This document shows, piece after piece, positions 1-64,000 of a DNA stretch of 64,000 nucleotides. A program made the position numbers and the translations under genes. The notes under the pieces are model-generated. The model saw only the letters and a list, made by a program, of their open reading frames with translations. It ran no database searches and was not told the DNA's origin. The stretch's first letter is position 1; each line of letters starts with the position of its first letter. This DNA is from Cristatella mucedo (Eukaryota; Bryozoa; Phylactolaemata; Cristatellidae), in contig WPIO01000165.1 in NCBI GenBank assembly GCA_009760855.2, forward strand, positions 35,001-99,000. Direction: 5' to 3'.

Positions 1-398
1 GTATGTAAATGCGATACGTTACTGCTCTTTGAGCAGTAAGTCAAAAGAACGCTGACCAACAATGCTTCTGAAGGATAACGCTGACCAGCCGGGTTCTTGA
101 GGACTGATTACAAAATTCATTAGTCTTTACTTCAAAATAAAAAATGAAGAATTACGAAAGTAAGTCGCGACTAGATTAAATGATCGACTTACGCATCGTC
201 GGGAATTAATCCCCGATTAATGACGGATCCAATGGAATTGATCGAATCAATCGCAATTCGGTCAACAATCCCACGAATGATCCGTTGCAGCATTGCTAGG
301 GGCCCCGAAACGGCAGTTTGTATATATGTGCACGCGTGTGTGTGGAAGCCGATATGACATCTAGTCGTCGTCCAACTTAGGATGCAGATGCACTCTCC

Positions 399-475
399 AA
401 GCAGATACACTCTACCCACGGCTGCATTCCTAAGTAGGTCGCTGTACACCCTAAGCAATGCTGACTCTGACCCAA
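399..475 (-). mobile_element. LINE-2 fragment, RT N-terminal part
   Basis: The minus strand reads LRVYSDLLRNAAVGRVYLL, which matches the segment just before the DTIDH box in the better LINE-2 copy at 58945-62460. The match ends abruptly, and the rest of the local open frame down to 189 is not recognisable. A short dead fragment. Confidence 0.7.
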
Positions 476-596
476 CTTAGGATACAGTTATTCCTCATCG
501 CGCATGGTTAAAACCGTACAAAACTAGACAAATTACATTAAAGGTCAAGACTGATCGAAGGTCAGCCCCGAGGAGATTGCAGCAGGAGAACCTGCT

Positions 597-660
597 TGCA
601 GTAGGCAATAAAAGATTGGCCTTCTGCCGGACTCAAATCCACTACTTGAGTCGGCAAGTG
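597..660 (-). mobile_element. SINE-A fragment
   Basis: Carries the reversed motif ...GGCAATAAAAGATTGGCC...GGACTCAAATCC, seen in fuller SINE-A copies (14335-14500, 19925-20095). The tRNA B-box part is still visible as ACTCAAATCC. The rest of the element is missing. Confidence 0.55.
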
Positions 661-663
661 CGA

Positions 664-775
664 GTAATAATAATAATAATAATAATATTGCACTTGATAA
701 AGCGCCCTCAGAGAACTTAATCTCTTTCTAGGCGCTTTACATTTGCTGCAAAGTGATACGCAATAGAAGTCTTAT
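664..775 (-). mobile_element. LINE-2 3' end with (AAT)n tail
   Basis: Antisense copy of the LINE-2 terminus: (AAT)n, then GATAAAGCGCCCTCAGAGAAC, then GGCGCTTTACATTTGCTGCAAAG. This is a 5'-truncated insertion in which only the terminus recognised by the reverse transcriptase remains. Confidence 0.8.
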
Positions 776-1954
776 CATATGCTCAGGGGCCGATACGCCG
801 AGCATCATTCAAGTTACTTATTATTTATGCCCGTGCATTCATGTCAAAATAAATGAAAAATGAAATATATATGAATTAATAATAATAGATGTAAATAACA
901 TATATAATAATATAATAATATATAATCGATATAAATGAATTATATATATTAAATATGTGCGCACAAGGTAGTCTATTAATCGGAATCAAAATTTGTTTAT
1001 TTTTTCATCGACGAGTACAGCATCCACAATTCTATGGAGAAGCACAACCTACTTTCGAAAAGTTCTTGCCTGAAACTTGCCTTCACGGCCTTTAACTGCC
1101 TTCACGCTTGTTCACGGCCACGCACTTACGCAAAGGCACTGCACCCGGCTTAAAAAGACGCCGAGCTAGCCAAACTTTGTGCGCTTGCGCGAGGCTTTCT
1201 ATCTCTAAGGTTATTCCGAAGGCTATTTCAGAATTTGGTGTCGCATTCCGAGCTACTGTTTCATAAATCGGCCACCGTTTTGTCACGCCGTGTCAATTTT
1301 CAAACGTCAGAGTAGTGTTTACGTTGAGCTCTAGAGGACGACTGGTATTGCTCTCCAAAAGATGAATCTTTCGCTAGCAGATGAGTCTCGCGAGATCAAG
1401 AGTTGTCACGTGACCCACCGAGAGAAAACGACTCCTAACGATTGCGACGGTCGTATAAGCACCCGTTAAGCTACGTCGTCTGTACGCGTTCAATTAGGAT
1501 ACATTGTTCAGGGGTTTCTTTTTTTTTTTATAAAGAGTGAGCTGAATAAGTGAAAACGAAAGCGCTTAATTGTCGAGCTTAGGCTCCTTAATTTAGTTAC
1601 GAGGTGTAACTGGTGTCTCTCTCGCTCTCCCTCTTCGCTCGTTGATACTGGTCGCTCGAGGTCGCTGACTCTGATGTAATATCTGACTCGCACTGAAGCA
1701 CAGTCGCCTGTCCCTTGACGCCGGCCTTACGTTGATTTGATGGCGCCGATTAGTAAAGTGCCACGCGAGCGCGGCGATCAAAGGATTATTTAGCCGTAGC
1801 TTGGCAACTGTCGCCTTGAGCTCGTATTCTGCTTTCTCCGAAACTCGAAGCCGGTTTTGAGCTGCCGACGAAAGAGTGGACATCGTGAGAGAGAAAACGT
1901 CACGTGATTGCAATACAGTGGTCCCTCGTTAATCCTGGTAAATTAGTTACAGAA
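776..1954. other. No gene seen; AT-rich then mixed DNA
   Basis: 830-960 is AT-rich with TATATA and AATAAT runs. 960-1954 has ordinary composition. The short open frames here have no recognisable domain, no splice support and no signal peptide. Confidence 0.6.
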
Positions 1955-3475
1955 TCTACCATATTAAGTGAATTTCCGTGAAGTAGGATTCTAGATTTTA
2001 ATGCTTCTTTGGGAAGAGGGGTCGTCCCCAAGTCCTTCAAATCGGCAATCGTTAGACCTATTCTTAAAAAGCCTGGATTAGACACATAGGTCCTAGCAAA
2101 CTATTGCCCAGTTTCCCTTCTACCGTTCTTATCAAAGATTCTTGAAAAAACTGTTGCTAAGCAGCTGGTTGAACATATTGAAAATAATGGAATGTCAGAA
2201 ACATTTCAATCAGGGTTCAAGAGGCAGCACTCCACTGAAACTGCTCTCCTCCGTGTTAACAGTGACATTCTACGTGGCAACGACGACGGGAATGTCACTG
2301 CCCTAGCTCTGCTAGATCTGTCTGCTGCCTTCGACACCATTGATCACGAAGTTCTGCTTGAACGATTGAGAACAACGATCGGTCTGGCAGACGAAGCACT
2401 GGCGTGGTTTAAATCGTACTCGTCTGATCGTGTTCAATCCGTCTCGTGTGGGGGTCAGGTCTCAGACACGAGAAGGGTCACCTGTGGAGTCCCTCAAGGG
2501 TCTTTACTTGGACCCTTGCTGTTCTCCATTTATACGCAACCTCTGGGGAAAGTGATTAAGGCCCATGGAATAGGATATCACTTCTCTTCGAGTGGATTAA
2601 AAGGCTTTGCCGTCCTAATAGGTGACGCTATTGTGCGGCCATCACCACTTGCTCGAAATTTAGGTGTCGTGTTCGATAGCTGCCTCAATTTCAAAAGCTT
2701 CATTCAGAAGACTGCCTCTACAGCTAGCCATCACATCCAATCCCAGTCCAAGATTAGGAGCTGTCTCCCACAGTGGCTTGTAAAAAAATTAACTAGCTCT
2801 CTAGTTCTGTCTCGGCTTGATTATTGTAATTCCCTTTTGGCTGGGCTGCCAAAGAAAGCTATTATGCCACTACAGCGGACAATGAATATGGCTGCAAGGC
2901 TAGTCTTCAAGTCCCAGCAGTTTGAGCGCGTTTCTCCTTTGCTGAAGGAGCTAGGATGGTTGCCGGTTGAGCAAAGGATACAGAGCAAAGTTCTTACGCT
3001 GACCCACAAGGCCCGCCACGGCTTGGCTCGTTCGTACCTAGCTGAACTGCTGCACCAGTTTACGCCTCATCAAGCCCTCGGGTCCCGCATGGACAATAAA
3101 TTAGCTGTTCCATTCCTCCGCTTAAAGACCGTTGGCGACAAAAGCTTTAGCTCTGCAGGTCCTAGACTGTGGAACTCGTTTCCACAATTCTTACGCAACA
3201 ACTACTCTCCAACTGCCGACTATGGCACATCCTTTTCAGCGGTCCTGAGCTGCTACTTTTATGCTACTCACTACCTCAACTGCTCTCCTGACTCAGCGAT
3301 GCTTCCCACTTTCTCTTTGTTTCGTGAGACGAAGTCTGTTGGCTACCAAATGCGTACCGAAAGCCGCTTAGGCTGTGAGTGCGCTATAGAAAACTCTCCT
3401 GCGTAACATCCACATGGTCTTAATGACTTTGTGGAGTGACAGACGGAGATAAATTACATTACATTTATTTATAAA
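1955..3475 (+). pseudogene. LINE-1 reverse transcriptase fragment lacking the YADD box
   Basis: A 5'-truncated CR1/L2-like non-LTR retrotransposon. The RT region starts near 1995 (AIVRPILKKPGLD), with a stop at the following codon run (TAG near 2086). A 404-residue frame then runs 2192-3406. Visible RT blocks are SGFKRQHSTETALLRV, LALLDLSAAFDTIDHE and CGVPQGSLLGPLLF. Right after GIGYHF the sequence jumps to SSSGLKGF, so the catalytic YADD box and about 60-70 following residues are gone, although the frame stays open through the thumb and C-terminal region (RLDYCNSLLAGLPKKA, ELGWLPVEQRI). The 3' end is GTGGAGTGACAGACGGAGAT plus ATTACATTACATT. Cannot be catalytically active. Confidence 0.9.
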
Positions 3476-3691
3476 TCAAATACTTTCGTAGTTAGAGCAT
3501 AGAGAACCTGTACAAGACCTCTAAATACGGTTTTAAGCGTTATTAGAGGATTCTGGACATGAAATAACATAGGCTTTAGCCACCATTACACTCATACTAC
3601 CCAACATGTTAGACAAAATAAGAAAAAGTAAGGCATGCTAAAAGTTAAAAATATTACAATTATTATTATTGTGCAATTAGTTGCACTGGGA

Positions 3692-3726
3692 TAGCCAATC
3701 AGTCAATAGCACGCGCTGATTGGCTA
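3692..3726. repeat. Short inverted repeat carrying CCAAT
   Basis: TAGCCAATCAG (3692-3702) and its exact reverse complement CTGATTGGCTA (3716-3726) flank a 13-base loop. Each arm contains a CCAAT or ATTGG pentamer. It lies just before a SINE-A copy. No gene start follows, so a promoter role is not shown. Confidence 0.6.
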
Positions 3727-3844
3727 GGTTTCACGACACTCAATCTTTTGGAGCAAAGTTCTTGCCACCCGCAAGGAGCGGTCGAGCGGCTGTATGCCGG
3801 CATTGAAGGATTTTCGGGGGTGCCCGAAAACGTAGGCCTGCAGT

Positions 3845-4012
3845 CTGCCGTGATGGCACACTAGATAAGGCAGTTGCTTTCACGACCTGGGGACCGAGGT
3901 CGTGGGTTCGATTCCTACGGTGGGCGATTCTTTATCGCCACTGCAAGCGGTGGTGATAGCCGTAAAGGCTCTTCTGTCGCTATACAAAAAGAGGCTGTTT
4001 AATCAGCTAGGA
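3845..4012 (+). mobile_element. SINE-A, tRNA-headed
   Basis: The head resembles a tRNA: an A-box-like TGGCACACTAGATAAGG and a B box GGTTCGATTCC at 3905-3915. The body follows, with paired ATCGCCACTGCAAGCGGTGGTGAT and CGTAAAGGCTCTTCTGTCGC, ending GAGGCTGTTTAATCAGC. At least eight relatives occur in the window, in both orientations. It would be transcribed by Pol III and moved by a LINE. Not a true tRNA gene, because no cloverleaf or anticodon stem can be closed. Confidence 0.75.
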
Positions 4013-4279
4013 TTTTTTTATTACTTGAAATAGTTTTAATTTTAGCTTTAATACAGCGGTGTATAATTGACTCAGACTGCCGAGCTCACGCTTAATCATT
4101 TTTACCACTTCGATCAACTCTTTTTTAATCTCTACTTACAAAACCACGATAATGTAAGCGAAAATGTAAGCGCGAAGCGTGGCTACGAGCGATGACTGAA
4201 TGACGCCGAGGTTTCTGAGAGGAGTACAAAGAGGCAACTGCCACGCGCGCACTGCAGCCGCATTTGAAATCTGCGGCTG

Positions 4280-4371
4280 CTGCTGCGGCGGCGGCGGCGG
4301 CGGCGACGGCGGCGGCGAAAGCGGCGGCGGCGACGGCGGCAACGGCGACGGTGGCGACGGCGGCGACGGCG

Positions 4372-4425
<54 letters not shown>
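4280..4425. repeat. (GGC)n-type trinucleotide tract
   Basis: About 145 bases of GGC/GCG with GAC and AAC interruptions. It gives poly-Gly, poly-Ala and poly-Pro frames on both strands, which I treat as artefacts. Confidence 0.9.
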
Positions 4426-4427
<2 letters not shown>

Positions 4428-4835
4428 GCTATGCAAGCTCTTCGAATACCAGCCGGAGTGCGTGGCGGTAAACGCCATGCGAATGATAGAGTAAAGTTTT
4501 CAAATAAATTACTCAAGAACCGCAAAAATGCAGCGATTTTAACTGCTAAGCTTCAAGGAACTAACACTCACACTGTCCGCAATTTCCAAATATGTCGCCG
4601 CGTTTTGACAGCTTGGCGCATTTATGTGTCCGTGTCCCCTCGGTAAGGATGTCGCAACGAGAATAAACATAACAACGCCGTCGGCAAATATGTGATCGCG
4701 AAACAGCTTCTTGCCAAAACATCGGCCGATTCTAAGCTTGTTGCTAGCAAGGCCTCTCGCGCGGGCGGCTCATCTCAGCGTTAGCTGCAGGCTGTGGCCG
4801 AATAGCGATAAGGATGGGAGCGGGTCTGGCTATCA

Positions 4836-4915
4836 GCACTTGATTGGTCAGCTCTTGATTGGTCAGCTCTTGATTGGTCAGCTCTTGATTGGTCAGCTCT
4901 CGATTGGTCACCTCT
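4836..4915. repeat. 15-bp minisatellite with inverted CCAAT boxes
   Basis: Five tandem copies of a 15-bp unit, AGCTCTTGATTGGTC. The first and last copies carry changes (GCACTTGATTGGTC, AGCTCTCGATTGGTC). Every copy contains ATTGG, the reverse of CCAAT, at exact 15-bp spacing. No open gene starts immediately downstream. Confidence 0.85.
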
Positions 4916-5454
4916 TGCTACGGTGAGTGCTTTCGTGATCTTGTCGCTCGCATAACGTTTTTGCATTTCGGTCAGCACAGGTTCAAGAAGTCATCCAATA
5001 TCGTGACAGCAAGGTAGTCGCAGACTCTAATATAAATCTCGAAATCTCGCGGCCGAGTGCAGAGCTCCGAAAAGGAATGTGTCATGAGATGTCTGACCGA
5101 AGGATGTATTTTGTATTTATATATTTATTATATTATATTCTAATATTATATTTTATACATATAAGTATATTTTACAATCTAACAACATCGCTAAGCTTAC
5201 AGCCTACTCGCTTACTTTTATCAAATCTCATTTCTCCCGCGAAGTTTTCCGCCATTCGCTGGGCCACATCGGCATCTCATCGTCAGCCTCGTAAAAAAAT
5301 CTTCGCACCTTGCGTTTCAGCCAAGGTAGCTGGATAAAACAAGATAGACGGCGAAGGTCAACACTGTGGACATTCCCACGAGCTTTCGTCTCCACACGCG
5401 CCGAGTGCCTCGTAAGGTTGCAGAAAGATTGTGAACTTGGAATTCATCAGTTCA

Positions 5455-5547
5455 CAGAACTTTGCACCACTCAGCTGGGGTCCAGTGCCGGTGTTTACGG
5501 AGAACTTTGCACCACTCAGCCAGCTGGGGTCCAGTGCCGGTATTTAG
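5455..5547. repeat. Two-copy tandem duplication, about 45 bp
   Basis: AGAACTTTGCACCACTCAGC followed by TGGGGTCCAGTGCCGGT occurs twice in direct tandem. The second copy has a 4-base insertion (CAGC). The flanking DNA has no recognisable gene. Confidence 0.8.
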
Positions 5548-5752
5548 TGGGCGAGAGCTTCATGCCTCCTAAGCTTGTGCCAAGTGGCGGCTTCCGCTTG
5601 AAAACTCTCGACCGCTTACCGCATGCTCCGCATGAGCCCCTTCCCGACCGTTCCTTTGCTGACAGCGAATCCCTGAAGTTCTTGCAGCAGCTCCAGTTCT
5701 TTCTTAATTCTCAATGAACTGGTAAACCTGCCACGCACTGCCGCCACCTTTA

Positions 5753-5974
5753 TCTTACGGTCCTCGCGTGTCGTCGTGCAGCGACGCGACGCCAACCAAT
5801 CCCGATCCGGCGACTCATCGTTCCGGTCTCCGGTTCTGGCTTCTTCAAATTGTACCGCGCTGCCGCGTCTGTGGCACAGATCTTCCTCACAATCGCTCGA
5901 TTAGAATAATCCTCGCTTTTCAATGCGAAGAGGGCACACTTCTGGTGCTCCGTGAGTATGGACAATCCGGTCAT
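5753..5974 (-). pseudogene. Tc1/mariner-type transposase, N-terminal HTH fragment
   Basis: The minus strand encodes LTEHQKCALFALKSEDYSNR, then AIVRKI, and later YNLKKPEPETGTMSRR. This is the usual Tc1/mariner layout: a first helix-turn-helix, then a basic GRP-like hook (here GTMSRRIG) leading to the second DNA-binding domain. No DDE catalytic domain follows, and no terminal inverted repeats are visible nearby. The homology call rests on pattern recognition of the HTH. Confidence 0.6.
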
Positions 5975-6109
5975 CTTCAGTTGAGCCTTACTTACCGCCG
6001 AGAGCCTCTGAATCTTAAGTGGCCTGGCCGCGTAATATCTAGAATATTGCCTGCAATTGCATCCTGGCATTCCTGTGCGATTCTCTGTAGCAGGGTGGCA
6101 ATGTTAAAT

Positions 6110-6172
6110 GCAAGGTTCCCAGAAAGAGATCGAGTTCTCTGAGTGCGCTATATCAAATTTATTATTGGTATT
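6110..6172 (+). mobile_element. LINE-2-like 3' end
   Basis: CAGAAAGAGATCGAGTTCTC then TGAGTGCGCTATATCAAATTTATTATTGG, a diverged LINE-2 terminus in sense orientation. Only the tail remains. Confidence 0.6.
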
Positions 6173-6379
6173 AATTTGTTTACCTAGACATGCTTCCCTA
6201 GTTTTTAGGAGAGGGGTAGATAAGTCCAATGGCCCCGGTTCGGGTGATTTCCAACTTCACTCCATTAAAACGTCAATAAAACGGCAGACGGTGAAGCTTA
6301 TGAGCCCTATTGTTTATAATTTGATATAAAACACATTTCACTAGTAATCCATAATTTATCTGTGCAATTAATAGGGCCG

Positions 6380-6535
<156 letters not shown>

Positions 6536-6539
6536 TAAC

Positions 6540-7034
6540 CGGCGGTGCCCTGTCCTGCCGGGGTCGAGCGTGCTACCCGGGCCTCCCGGTTCAAGAGCAG
6601 GGACCGCACGGCTTCCGAGCCGGTAATGAGGTCCGAGATGCAGAGCTGCCTCAATGCCGTTCTCTCTGAGCGAGCGTGGGATGCCGAGGTCGGCCAGGCA
6701 AGCTTTATCGTCTGGCCACCAGCTGCCGAGAGCCCCGACCGCGAAGGGCCTCTCACCGCTGCCGACCGGTAGCCAGCGGTCAGGAACGACTTAGAAATGG
6801 CTGCATACTTACCGGTCTAGTTCCGCGTCTCCACAATCAGAGCATCCCTCGCTGCTGTCGAACGGCACCGACACATCCACAATTGCTAAATCAGTTCCGT
6901 TGTCGACGACCGGATCCGGCTTGAGAGCCAGGCCACCGGCAAGCGGGAGGGGGCGGCCCGCCTGCCGGTGCAGTTGAGCCGGATGAGCTTCGATTAAGCG
7001 GCCCAGAACCAGGCGGTGTCGGGCCGTATTATAT
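6540..7034. other. GC-rich stretch, no gene recognised
   Basis: GC-rich DNA directly after the (AT)n tract. Both strands have open frames of up to 82 residues without recognisable motifs, splice structure or signal peptides. It may be a remnant of an element I do not recognise. Confidence 0.4.
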
Positions 7035-7180
7035 AATTAGATATAATTCATTTGTATATAGCGCCCCAAGAGAACTTTATCTCTATTCAGGCGCTTCACA
7101 TATGCCTCGGGGCTTAAGCCCACGACCTCAGCCATACCTTGGTCGGGGCGAGCACCTTATCCGCTGGACCAAACCAGCTC
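7035..7180 (-). mobile_element. SINE-B, tRNA head plus LINE-like tail
   Basis: In sense orientation (minus strand) it begins TGGTCCAGCGGATAAGGTGC (A-box like) and GGTCGTGGGCTTAAGCC (B-box like). It ends GCGCCTGAATAGAGATAAAG then TTCTCTTGGGGCGCTATACA. Relatives are at 18850-18988, 32239-32378, 43075-43175 and 53090-53215. Confidence 0.7.
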
Positions 7181-8809
7181 GACTCGACTGCCGCATCGGC
7201 CGGCAGTGGCTCAACAAGTGGCAAACGGTCTCTGCCTCCGTGCGGTATAGTCGGCAGCCGGTAACCGTCCCAGGGTATGCCCGACTCCTGTCAATCCCTG
7301 ACACTAATGCACATGCATCACCTGTGCCCAATAGTTACGCCACTGAAGCAGCGCAGCGTCGGGCCACTGGTGCGGGTCATAGTTCGTGTCGTCTGCTCCG
7401 ATTGATTGGGCTCCCATAGATATGCGTGCCCGTCGAGAGCAATAAAGGAGAGTCTCATTTACCGCGAACGTGCGCCCGCTCGCTGTGTCTCCGTGAGACT
7501 CCCACTAAAGCAGCCGTCGCCGGAGCCGCGTTGTCACACAGCACTGGCGGTCGCAGAGACGGGTGGCAAACGTGGGCGGACATGACGTACGCCGACGTAC
7601 AAATTTCACGTCGTTAGCGTACAGCTACCTATTCCGCAGCCACATTTGGGCCACATGTCCACGGCAGCAGAAGCAGCAGACGCCGCGTACAGCGCCTACG
7701 CAGTATATGGTAGTGTGCACGGTCATTACGTAATTGAATGGCTCCAGCTGCCCATTTCGATGAGAAATCGCCGTGTTTCGTCAGCGCTCGATGCGTTGGT
7801 TGTGCTCTTAATGTCAGATGCCGACTCCGGCCAGCGGCGGCGGAGAAGACAGCAGATGTCAGAGGCGCTTTCGTGCTTTCTCGACGACTCGTCGTCGCCT
7901 GCGTTTCCGCCTATCGTTCTTTTGCCTGTGGCTTGATGCGGCGTCCCGCGCAGGCGTCCTGCGCAGTCCTTTCCTCGAGACGTCGCCTTGGCGCGAATGC
8001 GGTTTCGTGATCGGCGTGGGCATCCTGCATGTCGACCGCATTCGAACGATTGCGACCGGTTCGCTGTGGTTGGGCCGTAAAAGCAAATTCTTCAGACTTC
8101 CTCATCCGGTTCGCAGTAACTTGATTTCTCACTGCGTTTCGAAAATCCGCCGGCGGTTGCTCGGCAACCGCGACAGCAACGACAGCAGCAGCAACCTTGG
8201 CTCAGCCAAGGTTGCTGCGCCCAGTCCCAGTCCGCAGTCTGTCTAACTGAATGTAAGGCCTGCAAGACTGGACTGGTCGAACGATGTCGTGATATTAACC
8301 TGTCAACACGTAGTGGCGACTGTACCTGCAGCGGCGCCGCGGCGGCGGCGGCGATCTGTTGGCGCAGTGCGTAGCTCTGGCTTTCTACTTCCGCTTCGCT
8401 CTAGTTTACGCTTCCAATTGCGTTATAGTTTTGAAACCGTCTCGAGAATCTTATCGGATGGGTATGAAGCTACGAGCGTTCGGTCGCGTCTTCGGCTAAA
8501 TAAAGTGACGGACGATGATCGTATGACGTATGAAAAGCCGAGGAATGATTTCGCGACGGCCGATAACTCAGAATTATCTAAATTATCTTATTATTTTCTT
8601 ATTATTATTATCTTTATTAAATAATAAATTTGTATAAAATCATTAATATAATTATTATAAATATTAATGACACACAATATTAATAATAATACCATATAAT
8701 ATTATAATATATATATATAATTTTATTAATTATCTGAATTATCTTAATTAGCTCTGCCGAGGAGGATTCGGACGATGACTCTGGAGAGCTGCATATGTCG
8801 TCGCGAGTG
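7181..8809. other. Long stretch without recognised gene
   Basis: Mixed composition, GC-rich from about 7640 to 8480, then AT-rich to 8750. The open frames (up to 142 residues) overlap each other on both strands and show no domain. A (GGC)n run sits near 8340. I see no exon I can defend. Confidence 0.45.
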
Positions 8810-8937
8810 CAAGTTCAAGCATGATTTTACTTACTATTCAATTGCATATCACTTTGCAGCAAATGTAAAGCGTCTAGAAAGAGATTAAGTTCTCTGAGGG
8901 CGCTTTATCAAGTGCAATATTATTATTCTTATTATTA
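8810..8937 (+). mobile_element. LINE-2 3' end
   Basis: TTCAAGCATGATTTTACTTA then AATTGCATATCACTTTGCAG, AAATGTAAAGCGTCTAGAAA and GAGTTC-type tail, ending (ATT)n. It is the same 3' terminus as the private insertion at 23668-23808. Confidence 0.85.
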
Positions 8938-9529
8938 AGTCCACGGCCGGATCATTTGCATCGGTCTTCTGAGTCTTTAGATATTTTTTTGATCGAGGTA
9001 CAATTCAGTTACAATTTGCTGTTGTAAAACCTGCTCGAGAAGCAAGTCTGACTCGGACGCCTCATTTCGAACTAACTGGATGAATGGTGGGTGTGAAGCC
9101 GTAATGGTCACTTCTTGCACATTACCAGCTTCAAGGAGTCGCGTTCTGGTCGGACTATTACGCTTCTAGCCAAGACGAGGATTCTCAGTCGTTCAATTAT
9201 GGATCTGTCGAACTTATGAGACAGCTTTCGGATTTCGCGATCTCGAATGGGATCTTATACAAATAGCTGGCGGTTTTTTCGAGTAGTTGCGCGGGCTGTT
9301 TGTCCGTCCGTTCGACTGATATACGCGGGTTTTTTACTTTGCCCATTTTAGAATGGTTTGGTTGAGATTAGGATGCCCGGATTCAGGGGCTGGCGTATCA
9401 CTGTCTTTTGAGGGTTGCTGAATCCTCAGGCTTTATCCTTTTTCGCTTGGAAGTTTGAGTTGCAATTGGATCCCGGTTTGACCTCTGACCTAACGTTTTG
9501 AATGGCTCTTATGCATTTATTGAAACAAT
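8938..9529. other. No gene seen
   Basis: About 590 bases of ordinary composition between two LINE-2 pieces. No open frame of note, no tRNA-like box and no simple repeat. Confidence 0.5.
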
Positions 9530-10345
9530 AATAATTATTATACTAATAAATTTGCATAGCACCCCCAGAGAACTGAATCTCTCTCAAGGAATTTTACAGC
9601 TGCTGCATTTAAAGTATTACCAATTATTAGGTGGTAACATCCGCAAGCAGCAGGTACACCAAGTAGCGAGCACAAGCGAGCAAGCAGGTGCATGCACACG
9701 AAGGACGAATCACACAGACCCACCAAATATAGTAATAAAAAGGTGCATCTTAAGCTTCTTTTTAAATGTCGTCATGTCAGGGGACGTTGTGACGTCACAC
9801 GATAGAGTTCCAGGCTTTGAGAGCATACGAACTAAAGGTACGGTCTCCAACGGTTTTGAATTAATACAAGGTATGGCTAAACGATTCGAGTCAGAACAGC
9901 GGGTTGTACGATTCTTCACTTCGTTGGGGAATAGTGCTGACAGGTAGGCTGGAGCCAGAGTATGAAGGGACCTACAAGTGAGTGACACAGCCTTGAAGTC
10001 GATGCGCTGCTTGACTGGGACTAAATGCAGGTCGGCGAGAACTGGTGTGATGTGGTAATTGCGACGCTCACAACAGACAAGCCTAGCTGCAGAGTCTTTC
10101 ACCCACTATAATAACATGATTGCACAAGCCGGTAGACGAGCAAGCAGTGAGTTACAGAAGTCAAGACGAGATGTTACAAATGCATAGACCAATTTAGATA
10201 TGGTATCACCGTCTAAACAAGCGCGAATTTTTGCTGTGTTAAGTAGCTGAAAGTAGGCAGAAGACTGTGGAGCTGACGTGGTCGTCTAATGAAAGGTCAG
10301 TTTGGAACAGGACACTTTGATTACGTGCAGATTCAACAGGATCCC
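9530..10345 (-). mobile_element. LINE-2 fragment: RT C-terminus and 3' region
   Basis: The minus strand encodes [40 protein letters not shown] and FKKKLKMHLFITIFGGS, the conserved C-terminal part of the LINE-2 polyprotein. The 3' UTR and a degraded tail follow toward 9530. Upstream similarity continues to about 10345 ([11 protein letters not shown]-type region) with frame breaks. Confidence 0.85.
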
Positions 10346-10819
10346 GTCTTCATCCGTGCAAGATTAGGGTTTGATTTAAGCCGTTTCGAGTGATTCTTGT
10401 AGGTTTGGTATATATTATAGCAAACTTGCTTACTCGGGCTAGGGCTATTTCGTTATGGTCGAAACTAGGAACCTATAGTTCACGGTTTAGAAACACATTC
10501 CACTCTACTTCGTCTCCAACACGGAAACTACGTGATGTATACAGTTGACACAAGTTTGGAGCCGCGATATGGGCTCCCAGAATTTCCCCTATATAAGTCT
10601 CGTTGGATCCTTGCACCATCGAAACTGCAATCATGCGTGAGATACAAGAATTTGCTTTGTTGGTGCACATCAGATCAGGCAGAGACATTATGGTTATTGT
10701 CCCTCTTGGGTCAGTTTGATGGCAATACTTTACAGTCATCTCGCTCTCAGATCGTTGACAGGGGATGTTGGTCCAGAGGTAAGTTCTCCGTCGGCTCAGA
10801 TTAGGCTTAGAGGACACGT

Positions 10820-13765
10820 CATACAACTGTGCATGCGATCGTGGTGGAACGATTTTGTCTACTAAATGTCCGATTGCTAAAAACCAAGGGGTTACTTATC
10901 CGCGATCAGGTGGCCCAGGAGAAGCTAGATGCATTTCTGCTTACCGAAACGTGGATGGCGCCTTCTTCCAGTAGCTGTGTATCTGAAACCACCCTACCCG
11001 GGTTCTCATTCTATCTGTCCAAGCGTTCTGACAAGGTTGATGGCGGGGTTGCAATTGTTGTTCGCGAATCGTTTGGCTATAAGATGTGCAGTTTTTCGCA
11101 TGGGCCATCGTTTGAATCAGCTGCAATCATGTCCTCATCAAAATCAATGCCTCTCGCTATTGTGATATGCCGACCTCCTTCTGGCTGTCTAAACTTTTTA
11201 TAGAGGAGTTTTCGGAGTTCCTCGCTAAAATATTTGTGTGTGACAAGCCGTTACCGATTGCTGGAGACTTCAATGTTCACATTGACAACCCTATAAACAG
11301 CCAGGTCCGCTCATTTCTTGACTGTCTGGAGAATTTTGGTTTGGTCCAACACTTTAATCATACCACCCACGTCGGTGGCCATATTCTAGATCTCGTGATC
11401 ACTAAGGACGTCTTCCATACTGACCTTGTGGTCCGCCAGCTGACCCTCTCGGATCATTGTTGGGTCTCGTTGACTGTTCCTGCTCCTTTGTACATAGAGG
11501 GTAATGTCAAACTTGTCCAGCGACGTAACTTGAAAAAGCATTGCCATAGATACATTTTTGAAGTCTGTTTTTGATGCAGTTCTTCTTGATCTGCACTCAG
11601 ATTCGACCGACAGCCTCGATACCCTAACTGATGCAGTGAGCATGAAACTTAAGAATGCTCTTGATAAGCATGCTCCAGTTCATTATATCCGTGTACAGAG
11701 TCGTGGAGATTACTTTCAATTTATAAAAAACTTCAAAAAAGATGCGCCGTGTTAAGGGCAGGCTTGAACGTCGTTTCAAGAAATCTGGGTCTGATGCAGA
11801 TCTAGTCAATGTCAAACACTTCCTTGGAATTTACATCCGGAAGCTTCAAAAAGTCAGGGCTTCTTTTTTCACTCGAAAACCAAATTTCTGCCAGATTTAT
11901 AAGACAGTAAACAATTTACTGGCCAATGCTAAAAAGGTCTGAATCCTCAGATACTAACCACTCAGCAAAGAAGTTTTCAACATTCTTTACTGAACAAATT
12001 GTGCACATTCGTGCCTCCAAAAAGCCCCCTCCGAGTAAAGCCATTGTGGAATCACAACAACATGCAACCTTCCTTAAAAGGTTTTCCAAGGTTTCTGCCT
12101 GCGATGTGACTACCTTAATGAGGTCTAGTAAAAAGAGCTCGTCTCCTGAAGACACTATGTACCATAATCTCGGCGGTCTTCACTGGCAGACCAACTTAGC
12201 CCTGCTATAACCAATATTTGTAATGCTTCTTTGGAAAAAGGGGTCGTACCCAAGCCCTTCCAATTGGCAATCGTTAGACCGATACTTAAGAAGCCTGGAT
12301 TAGATCCAGAGGTCCTTGCAAACTATCGCCCAGTTTTCCTTCTTCCCTTTTTGTCAAAGATTATTGAAAAAATTGTCGCTAAGCAGCTGGTTGCACATAT
12401 TAAAAAGAATGAAATGTCAGAAACAAATTTCAATCGGGGTTCAAGAGGCAGCACTCCACTGAAACTGCTCTCCTCCGTGTTAACAATGACATTCTATGCG
12501 ACAACGATGATGGGAATTTCACTACCCTAGCTCTGCTGGATCTGTCAGCTGCCTTCGACACTATTGATCAAGATGTCCTACTTAAACGATTGAGAACAAC
12601 GATCCGTCTGGTTGACGACGCACTGGCGTGGTTTAAATCTTACTTGTGCGATCGTGTTCAATCCGTGTCGTATGGGGGCCAGGTCTAACAGACGAGACGG
12701 GTCACCTTTTGAAGTCCCTCAAGGGTCCGTCCTCGGTCCCTTGCTGTTCTGCATTTATGCTCAACCTCTGGGAAAAGTGATTAAGGCCCATGGAATATGA
12801 TAAAACTTTTATGCTGGCAATACTAAACTGAATTTGTCATTCAAACCGTCGGAATCTGCTGCAGCAACTGATAAACTGAATGCTTGCCTTGCCGACATTC
12901 GATCCTGGATGTAGGAAAACTTCTTGAAAATAAATGACGCTAAAAGCGAACTGCTGCTCATAGGACACCCTAAGCGTGTGGCAGGATTAGAAAGCTTTGC
13001 TCTTCTAATAGGTGATGCTGTTGTGCGACCGTCACCACATGTTCGAAATTTAGGTGTCGTTTTTGACAGTTGCCTAAATTTCAAAAGCTTCATTTAGAAG
13101 ACTGCTTCTACAGCTAGCCATCACGTCCTATCCCTTTCTAAGATTGGGAACTGTCTTCCACAGTGGCTTGCAAGAGATGTAACTAGCTCCTTTGTTCTGT
13201 CTGGGCTTGATTATTGGAATTTTCTTTTGGCTGCGCTACCAAGGAAAGCAATTAGTCCACTGCAGCTGGCTATGAATATGGCTGCAAGGCTAGTCTTCAA
13301 ATCCCAGAGGTTTGACCACGTGTCTCCTTTGCTAAAAGAGCTAGGATGGCTGCCGCTTGATCAGCGAATACAGAGGAAAGTTCTTACGCTGACCCACAAG
13401 GCCTGCCACGGCTTGGCTCTTGCATACCTAGCTGAGCTGCTGCATCAGTTTCAGCCGGTTCGCGCCCTCAGGTCCTGTGTGGACAATAAATTTGCTGTCC
13501 CATTCCTCCACTCAAAGACCGTTGGCGACACAAGCTTTAGCTCTGCAAGTCCTAGACTGTGGAACTCGCTTCCACAATTCTTACGCAACGACAACTACTC
13601 TCCTGCGGCCGACTATGGCTCATCCTTTTCAGCGGTCCTGAGCTACTACTTCCACGCTACTCACTATCTCAACTGCTCTCCTGACTTTGCTATGCTTGTC
13701 ATTTTCTCTTTGTTGCGTGAGCTTTGTGGAGTTACAGACGGAGATACATTACATTACAGCAGGTG
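10820..13765 (+). pseudogene. LINE-1, longest copy: endonuclease and RT with frame breaks
   Basis: The most complete LINE-1 copy here. The AP-type endonuclease begins near 10829 (LNVRLLKTKGLLIRDQV, FLLTETWM), changes frame near 11200, and continues with PLPIAGDFNVHID and QLTLSDHCWVSL, the expected GDFN and SDH active-site blocks. RT follows from about 12231 (LAIVRPILKKPGLDPEVL), shifts frame near 12425, and has LDLSAAFDTIDQ. A stop and a further shift lie around 12688-12712. The YADD block at about 12800 is degraded (stop at 12797, then FMLAIL). The C-terminal 184 residues from 13227 stay open (ELGWLPLDQRIQRKVL). The 3' end is TTTGTGGAGTTACAGACGGA then ATTACATTACA. Inactive. Confidence 0.92.
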
Positions 13766-14334
13766 TCCTTATCCAAAGTAAATTTTCTTTATAAATACGT
13801 ATGGCTCTGACTTGGTAATTAAAATGGTCGATGTCATTTTTTCATAGGCTTGGAGAACATGTCATACAGTCAAGTCAACGAGAGTGGTGGAGCAGCAAGT
13901 GCTTGACTAAGGAACGTTTTCTTTGTAAGTGCGCATGGCTTAGACGGAATGTCCGACTAACTGAAACGATCGATGTCATTTTTCTGCTAAGTTGTGGTGT
14001 AAGTCAGTCTTTCTGTCGTTCCTATGTTTCTCGATTAGTATATATCTCGGGCATTCATCGCACGTGTTTGATTGAGATACGCTACTGCCAAGTGTTTTAT
14101 CGCAGGCAGAACCAGTTCCATTCCGGATTCTTGTTTCGTCTGCAGAGCGTGTTCAGTCTGTCCCGCCGCAAAGATTCCCTTTCATCTTTCATCGTTGCGG
14201 CAGCGGCGCTCAACTGCAACTAGGCCGTCGGCTGATACCGAGTTGCAAATGGCGGGCGTAGGAACTTCTATGACTCTTCTCACGGATGACGGTAGATAGA
14301 GGCAAGACGATGTAACGAGCGTCATAATAAAAAA
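13766..14334. other. No recognised gene
   Basis: A 130-residue frame at 13831-14223 has no recognisable domain or start context, and base composition does not differ from its surroundings. I see no splice-linked partner. Confidence 0.4.
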
Positions 14335-14500
14335 TACTAGCCGGTTCCACAGCCTCTTTTGTATTCCGACAGACGAGATTTTACGGCTATCCCCACCGCT
14401 TGCAGCGGCAATAAAGGATTGCCCACAGCAGGATTCGAACCCACGACCTCAAGCGAGGGCGCGCGGTCATAATCCAAGCGGCTACCTAGTCGGAAAGGCA
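14335..14500 (-). mobile_element. SINE-A copy
   Basis: Reversed SINE-A: ...GACAGACGAGATTTTACGGC, CACCGCTTGCAGCGGCAATA and the reversed B box GGATTCGAACCC. It is followed by a (AGT)n/(AAT)n tract at 14500-14537 and then a second SINE-A. Confidence 0.75.
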
Positions 14501-14552
14501 GTAGTAGTAGTAGTAATAATAATAATAATAATAATAACAATATTAGCTGATA

Positions 14553-14700
14553 TAACAAGTTTATTTGTATAGTGGCAGATGAGCCTGAACGGCTATCGTC
14601 ACCGCTTGTAGTTGGCAATAAAGGATCGTCCACTTCAGGATTCGAACCCACGACCACTCGGTCATGAAGAGCGAGCACCTTATCTCATGGGCGCTATCGC
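14553..14700 (-). mobile_element. SINE-A copy
   Basis: A second reversed SINE-A with GGATTCGAACCCACGACCAC and GAGCACCTTATCTCATGGGC, directly after the trinucleotide tract. Its body differs from the neighbouring copy, so the two inserted separately. Confidence 0.7.
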
Positions 14701-15420
14701 GGTACCTTGTCCCGCAGAATTATCGAGTGAATGCGGGAATACTTTGTACAGGATCGCGTAAATACATTTGTGCGTGTCCATAAAGATCAGCCAATACATC
14801 GATCCCATTTCTGAACTGCGTACGCCTCCGCTATCAATAGCCCTTTAGGGTCTGAGAGGTGTGTGTGCGTGTGTGTTTGGTCACGTGACCACTGCCGCAC
14901 CTCATCTGGTGGCTTTCCTGACGGATGTTTGTAAGCGCGGGTAAGCGGTATCAATCAAGAGACTTCATAAAGGGCTTTGTTCGCGAACTTCAGCTGTTTT
15001 TGTTACACCCGTCATTACGTTGCGACGAGCGCCGCATTTACGGCCTAATCCTGCCCGGATGCGGAAGCCGCCACGCCCGGATGTAGCAATAGCACTCTGG
15101 GAGTGCTCGAGCATAGACAGGCACGCGCCAATTTCGGCGGCGACAGCAGCTCTTTGGTCACGTGACGATCAGCAAATGAAGTCTCGCCGAACCCGCGTCA
15201 GCATTGCTCGACCTGCTCGTCACGCGAGCTCACCTCGCGGTACTCTCGTGTCTTCCGCTTGCGTACTTCCGGCAGCGTACTTCCGTCCATTCGCTCCGCT
15301 CTGGAGCACTCTACACTCTTCGCAGCTAGGCCGAATGGCAACCGGTCGATCTGCCATCGGTCGGCCTGGAGCGGCAGCGCCCCCTAGTCTGGGCGCTCGC
15401 ATTTTGGTCGAACGAGCTCG
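14701..15420. other. Downstream flank of gene 1; CpG rises from about 15000
   Basis: 14701-15000 holds no gene. 15000-15420 is GC- and CpG-rich, and its frames on both strands are mutual shadows. On the minus strand this lies beyond the putative poly(A) signal of the gene at 15538-17275. Confidence 0.4.
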
Positions 15421-15536
15421 CCGCAGCATCGATTGACGTCCAATTAGCGCGAGCAGTTTATTCATGCTCACGCTCGCGCGCGCGCGCGAGCGCGCACACA
15501 GCACTGCAGTGCGGCGCCGCGTCGAGTGCAGCAGCT

Positions 15537-15542
15537 TTTATT
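15537..15542 (-). terminator. Putative poly(A) signal overlapping the stop codon of gene 1
   Basis: On the minus strand the end reads GGCAAATAAAAGC: the stop TAA lies inside AATAAA. If used, cleavage would fall just after the stop and give a very short 3' UTR. A later signal cannot be excluded. Confidence 0.45.
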
Positions 15543-17275
15543 TGCCGAAACCGTACACCGGATACGGGTACGGATTCGGATACATCTTGACGTAGGGAAA
15601 GCGAGAAAAATGATGCTTCCATTTCCACCATTTCTTCCTCTTGTCGGCGTTCGCTGCTGCAAATAAGAAATAGACTGCTAAGATTGCGACGCTCCGACTG
15701 CGTCGCGGCGGCGGCGGCGGCGGCGGCGGTCGCGGCGGCTGCGGCGGCCGCGGCGGCCGCGGCTCGCTCTTCTTGCTCCCCTCGAGGCCTCGGTCTCGTC
15801 GTAGTCTGCTCGTGACTTCCGGCGGCGGAGACCGAAGTCTTACTCGGCGCTTTTCTGCGGAGCTTTTTTAGATTCGCTCTCGCACGCGCGGCAGCGCACG
15901 CGCGCTGCCGCGCTTGCGAGAGCGACGCAAGAGCGTTCGTCAAATATCGCCGACGGAGGGAAAGAAAAAAATCGAACTAAGCGGCGGGAAGGCGCCCCGG
16001 CGAAGTCGGCTAAGGCGGGCGTCGGCGCAGCAGCAGCAACGTCATCATCATCATCATCAGCAGCAACACTAGCAGCAGCAGCAGCAGCAGCAACATCAGC
16101 AGCAACACTAGCAGTAGCAGCTACCAACTCGCGGAATGCGGACGTCGAGTGGTCGGCTTTGCGCATGCAAAGCAGTAAGAATAATGATAATAACGCACTT
16201 GATAAAGCGCCCTCAGAGAACTCAATCTCTTTCTAGGCGCTTTACATTTGCTGCAAAGGGAAACGCGATTAAATGGTGAGTAATAGCATGCTTGATAAAC
16301 AACATGAATAACATGGTTAGTGCCAGCATGCACAGTGTCAGCATGCATAAGCGGTCCTGAGCTGCTACTTCCATGCTACTCACTACCTCAACTGCTCTCC
16401 TGACTCTGCTATGCTTCCCACTTTTTCTTTATTGCGTGAGACGAAGTCTGTTGGCCACCGAATGCGTACCGAAAGCCGCTTAGGCTGTGAGTGCGCTATA
16501 AATAACTCTCCTGCGTAACACCCACATGGTCTTTATGACTTTGTGGAGTTACCGACGGAGATACATTACATTACATTACATTACATAAGCACATAAAGGA
16601 CAAATCACAGGGACCCACTAAATGCTGTTCTAAATAAGTGTATTTATAAGTTCTTTTTGTATGTGGTCAAGTCAGGGGATGTTGTGATGCAGGTCGAGAG
16701 TGAGTTCCAGGCTTTGGGAGCATATAAACTAAATGCACGATCTCCAAAGGATTTGAGGTTTGTACGAGGTATTGGTTAACTGCTGGATTTCGAAAAGCAG
16801 GTGGTACGATGCTTGGCCTGGTGAGGGAGTAGATAGGCTGGAGCCAAAGAATGAAAAGACCTAAAAGTGAGCGACAAAACCTTGAAGTCGATCCGTTGCT
16901 TGACTGGAAGCCAGTGTAGGTTGGTGAGAAGTGGTGTGACGTGGCAACTGCGACGCTCACGACAGACAAGCCTAGCTGCAGAGCTTTGCACCGGCTGCAA
17001 TCGCCTGATCGCACATGGTAGTAGGCCAGCCGGCTGCCGGCTCAGACGGCCACGAGGACTCAGGACTCCGCGGAATTATTACGGTCCATGCCGGAGCAGT
17101 TCGGCGACCCCCCGGCGGCGGCGGCGGCGCCTGAGAGCTCACCTTCGGCGTCGCTCGGGGCGGCGGCGGCGTCGTCGACGGCTGCGTCGGTCTCCTCTTC
17201 TTCCTCGGCGGCGGCGGCGCGAACGAGCGCAACCGACAGAGCGACGGCGACCAGCAGCAGCAGCGGCAGCTTCAT
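15538..17275 (-). CDS. Secreted precursor, Trp/Lys-rich cationic peptide (gene 1)
   Basis: Two coding exons give 83 residues. Exon 1 is 17275-17143, ending AAG|GTGAGC. Exon 2 is 15656-15538, after the pyrimidine-rich acceptor TATTTCTTATTTGCAG. The split codon (G|CA) joins in frame. Residues 1-20 are a signal peptide (MKLPLLLLVAVALSVALVRA). About 21-51 is an acidic pro-piece (EEEEETDAAVDD) ending ADKR, a dibasic convertase site. The mature part, 32 residues, starts KKWWKWKHHFSR and ends MYPNPYPYPVYGFGK. The final GFGK would allow amidation of Phe after trimming of K and G. It has no cysteines. The layout is that of cationic antimicrobial peptide precursors, and hydra arminins have the same acidic-then-cationic plan. 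The mature sequence matches no family I know. A neuropeptide or other secreted peptide is the alternative. The gene structure is well supported; the function is inferred. Confidence 0.8.
15695..15765. repeat. (CGG)n tract in the intron of gene 1
   Basis: An imperfect GGC repeat about 40 bases upstream of the exon 2 acceptor. It gives long poly-Ala frames on the minus strand, which are artefacts. Confidence 0.8.
16025..16125. repeat. (CAG)n/(CATCAT)n tract in the intron of gene 1
   Basis: CAGCAGCAGCAACGTCATCA and further AGCAGCAGCAGC runs. Poly-Ala and poly-Asp frames come from this tract. Confidence 0.85.
16175..17040 (-). mobile_element. LINE-2 fragment in the intron of gene 1, split by a LINE-1 piece
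   Basis: Same strand as the host gene. The 3' tail is at 16175-16344 (GATAAAGCGCCCTCAGAGAAC reversed). The element resumes at 16585-17040 with [20 protein letters not shown] and [19 protein letters not shown]. The right edge near 17040 abuts conserved intron sequence of gene 1. The internal gap is a sense LINE-1 3' end. Confidence 0.85.
16345..16584 (+). mobile_element. LINE-1 3' end nested in LINE-2
   Basis: From GGTCCTGAGCTGCTACTTCC to TTTGTGGAGTTACCGACGGA then (ATTAC)n. It is flanked by CATAAGC on the left and ATAAGC on the right, compatible with a 6-7 base target duplication of the uninterrupted LINE-2 text CATAAGCACATAAAGG. Confidence 0.8.
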
Positions 17276-17400
17276 CGCGGCAGATCTAGGCAGAGGTGCG
17301 AAACCGCCTGACCGTTCGCTTCACTTCCGGCGGTTCCGGCTGGCCGCAAGGCTGCGGCCGAGCGCAGGCAGCCCGCTCTCTCTCTCTCGCCTCGAATACA
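17276..17400 (-). promoter_or_regulatory. 5' UTR and proximal promoter of gene 1
   Basis: CpG-rich, no clear TATA box. On the minus strand it holds GCTCGGCCGCAGCCTTGCGG, an Ets-like CCGGAAGTG, and AAGCGAACGGT. The same order of blocks is conserved upstream of gene 2 (43370-43493): GCTCGGCCGCACTCGGTCGC, then AAGCGAACGGT. This conservation between paralogues argues for function or recent common origin. Confidence 0.55.
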
Positions 17401-17537
17401 GAGCAGCGAGTCGGGTCTGCGCGAGGAGCGACGCGCTCTGCGGCCGCTCGCACATCGTGGCATCGCGCATGCGTCGAGCATTCTTTTCCGTAGCGCGCTG
17501 CTGCAGCAGCGGCTCCACCCTGAGCGCCGCGTCGGCT

Positions 17538-17569
<32 letters not shown>

Positions 17570-17817
17570 CAGCGGGAGCTGGCCGCGCGAGGCGGCGGCA
17601 GCGGCAGCTTTCTCTCGGGCGCAGCCGCCGCCGCCGCGAACCGCCTCCGTCGCGCCTGCATCGCGAGGTGCGCCAAGTCAGAGGGTCAGGGCGCGCGGCG
17701 CGCTCGGCGCGCGAGCGTCGTGTCGATCACCAGCGTCGTACTCAGGCAGAGGCTCAAGCAGATCGCCTGGACTGTCGGCGAGCTGATTTACCTGTGCGAC
17801 GCACTAAGACGGCCCTG
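17401..17817. other. CpG-rich upstream region of gene 1
   Basis: Very GC-rich, with (CGG)n near 17550. The long frames on both strands come from composition alone. No second gene start is defensible. Confidence 0.5.
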
Positions 17818-17834
17818 ACGTACAATGCACACGC

Positions 17835-17900
17835 ACTCACACTTGATATATATAGATATATATTCATATACACACACATATATATATATATATATACTGC
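17835..17900. repeat. (TA)n microsatellite
   Basis: TATATAGATATATA and a longer TATATA run near the left edge of the duplication. The run is shorter in copy 2 (31235-31277). Confidence 0.85.
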
Positions 17901-18245
17901 AAGGAAGGGACCGGATGTCGGGTGAGTCATTTGGACGTCGCGCGTCCGACGGTGGCTCCCTCTCTCCTCCCTTTCTTCCGCGTAGCTTCGTCGCCTTCGC
18001 TTGGTCCGATGCGGGATGTAGGGGCGGTGGCGGTGGCTTGCTGGCCGCAAGGCGGTCGGCCCAGACGGTAAGAGTAGGCGTCGCATGGTCGAGCGCTCCA
18101 CGACTGCGGCAGGCCGCACGTAGCGGCGGCATCGGGCGGCCGCCGCTGGCGGCCCCGGAGATTGGATCTAGAGCGGCAAGCGCAGTAGCTGTTGCGGCGT
18201 CGCAAAGTCGGAGACAGCAATTCCACTGCACTGCGCTGCCGCAAA

Positions 18246-18512
18246 GACAGAGAGAGGGGAAGGAGAGAGAGAGGGGAAGGAGAGAGAGAGAGAGCGCGAG
18301 AGAGAGAGGGAAGGAGAGAGAGCAAGAGAGAGAGAGGGAGAGAAGGAAGGAGAGAGAGAGAGCAAGAGAGAGGGAAGGAGAGAGAGAGCGAGAGAGAGAA
18401 GGGAGGAGAGAGAGAGAGCAAGAGAGAGAGAGAGGGAAGGAGAGAGAGCAAAAGAGAGAAAGAGAGGGAAGGAGACAGAGCAAGAGAGAGAGAGAGAGGG
18501 AAGGAAAGAGAG

Positions 18513-18595
<83 letters not shown>

Positions 18596-18617
18596 AAGAG
18601 AAAGAGGGAGAGAGAGA
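18246..18617. repeat. (GA)n tract with GGAAGG interruptions
   Basis: About 370 bases of GAGAGA with AGCAAGAG and GGGAAGGAG variants. All Arg-Glu and Ser-Leu frames here are artefacts. The equivalent in copy 2 has a different internal order but almost the same length. Confidence 0.95.
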
Positions 18618-18849
18618 TGGTGCATGTGAGAGAGGGAGAGAGCGAGAGATCCACTCTGCCCGGAGAAATGCTGGCGGCACGTTCCATCAGCCAGACTTTG
18701 ATGATCCTGGAGATTATTGGGATTCCTAGAGGGACCGGCGGTTACGTCATTATCTGCAATTTAAAAAGTATGGCTGGACACTTCAGTTTGTCAGCGAGTA
18801 TTTTGGCCTTCCAACCGGTTATAAACTGTGGCGGGAGCTGTGAAAAAAT

Positions 18850-18988
18850 TAAAATATGCTTTATTCATTTGCATAGCGCCATAAGAAAACTAAATGTCTA
18901 CCGAGGCGCTTGGCATATGCCGCCACGGGGCCACGAGCCCACGACTTCATTTACTCCAGGCGAGCACTTTACCTCCCGGCCAAGCTGA
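18850..18988 (-). mobile_element. SINE-B copy
   Basis: AATATGCTTTATTCATTTGC, ATAGCGCCATAAGAAAACTA, then CCACGAGCCCACGACTTCAT and GCGAGCACTTTACCTCCCGG. Present in both duplication copies and, inverted, at 43075-43175. Confidence 0.7.
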
Positions 18989-18999
18989 GGCTGCAGAGA

Positions 19000-19924
19000 T
19001 GTGACCCAACGTGGCCATCGACTTGAAAGCTCTGCGTTAACGAGTTGGTCTTGTATATCACGAGGTGCGGGCGCTTTTGATTTGTGCCGGGCTCTGCGAC
19101 CATCGGCAAACTTGCGCCCAGTGGGCGGAGCGAGGACTTTTATCTGGTTCGGGAAAGACCTGCAAAATTGTTGTGCATGCGCGTTAAACGCGAAACTCAT
19201 TCGCGCAGACGGGAATAGACTTTCAATTAATGAAGGATTATAGCGTACAGTAGTAGCGTTTATTCGACACGAACTCGGCGGTTACTTATCGAGCAGAGTT
19301 AAGACACAATGGCGTCTTTGGCGACGGTCGGGGGTAGGAATACGTGGGCATACAGATCTCTGCATCGCCACAGCCGGGGAGACAAATGCCCTCCACCCAG
19401 CCCTCCTACTGGCTCTGCCGCTGCTTGCAAGGCGCATGCATGGGTGCGGCAACTCGTGACTCGTTCGCCGCGCTTCGATTCTTTCGGTCAGGCTTCTTAT
19501 AACCTTTCGGTCGGACGTCTGCCTTCGGACGGACTGGCGCTGTTTTGCCTTCGCCATGCTTTTTACTATGGGGCTTTAGTTACAGAGCCGCTGCCGTGCA
19601 TTTGTAAAATAACTTTTAAATTGTAATTGTAAACTGTAAAGTAATGCGTGTTCGTTGACGAGAACATCTTTTGCCAGTGTCATCACTTGTGACTGCAATG
19701 GTGAACATCGTTCCTGAAGTGCTCCTCTGTATCACGACGATCCGGTGAAGCATGCAATATTCATCTCGTCGACTACCTGAGTGCTGAATCGACCGTTTGA
19801 TCTGCACAGTTTTAGGTTAAGAAAAATCCACTACCAATTTGTTTCTAGGATTAGTTCAGGAATTATGAAAAATTCTAGAATTCTTCGTCTTCCACGAAGA
19901 AAAATGATTAAAAAGTACTAGCTA
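19000..19924. other. Unidentified DNA inside duplication copy 1
   Basis: Nearly identical in copy 2 (32389-33312). 19000-19243 also occurs inverted at 42790-43030. The frames of 80-105 residues have no domain. Conservation reflects recent duplication, not selection. Confidence 0.5.
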
Positions 19925-20095
19925 ATTTAACAGCCTCCTTTTTTTATAGTGACAGAAGAGCCTTTACGGCTCTCACTGACGCTTGCAGCGGCGATAAAGG
20001 ATCGCCCACCGTAGGAATCGAACCCCACGACCGTGGGGCCTAGGTCATGAAAAGCAACCGTCTTATCTAGCGAGCCATCAGAGGCTCATGCGAGG
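19925..20095 (-). mobile_element. SINE-A copy
   Basis: AACAGCCTCCTTTTTTTATA, CGGCGATAAAGGATCGCCCA, reversed B box GGAATCGAACCCC. Shared by both duplication copies, so it inserted before the duplication. Confidence 0.8.
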
Positions 20096-20104
20096 CCCGT
20101 AGAA

Positions 20105-21165
20105 TAGTATGTCACATTTACGCTGACGATTATCAGCTGTATTTGTCATTCAAACCGTCGGAATCTGCTGCAGCAACTGATAAACTGAATGCTTGCATTG
20201 CCGACGCTCGATCCTGGATGTTGGACAATTTCTTGAAACTGAACGACGATAACACTAAACTGCTGCTCCTAGGAAACCCTAAGCGTGTGGCTGGATTAGA
20301 AGGCTTTGCTCTTCAAATAAGTGTAACTGTTGTGCGACCATAATCACGGGTTCAACATTTAAGTGTCGTTTCAAGCTACTGCCAAAATTTATTAGAGCTA
20401 CATTAAGAAGATTGCTTCCATCACAGCTAGCCATCACGTCCGATTCACATTTCCAATCAAGGAGCCGCCGTCTTCCACGATGGCTTACATTAAAATTATC
20501 TGGCTCCTTAGTTCTGTCTCGGCTAGATTATTGTAATTCCCTTTTGCCTGGGCTACCGAAAAAAGAAACTAGGCCACTGCAGATGGCTATGAATGTGGCT
20601 GCAAGGGTAGTCTTCAAATCCTAGAGGTCTGGTCAACTGTCTCCTTTGCTAAAAGAGCTAGGATGGCTGCCGGTTGATCAACGAATGCAGAGCAAAGTTC
20701 TTACGCTGACCCACAAGGACTGCCACGGTTGGCTCCTCCATACCTAGCTGAACTGCTGTACCAGTGTCAGCCCCCTCTTGCCCTCAGGTCCTGTATGGAC
20801 GATAAGTTAGCTGTTCATTCATCTGCTTAAAAACCGCTGGTAACAAAAGCTTTAGCTCTGCAGATGCTAGACTGTGCAGCTCGCTTCCGCAATTCTTGCG
20901 CAACGACAGCTGCTCTCCTGCTCCCAACTCTATCACATCTCTTCTTGTGGTCCTGAGCTGCTACTTCAATACCACTTAGTACCTCAACTGCTCTCCTGAC
21001 TCTGTCATGTTTCCCGTTTTCTCTTTGTTGCGCGAGATGAAGTCTGTTGGCTACCGAATGCGTACTGAAAGCCGCTTAGGCTGTGAGTGTGCTATACAAA
21101 ACTCTCCTGCGTAAAACCCACATAGTCTTTATGGCTTTGTGGAGTTACAGACTGAGATATATTAC
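20105..21165 (+). pseudogene. LINE-1 fragment starting at the YADD box
   Basis: Starts HIYADDYQLYLSFKPSESAA, so the catalytic YADD is intact here. It continues LNDDNTKLLLLGNPKRVAGL, breaks at a stop near 20341, and shows further frame shifts through the C-terminal part (SGSLVLSRLDYCNSLLPGLP). The 3' end is TTTGTGGAGTTACAGACTGA. The 5' truncation lies in the palm domain. Confidence 0.88.
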
Positions 21166-21179
21166 ATTTTTCAACCATT

Positions 21180-22489
21180 TTGAGCTGTTTTGCTGACTGT
21201 GTCTGCAGTAGTAAGTCAACGGGAGTTGTCTGCACTTTAAGTCAACGGATAGTTTGCTGCTCTCGTTACCTGCTCGATGGGAAACTGATTTTTGGCTAGT
21301 TTAGGCGCGGCGACTGTTTGTCTGTTTGTCATAAGTGAGAGCACAATGACAACGAAAAAGACCGCTCGCGTCAATTTAAGGGTTCCTGCATTTCCATGAC
21401 TCGTCGTAGCATTTCTGCTGATTTAAAAAAGCGTTCTCCTGTCGTATTAAAGACGTGACATTTTATGCGGTTATTATCTCGCAACTTCGAATGCGCAAAA
21501 AAAGTCCCGTGATCTTTGCGCATGTGAGTATCAACCGACTTCGTGATGCAGAGACAATGCTGCGATTGCTTAATTTGCACGTTGTAAAAGCAGATGCACG
21601 TACGTCCGCTTCTGATTCGTAGTGATGTCACTGCGTTTCGAAAGAGTCTGCGTGCAGTGCGGGCATGATGAATTAAAGAGAACTTCAGAATGCGGCTTGG
21701 CAAACTTGTTTTACTGAGGGTAAGGTCCGGCGACTGGTTTGGTACGACGGTGCTAGATAGATGATGCAGGATATCAACCTAGTCGCAATCGCTTGTGCAA
21801 CTGAGCAACTGAAGCGTAGAGCTCTTTCTGGGCTGTGCGGTGAGTACTCAAAACTGCTGTTCAAGTTTTGAGATCGTTCCAGGTTCCCCCCTTAGCGGGG
21901 CAGTGAACTGGGCCACCCCCTAGTCTTAGGCCCCACAACCGCCTAAACCGATGACTATATTATTGCTTGCTTCTACTAGACAAGCAACCGCCGAGTTCTC
22001 GTAGAATAAGCACCAGTGGGTCCGCTGGACACACTGTGGACCTTCCTCTTCCGGTTGGATTTGCGCCAGAGAAAAAATGGGACCCATTCATTGACTTTTA
22101 TATATTAACCCCCCTCCCCCGGCAGTGGTCGGTTGTCATGGCCACTAGCTCCCGCGTGGTTTCATGCGTTCAGCAATAAGCAGCCGCGTTGTCTGTTCGG
22201 TCTTTCGACGTGTGCGACTGCTCATAAATGTTCACGCACGTAGCGAACACCATGATTTCTCGCTATAATTATCTATTATTATAATTATCTATTATTATAA
22301 TTATCTATTATTATAAATATCGCTATATTTATTCTCATTACGTGCGGGCCTTGCCCCCTACGCGAAGATAATATTGCGTGTCTCGCCCGCCGCTCAGACG
22401 AAAATCCGCGTTTTGCCTCTCGCTCTTCTGATTCATTGAAGCACTTATCGATTCAGCTGCCAATGATGAAGCTGAAACAAAATTTAAAA
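21180..22489. other. Unidentified three-copy sequence and flank
   Basis: 21180-21860 recurs at 34565-35275 (nearly identical) and at 46800-47480 (clearly diverged). A minus frame of 110 residues at 21371-21703 is broken or altered in the third copy, so I do not call it a gene. 21861-22489 has no feature apart from a small tandem repeat. Confidence 0.5.
22262..22318. repeat. TAATTATCTATTAT tandem repeat
   Basis: Three head-to-tail copies of an 18-base AT-rich unit. Also present in copy 2 at 35684-35742. Confidence 0.85.
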
Positions 22490-22670
22490 AAATCCTAGCT
22501 GTTTAAACAGCCTCTTTTTATATAGCGACAGAAGAGCATTGACGGCTATCACCACCGTTTGCAGTGGTGACACAGGATCGCCCACCGCAGAAATCGAACC
22601 CACGACCTCGGGACAGAGGTTGTGAAAGCAACCGTCTTACCTAGTGTGCCATCACGGCTCACAAAATAAC
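22490..22670 (-). mobile_element. SINE-A copy
   Basis: AAACAGCCTCTTTTTATATA, CGCCCACCGCAGAAATCGAA, CCTAGTGTGCCATCACGGCT. The B box is degraded to AAATCGAACCC. Present in both copies. Confidence 0.75.
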
Positions 22671-23386
22671 CTGATGACCCAATGACCCGACGACCTGTGA
22701 CCCGATGAAGCTGAAACAAAATGGGCTGCGACCACTTAATTTAAGGGGTGCCAGTCAGTGAAACGTTGGCGTGCTTCGTTGGCTAGATTACGGTCGCCCT
22801 ATAGATTAGTAGAGGTTCCTGAATTGTAAGCTGTGGGAGCAGAATATTGCATGATCTATAGTTTGCTAGGTATAGATGGACATGTTAAGCAATCATTAGT
22901 GAGCTGTACTGTAGGCTTTGAATGCGGCGACTGCACGGCGATTGCAGGCGATGCGCACTATGGGAGTAGGCGGTTCCAAGTTTACGGCGTAGACGCGCTG
23001 CATCGGATCTGGACACTCTGGATTGCTGCCGCCTGGACACTCTGGATTGCTCTGCTTCTGTCGGCCGGGCGTGTCAACCGGAAGAGCAGCTAGCGCGACT
23101 CGCTAGTCTCGGCGCGAGGGGGACAGGCTCTACCCGTCGACTCGTCAAGCGTCCGCAAGGACCAGCACCCGTTACGTAGCGCTGCGTTTGGGCTTTCGGT
23201 GACGGAGTTCAGCTCTCCAGTTCAGTCACGTCTTGAGTCTTCCGCTTCGTCTGGTTGTTCGCATCTCATGTACGAAAGCGTTCGGTGGCAGCTCTGGCGA
23301 CTCACAAATTCGAGCGCCGTTTAATGTGACCCTGTTGGCTCGGAATTCCAAGGAGCGCCGTGGCTATCAGAACGCAGCGAGCAATC

Positions 23387-23399
23387 GTCGTCATCGTCG

Positions 23400-23433
<34 letters not shown>
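23387..23433. repeat. (CGTCAT)n microsatellite
   Basis: CGTCGTCATCGTCATCGTCA and onward. Copy 2 is one unit shorter (36808-36845). Confidence 0.9.
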
Positions 23434-23434
<1 letters not shown>

Positions 23435-23667
23435 TCTCGAGCTGTCGAGCATCCAGCCGTCCCGATTTGCTAGCACCACGCTGCTCACTTTCTTAGCTGT
23501 CCAAGTGCCTCAGCTGCTATGCTGTGACTTTCTCTTGCTGCCGAGTGACGATGGCAGCAGTTGGCTACCTCGCGCACACTGAAAGCCGCTCAGGTTTCTA
23601 GTGCCCGTGCCATAGATATGTTTTGCTGCCAAATACGCTCGCTTGGGCCTCGCGGCTTTTCGGAGTT

Positions 23668-23808
23668 GCAGATTGTTTTTCAAGCATGATTTTACTTACC
23701 ATTCAATTGCATTTCACTTTACAGCAAATGTAAAGCGCCCAGAGAGAGATTAAGTTCTCTGAGGGTGCTTTTATCAAGTGAATTATTATTATTATTATTA
23801 TTATTAAG
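23668..23808 (+). mobile_element. LINE-2 tail, private to duplication copy 1
   Basis: TTGTTTTTCAAGCATGATTT through TTAAGTTCTCTGAGGGTGCT to (ATT)n, inserted between GGAGTTGCAG and AAGGTGATGG. Copy 2 reads straight through at 37072-37092. No long target duplication is seen, as is common for LINEs ending in microsatellites. Confidence 0.9.
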
Positions 23809-23835
23809 GTGATGGATTGCATTAAAAAGACCGAT

Positions 23836-23867
<32 letters not shown>

Positions 23868-24172
23868 AGACGACGGCGCGGGAGAGTATGTGAGTATGTG
23901 ACGCTCGAGAGCATCGCACAACGGGAGCCGGAGCGTCGTCCGTGGCGACTCGTCGATGGCGATTCTAACTCGGCGCTGAAGCCGCTTCGTCGTCCGACTG
24001 CCGATGCACCGAAGTACGGCAGTCGCGGGACCTGCTCGCACGTCATGTCGCTCTCTTTCTCCGACCGCTTGCTGCTCGGAAAATTCTGACGGCGAACTCT
24101 TGTCAGCAGTGGATCCGAGAAACTGGGGCAGGACTCTGCCGGGACAGGGGGCGGGCAGGTGACGGCAGAGTC

Positions 24173-24780
24173 TGGGCATGCGAGAGCCAAGATGGCGGAT
24201 AAAACATGCGAAGATGGCTGCGACTGGCAACGGGCCGCTCGCATCTGCACTTCAAAGATGCACCGAGCGCGACAGCCAATGCCAACATTTCTGCGAAGGC
24301 TGACCAACCGCAATGGCATTTTGATGCGAGGCTTTTTCTCTCTTTCTATCTTCTGAGTGGCTACTCTCCTACGAGAACGCCGTTCGGAGACGCTTTGCAC
24401 TTTTGCTGGTGGGGCGACAGACCGGCAAAGCGGGCAGGGAACGGTAGGGAATTCCTCGAAAGGACCTTTCGATCACGCGATCTAATCTCGGTTCAATCGG
24501 TAAGATAGAGTTGCATCTGGGGCCTAGGCGCCATTCGGGTATCCCCGACGATCTTGTCTCCGAAGTGTTACGAGCACACTGTTGCGGCTTGTGCGAAAAA
24601 GTTATTTGCAGCTGACACGGTACGTACAGCAGGGCTAGTCCGTGCCGATCAAGACTCAACTGTCTTGCTGCACGTATTAATGGCATCCGCACATGGATGG
24701 CAGCAAACTTTCTTATGTTGAATGACGGTGAATGAGGTTAATAAAATTATTATTATTATCATAATTATTATTATTATTGT
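24173..24780. other. Diverged dispersed sequence ending in LINE-2 RT text
   Basis: Related to 30640-31208 and 48450-48895. The last part (24650-24735) resembles the LINE-2 RT segment DIRTWMAxNFLxLND. A (ATT)n tract follows at 24735-24780. No intact gene. Confidence 0.5.
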
Positions 24781-25200
24781 CATTGAAGTTCATCTCATAG
24801 TCAAGGAAGACTATTTTCACTCTAGACCCTAAACAAATCTGTTCTCCTTATGAGATACTTGGATTTGCAGCTGCCCAGCAAGACTAACGTAATACAAATT
24901 ACCTCATTCATCCTACATTTGATATAGTACCCTCAGAGAAATCAATCTCTTTATAGGTGCTTTACTTTGCTGCAAGGGAAGCACTATCGAATGGTTATTG
25001 GTAGCATGCTCAGTGAGAACAAGAATAACATGGTTAAGGGTGACATGCACACGGGCAGCATGCAAATGTGCTTAGTGACAGCATGCACAGTGTCAGCACG
25101 CATAAGCACGTAAATGACGAATCACAGGGAGCCACTAAATCCTGTGATAAATAAATGAGCTTTTAGTTTTTTTTTAATTTGGTAAAGTCAGGGGATGTCC
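24781..25200 (-). mobile_element. Diverged LINE-2 3' region
   Basis: TTGATATAGTACCCTCAGAG, then GCATGCACAGTGTCAGCACG and GTAAAGTCAGGGGATGTCCA, the reversed 3' UTR and C-terminus of a diverged LINE-2 subfamily. A close relative is at 41725-41840. Confidence 0.7.
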
Positions 25201-25484
25201 AGACGCCAGTCTTAAAGAAGTGAGCTCCAGGCAACTTGGCAACGATGGCTTCTTAGCAAGCCATCGTGGTAGACGGTCCTTAATCGTAGACAGGGATCCG
25301 ACGCGATGGCTAGTATTGAAAGCGATCGCAGTAAAAAAAACTTTCAAAATGTAAGCATTAACAAAAGAGACAACTAAATTCCGAGCACAGGATGACGGCC
25401 GGGCCACTTCACCATCAATTAGATGAGCGAGGTCTGATTTGGCACTGGGGTCAAGGTCACCTTCTTAGACGATCGAGGTCGTGT

Positions 25485-25560
25485 GGTCGAGCCCTGCGGC
25501 GGCACTAGCGAAGCGCCTGAATAGAGATTTAGTTCTCCGAGGGTGCTATACAAATTAAAT
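25485..25560 (+). mobile_element. SINE-B-like 3' tail
   Basis: GCGAAGCGCCTGAATAGAGA then TTTAGTTCTCCGAGGGTGCT, followed by a short (TA)n. Only the tail is clear. Confidence 0.5.
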
Positions 25561-26514
25561 ATATATATATATATATATTTTACAGTTTATAAGGACACCT
25601 AGCACGCATCGGGTGACCTATGAGTAAGACCTGGATGAGTGCTGAAAAATGCTAGCTAGATATATTTAAGTATATGCCCGATCCTTGCGACATCAACACA
25701 ATACTCCTAAGAAGCTTCGCGAGCAGAATTAGCTAGGTGTGCAGGTCGGCGAAGGTGAAGGTAGGGAGGAAGTTCCCAGGAGGACTGACCGAAAGTCGTC
25801 CATCGTAGCTGCTCACGCAGCTAGAGAGTAGGCAAAATGGACCGACCCGACAGAGCAGGCGCCCGCTTTCTATTCGCTGCGAGTGCCACGTGCTACTCGT
25901 AACTCTAAAGAAAAGTTGGCGACTCAACTCTTCGCTTGTGCCCGACTTGTGAGCCGCCTGAAGAACTTGGCCTGTCAGATGATGATGAAGTCAGATGATG
26001 AAAATTGGGCAAATAGAATAATAGCTGAGAACCCTTGTTTACTTGAGAGTTTCAATTGTAGGTGTTATCTTATTATAATGTCGCTTAGTTGCCCAATCAC
26101 CGCAATGTCTGTAAAATGTCTTGCCCTTTTTAGTGTTAAGTAATAAACCATAAATCCTGAATGACTGACGTAGCTATGGTAATCAGTGCTGCCCTTCCCC
26201 CTTAGCCTAAATTTTTTTTTATTAATTATTATAATAATATTTAATTATTATTAATACGTCGCTCTTGGTGTCGCACCTCATGCAGGCTTGTGCTGACCTG
26301 TCTCAGGCGATGCTGAAGTACTAGCAAATTGAAGGTCTCAATGCCAATTACCAAATAAGAATAATAATAATATGTTTGATAAAGCGCCCACTATACTTCA
26401 ATGTCAGGCCAGTCAGAGTGGTTTCATTCACTTGCTCACAGCACGAACTCGCCAGCTCACAGCACGCGCCTTTAGCGTCAGCCTTTATCTGATACTGGAG
26501 CCTGGAACACTCTC

Positions 26515-26672
26515 ATGATTCGATTTGATCGATTTGATCATGATTGATGATTAATGATTGATGATTGATTTGATCATAATTGATGATTGATGATTGATTT
26601 GATTTGATTGATTTGATCATGATTGATGATTGATGATTGATTTGATTTGATTGGTTTGATCATGATTGATGG
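26515..26672. repeat. TGATTGAT minisatellite, about 48-bp unit
   Basis: Roughly three copies of TTTGATCATGATTGATGATT followed by GATGATTGATTTGATTTGAT. In the paralogous block Y2 (42530-42550) the flanks CTGGAACA and GATTTGAACAG are almost joined, so the array arose in Y1 alone. Confidence 0.85.
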
Positions 26673-27112
26673 AATAATGAATCTCATGATTTGAACAGTG
26701 TCAGTACTCACAGCTCAGTGCAGAAAGAGCTCCAGTTGTTGTACAAGAGACTGCGACTCGATCGATATCTTGGCCTATATGTGTCTGCATCGTTTCATCA
26801 TTAATTAATTAATACAAGCTGATTTAACTAACCTCCATTTGTATAACGACAGAAGAGGCTAAAGCTACAGAGGCTAGAAGGCTAGCGACAGAAGAGGTTC
26901 TAGACTAGAGGTTAGAGGTTAGAACTAAAAGTTAGAAGAGATTAGAAGTCAGAACTAAGCGACCGTGGAAGCCGGGGAGTGATTTGAAGCTTGGTTAGAA
27001 AATATTTCGTGCGGGTAGGCTGAAACCACAGAATGAAGTGACCTAAACGTGAGCGATTGAAGCTTGGAGCTTATTTTTAGCTTTTATTAATTGCACTGTA
27101 ATTCTATTACAG

Positions 27113-27411
27113 AAGAAATCGAATACGAGAGTGCCTTTACCAAGAGGCACGGCGGCGGCGGAGGCCCAGGAGGCCGAGGAGGAGGAGGAGGAGGAGGAGG
27201 AGGAGGAGGAGGAGGAGGAGGAGGAGGAGGAGGAGGAGGAGGCGGAGAAAAGGAGGACGCGGAGGAGGATCGAGAGGGCGTGAAGGAAGGGCGTGGCAGG
27301 ATCTGGCAGCAAGATCGGGTCGCAAAACTCGCCCCATCGCTCCGGCAAACGACTCACTTTAAATTACGACTCGAAAAGTTCGTCCGTCAATCGAGAGTTT
27401 ACGTTGACTAA
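27113..27411 (+). pseudogene. Orphan Gly-rich mature exon, expanded and frameshifted
   Basis: Follows an acceptor, TAATTCTATTACAG, and reads EEIEYESAFTKRHGGGGGPG, homologous to exon 2 of gene 2 (44546-44682; EIEYESAVAKRRGGGGGG). Here a GGA run (27173-27245) has expanded, and the frame then diverges into an acidic tail (KEDAEEDREGVKEG). The ordered Gly/Ser/Tyr ending of gene 2 is lost, although its DNA is still recognisable after the run in another frame. The downstream AATAAA (27412-27417) is conserved with gene 2. No signal-peptide exon is found upstream on the plus strand. Likely a dead duplicate, or an exon awaiting a partner. Confidence 0.65.
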
Positions 27412-27480
27412 AATAAAGTGCATACAGACTTTACTTCGAGCAGTGTTTCGTCACTAATCTGTTTAATCAAGCTCTGAGCT

Positions 27481-28079
27481 TAAGAAGAATTACTGCGCGT
27501 GCATTGAAAAGTATGCCCGCCGCTAAGAGCTTGCAAATGACGAGCTTCCGTACGATACGATGTGTTCTCCATGCTTTTCTCAGACTTAGGAGGCCCTTAG
27601 GAGGGAGAGAGGCTAGTCGAGGTTCTGTTCCCGGCTCATGTAAGGAAAACCCGCGAACAGACATCCTCGACAAGAATAGTGTGCGTAACGCTGCAGCTGG
27701 CTCCTCTGCCACTATACTAACCCGGATGTTAAATCGTCCTAATAAAAATGTATTGAAATCTTTCTAGAAAGGAATGCACCATCTCAAAACGCAAAAGCAA
27801 AGCATGTCGCGGAAAAGTCGCACTGGACGTATCAAACAAAGACTTCGAGGAACATGCGGGGTTTTAGCTTTTGTATGTCGTCCGGTATTTCCGGCCGACA
27901 TTTTGAATGCCGTTCAGTGTGGCGCGTGAAGCACTCATTCTGGTGCCTTGCATGTGTCCATTCCGTTCTTGTCGTTCTGCTGCTTCTCTCACGTCGTGGC
28001 ACGTGTCATTAAGGCACGATATTGCGATCGTTTGCGTAAAACTGCGGCTTCGCCCATGGCTGGTCACGAAAGCATCTCT
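27481..28079. other. No recognised gene
   Basis: The start (27481-27560) resembles 44830-44915 of block Y2. The rest has frames of under 100 residues without motifs. Confidence 0.4.
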
Positions 28080-28805
28080 ACCCGTTAAAGTTGGTCCACG
28101 CATTTGCGACATCCCGTCTCGACTTCTGCAACTCACTGCTTACTGGCCTACCGGCATGTGCGATCAGGCGATTGCAGCCGGTGCAAAACTTTGCAGCTAG
28201 GCTTGTCTGTCGTGAGCGTCGCAGTTGCCACATCACACCACTTCTCGCCGACCTGCACTGGCTATCAGTCAAGCAACGGATCGACTTCAAGGTTTTGTCA
28301 CTCACTTTTAGGTCACTTCATTCTTTGGCTCCAGCTTATCTCTCAGATCTACTCCCCCACCAGGCCAAGCATAGTAACACCCACTTTTCGGAATCCAACA
28401 GTTTACCAATACCTCGTACAAATCTCAAATCCTTTGGAGACCGTGCAGTTAGTCCATATGCTCCCAAAGCCTGGAACTGCCTCCCGACTTGCGTCAGAAC
28501 ATCCCCTGACTTGACCACCTTTAAAAAGAACCTAAAAACACACCTATTTAGGACAGCATTTAGTGGGTTCCTATGATTCGTCCTTGATGTGCTTATGCAT
28601 GCTGACACTGTGCATGCTGTCACTAACCACATTCGCATGCTGACCCTGTGCACGTCACCCCTAACCATGTTATTCATGTTTATCAAGCGTGATATTACTA
28701 CCATTTAATCGCGCTTCCCTAAGCAGCAAATGTGAAGCGCCGAGAAAGGAGAAAGAGATTGAGTTCTCTGAGGGCGCTTTATCAAGTGCATTTTATTATT
28801 ATTAT
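28080..28805 (+). mobile_element. LINE-2 fragment: RT C-terminus and complete 3' end
   Basis: A 161-residue frame from 28091 reads [60 protein letters not shown] and [17 protein letters not shown], then stop. The 3' UTR carries repeated GCATGCTGAC..GTGCATG motifs, then AAGCGCCGAGAAAGGAGAAA, GAGTTCTCTGAGGGCGCTTT and (ATT)n. This is the cleanest LINE-2 C-terminus here. Confidence 0.92.
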
Positions 28806-28832
28806 CCTGCTACATCCGATATCTCGGCTTAC

Positions 28833-28834
<2 letters not shown>

Positions 28835-28920
<86 letters not shown>
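28835..28920. repeat. (AT)n microsatellite
   Basis: A pure TA run of about 80 bases ending at the left edge of the DNA element that follows. Confidence 0.95.
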
Positions 28921-28924
<4 letters not shown>

Positions 28925-29716
28925 GTACCTTGGCTTACGAGTCTCTCGACATACGAGTGTTTTGAGATACGAGCTGGCGCTCGGCCGATTTTTGCTTTGA
29001 GTTGCGAGCTGAAATTCGGGTTACGAGCCAGCTTCTGATACTCCACCGCAAGTTGCCGCAGCGAATGTCACAGTGCTTCTTGTGGTTATTCAGGGCCAAT
29101 AAGGGTTGGGCAGCGAATGACATTCCGTTGCTAGACGTTGCCGTACGACCCCGGATGTGACGCCAAGCGCAGACCTGTTGGTTCTCTCCCAGACAGACTC
29201 GAGCGTGCCATCGTGGTGCTTGGACGCACAGGATCGCCAGACTCCAGGGTTAAATCCGACTAAGGCAGGAACAGCTAAGTACAATAATCTATTTAAAGCG
29301 ATATCGTCATTGTGCGAGAGTTAATCGTATTGGTGATAACAATCGGTGCGTCCGCGTAAAGGCCCAGCCAATCAACTCAAAGCGAGGAAAAAAGCCGAGG
29401 GCGAATAACGGCGAATAAGATATTCACTGCATCACTTTCCCCATGTTTGAATCTTCTAGTCGTCCGATCTCCAAGCTACTCGTGTACAGTAGGATTAATA
29501 AAACCCCGCTTAATGCAGGACATTCAGTTGTATTGCTTTCAAAACAATATTTGCGATTTATATGTACATGTTTTAACACGTGACACAAATCGCAGTGTTT
29601 CTTTGGGGGTCTGGAATGGATGAGTGGCATTTTAATAGGGAGAAAAGATTTGACATAGGAACAATTTGAGTTACGAGCTCCCGCACGGGACTAATTAAAA
29701 TCGTTAGCCGAGGTAC
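28921..29716. mobile_element. Non-autonomous DNA transposon (MITE-like)
   Basis: The left end, GTACCTTGGCTTACGAG, is mirrored by the right end, whose reverse complement starts GCGGTACCTCGGCTAACGA. Sub-terminal GAGTTGCGAGCTGAAATTCG and GGTTACGAGCCAGC also recur. No transposase frame is present. A diverged relative is at 45066-45775. The termini suggest a Tc1/mariner or pogo-type mover, which is inference. Confidence 0.55.
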
Positions 29717-29929
29717 CGCTGCAGTTTTGTTAACGACGTTGTAAGCCTGTCGCGCTGTTAATGTAGATGCGTTACAAAGGTGTAAGTGAGCAATGGCACG
29801 ACGGTGTAAGCTTTTGGCCGCGTGGAGGAATATTATGGACTCTAAAGTTCCGTCTTTGTTAGGTTGCGAATGCCGAATGATAAGAATGCGAATGATAAGA
29901 CAGCGAAGCTGCAAATCCGGGTTCAAGTA

Positions 29930-30115
29930 TAGGACACGGGATGCTGTTGTTCGACAGTCACCGCGTGCCCGAAATTTAGGTGTCATTTTCGACAGCTGCC
30001 TCAATTTTGAAAGCTTCATTCAGAAGACTGCTTCTACAGCTAGCCATCGCGTCCGATCCCTATCCAAGATAAGGAGCTGTCTTCCACGGTGGCTTGCAAA
30101 AATGTTAACTTTGGC
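29930..30115 (+). mobile_element. LINE-1 fragment
   Basis: GTTCGACAGTCACCGCGTGC, then ARNLGVIFDSCLNFESFIQK and CLPRWLAKMLT, after which homology stops at 30112. The paralogue at 45960-46800 continues to the LINE-1 3' end, so this copy has a deletion. Confidence 0.8.
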
Positions 30116-30185
30116 AACTTTCTCTTTGCATGTAGCTTTCTCTTTGCGTGTAACTTTCTCTTTGCTTGTAGCTTTCTTTTTGTTC
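30115..30185. repeat. GTAGCTTTCTCTTTGC tandem repeat
   Basis: Four imperfect copies of a 17-18 base unit, (G)TAACTTTCTCTTTGC/TGTAGC. The corresponding site in the third copy (47565-47585) has one unit. Confidence 0.8.
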
Positions 30186-31208
30186 AGTGCGATGAAGGCA
30201 GTTGGCTACCCCATGCGCACTGGAAGCCGTAGGAAGCTTCTAGTGCGCATACCTTGGATAGGCTCCACTGCCACACGCACTCGCTTGGTCCTTGCGGCCT
30301 GAGTTGCAGACGATGGTGGATTGCTGATCTCGCCGCCGACACAAGCGACAGCTCGCGAGACGGCGCTCACGCATGAGACGCTCGAGAGCGCGCGACGAGA
30401 GCCGGAGCGTCGTCCGTGGCGACTCATCGATGGCTAACTCTAACTCTGAGCAGAAGCTTGCCGTGTCGTCTGACCCATGATCGAGCCAAAGTACGGCAGC
30501 AGCAGCAGGACTTGCTCGTATCTCTATGTCGCTCTCTTTCTTCGACTTCTGCTTGCTGCTCGGCAAACTCTGATGGCGAACTCTGTCAGCAGTGGATCCG
30601 AGACACTCGCGCACGACTCTGCCGGGACAGGGGCGCGCGGTGACGGCAGAGTCGGGCATGTGAGAGCCAACATGGCCGATAACACATGACAAAACATGGC
30701 AGCAACTGGCGATGAGCCACTCGTACCTTAACTCGTCAAAGATGCACCGAGCGCGACAGGCGAGAGCCAGTGCCAATATTTCTGCGAAGGCTGACCGACC
30801 GCCATGGCAATATTGATGCAAGGCTATTTTCTCTCTTTCTCATAAGAGGCTATTCTCGGACGAGACCGCCATTCGGAGACGCTTTGCCGTTTCGCTGGCG
30901 GCGGAGCGGCCAAGCGGGTAGGAAGCGGGAGGGAATTCGCCGGATGGAGCTTTTGATCACCCGATCTAATCTCGGTTCAATCTGAGTGATAGCATTGCAT
31001 CGGAGGCCCACGACGCCATACGGGTATCCCAGACGCTCCTGTCTCCAAAGAGTTACGTGCACAGTATAGCGGCTCGTGTGCTTAAAGTCATTCCTGCAGA
31101 CACGGCACAAACAGCAGGGCTAGTCCACGCCGACCGAGACTCAACTCCCTTGCTGCATATATTGATGACATCCGCACATGGATGGCAGCAAGCTTTCTTA
31201 TGTTGAAC
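30186..31208. repeat. Diverged copy of 23530-24710
   Basis: Starts GATGAAGGCAGTTGGCTACC and ends ACATGGATGGCAGCAAGCTT, TTATGTTGAAC. Indels are frequent relative to copy 1 and to 47590-48895. The open frames (up to 193 residues) are not conserved between copies. Confidence 0.7.
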
Positions 31209-31639
31209 ACGTACAATGCACACGCACTCACACTTGATATATATAGATATATATTCATATACACACACATATATATACTGCAAGGGAGGGACCGGATGTC
31301 GGGTGAGTCATTTGGACGTCGCGCGTCCGACGGTGGCTCCCTCTCTCCTCCCTTTCTTCCGCGTAGCTTCGTCGCCTTCGCTTGGTCCGATGCGGGATGT
31401 AGGGGCGGTGGCGGTGGCTTGCTGGCCGCAAGGCGGTCGGCCCAGACGGTAAGAGTAGGCGTCGCATGGTCGAGCGCTCCACGACTGCGGCAGGCCGCAC
31501 GTAGCGGCGGCATCGGGCGGCCGCCGCTGGCGGCCCCGGAGATTGGATCTAGAGCGGCAAGCGCAGTAGCTGTTGCGGCGTCGCAAAGTCGGAGACAGCA
31601 ATTCCACTGCACTGCGCTGCCGCAAAGACAGAGAGAGAG

Positions 31640-31665
31640 AGAGGGGGAAGGAGAGAGAGAGGGGA

Positions 31666-31731
<66 letters not shown>

Positions 31732-31757
31732 GAGAGAGAGAGAGAGAGAGAGAAGGA

Positions 31758-31819
<62 letters not shown>

Positions 31820-31865
31820 GGAAGGAGAGAGAGCAAAAGAGAGAAAGAGAGGGAAGGAGACAGAG

Positions 31866-31958
<93 letters not shown>

Positions 31959-32005
31959 AAGAGAGAGAGAGAGAGAGAGAGAGCAAGAGAAAGAGGGAGA
32001 GAGAG
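31640..32005. repeat. (GA)n tract, copy 2
   Basis: Counterpart of 18246-18617. It has a longer pure GA run and fewer GGAAGG interruptions. Confidence 0.95.
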
Positions 32006-32238
32006 ATGGTGCATGTGAGAGAGGGAGAGAGCGAGAGATCCACTCTGCCCGGAGAAATGCTGGCGGCACGTTCCATCAGCCAGACTTTGATGATCCTGGA
32101 GATTATTGGGATTCCTAGAGGGACCGGCGGTTACGTCATTATCTGCAATTTAAAAAGTATGGCTGGACACTTCAGTTTGTCAGCGAGTATTTTGGCCTTC
32201 CAACCGGTTATAAACTGTGGCGGGAGCTGTGAAAAAAT

Positions 32239-32378
32239 TAAAATATGCTTTATTCATTTGCATAGCGCCATAAGAAAACTAAATGTCTACCGAGGCGCTT
32301 GGCATATGCCGCCACGGGGCCACGAGCCCACGACTTCATTTACTCCAGGCGAGCACTTTACCTCCCGGCCAAGCTGAG
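32239..32378 (-). mobile_element. SINE-B copy in duplication copy 2
   Basis: Same insertion as 18850-18988. Confidence 0.7.
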
Positions 32379-33312
32379 GCTGCAGAGATGTGACCCAACG
32401 TGGCCATCGACTTGAAAGCTCTGCGTTAACGAGTTGGTCTTGTATATCACGAGGTGCGGGCGCTTTTGATTTGTGCCGGGCTCTGCGACCATCGGCAAAC
32501 TTGCGCCCAGTGGCCGGAGCGAGGACTTTTATCTGGTTCGGGAAAGACCTGCAAAATTGTTGTGCATGCGCGTTAAACGCGAAACTCATTCGCGCAGACG
32601 GGAATAGACTTTCAATTAATGAAGGATTATAGCGTACAGTAGTAGCGTTTATTCGACACGAACTCGGCGGTTACTTATCGAGCAGAGTTAAGACACAATG
32701 ACGTCTTTGGCGACGGTCGGGGGTAGGAATACGTGGGCATACAGATCTCTGCATCGCCACAGCCGGGGAGACAAATGCCCTCCACCCAGCCCTCCTACTG
32801 GCTCTGCCGCTGCTTGCAAGGCGCATGCATGGGTGCGGCAACTCGTGACTCGTTCGCCGCGCTTCGATTCTTTCGGTCAGGCTTCTTATAACCTTTCGGT
32901 CGGACGTCTGCCTTCGGACGGACTGGCGCTGTTTTGCCTTCGCCATGCTTTTTACTATGGGGCTTTAGTTACAGAGCCGCTGCCGTGCATTTGTAAAATA
33001 ACTTTTAAATTGTAATTGTAAACTGTAAAGTAATGCGTGTTCGTTGACGAGAACATCTTTTGCCAGTGTCATCACTTGTGACTGCAATGGTGAACATCGT
33101 TCCTGAAGTGCTCCTCTGTATCACGACGATCCGGTGAAGCATGCAATATTCATCTCGTCGACTACCTGAGTGCTGAATCGACCGTTTGATCTGCACAGTT
33201 TTAGGTTAAGAAAAATCCACTACCAATTTGTTTCTAGGATTAGTTCAGGAATTATGAAAAATTCTAGAATTCTTCGTCTTCCACGAAGAAAAATGATTAA
33301 AAAGTACTAGCT

Positions 33313-33484
33313 AATTTAACAGCCTCCTTTTTTTATAGTGACAGAAGAGCCTTTACGGCTCTCACTGACGCTTGCAGCGGCGATAAAGGATCGCCCACCG
33401 TAGGAATCGAACCCCACGACCGTGGGGCCTAGGTCATGAAAAGCAACCGTCTTATCTAGCGAGCCATCAGAGGCTCATGCGAGG
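33313..33484 (-). mobile_element. SINE-A copy in duplication copy 2
   Basis: Same insertion as 19925-20095. Confidence 0.8.
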
Positions 33485-33492
33485 CCCGTAGA

Positions 33493-34555
33493 ATAGTATG
33501 TCACATTTACGCTGACGATTATCAGCTGTATTTGTCATTCAAACCGTCGGAATCTGCTGCAGCAACTGATAAACTGAATGCTTGCATTGCCGACGCTCGA
33601 TCCTGGATGTTGGACAATTTCTTGAAACTGAACGACGATAACACTAAAACTGCTGCTCCTAGGAAACCCTAAGCGTGTGGCTGGATTAGAAGGCTTTGCT
33701 CTTCAAATAAGTGTAACTGTTGTGCGACCATAATCACGGGTTCAACATTTAAGTGTCGTTTCAAGCTACTGCCAAAATTTATTAGAGCTACATTAAGAAG
33801 ATTGCTTCCATCACAGCTAGCCATCACGTCCGATTCACATTTCCAATCAAGGAGCCGCCGTCTTCCACGATGGCTTACATTAAAATTATCTGGCTCCTTA
33901 GTTCTGTCTCGGCTAGATTATTGTAATTCCCTTTTGCCTGGGCTACCGAAAAAAAGAAACTAGGCCACTGCAGATGGCTATGAATGTGGCTGCAAGGGTA
34001 GTCTTCAAATCCTAGAGGTCTGGTCAACTGTCTCCTTTGCTAAAAGAGCTAGGATGGCTGCCGGTTGATCAACGAATGCAGAGCAAAGTTCTTACGCTGA
34101 CCCACAAGGACTGCCACGGTTGGCTCCTCCATACCTAGCTGAACTGCTGTACCAGTGTCAGCCCCCTCTTGCCCTCAGGTCCTGTATGGACGATAAGTTA
34201 GCTGTTTCATTCATCTGCTTAAAAACCGCTGGTAACAAAAGCTTTAGCTCTGCAGATGCTAGACTGTGCAGCTCGCTTCCGCAATTCTTGCGCAACGACA
34301 GCTGCTCTCCTGCTCCCAACTCTATCACATCTCTTCTTGTGGTCCTGAGCTGCTACTTCAATACCACTTAGTACCTCAACTGCTCTCCTGACTCTGTCAT
34401 GTTTCCCGTTTTCTCTTTGTTGCGCGAGATGAAGTCTGTTGGCTACCGAATGCGTACTGAAAGCCGCTTAGGCTGTGAGTGTGCTATACAAAAACTCTCC
34501 TGCGTAAAAACCCACATAGTCTTTATGGCTTTGTGGAGTTACAGACTGAGATATA
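33493..34555 (+). pseudogene. LINE-1 fragment in duplication copy 2
   Basis: Same insertion as 20105-21165, starting at the YADD box. A few homopolymers are one base longer here (for example near 33645, 33950 and 34205), which moves the frames relative to copy 1. That pattern would fit sequencing error in one copy as well as real change. Confidence 0.88.
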
Positions 34556-35683
34556 TTACATTTTTCAACCATTTTGAGCTGTTTTGCTGACTGTGTCTGC
34601 AGTAGTAAGTCAACGGGAGTTGTCTGCACTTTAAGTCAACGGATAGTTTGCTGCTCTCGTTACCTGCTCGATGGGAAACTGATTTTTGGCTAGTTTAGGC
34701 GCGGCGACTGTTTGTCTGTTTGTCATAAGTGAGAGCACAATGACAACGAAAAAAAGACCGCTCGCGTCAATTTAAGGGTTCCTGCATTTCCATGACTCGT
34801 CGTAGCATTTCTGCTGATTTAAAAAAGCGTTCTCCTGTCGTATTAAAGACGTGACATTTTATGCGGTTATTATCTCTCGCAACTTCGAATGCGCAAAAAA
34901 AGTCCCGTGATCTTTGCGCATGTGAGTATCAACCGACTTCGTGATGCAGAGACAATGCTGCGATTGCTTAATTTGCACGTTGTAAAAGCAGATGCACGTA
35001 CGTCCGCTTCTGATTCGTAGTGATGTCACTGCGTTTCGAAAGAGTCTGCGTGCAGTGCGGGCATGATGAATTAAAGAGAACTTCAGAATGCGGCTTGGCA
35101 AACTTGTTTTACTGAGGGTAAGGTCCGGCGACTGGTTTGGTACGACGGTGCTAGATAGATGATGCAGGATATCAACCTAGTCGCAATCGCTTGTGCAACT
35201 GAGCAACTGAAGCGTAGAGCTCTTTCTGGGCTGTGCGGTGAGTACTCAAAACTGCTGTTCAAGTTTTGAGATCGTTCGACAGGTTACCCCCCCTTAGCGG
35301 GGCAGTGAACGAGGGGGCCTCCCACCCCTAGTCTTGGGCCACCCCACAACCGCCTAAACCGATGACTATATTATTGCTTGCTTTTCTACTAGAGAAGCAA
35401 CCGCCGAGTTCTCGTAGAATAAGCACCAGTGGGTCCGCTGGACACACTGTGGACCTTCCTCTTCCGGTTGGATTTGCGCCAGAGAAAAAATGGGACCCAT
35501 TCATTGACTTTTATATATTAACCCCCCTCCCCCGGCAGTGGTCGGTTGTCATGGCCACTAGCTCCCGCGTGGTTTCATGCGTTCAGCAATAAGCAGCCGC
35601 GTTGTCTGTTCGGTCTTTCGACGTGTGCGACTGCTCATAAATGTTCACGCACGTAGCGAACACCATGATTTCTCGCTATAATT

Positions 35684-35742
35684 ATCTATTATTATAATTA
35701 TCTATTATTATAATTATCTATTATTATAAATATCGCTATATT
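35684..35742. repeat. TAATTATCTATTAT tandem repeat, copy 2
   Basis: Counterpart of 22262-22318. Confidence 0.85.
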
Positions 35743-35904
35743 TATTCTCATTACTTGCGGGTCTTGCCCCCTACGTGAAGATAATATTGCGTGTCTCGCC
35801 CGCCGCTCAGACGAAAATCCGCGTTTTGCCTCTCGCTCTTCTGATTCATTGAAGCACTTATCGATTCAGCTGCCAATGATGAAGCTGAAACAAAATTTAA
35901 AAAA

Positions 35905-36090
35905 ATCCTAGCTGTTTAAACAGCCTCTTTTTATATAGCGACAGAAGAGCATTGACGGCTATCACCACCGCTTGCAGTGGTGACACAGGATCGCCCACCG
36001 CAGAAATCGAACCCACGACCTCGGGACAGAGGTTGTGAAAGCAACCGTCTTACCTAGTGTGCCATCACGGCTCACAAAATAACCTGATGA
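35905..36090 (-). mobile_element. SINE-A copy in duplication copy 2
   Basis: Same insertion as 22490-22670. The stem base CACCGCTTGCAG is kept here, where copy 1 has CACCGTTTGCAG. Confidence 0.75.
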
Positions 36091-36804
36091 CCCAATGACC
36101 CGACGACCTGTGACCCGATGAAGCTGAAACTGAAAAAATGGGCTGCGACCACTTAATTTAAGGGGTGCCAGTCAGTGAAACGTTGGCGTGCTTCGTTGGC
36201 TAGATTACAGTCGCCCTATAGATTAGTAGAGGTTCCTGAATTGTAAGCTGTGGGAGCAGAATATTGCATGATCTATAGTTTGCTAGGTATAGATGGACAT
36301 GTTAAGCAATCATTAGTGAGCTGTACTGTAGGCTTTGAATGCGGCGACTGCACGGCGATTGCAGGCGATGCGCACTATGGGAGTAGGCGGTTCCAAGTTT
36401 ACGGCGTAGACGTGCTGCATCGGATCTGGACACTCTGGATTGCTGCCGCCTGGACACTCTGGATTGCTCTGCTTCTGTCGGCCGCGCGTGCCAACCGGAA
36501 GAGCAGCTAGCGCGACTCGCTAGTCTCGGCGCGAGGGGGACAGGCTCTACCCGTCGACTCGTCAAGCGTCCGCAAGGACCAGCACCCGTTACGTAGCGCT
36601 GCGTTTGGGCTTTCGGTGACGGAGTTCAGCTCTCCAGTTCAGTCACGTCTTGAGTCTTCCGCTTCGTCTGGTTGTTCGCATCTCATGTACGAAGGCGTTC
36701 GGTGGCAGCTCTGGCGACTCACAAATTCGAGCGCCGTTTAATGTGACCCTGTTGGCTCGGAATTCCAAGGAGCGCCGTGGCTATCAGAACGCAGCGAGCA
36801 ATCG

Positions 36805-36845
<41 letters not shown>

Positions 36846-37256
36846 TCTCGAGCTGTCGAGCATCCAGCCGTCCCGATTTGCTAGCACCACGCTGCTCACT
36901 TTCTTAGCTGTCCAAGTGCCTCAGCTGCTATGCTGTGACTTTCTCTTGCTGCCGAGTGACGATGGCAGCAGTTGGCTACCTCGCGCACACTGAAAGCCGC
37001 TCAGGTTTCTAGTGCCCGTGCCATAGATATGTTTTGCTGCCAAATACGCTCGCTTGGGCCTCGCGGCTTTTCGGAGTTGCAGAAGGTGATGGATTGCATT
37101 AAAAAGACCGATCTCGCCGCCGCCGCCGACGACGCAGACGACGGCGCGGGAGAGTATGTGAGTGTGTGACGCTCGAGAGCATCGCACAACGGGAGCCGGA
37201 GCGTCGTCCGTGGCGACTCGTCGATGGCGATTCCAACTCGGCGCTGAAGCTGCTTT

Positions 37257-37261
37257 GTCGT
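37257..37261. repeat. 5-bp target site duplication, left
   Basis: GTCGT precedes the 5' LTR and is repeated at 41538-41542. The empty site in copy 1 (CTTCGTCGTCCGACTG) has one GTCGT. Confidence 0.85.
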
Positions 37262-37401
37262 TGCGATAACAGAACTATCGGGCGGAACCGAAACAACGTG
37301 ACCAATCAGGAGAGGCCTGGCTCACGGCGCGGTCCTGGAGTCAACATAAGGTGGTTGCCAATAAACGTGGTCTGTTCGTTGTGCTGCGTCTTATCATTAC
37401 A
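37262..37401 (+). repeat. Gypsy 5' LTR
   Basis: 140 bp, TGCGATAACAGAACTATCGG to CGTCTTATCATTACA, with TG...CA ends. Contains CCAATAAACG, a likely poly(A) signal (AATAAA). Compared with the 3' LTR I count eight substitutions and one single-base indel. Confidence 0.92.
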
Positions 37402-37418
37402 TGGTGGCCGCGGTGAAG
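37402..37418 (+). other. Primer binding site
   Basis: TGGTGGCCGCGGTGAAG directly follows the 5' LTR. The TGG start fits pairing with a tRNA CCA end. I cannot say which tRNA. Confidence 0.7.
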
Positions 37419-37448
37419 TTATAGAGTTTCGCCCTGAAAATCAAAGCG

Positions 37449-40400
37449 ATGGCCACGTGTAACCCTCCAGCGGAATTCACATTTGATGAGCCGGCGTTAT
37501 GGACGGCTTGGAGAAATCGTTTTCGCCATTATGCGACAGCAACGAAGTTGACGGCGGAGGAACAGGACGTACAGATAAGTACACTCTTGTACGCCATGGG
37601 GGCGCAAGCTGAAGCGATTTTTGACACCTTTACCTATGAGGTCGACCAAGTGAAGACGTTAGATCTCATCTTGGGCAAGTTTGATAACTATTTCATACCG
37701 CGAAGGAATATTATCCACGATCGGGCTATGTTCAACCGCCGCTGTCAAAATCCGGGTGAATCCACCGAGGCATTCATACGCGCACTATTTGATTTAGCTT
37801 CGCACTGCGAATACGGCGCGATGAAAGATGCGTTGGTCCGAGATCACTTGGTTGTGGGCTTTTCCGACCTTAAACTTTCAGAAGCCCTGCAACTAATCCC
37901 CGACCTTACGTTAACTGTGGCAGTACAAAAGGCGCGTCAGGCGGAGACGGTAAAATCACAGCTGAGTCTGCAGCACCCGATTTCAGATGTCTCTGAGGTT
38001 CGTCGGCGAACACAGTCCGGTGACTGTACTGAGCCCTACGTCTTAGAGGCTAGCAGCCGCACAGACCGTAGGAGAGTTAAGCTTTTCGACGTAAGAAAAG
38101 CTAACAGCTGCCGGAATTGTAACTCGGCTCACACTTCTGGACACTGCCCAGCGCGAGACGGCCGTTGCAATACCTGTGGGAAGTTGGGCCACTACGCAGT
38201 GCGGTGCCAATCACGCATAAAACCCGACGCTAAAATAAGAGAGATTGCGGCTGAATCCGACGGTGAGGACTACACCGTGGATGCCGATACAAAGCCTGTA
38301 GCGGTGGAGTGCCAGTCGGCAAGGGCATCATCACCCTGGCAAGTGGATTTGTTCGGGTATGGAATGAACATTCCATTTAAAATAGATAATGGCGCCGACA
38401 TAACCGTCATTACGGAAGACACGTATGGTCGACTGCTACGACCACCTCACCTCGAGCCTACAGCAGCAAAATTACACAGCGTCGGCAACCGCCTGGCTTA
38501 TAAAGGTACCTTCAAAGCGAGGTTAAAGCGGAAAGGAACAATTTATCTTCTGCCGGTCTACGTAGTCGCTGGAGCAAGAAATAATCTCCTCAGCGGACAA
38601 GCTTCTCTATGCATGGGACTGATTAAACTCAGCCTAGAGGAGACTATTCTTCGAGACCCGGTATTTGGAGAGATCGGATTGATGCGATGTCAGCCGGTGA
38701 AAATTCGTCTCAAACTTGATGTGGAACCATACTGCGTACATACAGCCCGCCGCATACCCAAACCGCTGTTTCCTTTGGTAAAGGACAAACTTCTTCGAAT
38801 GGAGAAGAACGGCATCGTAGAACGTGTATCGGAGCCGACCGAGTGGTACTCCCCAATCGTACCGGTCCTGAAGCCCAACGGCAAAGTGCGCCTTTGTGTC
38901 GGCTTGAAGTGCTTAAATCAAGCAGCGGTTCGTGAAAGGTACGTGCTACCTACGCTTGATGAAATTTTGCCTCAGCCTGTTGGTGCTACAATGTTCTCAA
39001 AGTTGGACGCCTCTAGCGGATATTGAGCTATTCCGTTGTCCCACGAGAGCATTCGCTTAACGACGTTTATAACACCGTTTGGACGTTTTTGTTTTCGCCG
39101 GCTGCCTTTTGGTATAACTAGCGCGCCGGAGATCTTTCAGCGACTAATGCATGACCTCTTGGGTGAGATCGAAGGTGCAGCTATTTATATGGACGATGTT
39201 TTGGTTTATGGATCCACGGCGGCTGAGCATGACGATAGATTGCGTCGTGTTATCTCCGAAATTTCAAAGTCGGGCCTAAAGTTGAATAGAGACAAATGTA
39301 TATTCCGCCAGCCAACTTTGACGTTCTTAGGGCATGTTATTGATGCCAGCGGTGTCCGGCCGTCAGACGACAAAATAGAAGCCATCCTCAACCTCCCTGA
39401 TTCAACAAACATAGCCGAACTAAAGAGATGCCTTGGTATGATGAACTACCTCGGCCGGTTTGTGCCGAATGTGGCCATGGTCTCAAAGCCGCTAAATGAC
39501 CTCCTCTCGTCTGACTCAGTATGGTACTGGGGGCATAGCCAGAAGAAAGCATTCCGGGAAGCAAAGTTGCTTTTAACAAAGGCACCAGTGTTGGCTTATT
39601 TTGACCCAAAAAAATCGGCGATTGTCAGTGCCGATGCCAGTAGCTATGGTCTAGGTGCCGTTCTGCTGCATTGCCATGGAGCGGGAGAGCAAGATGTGCG
39701 ACCTGTCGCATTTGCATCCCGCACGTTGTCAGGCGCCGAAACGAGATTCGCTCAGATCGAAAAAGAGTGCCTTGCGGCGGTGTGGGCGTGAGAGAAGTTA
39801 AGTCGGTTCCTTATTGGTCTGCCTTCTTTCGAGCTTCGTACTGACCATAAACCACTTATACCGTTGCTTATGACTAAGGACCTTGACCAGGTTCCGGTTA
39901 GATGCCAACGCCGAATGATGCGTTTTAACCCTCACGCCGTGTAGGTGCCTGGGAAGACCCTTGTGACAAGTGATACGTTGTCAAGAGCACCACTGCGTGG
40001 GAGTGAGGAACACGACCAAACCGAGGCTGTTCAACTCTACGTAGACACTGTTGTTTCTAAATCGCTTTCAGTAGCTCGCTTGAGCGAAGTAAAGCAGGCT
40101 ACTGCTGGCGAAGTGAGCTACAGGATGTCATTAAGTATACGCTGTCAGGGTGGCCTACATCGAGCAAGGGCCTACCGGAAACCTTGCGGAAGTACTTCAC
40201 CATAAGTAGCCATCTTTCTGTGTCAAATGGATTACTACTGTATGACGATCGCATATATATCCCTCAAAGCCTTCAGGCTTTTCTGTTGGAGCGGATCCAC
40301 GACGGCCACCAGGGGGTGACCAAATGTAGGGACCGAGCAAGGTCGTGTGTATACTGGCTAGGAATTAGCTAAGACGTTAAGACATTTGTCGATTCGTGCA

Positions 40401-41368
40401 GCTTCTGTCAAAAGAACCAGAGGAGACAACTACAGGAGCCACTCATCCCGACACCGTTGCCCAGTGTTCATTGGCAACAAGTCGCTGCCGATCTCTTCGA
40501 ACACGAGGGACGACAGAACCTGATTGTGATCGACTTTTACTCCAGATATATGGAAATCACTCCATTATCTAAATCGACGACCAAAGAAGTTGTGGCCGAA
40601 CTGCAGACCGTATTTGCTCGCTGGAGCATACCAGAGTCGTTACAGTCTGACAATGGTCCACAATTTTCATCTCTAGAATTTGGCGATTTCGCGAGACGAT
40701 ATGGGTTCCAACATGTTACGACCAGTCCACATTTTCCACAAGCGAACGGGGAAGTGGAAAGAGCGGTGCAAACTGCCAAATCTATTGTGAGGCAGCCTGA
40801 TCCGTGCCTCGCATTAATGATACAGAGGTCGACGCCACGCACCTCTACAGGCTTCAGCCCTGCACAACTGATCATGGGACGGCAGATTAGGACGACGTTG
40901 CCAGTGCTCCCTCGGCATGTCGAACAACAATGGCCTGCAACGGAAAAGGTGCAACTCAACGACGACCGTGCAAAAGAGCTTCAACAGCACTACCACGATC
41001 GCCATCATTCTGCTCGCCCACTTCCACCTCTTCAACCCGGCCAACCGGTATTAGTGCGCACTGATGGTGAAAGCAGCTGGAGCACACATGCAACGGTGAC
41101 AGCTCAAGCAAGTACACCTCGGTCATTTGTCGGGCAGACTGATAATGGCAGCACTCTTCAGCGGAACAGAAGGCATCTTCGACCGATTGACACCGATCCA
41201 CAGGTCACCAACAGCGAATATCCTGGCAGTTCCCTACATCTACCGAATTCTACACTTGCAGCTCAAGATCAGTCTCCAAGTATTGCCGATGAGATGCACA
41301 CCTCTCAAGGTCAAACGACAACAAGGTCTGGCAGGCTGGTAAAGCCAGTCCGAAGGCTAGATCTTTGA
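37449..41368 (+). pseudogene. Ty3/gypsy gag-pol, broken by stops and a shift
   Basis: Domains in order: a gag capsid-like region (from 37449); two zinc knuckles near 38110-38212 (CRNCNSAHTSGHC, CNTCGKLGHYAVRC); an aspartic protease (FKIDNGADITVI, with DNG where DTG or DSG is usual); RT (LFPLVKDKLLRM start, [21 protein letters not shown]); RNase H ([13 protein letters not shown]); integrase (zinc finger then IDFYSRY, SDNGPQF, PQANGEVERAV, giving the D-D-E triad). The first frame of 525 residues ends at a TGA (39024-39026) where a Trp is expected after DASSGY. Further stops lie at 39789, about 39942 and about 40370, with a frame break near 40130-40200. No envelope gene. Autonomous movement is not possible from this copy. 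Confidence 0.93.
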
Positions 41369-41388
41369 AAATGAGACAGTTCCTATTT

Positions 41389-41398
41389 GGAGGGAAGG
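41389..41398 (+). other. Polypurine tract
   Basis: GGAGGGAAGG immediately before the 3' LTR, the usual primer site for plus-strand synthesis. Confidence 0.75.
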
Positions 41399-41537
41399 TG
41401 TGATAACAGAACTATCGGGTGGAACCGCAACAACGTGACCAATCAGGAGAGGCCTGGCTCACGGTGCGGTACTTGAGTCGACATAAGATGTTGCCAATAA
41501 ACGTGGTCTGTTCGTTGTGCTGCGTCTTATCATTACA
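41399..41537 (+). repeat. Gypsy 3' LTR
   Basis: 139 bp, TGTGATAACAGAACTATCGG to CTTATCATTACA, followed by the right target duplication GTCGT (41538-41542). Confidence 0.92.
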
Positions 41538-41720
41538 GTCGTCCGACTGCCGATGCACCGAAGTACGGCAGTCGCGGGACCTGCTCGCATGTCATGTCGC
41601 TCTCTTTCGCCGACCGCTTGCTGCTCGGAAAATTCTGACGGCGAACTCTGTCAGCAGTGGATCCGAGAAACTGGGGCAGGACTCTGCCGGGAAAGGGGGC
41701 GGGTGGGTGACAGCAGAGTC
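41538..41720. repeat. Segmental duplication, copy 2 (right part)
   Basis: Matches 23984-24172. I count about seven differences in roughly 185 bases, more than elsewhere in the block, and homology ends at GCAGAGTC. Confidence 0.85.
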
Positions 41721-41724
41721 GACA

Positions 41725-42500
41725 TAAGTGTGGCAGCATGCACAGTGTCAGCACGCATAAGCACGTAAAGGAAGAATCACACGGACCCACTAAATACTGT
41801 GATTAATAGATGAGTGTTAAGTTTTTTTTAATCTGGTAAAGTCAGGGGATGTCCAGACGCCAGTCTTATAGAAGTAAGCTCCAAACTTCTAAGAAAGCCA
41901 TCATGGTAGACGGTCCTTAATCTTAGACAGGGATCAAACGCGATGGGTATTATTGAAAGCGATCGCAGTGAAGAAAAACTTTAAAACTTTAAGCATTAAC
42001 AAAAGAGACACCTAAATTCCGAGCACAGGATAACGGCCAGGCTACTTCATCACCAATTAGATGAGCGAGGTCTGATTTGGCATAGGGGTCATTTTTATGT
42101 CGCTTAGTTGCCCGATCAACACTGTGAGTATTTTGTGCACGCAATTTCTGTAAAATGACTTGCCCTTTTTGGTGTTAAGTAATAAACCATAAATCCTGAA
42201 CAACCGACCTAGCTATGGTAATCAGTATCGCCCTGCACCGTCGCCCAAAGAGATACTGACATAGCTATGGTAATCAGTGCTGCCCTTCCCCCTTAGCCCA
42301 AATATTTTATTAATTATTATAATAATATTTAATTATTATTAATACGTCACTCTTAGTGTCGCACCGCATGCAGGCTTGCGCTGACCTGTCTCGGGCGATG
42401 CTGAACTTCTAGCAAATCTGAAGTCTCATTTCCAATTACCAAATAATAATAACAATGATAATAACGCATTTGATAAAGCGCCATCACAGCACGCGCCTTT
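41725..42500. repeat. Old paralogous block, copy Y2, with LINE-2 remains
   Basis: Collinear with 25075-26470. The first 120 bases are reversed LINE-2 3' UTR (CAGCATGCACAGTGTCAGCA). TAGCTATGGTAATCAGTGCT occurs after a small local duplication of the CTATGGTAATCAG text (42211-42280). Confidence 0.75.
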
Positions 42501-42789
42501 AGCGTCAGCCGTCATCTGATACTGGAGTCTGGAACAATTTCACGATTTGAACAGTCTCAGTACTCACAGCTCAGCGCAGAAAGAGTTTCGCGCTCCAGTT
42601 GCACAGTTGAATTTTTATAAAAGAGTCTGCGAATCGATCGATATCTTGGTCGATATCTGCATCGTCTCATCATACCAGACCGTACATTCAGTTATGCGAC
42701 ATTATGGCTTATTTCGTCTCGATAAGCAACCGCCGAGTGTGTGTCGAATAAGCGCTACTATTGTACGCTATAATCCTTCAATAAATGCG

Positions 42790-43330
42790 AATCTACTCCC
42801 GCCTGCATGAATAATTTGCGCGTTTAAGACGCATGCACAACAATTTTGCAGGTCTTTCCCGCCCCAGATAGAAATCCTCGCACTGCCCAGTGGGCGCAAG
42901 TTTGCCGGTGGTCGCAGAGCCCGGCACAAATCAAATGCGCCCGCACCTCGTGATGTACAAGACCAACTCGTTAGCGCAGAGCTTTCAAGTCGATGGCCAC
43001 GTTGGGTCACATCTCTGCAGCCTCGGTCACATCTCTGCAGCCTCAGCTTGGCCGGGAGGTAAAAGTGCTCGCCTGGAGTAAATGAAGTCGTGGGCTCGTT
43101 GCCCCGTGGCGGCATGTGCCAAGCGCCTCCGTAGACACTTAGTTTTCTTATGGCGCTATGCAAATGAATAAAGCATATGTTAATTTTTTCATGGCTCCCG
43201 CCAAAGTTTATAACCGGTTGGAAGGCTCAAAGTACTCGCTGACAAACTGAAGTGTCCAGCCATATTTTGTAAACTGCAGATAGTGACGTAACCGCCGGTC
43301 CCTCTGTAGGTTACATAACTTTGGAGCAAT
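42790..43330. repeat. Inverted copy of 18720-19243
   Basis: TTTGCAGGTCTTTCCCGCC, CCCGCACCTCGTGATGTACA and TTCATTTACTCC-type text appear reversed relative to copy 1. It includes a SINE-B (43075-43175, plus orientation). A 17-base unit GGTCACATCTCTGCAGCCTC is duplicated in tandem at 43005-43045. Together with 43345-43690 it forms an inverted, internally deleted copy of 17040-19250. Confidence 0.85.
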
Positions 43331-43369
43331 CCTAACAATCTTTAAAGGGTCTTCTTTCTCGCTCGGTCT

Positions 43370-43493
43370 GGGAGAAAGCGCGCTCCGCTCGGCCGCACTC
43401 GGTCGCGGCCACTCGAAGCCGGTAGAAGCGAACGGTAGGCAACGGTCGAGCTTCCGCCTATCGATTGTCGATCTTCCGTCTAGGTCCTGCAAG
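43370..43493 (+). promoter_or_regulatory. 5' UTR and proximal promoter of gene 2
   Basis: Homologous to the region upstream of gene 1: GGGAGAAAGCGCGCTCCGCT, CGGCCGCACTCGGTCGCGGC, AAGCGAACGGT, then CTTCCGCCTATCGATTGTCG just before the start codon. A TATA-like CTTTAAAGG lies farther up near 43340. The Ets-like core of gene 1 is changed here (CCGGTAGAAG). Confidence 0.55.
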
Positions 43494-44105
43494 ATGAAGC
43501 TGCTGCCACTGCTGCTGGTCGCCGTCGCGCTGTCGGCCGTGCTCGTCCGCGCCGTCTCGAGTGACGTCGCGGGTGAGCTCTCTGGCGCCGCGAGTGCGCG
43601 GCACCGCCGCCGGCGTGTCGCCGACCTGCTCCGGCAGAGGCCGGAATAACTCCGCGGAGTCCCGAGTGGTCATCTTTGATGACTGGTGGAGGCGAAGTCC
43701 GCCCACTCTGCGCCGCCTCCGTCGCCTTTGCCGCCGCCGCCTTTGCCGCCGCCGCTGCCGTGGCATCGACCGGCCGAGTCGTCTCGCATTGCTCACCCAT
43801 TGATTTGCATTTTTGAGCCTCTATTTGCTGTCCGCCGGTTTTGGAGATTCTGGGAGCTCGAGGCCCGAGGCGTCGCGGAGGCAGAGGCGTCGGGGGCAAG
43901 GAAGAAGGCGGGGGGGGGAACCGATGTCCCCACGACTCTTGATCTCCCTGGGACTTATGCCATATTTGATTTCTTGTTGAGAGTTGAGAAGCTTTTGAAG
44001 AAACTTGACCAGACCAAACCACGTCAGCATTGTTTAGACCTTGGATGTTTCTAGTGTTCACACGTCAATGGAACAGAATATACAACTATTTGCAAAATAT
44101 AACTA

Positions 44106-44151
<46 letters not shown>

Positions 44152-44682
44152 TATATATTATTATATTGATATTATATATTACTATATATTAATATAATGC
44201 GATTATATTAATATAATAATATTATATAATAATAATATATTATATGTATAATATTACATATAATATTATATTATATTGTATGTTGTGCAACGGAATATAC
44301 GACTGTAAGGTTAGAACTGGGTGCACACGGGAAGCGAAGGATTCAATGTTAGCTCGAGGCTAAAGCTAAAAAGGTTAGAGGTTAGAGCTAAACGACCGCG
44401 GAGGCTGCGGAGTGATTCGAAGCCTTATTAGGAAATATTTCGTACGGCTAGGCTGAAGCCAGAGAACGAAGTGACCTAAACGTGAGCGATTGAAGCTTGA
44501 AGCCAATTTTTAGCCTTTATCAGGTGCACTATAATTCTATTGCAGGGGAAATCGAATACGAGAGCGCCGTTGCCAAGAGGCGCGGCGGCGGAGGCGGCGG
44601 CCGAGGAGGAGGACGCGGAGGCGGAGGACGCGGATCGAGCGGGTACGGCAGGGTATCAGGATTTGGCAGCAGGATCGGATAG
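43494..44682 (+). CDS. Secreted precursor, Gly/Arg-rich peptide (gene 2)
   Basis: Two coding exons give 71 residues. Exon 1 is 43494-43572, ending GCGG|GTGAGC. Exon 2 is 44546-44682, after the acceptor ATAATTCTATTGCAG. The split codon (G|GG) joins in frame, in the same phase as gene 1. The signal peptide MKLLPLLLVAVALSAVLVRA is nearly that of gene 1. The Glu-rich run of gene 1 is absent, and the acidic pro-piece is instead SSDVAG plus EIEYESAVAKR from exon 2. After the KR(R) convertase site comes a Gly/Arg-rich mature peptide of about 33 residues (RGGGGGGRGGGRGGGGRG, then SSGYGRVSGFGSRIG) with a C-terminal Gly that would permit amidation. It has no cysteines. Gly-rich cationic peptides of this kind are known antimicrobials in arthropods and others. 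The link between the exons is inferred from splice sites, phase and shared order; transcripts are not available. Confidence 0.75.
43573..44545 (+). other. Intron of gene 2
   Basis: The first ~100 bases (to about 43670, ...AACTCCGCGGAGTCC) are homologous to the start of the gene 1 intron (17142-17045), and then homology stops. The rest holds a (CCGCCTTTG)n-like stretch at 43710-43760, an AT-rich tract at 44105-44285, GTTAGA repeats, and a small reversed LINE-2 RT remnant at 44440-44520. Confidence 0.7.
44105..44285. repeat. AT-rich tract with (TA)n
   Basis: (TA)n followed by degenerate TATTATATTAAT text. No gene. Confidence 0.9.
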
Positions 44683-44775
44683 CAAAAGTCGCCCCGTCGC
44701 TCCGGCTAATTAGTCACTTCGGATTACGACTCGAAACGTTCGCCCATCGATTGCGGCGAGTTCTCATTAAGCTAA

Positions 44776-44781
44776 AATAAA
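44776..44781 (+). terminator. Putative poly(A) signal of gene 2
   Basis: AATAAA about 94 bases after the stop codon, in AGCTAAAATAAAGTGCTTAC. The same site and its surroundings are conserved after the orphan exon (27412-27417), which supports that this is a transcript end. Confidence 0.6.
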
Positions 44782-44924
44782 GTGCTTACAGACTTTACTT
44801 CAAGCAGTGTTTCGTCCCTAATCTGTTTAATCAAGCTCTGATTTTGAGAAGAATCGCTGCGCGCGCGCATTGAAAAGTATGCCCGCCGCTATGAGCCGGT
44901 AAACGATGAGCTTCCGTACGGTGC

Positions 44925-45065
44925 GTTTTCTCTTTTTCGTTTTTGTTTTTTCTTTCGCTCTTTCTTTCGTTTTTCTTTCCTTTCTTTCTGCATCTTTTTT
45001 TTCGTTTTTCCATTTTTATTCTTCTTTTTTTTCTTTTTCTTTCTGTTTTTCTTTTCCTTTCTCTT
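44925..45065. repeat. Polypyrimidine (TTTC)n tract
   Basis: About 140 bases of T-rich TTTCTTTC text. Phe/Ser frames here are artefacts. It abuts the DNA element that follows. Confidence 0.85.
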
Positions 45066-45775
45066 TTTCTTTTTGCTTTGAGTTGCGAGCTGAAATTCGG
45101 GTTACGAGCCAGCTTGCGATACTCCGCCGCTAGTTGCCGCAGCGAACGTCGCGCTGCGTGTGGTTACTTGGGCCAGTGACGGTAGGGCAGCGGACGACCT
45201 TCCGTTGCAAGACGCCGCCGTACGACCCGGGTGTGACGCCAAGCGCAGGCCTGCTGGTTCGCTCAGAGCCGGCGTTAAGTCCGGCTACGGCAGGAACAGC
45301 TAAGTACGTACTGTGCCCTATTGAGGCAGTATCGTCGGATGAGAGTTCATCGCACGACTGATAACAATCGTCGCGTCCGCGTAAAGGCCCGGCCAATAAA
45401 CTGAAAGCGAGAAAAACCCGGCGAAAATGGAAAAATCGGCGAGTAAGATTCAGATATTCACTTCAGCCTGTCTCCTCTAACTCTAATAGCATCTTCAAGT
45501 CGTCTGATCTCCAAGTTACTCCTGTACATTAGGATTAATAAAACCAGTTTACTGCAAGACATTATATTGTGTTGTCTTCAAAACAATTTCCGTTATTTAT
45601 AAGTACATGCTTTAATTTTAAAACGTGTGACTAAACTCGCAATGTTTCTCTGGGTCTGGAATGGATTAATGGCATTTCAATAGGGAGAATCGATTTGACA
45701 AGGTAGGAGCAATTTGAGTTACGAGCTCTGGCACGGAGCTAATTAAATTCGTAAACCGAGATACCACTGCAATTT
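45066..45775. mobile_element. MITE-like DNA element, second copy
   Basis: TTTGAGTTGCGAGCTGAAAT at the left and AATTCGTAAACCGAGATACC at the right (reverse: GGTATCTCGGTTTACGAATT). Diverged relative of 28921-29716. The left terminus has been lost at the pyrimidine tract. Confidence 0.5.
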
Positions 45776-45959
45776 TTTTACGACGTTGTAAGCTTGTCGC
45801 GCTGTTAATTTAGTTGTGTGACAAAAGGTTGGGTGAGCAAAGGCACGACGGTGTAAGCTTTTGGTCTTGGGGAGGAATATTTTGGATTCTAAAGTTCCGC
45901 CTTTGTTAAGTTGCGAATGCCGAAAAGACAGCGAAGCTGCAAATTCGGGTTCCAGTGTG

Positions 45960-46805
45960 GGACAGGTGATGCTGTTGTGCGACAGTCACCACATTCACAA
46001 AATGTAGGTGTCATTTTCGACAGCTGCCTCAATTTTTAAGACCTTCATTCAGAAGACTGCTTCTACAGCTAGCCATCACGTCCGATCCCTATCCAAGATT
46101 AGAAGCTGTCTTCCACGGTGGCTTGCAAAAAATTTAACTGGCTCCACAGTTCTGTCTCGGCATGATTATTGTAATTCCGTTTTGGCCGGGCTACCAAATA
46201 AGCAACTAAGCCACTTCAAAAGGCTATGAATATGGCTGCAAGGCTAGTTTAAAAGTCCCAGAGGTTTGATCACGTGTCTCCTTTACTAAAAGAGCTAGGA
46301 TGGCTGCCGGTTGATCAACGGATACAAAAGCAAAGTTCTTACGGTGACCCAAAAGGTCCGCGACGACTTGGCTCCTACATACCTAGCCGAACTGCTGCAC
46401 CAGTCTCAGCCTCCTCGTGCCCTCAGGACCTTTATGGACAATACAGTAGCTGTTCCTTCCTCTGCTTAAAAACCGCTGGCGATAAAAGCTTTAGCTCTGC
46501 AGGTCCTAGACTGTGGAGCTCGCTTCAGCGATTCTAACGCAACGACAATTAGTCTCCGGCTGCCGACTATGGCTCATCCTTTCCAGTGGTTCTGAGCTGC
46601 TATCCACGCTACTCGCAACCTCAACTGCTCTCCTGACTCTGCTATGCTTCCCACTTTCTCTTTGTTGCGTGAGACGAAGTCTGTTGGCTACCGAATGCGT
46701 ACCGAAAGCCGCTTAGGCTGTGAGTGCGCTATACAAAACTCTCCTGGGTAAAACCCACATAGTCTTTATGGCTTTGTGGAGTTACAGACTGGGATATATT
46801 GCATC
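45960..46805 (+). pseudogene. LINE-1 fragment: RT C-terminus and 3' end
   Basis: VIFDSCLNF-type start, then KTASTASHHVRSLSKIRSCL and KELGWLPVDQRIQ, with several frame breaks. Ends GAGTTACAGACTGGGATATA TTGCAT. Paralogous to 29930-30115, but not truncated. Confidence 0.85.
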
Positions 46806-47565
46806 CTTCAACCAGCTAGAGCTGTTTTTCTGACCGTGTCTGCACTAGTAAGTCAACGGAAGTTGTCTGCACTTTAAGTCAACGGATAGTTTGCTGCTCT
46901 CGTTACCTGCTTGATGGTAAACTGATTTTTGGCTAGTTTAGGCGCGGCGACTGTTTGTCTGTTTGTCATTAGTGGGAGCACAACGATAACGAAAAAGACC
47001 GCTCATCAATTTAAGGCTTCCTGCATTTCCATGACTCGTCGTAGCGTTTCTGCTGATTTAAAAAAGCGTTCTCCTGTCGTATTGAAGACGTGAAATTCTA
47101 TGCGGTTTTTATCTCGCAACTCCGAATGCGCAAAAAAGTGCCGGGATGTTTACGCATGTGAGTATCAACCGACTTCGTGATGCAAAGACAATTCTGCGAT
47201 TGCTTAATCGGCACGTTGTAAAAGCAGATGCATGTACGTCCGCTTCTGATTCGTAATGATGTCACTGCGTTTCGAAAGAGTCTGCATGCAATGCTTGCAT
47301 GGTCAATTAAGGAGAAATGCAGAATGCGGCCCGGCAAACTCGTTTAACTGAGGGTGAGGTCCGGCGACGGGTTTGCTAAGACGACGTTGCTAGATAGACG
47401 ATGCAGGGTATCAAACTAGTGGCAATCGCTTGTGCAACTGAGCAACTGGAGCATAGAGCTCTTTCTGGGTCCCAGAGATGAAGTCTGTTGGCTACTGAAT
47501 TCGTACAATATTCCTATATTCGACATTCATATGCACGGAGTCGGTTGCGCCTCAGCTATACTTGT
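46806..47565. repeat. Third, diverged copy of 21180-21860
   Basis: Shared text: AGTTGTCTGCACTTTAAGTC, GGTTTAGGCGCGGCGACTGT-type, and GCACGTTGTAAAAGCAGATG. Differences from copies 1 and 2 are spread evenly. Confidence 0.8.
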
Positions 47566-48160
47566 AACTTTCTCTTTTTGCTGAGTAAGATGACGGCAGC
47601 TGGCTACCGCATGCTCACTGAAAGCCCACTGGCCTTTAGTGAGCATGCGCCTTGGATATGCTCTGCTGCCGCATACACTCGCTTGGGCCTCGCGGCGGCA
47701 GAAGGTCGAGGTTGCAGAAGTTGATGGATTGCTGATCTCGCCGCCGACACAAGCGACAGCTCGCGAGACGGCTCGCGTGCACGATGCGCTCAAGAGCACG
47801 TGACGAGAGCCGGAGCGTCGTCCGTGGTGACTCGTCGACGGCTTCTGCGACTCTAACTCGTCGCAGAAGCTTGCTGCCTCATCCGACCGACGATCAAGCC
47901 GAACTACGGCAGCGGCGGGACCTGCTCGCATCTCATGTCGCTCTCTTTCTCCGACCGCTTTCTGCTCGGCAAACTCTGACGGCGAACTCTGTCGGCAGTG
48001 GATCCGAGAAACTCGGAAAAAACTCTTCGGGGACAGGGGCGGGCGTGTGACGTGTGCAGAGTCTGAGGTTCTAGGCATGCGAGGGCCGAGAAAACATGCC
48101 ATGGTGGCCGCGACTGGCGATGGGCCACTCGTACCTGAAGACCTTTGACATATACTCGTA
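47566..48160. repeat. Third, diverged copy of 23530-24220
   Basis: GATGACGGCAGCTGGCTACC through GCGGGACCTGCTCGCATCTC to TGCAGAGTCTG. No gypsy element and no LINE tail at the positions where copies 2 and 1 carry them. Confidence 0.8.
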
Positions 48161-48164
48161 TCTT

Positions 48165-48447
48165 TCGTCAACTTAAAACACACCTATTTAGGATAGCATA
48201 TAGTGGGTCCCTGTGATTCGTCCTTGATGTGCTTATGCGTGCTGACACTGTGCATGCTGCCACTAGCCACTTTTGCATGCTGACCCTGTGCATGTCACCC
48301 CTAACCATATTATTCATTGTGTTTGTTTTTCAAGCATGATTTTACTTACCATTCAATTGCATTTCCCTTTGCAGCAAATGTAAAGCGACTAGAAAGAGAT
48401 TAAGTTCTCTGAGGGCGCTTTATCAAGTGTATTATTATTATTATTAA
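48165..48447 (+). mobile_element. LINE-2 3' end
   Basis: AAAACACACCTATTTAGGAT, the GCATGCTGACCCTGTGCATG motifs, AAGCATGATTTTACTTACCA, GAGATTAAGTTCTCTGAGGG and (ATT)n. It splits the third copy of the dispersed sequence, which resumes at AAAGATGCACCGAGCG. Confidence 0.9.
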
Positions 48448-48984
48448 AGATGCACCGAGCGCCAGGCGAGCGCCAGTGCCGATAGTTCTGCGAAGGCTGA
48501 CCGACCGCCTTGGCAATATTGATGCAAGGCTATTTTCCATCTTTCTAGTGAGAGGCTATTCTCGGACGAGACCGCCATTCGGAGACGCTTTGCTGGCGGG
48601 GCGGCAAAGCGGGTATGGTTCACGGTGAATTTCCGATCACACAATCTAATCTCGGTTCAATCTGCGGTATACAATTGCACCGGAGGGCCACGACGCCACG
48701 TGGCTATCCCAGACGCTCTCCGAAGTGTTACATGCCCTACATGTAGCGGCTCTCGTGCTAAAGTCATTCCCGCAGACACAGCACAAACAGCAGGGCTAGT
48801 CCTTGCCGACCAAGACTCAGCTTCCTTGCTGAATGTATTGATGACATCCGCACACGGATGGCAGTAAACTTTCTTATGTTGAATGACGATAAAAATCCAA
48901 ACCTACTAGCTGTGAGCAAAACAAGCGTGATTTAGAAATTGGAAGACTTAACACTCAAAACCGGCTCTGCCAGCTAATCAAGAC

Positions 48985-49400
48985 CACATCGGCTCCGCAG
49001 AGATTCAACCTAAATCTGCATTCCTGAGTAGGTCTCTGCCCTTTCACATCTCTGATGACTCTGTGGAGTGATTAGCTATAAAGCCTGATTGGAACTCACT
49101 TGCTAGACATTAAGTTTAAATGTTAGAGTTAAGCTGGTCTGCAGCTGATCATTCCAGTGTCTTTGATAGGAGCAGCAATATAGGATAGAAGGAAGATCGG
49201 GCGCAAGTTCTGTCGGTCTAGCGTTAATCTCAATTTTATGAATGGCCTTGCGATTGTCTTTGTGACTGATGGCGAGATAATATCTGAGGTTAAGGAAGTT
49301 TGTATTATGTTAGTCATGCTGGGCAGCTGCAAATCAAAGTATCTGATGAGGAGAACAGAGTGTTTAGGGTCTAGAGTGAAAATAGTCTTCCTAGACTGTA
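48985..49400 (-). mobile_element. Old LINE-2-like fragment, RT N-terminal part
   Basis: The minus strand reads MTNIIQTSLTSD, VTKTIARPFIKLRLTLDRQN and LRPIFLLSYIAAPIKDTG, recognisable against the LINE-2 copy at 60493-60987 but strongly diverged. Confidence 0.7.
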
Positions 49401-49424
49401 GACTGGGAGATGAACTTTAATGAT

Positions 49425-50640
49425 AATAATAATAATAAAAATCATGCATTTGATATAGCACCTCTGAGAACTCAATCTCTTTATTGACGCTTTACATCTG
49501 CTGCAAATAAAGCACTATTGAATGGTTATTTATAGCATGTTCAATGATAACAAGAATGACATGGTTAACGGTGACATGCACAAGGTCAGAATGCAAATAT
49601 GGCTATTGGCAGCATGCAGTGTCAGGACGCTTATGCACGTAAAGGACGAATAGCACAGACCCACTAAATGCTGTGATAAGTTTTTAGTCCTTTTTTAAAT
49701 GTGGTAAAGTCAAGGGATGTCAAAACGCAAGTCGGAGGATGGTTGCAGACGGAAAGGAAGCAAACGAACTAAAGTACGGTCTCCAAACAAATTTCGGTTC
49801 GTGGGGGGGAAAGGTAAACGATTCAATTAAAGCGAAGCAGTTGGTACGATGCTTAGCTTGGTGGGGGAGTAGTTCTGAGTGGTAGGTTGGGGCCAAAGAA
49901 TGAGGGGAACTAAAAGTGTTCGGCAAAACCCTGTAGCCATTTCGCTGGAGCCAGTGCAGTTTGGTGAGAAGTGGTGTGATGTGGCAGCTGCTACGCTCAC
50001 GACAGACACGCCTAGATGCCGAGTTTTGCACCAGTTGTAAACGCCTGATTGCACAGGCCGGTAGATCAGCAAGCAGTGAGTTACAGAAGCCAAGACGGGA
50101 TGTCACAAATGCATGGATCGGTTTAGATGTGGTATCCCTGTCTAAACAAGCCCGAATTGTAGCATTGCTATGTAACTGAAAGTAGGCAGACTTGACTGTG
50201 GAGCTGATGTGGTTGTCTAATGAAAGGTCACTTTGGAACATGACACATAGATTTCGTGCAGATTCAACAGGACACATGCTGGCTAAGCAGATTTTGTGCG
50301 TTAACCTTTTCAGCTCTCTGAGGTACCCAATACTTCACAGGTTCCTCGGGTGATGTGTGTTAATTCGTATCAAATATCTGGAGTGTCCCACTGTGATAGG
50401 ACCTGAACCATTGCAGTGCAGTGCAGTGATGCACAGGCGAGATGAGAGGTGCCTATGAAGGACTTGAGGATCGATAGTATCAAAAGATGCCGAAATGTCG
50501 AGCAAAACAAGCAGATAGACTCTACCAAAGTCTGCATTTCTAAGTAGCTCCGTCATACGCAGGAATAAATGCTGACTGCAGAGTGATTAGCTCTACGACC
50601 AGACTAGAGCTTACTAGCAAGGTTTGCAATTTGACGTGCG
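49425..50640 (-). pseudogene. LINE-2 copy: RT to 3' end, broken
   Basis: Tail at 49425-49500, then the 3' UTR with GCATGC motifs. The minus frame 50277-49720 carries VESARNLCVMFQSDLSLDNH, FVTSRLGFCNSLLADLPACA and RRLQLVQNSASRRVCRERSS. A separate frame near 50335-50556 has VLLDISASFDTIDPQVLHRH. The YADD region between them is missing. Confidence 0.85.
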
Positions 50641-50849
50641 GTCATTCGCTAGCGGCCGACTTGATGGTGGACATAAAAAAAGCTGCAAGGACTTGAGCGA
50701 GACCGTCGCGTGGATATTTGAACTATTGGAACTCTGATCTTCACTATTTTGGTAACCAAGTAGCAAGAGTTGCCGTCTGCTTCGTATGATGATGACTAGG
50801 CAAGGTGCTTACCATGAAGCGGTCAAGGAGATGGTTGCCGGTCAAAATC

Positions 50850-51005
50850 AATGCTAATTTAACAGCCTCGGTTTATATATCGGCAGAAGAACCTTCAAGG
50901 CGATCGCCACCAATTGCAGTGGTCAATAAAAGATAGACTACTACAGCACACGAAACCACGACGTAGGTCTTGCAGAGCACCTTACCCCTGGGCTGAGACC
51001 AATGA
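50850..51005 (-). mobile_element. Diverged SINE-A copy
   Basis: AACAGCCTCGGTTTATATAT, GGCAGAAGAACCTTCAAGGC, and GAGCACCTTACCCCTGGGC. The B box is degraded. Confidence 0.55.
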
Positions 51006-51079
51006 GGGTTAACAAATCCTGACTAATTCATCACCAGCTGCTGCGGCTTACTGATGTTAATCGGTGACTTAGCCAAAAT

Positions 51080-52740
51080 GAAACATAGCACCCCAGTCCT
51101 GACAGAACCAGGGAGCTCATATTCTCAGCAAGCTATCGCGGTAGACGGTCTTAGACAGTGATCAAACGCATTCGGCTAGTTGTGAAAGCGATCTTCGTAA
51201 AGAAACTTTAAACCTTTAAGCATTGAAAAAAGACATCAAAATTCCAAGCACACGATGACGTTCAAAATACTTCATCAATTAGATGAGCAAGGTCTGATTT
51301 GTCACCGGGGTCAAGGTATTACTTTCGGCGACCCCGGTCACCCTTCGGCTACACATGCGAAGTGCCGTAACAGAGATGTAGTTATCCGATTGTGTTATAT
51401 AAATGAATTGTATATATCTTACATTTTCAAGGTCACCGAGCACGCATAGGGTGGCCAATGAGGCTGCAAGCATTACTCATGCAATAGCACACCAGGTAGA
51501 CTGGCCGACGATAACCTGCTGTCTTGACACAGACAATTAAAAAGCTAGTGTCGTAAAAATTAATTTTAAGAAGATTGAAGAGGATTAGCCACCTTGCAAT
51601 TCTGAACAATGGTAGCTCAAGATGTAGGTCCTCTGATGACCTCTCGTCAGACGACCACATCAGCTCCACAGTCAAATCTGCCTACTTTCAGCTACATAAC
51701 ATTGCTAACATTCGGGCTTGTTTAGATAAGGATACCAAGTTGGTCCATGCATTCGTGGCATCATGTATCGACTTCTGCAACTCACTGCTTACTCGCATAC
51801 CGGCACGTGCGATCAGGCGACTGCAGTTGGTGCAAAACTCCTCAGCTAGGCTTGTCTGTCGTGAGTCACAGCTGCCACATCGCACCACTTCTCGCCGACC
51901 TGCACTGGCTACCAGTCAAGCAACGGATTGCCTTCAAGGTTTTGTCGCTCACTTTTAGGTCACTTCATTCTTCGGCTCCAGCCTATCTCTCAGATGCACT
52001 CACCCATCAGGCCAAGCATCGTACCATCCGCTTTTCGGAATCCAACTGTTAGCCAATACCTCGTACAAACCTCAAGTCCTTTGGAGATCGTGCATTTAGC
52101 TCGAATGCTCCCAAATACTGGAACTCACTTCCGACTTGCGTCAGAACATCCCCTGACTTGACCACATTTAAAAAGAACTTAAAAACACCTATTTAGGACA
52201 ACATTTAGTGGGTCCCTGTGAGTCGTCCTTCATGTGCTTATGAGTGCTGACACTGTGCATACTGCCGGTCACTAACCACACTTGCACGATGACCATGTGC
52301 ATGTGACCCCTAACCATGTTATTCATGTTGTTTAACAAGCGTGATATTACCATCCAATCGCGTTTCCTTTGCAGCAAATGTAAAGCGCCTAGAAAGAGAT
52401 TGAGTTCTCTGAGGGCGCTTTATCAAGTGTATTATTATTATTAGGTCTGAGCCTGATGCTGGCGATATCGATAGAATACTGCAAGAAGCTGAGCGAGCAG
52501 AATTAGCCAAGGTCGGTAAAGGTCATCCACAGGTCACAGGAAGACCGATTGAATCTCATCTGTTGACTGCTCGCCCAGCCAGAGAACAGTCAGAATGGAC
52601 CAACCCGACAGAGCAGCTGCCAGCTTTCTACTGTTTCCGGCGATGCTCAACTCCTAGCACGTCGAAGGTCTCACTGCCAATTAAAAAATCTGCTTCAAAG
52701 CCAGGCCAATCCGAGTGCTTTCATTCACTAGCTCAAAGCA
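51080..52740. repeat. Old paralogous block, copy Y3, with LINE-2 insertion
   Basis: 51120-51320 and 52450-52740 are collinear with 25240-25450 and 25690-26440 (AGCATTGAAAAAAGACATC, GATGAGCAAGGTCTGATTTG, AGAGCAGCTGCCAGCTTTCT). Between them lies a LINE-2 copy at 51615-52445. Confidence 0.7.
51615..52445 (+). pseudogene. LINE-2 fragment: RT C-terminus and 3' end
   Basis: [40 protein letters not shown] and LVCRESQLPHRTTSRR (frame break), then complete 3' UTR and (ATT)n. A deletion and frame shift lie near 51870. Confidence 0.88.
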
Positions 52741-53089
52741 AGCACGACTACAATTAGGTGAGGCTGAAATCGAAATTTCTCTTTGCCGGGCTAACCAGCG
52801 ATACATAATTCACTGTGGCTTACGTTATAAGATAGGCCGCATTACTCGATGGCGTCACAAGCTAACAGAACTTTCAAGCAAATTACAACTTTCATGAAGT
52901 TCACATCGGAGACTGCCAAGTTATGTTTAGGGTCAATCAAGCTGCCTCGAAACACTAGAATCCAGAGGCCTCAGGGCGGAAAAGCCGCTAGACAAGCTAC
53001 TACGTCACCGAGGCACGTACCCTTATATATGTCTGTCTGTGTATCTCTGCATGCAGCTCTACAAAGCCTCAAAATAAATAAATAAAAAT

Positions 53090-53215
53090 TTAATCCATTT
53101 GCATAGCATCCTAAGCGAACCTTGATCTCTATTCAGGTGCTTCACACTGAGCCACGAGGCTCGAGCACACGCCCTCGTCCAGACCTTGGCTGGCACATTA
53201 ACCACAAGACTAAGT
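53090..53215 (-). mobile_element. SINE-B copy
   Basis: ATTTGCATAGCATCCTAAGC, TGATCTCTATTCAGGTGCTT, CGAGGCTCGAGCACACGCCC and ACCTTGGCTGGCACATTAAC. Confidence 0.65.
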
Positions 53216-53715
53216 TGTACGAAGGAGTTTTATTCTAGCACACTAAACGCTTCTAATTTTAAGTAGCCAACAAACAGCGTATATGTCATGCAGACATTTT
53301 TTTTATACAGACAACTAGCTATGGCTAGAATCGGATAGTGTAGCCCAGCATTGGAAAAGAAAAGCTCTAGTCTACTGCAGGCTAAATGTTAACACTGCAC
53401 AATAATGTTGGCTTGCTACTTCATCAGCCAAGAACCGGAAGCTTCTGCCGACCTTGAATTACCATCCGACGAATTCGCGAGTAATTTGGCAGGTTTCACA
53501 CTATAATGCAAAACCGGGTTCAAAAAGCACGTGCCCAGTTAATCCGAACGGTTGCTAGAACAAGCTGGCATCTACGAACTCAAAATTCCAGCATCCCTCT
53601 GGTTTGGCTATAATGAAGAAAGCAGTGGTCGTTCGGTTCGGGCTAGGCAAAATATAATTAATAATTCAGAAGACAATATAATAATTATATTAATTAGGTT
53701 AAATGATAATGACGT

Positions 53716-53753
<38 letters not shown>

Positions 53754-54000
53754 CATATATAAAATAACACACACATATATATAATTAAGTAATATATAAT
53801 ATTTACAAGATATATATATGTGTATGTATCACATTTATATGATATATTATGATAAGCTATATCTAAAAAAATTCCACGATGCATAATAGTATGATACTAA
53901 TATTATATACATAATATATATACACTGTATAATATAAACCTTTATCATTATACTATTTAGTACTACACTATTACGATTAAAACTATATAACTGCGGTGTA
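53216..54000. other. No gene; AT-rich from 53650
   Basis: 53216-53650 has no recognisable feature. 53650-54000 is AT-rich with a (TA)n run at 53720-53750. Confidence 0.6.
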
Positions 54001-54101
54001 CATTATATAATTATGTCCTAACTAGGCCGGCACACGATCGAGAACAGCAGAGCAGCAGCTGAGACAGAGCAGCAGTGGCAGCCGATCGCTGCCAAACGAG
54101 C

Positions 54102-54150
54102 TCCACTCCACTCCACTCCACTCCACTCCACCCCCCTCCCCCCCCCCCGT
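54102..54150. repeat. (CTCCA)n pentanucleotide and poly-C run
   Basis: About six CTCCA units followed by a C run. Lies beyond the 3' end of the pICln gene. Confidence 0.9.
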
Positions 54151-54682
54151 AGCTGGCAGTGTGTGCAATAATTCACAAGCGGCCGAGTTCCAATCAAAAC
54201 GCGATTTAATTGAGCTGCCACGTTCGTACTGCACAGCGACTAGCAGGCGCCGCACGCCAGCCGCAGCACTCTGATTGTCGCCCTCGAATAGCCAGCTGCA
54301 GCCTCTGGCTGGCCAGCTAGCTATGGCCTGGCGACGAGCTCTAGACCAAAGTGGCCGCAGGTTATTACTGGCTGGTTGCCGAAGTGCCAGCGTCGCCACT
54401 TCGTCCGAACGCTGCTGCTGACGTCAGCACGCGGGGAGCAGAGCGGCCCACGCACGCATGCTGCCGTGCTTGCACGTGCACCGCATCGAATCACTCTCGA
54501 AACAACTTCTGGACTGCGACGCACGGAACGAGAAGTGTTAGCTTCTTGGGGGGGGGGAGAGAGAGCCATTCGAAGCCCGAGTCCCGCTACATCGGCCAGG
54601 GGCGGCTGCTTCCATCAAACTCGCGTCACGTCCGGCCAGCAGGCCGCGCCCGACCTCCGCTGAGCGGCTGGTGCTTGCACGG

Positions 54683-56892
54683 TCATTGGTCGGCAGCCTC
54701 GTCACCGCTTGCGTCGGCGTCCTCAAACTGACCCGTATCCATTACGTCGTCGCAGACGCCACCTGCAAATCACTGCTAGCCTGCGACGACGGCACGGAAA
54801 GCACGCAGCTTTTGCAAGGCCCTCGGCCCGTCCTCCAGGCTGGCGCCAGCCGGAGGTCCGCCTGGCGCCAGCCTGGAGAGGTCGCAGAGCAGCAGCTACA
54901 GCTGCAGCGGCCCATAGCGAACAGAGGCTAGCACCCTGGCACCCGCAAGTCCTCCTGCTGACCGCACCCCGGAGGGCTTGGATGCATGGCAAAGCAGCAC
55001 ATTTATCGCAAGCGACGCGGCACGTCTATCGCAAGCGACGCGGCGCGCGAGCAAATAGCCACGTCACCTCCGTCGCCCGTGCCGTTGCTTCCGTGTCCAG
55101 TCGTGGCGAGCCGGCTGCCTGGAGCTGCATGACCAGCGGTACCGAAAGCGGGCAGACGACCGTCAACTCCGGCCGCGTCGTCGCCGGCTGCGCCGTCGTC
55201 CTCGCCGCCGTAGTACCATTCTGCGTCTGCGAATTTGGCAAGCGGCAGCCAGTGACGAGAGCGGCGGCGGCTGCACCGGCGTCGACGTGTACCGAGCGCG
55301 CGCATGCACGCTCACCCCACATGCCGAGACCGCAAGCGGGATCCGGGCCAAATCGGCTGCCAGTGCTGAGGCGGCCGTGGCAGAAAAACGCAACGCTGCG
55401 AGCAACGGACACGAACGGCTGCCTGCTCGGGCGGCCGTGGCGCGGCAAAACTCACCCGAATCGCTGTCGGCCTGCTCGTCCGGATGAAGCTCTTGCGCCC
55501 GGCACATGGCCTGGTACATGGCCTCCACTGCAGCGCAGCAAATCGAGCGAGTGCGCGCGTCAGGCAGCTACATTCGAAGAGAGCCGCGCCGGAAGCGCTG
55601 GCCACCAGCGACCGGCGGCCAGCAGCACCGGCGGGTACGATGCGAAGCAACACTCACGGCTGCCAGGCTCTTGCGGAACGAAGCGCAGCTCGGTGGGTCC
55701 GCTTTCCTCATCCTCTTCTCCTTCGTCTCCGCCGTCGTCATCGTCGTCTCCTCCTCCTCCACCAGAGAGCTCGGCGGCCGGCGCCGTGGCGGCATCTGCT
55801 CGGAGACGGAGGCCTGAGTGTGAGCACAAGCCCTGCACAGCCCCTGCGCCGCTGCCGGGCCTTAGCGGTGAGCGACCGATGCCTTGCACCGCCGGAGCCG
55901 GAACGACTTGCTCCGGCAAGAGGCCGAATCCTAACTCGGCAGACGACTCGTCAAAAGCGAGCGGCAGAGGCTGCGTCCAGCTAATGCTCCCTCAATAATC
56001 GACATCAACATGACAAGTCATGTAATGTGCGCAACCGTGCACGTGCGCTGTGCTTGCACGGGCAGGCCCACGCAGCACAACGAGGCCACGAGGCGCTGTC
56101 AGGACGACCTGTCGGGTCGTCGGCTCGGTGTAGCAGCCTCGGGCGGCTCCAGCAGGCGGGGTGGGGGGCGGCGCGTGATGCATAATTGTCTTTCTACCGA
56201 GGCAGACGCAGGAACCGGAGCTGTAGCAGCAAGAGCAGAAGCCTAGAAAGAGACGAAGTCTCTGAGGGCGCTACGCAAATGTGTTATTATCACTACTATC
56301 TTGCGCGGATCTATTATCGTATGTCGACTCCAGTGCACTTCCTGACTTGAAAGGTGGCCATGAACCGGCCATCAGCTGACAACATGGAAGACCTGGCCAT
56401 CAGCTTCGGTGGGGCGACACACCGAAGCTGCCCAACGCGAAGCGCACAGGAACCAGCCAGCCCCTTTTCTAACACTTTTCTCTCTGCCGGACTGCATGCG
56501 AACCTAGAGACGATCTGCTTGGCAGACTGCTTTTGCATTTAAACCGGCGAGTGAACCGGCGAGAGGCAACAAAGAACGGGGAGACAACCAAGGGGACCAC
56601 GCCCCCTCATGCTGCCAGGAAGCTTGAGGGTCACAGGCAGCAGAAGCAGCCGCACACACAGCGCAGGAAGCTCCGTCGCTCATCATGCACGAAACGTGCC
56701 TGAGCGCCACGGCAGTAAGAGCAACGCGACAGTCGTCGGCCCGTGCGCGGCCACGTACCAAGGTCGCAGTCTAGAATCAAGTAAAGACACTGGTGCGGAA
56801 AAGCCCTCAGATCCTTCGAGATGGCGTGGATCGAGATGGCCGGGTACTCGACGGAGAAGCCTTGGCCATTCTCGCCAACCCACGAGAGGCGG
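54683..56892 (-). CDS. CLNS1A: pICln (chloride nucleotide-sensitive channel 1A / methylosome subunit), first exon not found
   Basis: pICln is a cytosolic PH-fold chaperone that delivers Sm proteins to the PRMT5 methylosome and the SMN complex. Exons on the minus strand: 56892-56759 (RLSWVGENGQGFSVEYPAIS, IHAISKDLRAFPHQCLYL); 55795-55658 (acidic GGGGGDDDDDGGDEGEEDEE, then SGPTELRFVPQEPGS); 55527-55456 (LEAMYQAMCRAQELHPDEQA, DSDS); from 55226 (DAEWYYGGEDDG, end uncertain); about 54872-54805 (SLEDGPRALQKL); and 54762-54683 (DVMDTGQFEDADASGDEAAD, stop). The first three junctions have GT-AG sites and exactly matching phases. Residues such as the SLEYPAISLHAISRD, EFRFVP, LEAMF..MC..LHPD and GQFEDAD blocks of the family are all recognisable. 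The start exon (up to TLYIAES) is absent from 56893-64000 as far as I can read. The splicing of the last two exons is unsure, since the gap is only about 40 bases. Confidence 0.88.
56222..56290 (+). mobile_element. LINE-2 tail in a pICln intron
   Basis: AGCCTAGAAAGAGACGAAGT then CTCTGAGGGCGCTACGCAAA and TGTTATTATC. A short 3' terminus antisense to the host gene. Confidence 0.7.
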
Positions 56893-57559
56893 CTGCAAGA
56901 AAGAGCGAGAAGATCCTGCGATGAGCGGCACGCGATCCCAACTGACCGATCGCTGGGCAGGTGCAGCTAGCTTCTCGTCCTCAGCAGCGGTCACAGAAGC
57001 ATATCTTTAATGCCCTACCTGGCGGCGGCGGCAGCAGCACTGCTGCAGATGTATGCCCTCTCGCAAACACAGGAGGAGCACATCTGACCTCATGCCTGCA
57101 TCGGTAGCAACAGCAGTTTCCTGCCTGGAACTATGGGCTGCTTCTGCAGCCAGCCCCCACCTAGTAGTACAGCCTAGCCCAGGAGGTTTACAAGTTTATA
57201 GCAGCAGCAGCAGCGTCCAGTACCGAGATTTCAACACGGCTCACATTCAAGGCACTGGGCTAGGAGATGAGTCTGCTTACGACAATGCGATATGAGCCGA
57301 GGGGGTAGGGTATTTATTTGCACTGACCCCAGCATCTCTTCCGGTCTACCTTGCATCCCGTCCAGCCCCATTTGCCTTCTCTGTTAAGGAGGGGGTAAGG
57401 GATCGAGAGGTCGAGGGGCAGCAGCAATCCGAGCATGGATTAGACAGCCAGGATGTATGACAACTAGTAACCAACGATCGGAGTTGACATGCACCGTGCC
57501 GACAAGGATGCACCCTCCTGTCAGTGTCGAGCTTACACGGCAGCACCCATTAGCTAAAT
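56893..57559. other. Upstream intron of pICln, no exon found
   Basis: Includes CAG-rich text at 57000-57060 and 57190-57215. I searched the minus strand for the conserved first-exon motif and found none. Confidence 0.5.
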
Positions 57560-57760
57560 GGGCGAGGCTGCCATAGGGCCTTGATAGCTAGCACGTAGGG
57601 GGTAAGGCGGTCCGGTCCCTCTTCACAACGAGGTAGCGGGTTCGAATCTCCTAGAGGACAATCTTTTTTCACCAACTGCAGGCTGAGAAGACAGCTGCAA
57701 AGACTCGTCTGCCGCCATACAAAAGGGGCTGTTAAATCAGCTGCTTACATCGACGGCTCC
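57560..57760 (+). mobile_element. SINE-A-like copy
   Basis: Tandem tRNA-like features: GGTAAGGCGGTCCGGTCCC and B box GGTTCGAATC (57639-57648), then AATCTTTTTTCACCAACTGC, GCCGCCATACAAAAGGGGCT and GTTAAATCAGCTGC. A subfamily distinct from the copy at 3845-4012. Confidence 0.7.
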
Positions 57761-58299
57761 CTAAATGGCCATCGATGTAAGAAGAAATGCTTAATCACAG
57801 AGAGGCTGCAGAAGTGGGTTGCTTAGAAAAGTCAGCCATACGCTGCCAGCAGACATGAGTAGAAAACTACTTCCTCTCTCACATTTAGGTTTCACCTTGC
57901 TAGGCCTTTCTGCGCATCACACCACGTGACCAAGAAGCACAGTGGGGTAACTCATAGCACCCGAACAATTGCCTCTCGATATTTCCGGGAGAAGCATCTG
58001 GGAGAGGCAGGCTGGCATGCACACTTACTAAATACCGTTTGTTATTTTTTGGTGGTGGAGGAGTCCACCAATCCGAGCAAAGTAAGGAAAGCAGACATCC
58101 TCATCCTCACTACTGCCCGAAGGATTGGGAATGCTTCACTTCCTGAAGCTCGTGAGAAGAAGCGCTCGGTCCCTGGTGCTGGGGCAACTATCTCGCCTGC
58201 TGGCTCCTTTGCAAGTAGGCAAATGTGCAACTAAAGTCGATACAGCAAAGACCCGTTTCAATAAAGCATATGCCACCCGACTGACGGCAGAGTCGCCAT
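57761..58299. other. No recognised gene
   Basis: Frames of up to 102 residues without motifs. TATTTTTTGGTGGTGGAGGA and adjacent text do not match other parts of the window. Confidence 0.45.
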
Positions 58300-58930
58300 T
58301 GCCGAATGCCACCTCCCTCAATTTCAAACCGTTTACAGTCCCCCCCCAGGACGTCTTTCAAATCTGATGTCTTTTGAGCTCGTCCGGCAACAAGCTGATA
58401 ATGGTGGCTGTATTCCATCAAATATTCTCCCACAAAATATGCTGTCAGCCCCTATTGTGACTCAATTCTGTCAGACCCTTGACATCGATGGTGTCTGCTC
58501 GAGAATTTTCTTCTCCAGCCGTGCTGCTCAATCCCCCATTCGACCTGTCATCACTGGTACAACGCTACAGCACGACACTAGCTGACATGCTCGACAAGTT
58601 GGCACCTCCAAGTGCACTGTGCTCCCTCACCCAGACGGCTTATGTTTTACTGCGGACATTAGACTAGCAAGACCTACAAGGCACAAGCTCGCGAAAGCGC
58701 GCAGAATATCGGAACTGACTACCCATCGCCAGGCAGAATATCGGAACTGGTCGCCAGGCTCATACTCAGATAATACAGTAGAACATAGTAAGCGACCAAA
58801 GGCCAAATCAGTTTCTACAAAAATATTGTTGATTCAGACGGACAATAAAAAAAATGTTATTATCAACTATCAACCATCTCCTCAACAGCTCCAAGGTGAG
58901 CTCCGTAACTATTGATCGTTGTGGCGATCG
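58300..58930 (+). pseudogene. LINE-2 endonuclease-region fragment
   Basis: SLNFKPFTVP, then broken text related to the linker of the fuller LINE-2 copy at 61021-61806 (LDIDxVxxRI, SPPSDLSSL, YxTTLADMLD). Several frame shifts. Truncated at both ends. Confidence 0.7.
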
Positions 58931-60162
58931 CTTCTCTATAATATTCTTTAATAATAAAAATAATGCACTCGATAAAGCGTCCTCAGAGAATTCAATCCCT
59001 TTCTAGATGCTCTACATTTGCTGCAAAGGGAAATGCAATTGAATGGTGAGTAAAATCATGCTTGATAAACAAACAACAATAGTAACATGGTTAGGGGTGA
59101 CATGCACAGGGTCAGCATGCAAATGTGGTTAGTGGCAGCATGCACAGTGTCAGCACGCATAAGCACATCGAGGACGAATCACAGGGACCCACTAAATGCT
59201 GTCCTAAATAGGTGTTTTTTAAGTTCTTTTTAAATGTGGTCTAGTCAGGGGATGTTCTGCCACAATTCGAAAGTGAGTTCCAGGCTTTGGGAGCATACGA
59301 ACTAAATGCACGATCTCCAAAGGATTTGAGGATTGTACGAGGTATTGGTAGACGGTTGGATTCCGAAAAGTGGGTGGCGCGATGCTTGGCCTGGTGGGGG
59401 AGTACATCTGAGAGATAGGCTGGAGCCAAAGAATGAGGTGACCTAAAAGTGAGCGACAAAACCATGAAGCCAATCCGTTGCTTGACTGGTAGCCAGTGCA
59501 GGTCGGCGAGAAGTGGTGCGATGTGGACACTGCGACGCTCACGACAGACAAGCCTAGCTGCAGAGGTTCGCATCAGCTGCAATCGCCTGATCGCACATGC
59601 CGGTAGGCCAGCAAGCAGTGAGTTACAGAATTCAAGACTGGATGTCACGAATGCATGGACCAACTTGGACGTGGTAGCCTTATCTAAAACAAGCCCGAAT
59701 TTTAGCAATGTGGTCGTCTAACGAGAGGTCACTTTGGAACACGATACCTCGATTTCGAGCTGATTCAACTGGAGATACGCTGGCAGAGCCAATTTTGAGC
59801 CTCAGCCTTTTCAATTTCTGAATCACACTGGGTTTGCCCGTAACTAGTAAGTTAGTTTTATCATCGTTTAGTTTTAGAAAGTTCACTGCCATCCATGTGC
59901 GGATGTCGTCAATGCATGCAGCAAGTGAGTTGAGAGAATTCGAGGTGCTCGAAGGCTGGGAGGGATCAAAGCAAAGGTACAACTGTGTGTCATCCGCATA
60001 GAAGTGAAAGCCAAGGTTGTGCTTGGCAATCACATCAGCAAGAGGGAGGGTATAAACCGTGAAAAGAACCGGGCCTAGCACGGAGCCCTGAGGTACCCCA
60101 TATTTCAGAGGCTCCTCAGTGGATCTATGTCCATTCACGTCAATACTCTGGAGTCTCCCACC

Positions 60163-60216
60163 GAGATAAGACCTGAGCCGTTGCAGACCGAGATAAGACC
60201 TGAGCCGTTGCAGAGC
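60163..60216. repeat. In-frame 27-bp duplication in LINE-2 RT
   Basis: CCGAGATAAGACCTGAGCCG TTGCAGA is repeated head to tail. On the minus strand this gives LQRLRSYLG twice, keeping the reading frame. Confidence 0.9.
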
Positions 60217-60302
60217 AGTGCCAGTGATGCCCAGTCGAGATGAGAGTCGCTCTAGAAGAACTATGTGATCGATAGTATCAAAAGCTGCCAAAAAATCGAG
60301 CA

Positions 60303-60547
60303 AAACAAGCAGACACTAATAATAATAACAATAATAATAATAATGCACTTGATAAAGCGCCCTCAGAGAACTTAATCTCTCTGTAGGCGCTTTACATTTG
60401 CTGCAAAGGGAAAATGCAATTGAATGGTGAGCAAAATCATGCTTGATAAACAAACAAAATGAATAACATGGTTAGGGGTGACATGCACAAGGTCAGCACG
60501 CAAATGTGGTTAGAGGCAGCATGCACATTGTCAGCACACATAAGCAC
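60303..60547 (-). mobile_element. LINE-2 3' end nested in LINE-2
   Basis: (AAT)n, GATAAAGCGCCCTCAGAGAAC, GGCGCTTTACATTTGCTGCA and the GCATGC motif region up to ACATAAGCACAC. It separates ...NAAVGRV from the LLD.AAFDTIDH block of the host element. Confidence 0.88.
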
Positions 60548-62460
60548 ACTCTACCCACGGCTGCATTCCTAAGTAAGTCGTTGTACACCCTAAGCAATGC
60601 TGACTCCGTGGAGTTATTAGCTCTAAAGCCAGACTGGAACTTACTAGCAAGGTTTGAAGTTTCGATATATGAGTTCAGCTGGTCCGCCACGACCTGTTCC
60701 AGTGTCTTTGATAGGAATGGTAGAAGGGAGACTGGGCGGGTGTTGCTCAAGTTCTCTTGGTCTAGTGTCGCTTTCTTGAGAAGTGGCCTGACTACAGCTT
60801 TTTTGAAAGGTGCTGGGACATGACCTGAGGCTAATGACATATTAATGATGTTAGTTATGCATGGCAGCAGCAGATCAATGCAACGTAAGAGCAGGACATT
60901 GGGAATAGAGTCCAGAGGACTCGTCTCCTTTGATTGGGATACGAACTTCAGGACTAGATCACCGGTGACCTGCTTAAATGTAGACATTGAGGTTCAGCCA
61001 GGAATCGGGGGAACAGCAGTCTAGGGGGATGTTGTCATCACAGGGATGGACTCCCTGATCTTGTCTATCTTCTGCACAAAGAATCGAGAGAAGCGATCGG
61101 CTAGATCACAAGGATCATCAGGTAGGGTGCTAATCTGGGAGCGGTTGAGGAGATGGTTGATCGTCGACATCTGCATTTTCGGATTGTGAATCTGTAATTC
61201 AACAACGTTGCTATAGAAGCTAGACTTGGCCTTTGCTAGGATCGATTGGTATGACCTACAGTAGTCTTTACATGACTGTCGATGGACAGCCAGTCCTGAT
61301 CTTTTGTATGCTTTTTCAAGCTTGTGCTTAGTAGACCTGGCTAGTTTAATGTATGTGGTAAACCATAGGCTGTCTGGGCGAGGGCGCACAGTGCGCTTTG
61401 TCAGAGGTGCAAACTCGTCGAGCATGTCAGCTAGTGTCGTGTTGTAGCTATCTACCAATGATGACAGATCGGAGGGAGGACTGAGCAGCAGAGGTGAAGC
61501 AGAAATTCTCGCACGGACAGTATCGATGTCAAGGGTCTTGAGGTTTCGCGATTCATAGGTTATTTTAGAGGAGGTGGGCACACACTGTAGATTGAATGAG
61601 ATCTGCATGTGGTCAGATAAGCAGGATTTGGTGATAATTGGTGATGACAAAGTGCAGTTGTATGAGAAAATCTGGTCGAGCGTGTGACCCTTGATGTAGA
61701 TAGGGCCATGCACATGAGCCACAAGAGACAATGAGTCGGTCAATGCACGAAATTCGGTGCTGAAAGCGTCAGATAAGTTATCAGAGTGAACGTTGAAATC
61801 ACCCATAACGAGGAAAGATCGATTTCTTGCACACAGAATCGAAATGAGAACGGAGAAAAATCTGAGATAAAGGAGGATTTGGTACCTGGTGGGCGACAGA
61901 CTATGCCACTATCGGTAGCTTGTATTCGGATGAGACCAAGATAATTGATTCACAAGACTGCTTCCAGGGTACTGCAAATGGCTTGAAGTTGAATTTCGAG
62001 CTCATGATAATAGCACTCCACCTCCAGTTTTGATTGATTTAGGGGTGTGAAAGAACGAGAGTAGTGTCTTTAATTGTTGGGCAGTTTATCGATTTCAGCC
62101 AAGTTTCAGTTAGGGCGAGCAGGTCAATACCGTTTTCAGAAATAAGGTCGCTTATTACTAGAGGTTTATTGCACATTGAGCGAGGATTTCAAAGGCAAGC
62201 GTTAAGTCTGGCCGATGGAGTTACAACAGGCCTGATGACCACGAAGTTAAAGAGATTCACAGTGACACATGTGGGATAGTGTGCTGAGCGGTTCGAGACA
62301 ATGCTAGGAATGCCAAATGAGGGGGTACTCAGCTCGCAGTTCCTGCCCAACGAGCGGCGTCTGAGCTGGCGGTTCCGGCCACCACGGCGGCTACGGGGTG
62401 CTTTTCTTTTGTTAATGCATAGCTCATGAATCTTAGCAACAACATTAATATCTAGGAATG

Positions 62461-62789
62461 CATTTGATCTACGATGACGAAGCGATAGCAGGTGCTGACG
62501 ATCTAGCCGCCGGCGTAGCTAAGGCAGCCGCCGGCGTGGGAGACCCAGCAGCCCGAAGCGATAAGCGTTTAGATGTCCATAGGCACGTAGTTTCTTACGT
62601 GCTACGGTCAAATAACAATCAGAATAACTTTAAACAGGTCTTAGCTGTATCGTTTCCGTATAAGATGTTCGCAAGAACTTCGATTTTCGGAAGAATTCTG
62701 CAACGAACTCTGATGGCTCCTTTTCTCTCTTCTTTGTCAGTAAGATGCCACCAACTCTTCCAAATCAAATAGCTAAGGGTCAGGATCAA
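62461..62789. other. Unidentified; possibly LINE-2 5' region
   Basis: GATCTAGCCGCCGGCGTAGC and GCAGCCGCCGGCGTGGGAGA form a small repeat. A 104-residue plus frame has no recognised motif. Confidence 0.35.
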
Positions 62790-63172
62790 CCACACAGGAT
62801 CAACCACAAATCCTTAGGAGCCTGTGCCTTTAGTTTCTATGCTCTTAAAGCCTGGAACTCGATTACGACTGATGTCTACAATCCCCTGACTCGAAATTAA
62901 AAAAAGCTAAAACACACATGTCTATCACAGCATTTGGTGGGTCCTTCTGACTATTCCTATGTAGGCTTGTGCATGCTAACACTGTGTATGCTGCAACTGA
63001 CCATATTTACATGTTGATATCGTGAATATTACCTCTAACCATGTTAAAATAGGTTGACATTGTGCAAGTTACCATTAACCATTTGACCGGGCTTCCTTTA
63101 CAGCACATGCAAACTGCTAAGAAAGAGATCAAGTTCTCTGTAGGTGGTAAACAAATTTATTCTTATTATTAG
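62790..63172 (+). mobile_element. LINE-2 3' end, diverged
   Basis: CACAAATCCTTAGGAGCCTG then AAAGCCTGGAACTCGATTAC (KAWNSI), the repeated GCATG motifs, GAAAGAGATCAAGTTCTCTG and a short ATT tail. Confidence 0.75.
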
Positions 63173-63334
63173 GCATAATTAGACAGGGTTGCAAAACACC
63201 TTGCTTACAAGAGACAGCATTATCGAACAAAAATAGCACGTTTCAACAATTCTTCAAACGAAAAGCTGGTGGTTTCTAAATACACACTACCACGGCAATA
63301 GTAGCAGCAAATGCTTGCCCAAAAATGCTGCAAT

Positions 63335-63417
<83 letters not shown>

Positions 63418-63465
63418 GATAATATATATATATATATATATATACCATATATATATATATATATA
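63335..63465. repeat. (AT)n microsatellite
   Basis: TATATA runs with single-base interruptions (ACAT, AGATAA, ACCAT). All Ile/Tyr frames here are artefacts. Confidence 0.95.
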
Positions 63466-63555
63466 AGCATGCACATAACACTCTTCTAGAACGAGATCTT
63501 TGTCTAGGCACTAGTGCAGAAAAGGGAGTCCGATCGGCACAAATCGTTGTAACAA

Positions 63556-63741
63556 ATGCATAATTGCACCACGTGGGCACATATTGAGTCCATCTTGAGC
63601 ACCGACGAATTCTCGTTGGGCATCACCAGAATGGCACTGCGATGGTGCAGATTCCTGCCTTTGAGCCAGCTCTTCGACAACTATCAGCTAAGAGTCACCC
63701 GGCGAGTCTTCAAAGCATGGACACTCCTCCCTCCCGGCTAA
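63556..63741 (+). other. Small open frame of unknown nature
   Basis: 61 residues with DEFSLGITRMALRWCRFLPL and RVTRRVFKAWTLLPPG. Amino-acid composition is protein-like, but I recognise no family, and no splice partner or duplicate is seen. Could be chance. Confidence 0.2.
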
Positions 63742-63779
63742 TACGTGCTTCTTTTCCAGTGTGCTGTACTCTCTCAACT

Positions 63780-64000
63780 ACCGGGCAGCACAAACCGCTG
63801 ACATGATGACTTGGATTGCAGCAACCCTTGGAAAACTCGACGATCAACCAAATTATTCGTTATGGGAAAGCCTAGTGCTACATTAGATATCGGAATGCCC
63901 GATGCTCAAAATCGGCTCTCCCTGCATAACTGCTGTTGAATCTGCACGAAATCTAGGTGTCCTGATCCAAATTGACCTGTCACTAGAAGACCACATCAAC
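63780..64000 (+). mobile_element. LINE-2 RT fragment running off the window
   Basis: Ends LKIGSPCITAVESARNLGVL then IQIDLSLEDHIN, the RT region after YADD. The first part (63830-63890) is a degraded version of the LNDDKTNLLVTGKP region. Confidence 0.8.

Follow-up and report, generated by a model that had tools for sequence, protein, structure and literature searches.

How do two neighbouring predicted genes come to carry the same signal exon in front of unrelated mature exons? A window of 64,000 nucleotides of Cristatella mucedo DNA (the whole stretch analysed here) raises this question, because a first-pass annotation had described in it two predicted two-exon genes, here called A and B, that seemed to be built in this way. 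The exons and reading frames given there for gene B stand after re-reading of exon 1 and exon 2, and the two predicted genes are laid out as follows.

43494-43572, plus strand: exon 1 of gene B, 79 nt, encoding the predicted signal peptide MKLLPLLLVAVALSAVLVRA followed by VSSDVA and ending in phase 1 before GTGAGC
43573-44545, plus strand: predicted phase 1 intron of gene B, resembling A as far as 43667 and, from about 44335-44362 onwards, the copies C and D described below
44546-44682, plus strand: exon 2 of gene B, encoding GEIEYESAVAKR with a predicted KR cleavage site and a Gly/Arg-rich peptide that ends in SRIG, then the stop TAG
17143-17275, minus strand: exon 1 of gene A, encoding MKLPLLLLVAVALSVALVRA and an acidic propiece, ending in phase 1
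15538-15656, minus strand: exon 2 of gene A, encoding AANADKR followed by KKWWKWKHHFSRFPYVKMYPNPYPYPVYGFGK, single copy in the genome searches

Joined at the predicted splice 43572/44546, the two exons of gene B translate as MKLLPLLLVAVALSAVLVRAVSSDVAGEIEYESAVAKR + RGGGGGGRGGGRGGGGRGSSGYGRVSGFGSRIG, and the acceptor of exon 2 (...tctattgcag) was graded good. In gene A the frame is open from the end of exon 1 at 17143 into exon 2, whether the latter starts at 15656 or at 15653, a tandem acceptor that keeps the frame. The donor is preserved between the two genes, and the splice phase is identical, as had been claimed, both introns being in phase 1. The stop codon TAA of gene A sits within an AATAAA (15537-15542, minus strand); if this serves as the poly(A) signal, very little 3' UTR would be left. 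More than half of the gene A intron is taken up by dispersed repeats (16171-17030), which begin about 28 bp past the end of the exon-1 homology.

That homology comprises two parts, which agree between A and B in order and in orientation relative to the gene:

43372-43667, plus strand: exon-1 module common to A and B (17382-17058 in A), made up of proximal upstream DNA, the predicted signal exon and the first 95 bp or so of the intron
42697-43305, plus strand: upstream part of the A-B block (19314-18728, minus strand, in A), with pieces of dispersed repeats inside

To judge the match, local alignment scores were set against those of 200 dinucleotide shuffles. For the entire exon-1 region the A-B score is 129.5 when the best shuffle reaches 38, and the same holds for each of its parts: 51.5 against 25 for the DNA 5' of the ATG, 82 against 35.5 for the exon-1 coding sequence, and 98 against 32 for the start of the intron (n=200 throughout). 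Promoter-proximal DNA, signal peptide and donor are thus homologous in A and B, each part lying above all 200 shuffles, and the earlier claim of a shared exon can even be sharpened: its upstream end lies some 0.7 kb further out, at 42697, and the likeness breaks off within the intron. In this upstream part 537 of 587 ungapped positions are identical. We considered 42697-43305 as a transposon and dropped the idea: it does hold repeat pieces, but the 609 bp block occurs at full length at three places in the genome, all of them in the cluster described here (40 of 453 candidates scored). Over the whole A-like block 81 of 825 positions differ, about 10%. Identity in exon 1 is the same in the coding part (53/61) as in the noncoding flanks (154/177, that is, 23 of 177 aligned positions differ), so it is no demonstration of purifying selection on the signal peptide. 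Could exon 1 simply be a single-exon gene that reads on into the conserved start of the intron? This was ruled out: read through, that stretch would be in frame 2 in A and in frame 0 in B, and hence is not coding sequence common to the two genes.

The second exons tell a different story. Aligned with each other they score 15, where shuffles average 14.8, and inclusion of the 3' flank gives 24.5 against a shuffle mean of 20.9 and maximum of 34. The claim that exon 2 of B is unrelated to exon 2 of A is therefore borne out at the level of shuffles, and it extends to the 3' flank. In the remainder of the introns (15657-16170 compared with 43668-44408) a GCC repeat is the sole common sequence. How much divergence would erase a true homology was gauged by letting exon 2 of B with its 3' flank evolve in silico under substitutions and indels, with 300 runs per level. 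None of the 300 runs fell as low as the observed score at 15, 22 or 30% substitutions; 46 of 300 did so at 35% and 125 of 300 at 40%. For the 3' flank alone the observed score was reached in 0/300 runs at 22%, 12/300 at 30% and 81/300 at 35%. The A-B block differs by only about 10%, and second exons related since the same time would still have aligned recognisably.

In fact, exon 2 of gene B does have relatives, at other places of the same contig:

27113-27340, plus strand: copy C of the B-type second exon, with acceptor and EIEYESAFTKR kept, the GGA run expanded, and frame and stop lost
29481-29297 of contig C72 (contig coordinates, outside the window), minus strand: copy D of the B-type second exon, with an open frame EEIEYEKAVAKRRGGGG...GYGLT
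44776-44781, plus strand: AATAAA of gene B; the surrounding stretch is retained in all three copies (B, C, D)

The match of B to C and D takes in the exon, the end of the intron and the 3' flank. Copy C keeps the AATAAA stretch, carries a frameshift and is without a stop at the homologous place; an exon 1 was searched for upstream and not found, the exon-1 stretch being absent from segment C. Between B and D the identity is 30/33 for the EIEYE..KR part, 154/184 for the end of the intron and 147/193 for the 3' flank. Across this divergence of about 20%, D has kept the acceptor, the phase, EIEYE..AVAKR and the AATAAA stretch, with the frame open. The stop TAG of B reads TCG in both C and D, which makes the terminal Gly peculiar to B; D is without it because its frame runs on. 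Gaps between B and D in the Gly-rich part come in multiples of three; the intron gaps of the same alignment do too, and the gap pattern is thus no proof of coding. The Gly-rich peptide of gene B arises from a GGN repeat, which holds a second open frame too, and this part is of low complexity.

Where, then, do the two halves of gene B meet? Comparison with segment C outlines a mosaic, in which three further features matter:

26680-26801, plus strand: part of segment C matched by B 42536-42673, which lies just to the left of B's exon-1 block
44110-44276: TA-rich repeat within the gene B intron, inside the interval that holds the junction
44449-44507, plus strand: dispersed-repeat remnant, presumably L2-like, which ends 38 bp 5' of gene B exon 2 and also precedes the C exon

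In B the A-like block (42697-43667) is bordered on both sides by C-like DNA, with matches to segment C in pieces of 41730-42673 on the left and in pieces of 44362-48883 on the right; 1688 bp of B (42674-44361) correspond to 126 bp in C. Distances, which rest on identities from trimmed local alignments, are 0.105 ± 0.012 for the A-B block, 0.168 ± 0.019 for the B-C exon-2 block (z 2.8) and 0.235 ± 0.028 for the B-D exon-2 flanks (z 4.2 against the A-B block); the exon-1 noncoding DNA taken alone gives 0.143 ± 0.031, inseparable from B-C (z 0.9). The B-C distance is itself uneven, 0.092 to the left of the A-like block and 0.168 to its right, and the age contrast could therefore partly reflect local rate or conversion, since conversion can mimic age differences between the halves of gene B. 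With this proviso, the two halves appear to have different histories and to meet between 43667 and about 44340; as they differ in divergence, the junction probably lies inside the intron. Copy D was also brought in as a further outgroup to place the junction, and its upstream side passes into repeats. A third and weaker A-B match, collinear with the others, pairs A 20495-20301 with B 41887-42073 at 60% and also matches C. It looks like a repeat, and could also be a sign of wider old homology between A and B.

Did segment C ever have an exon 1? The presence of an acceptor and a poly(A) signal points that way, and C could have lost the exon-1 block by deletion. As both signals are good, a deletion in C fits as well as an insertion in B. 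For this reason we did not keep as proven the simple idea that B arose by plain insertion into a C-like empty site.

We propose that gene B, which has two exons and encodes a predicted secreted peptide, is probably a chimera, with an A-like 5' half and a C/D-like 3' half joined within the intron. We favour this reading because the two homologies do not overlap, because they differ in divergence, because the block is absent from segment C and because the intron is in phase 1 in both A and B. Other readings must be weighed against it. Fast divergence of mature exons is often described for venom and skin peptides, and a whole gene could have been duplicated and its mature exon changed beyond recognition; such a history would account naturally for the layout common to both second exons, a KR and then a cationic peptide, about as long in A as in B, that closes with Gly or Gly-Lys. 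However, the 3' flank, which would be under no such selection, is also at shuffle level, the compared remainder of the intron has only the GCC repeat in common, exon 2 with its flank aligned better than observed in all 300 simulations at 15% substitutions, and the second exon of B is well conserved in D, hence not that fast. We rejected rapid divergence on the shuffles and the simulation, and think it quite improbable. Gene conversion could instead have homogenised the exon-1 block of two old genes, with no exon moved, which would agree with the lower divergence of the A-B block relative to the second-exon copies in B, C and D, and with the position of A and B some 26 kb apart in one cluster that holds other recent duplications. 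Such conversion needs prior homology at both places, and so an earlier exon 1 in common, and insertion or exchange of a segment better explains why C-like DNA adjoins the left end of the A-like block in B; we consider conversion unlikely.

It may also be that there is no such gene at all, exon 1 being dead or part of another transcript and 44546-44682 a GGN repeat beside a chance acceptor. Gene B is a prediction from sequence, its Gly-rich part is of low complexity, and the searches made of proteins, families and structures returned no relative. Against this stand the features that D has kept along with an open frame, and the donor and phase kept between A and B, and we give this reading, too, a small chance. 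A last and still more doubtful alternative is that the signal exon of gene A is alternatively spliced, either to its own second exon or to D, which lies 22.7 kb downstream on the same strand, and that intronic recombination also fixed the latter pairing as gene B. If true, splicing and genome rearrangement would explore one and the same set of pairs of signal exon and mature exon, a small combinatorial peptide factory!

If gene B is a chimera, recombination inside the intron would have joined A-like upstream DNA and the signal exon to a C/D-like second exon with its 3' flank, and recombination between dispersed repeats like those of the gene A intron is a possible route for the exchange. The donor gene of the block and the splicing of exon 1 to exon 2 we infer. 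We envision that the exon-1 block would supply a promoter and a secretion signal, such that a second exon with a phase-1 acceptor behind it would give rise to a secreted peptide. By motif and analogy, the predicted signal peptide would be removed after VRA (a site that we picked by eye, assuming the signal-cleavage rule), to be followed by cleavage at KR and by C-terminal amidation at the Gly. The peptide so released would be cationic and some 30 residues long, and could act in defence or signalling.

Of the motifs looked for in an amidated dibasic prepropeptide, KR precedes the putative mature peptide in both A and B, and the C-terminus, Gly in B and Gly-Lys in A, would allow amidation. After KR the predicted mature peptides are 33 and 32 residues long with net charges of +6 and +7, cationic in both genes, and the computed net charge of the propiece is -2 in B and -9 in A. 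No known antimicrobial or glycine-rich family was matched in Pfam (none at E <= 0.001) or NCBIfam (matches solely far below the family cut-offs). Among about 5.8 billion predicted proteins there was no homologue of the gene A protein at E <= 10 and none of gene B residues 1-44 at E <= 1. Solved structures included none matching the mature peptide of gene A, and for gene B gave 10 weak matches (E 0.017 to 0.68), for example to a collagen chain and to TAL repeats.

How far has this module spread? The first-pass annotation had proposed to list every copy of exon 1 with the second exons downstream of it, and in the genome (572 Mb in 688 contigs, some stretches masked as N, searched with limited sensitivity) that list comes to two signal exons, three second exons of type B and one of type A. 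Exon-1 DNA gave three matches, at the two genes only; B-type second-exon DNA matched at B, C and D, with 13 of 17 matches confined to the GGA repeat; and the A-type second exon was found in one copy. Matches to the GGA repeat aside, these searches found no second exon of either type outside the cluster, and all accepted pieces lie between 29 kb and 80 kb of contig C72, a cluster of about 50 kb. A protein search of the genome, which missed C, placed 22 of 26 matches off the contig (best E 0.044), and a further one, which missed exon 1 of B, placed 3 of 5 there (best E 5.4); none of these is credible. Over 288 kb of the contig there were three further weak DNA matches to the exon-1 module (E 0.002 to 0.084), one of them in a GCG repeat near 4270-4425 of the window. 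The signal-exon system is modular, but it is small and local, and no broad effector family was found. Thus, of the proposed modular secreted-effector family, the modularity holds, an effector role is conjectural and the word family is weak, the genome-wide search having found the signal-exon block at two genes only. Likewise, the view that one prepro exon is paired with unrelated mature exons is right as to the common block and the unrelated second exons, and less apt in the term prepro, since KR lies in exon 2 of both genes.

Genes of this general design are known from other animals. The title of Kuchler, Kreil and Sures 1989 (cited in PMC3731216) claims a 'homologous export exon' for skin-peptide genes of Xenopus, and the account in PMC3731216 describes a frog gene cluster with a shared signal-peptide exon as well as a gene that, lacking a terminal exon of its own, splices to that of its neighbour. 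As in Xenopus, one signal-peptide exon is here common to genes for different predicted secreted peptides. The likeness meant is one of organisation; only two copies of the exon were found here, and the Xenopus exon, going by the title, also encodes part of an amphiphilic peptide. For scorpion venom genes an origin by signal-exon shuffling with phase-1 introns has been argued (PMC5308243), and A and B resemble them, as that paper presents them, in the phase-1 intron behind the signal sequence, the common regulatory and secretory part and the unrelated mature parts. The scorpion case was made by comparing promoter modules and the phase of introns over many genes, whereas here one can see directly both the homologous block and where it breaks off in the intron; A and B further differ in having the KR site in exon 2 and in their possible amidation. 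In the KQY/KHI cassette effector families of the pea aphid the part that encodes the signal peptide is similarly conserved while the coding sequence behind it diverges (PMC7495047), but they are reported there with miniature exons and eleven KQY members, unlike the two exons and two intact genes found here. The Nasonia paper (PMC2853521) adds little to the case.

Genes A and B show three of the features looked for in signal-exon-shuffled genes: a homologous signal exon with homologous noncoding flanks, unrelated mature exons with rapid divergence rejected as the cause by shuffles and simulation, and phase 1 near the predicted signal cleavage site in both, the acceptors of C and D fitting as well. 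Judged from the DNA, the case is real and well preserved, and the gene birth it exemplifies is most likely of a known kind, the peptides themselves being predicted. Gene A with its copy of the block, gene B as the likely chimera, the paralogous segment C that has no block and the two relatives of the second exon all lie within about 50 kb, so that the direction, age and breakpoint of one shuffling event are directly testable.

Some features of the surroundings may be added. A stretch of 5.9 kb is present twice (17818-23672 and 31209-37083) at 98.4% identity, 13.4 kb apart; it takes in the upstream part of the gene A block (second copy at 32117-32703) and stops before exon 1. Between the duplicated stretch and gene B lies a retroelement (37425-41368), which from its layout we take to be Ty3-like; its reverse transcriptase, RNase H and integrase domains are spread over separate open stretches. 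Finally, CpG is depleted at 48001-52000 and 56001-64000 (0.72-0.76) with TG/CA raised, the other 4 kb bins being at least 0.97, which hints at methylation of some repeats.
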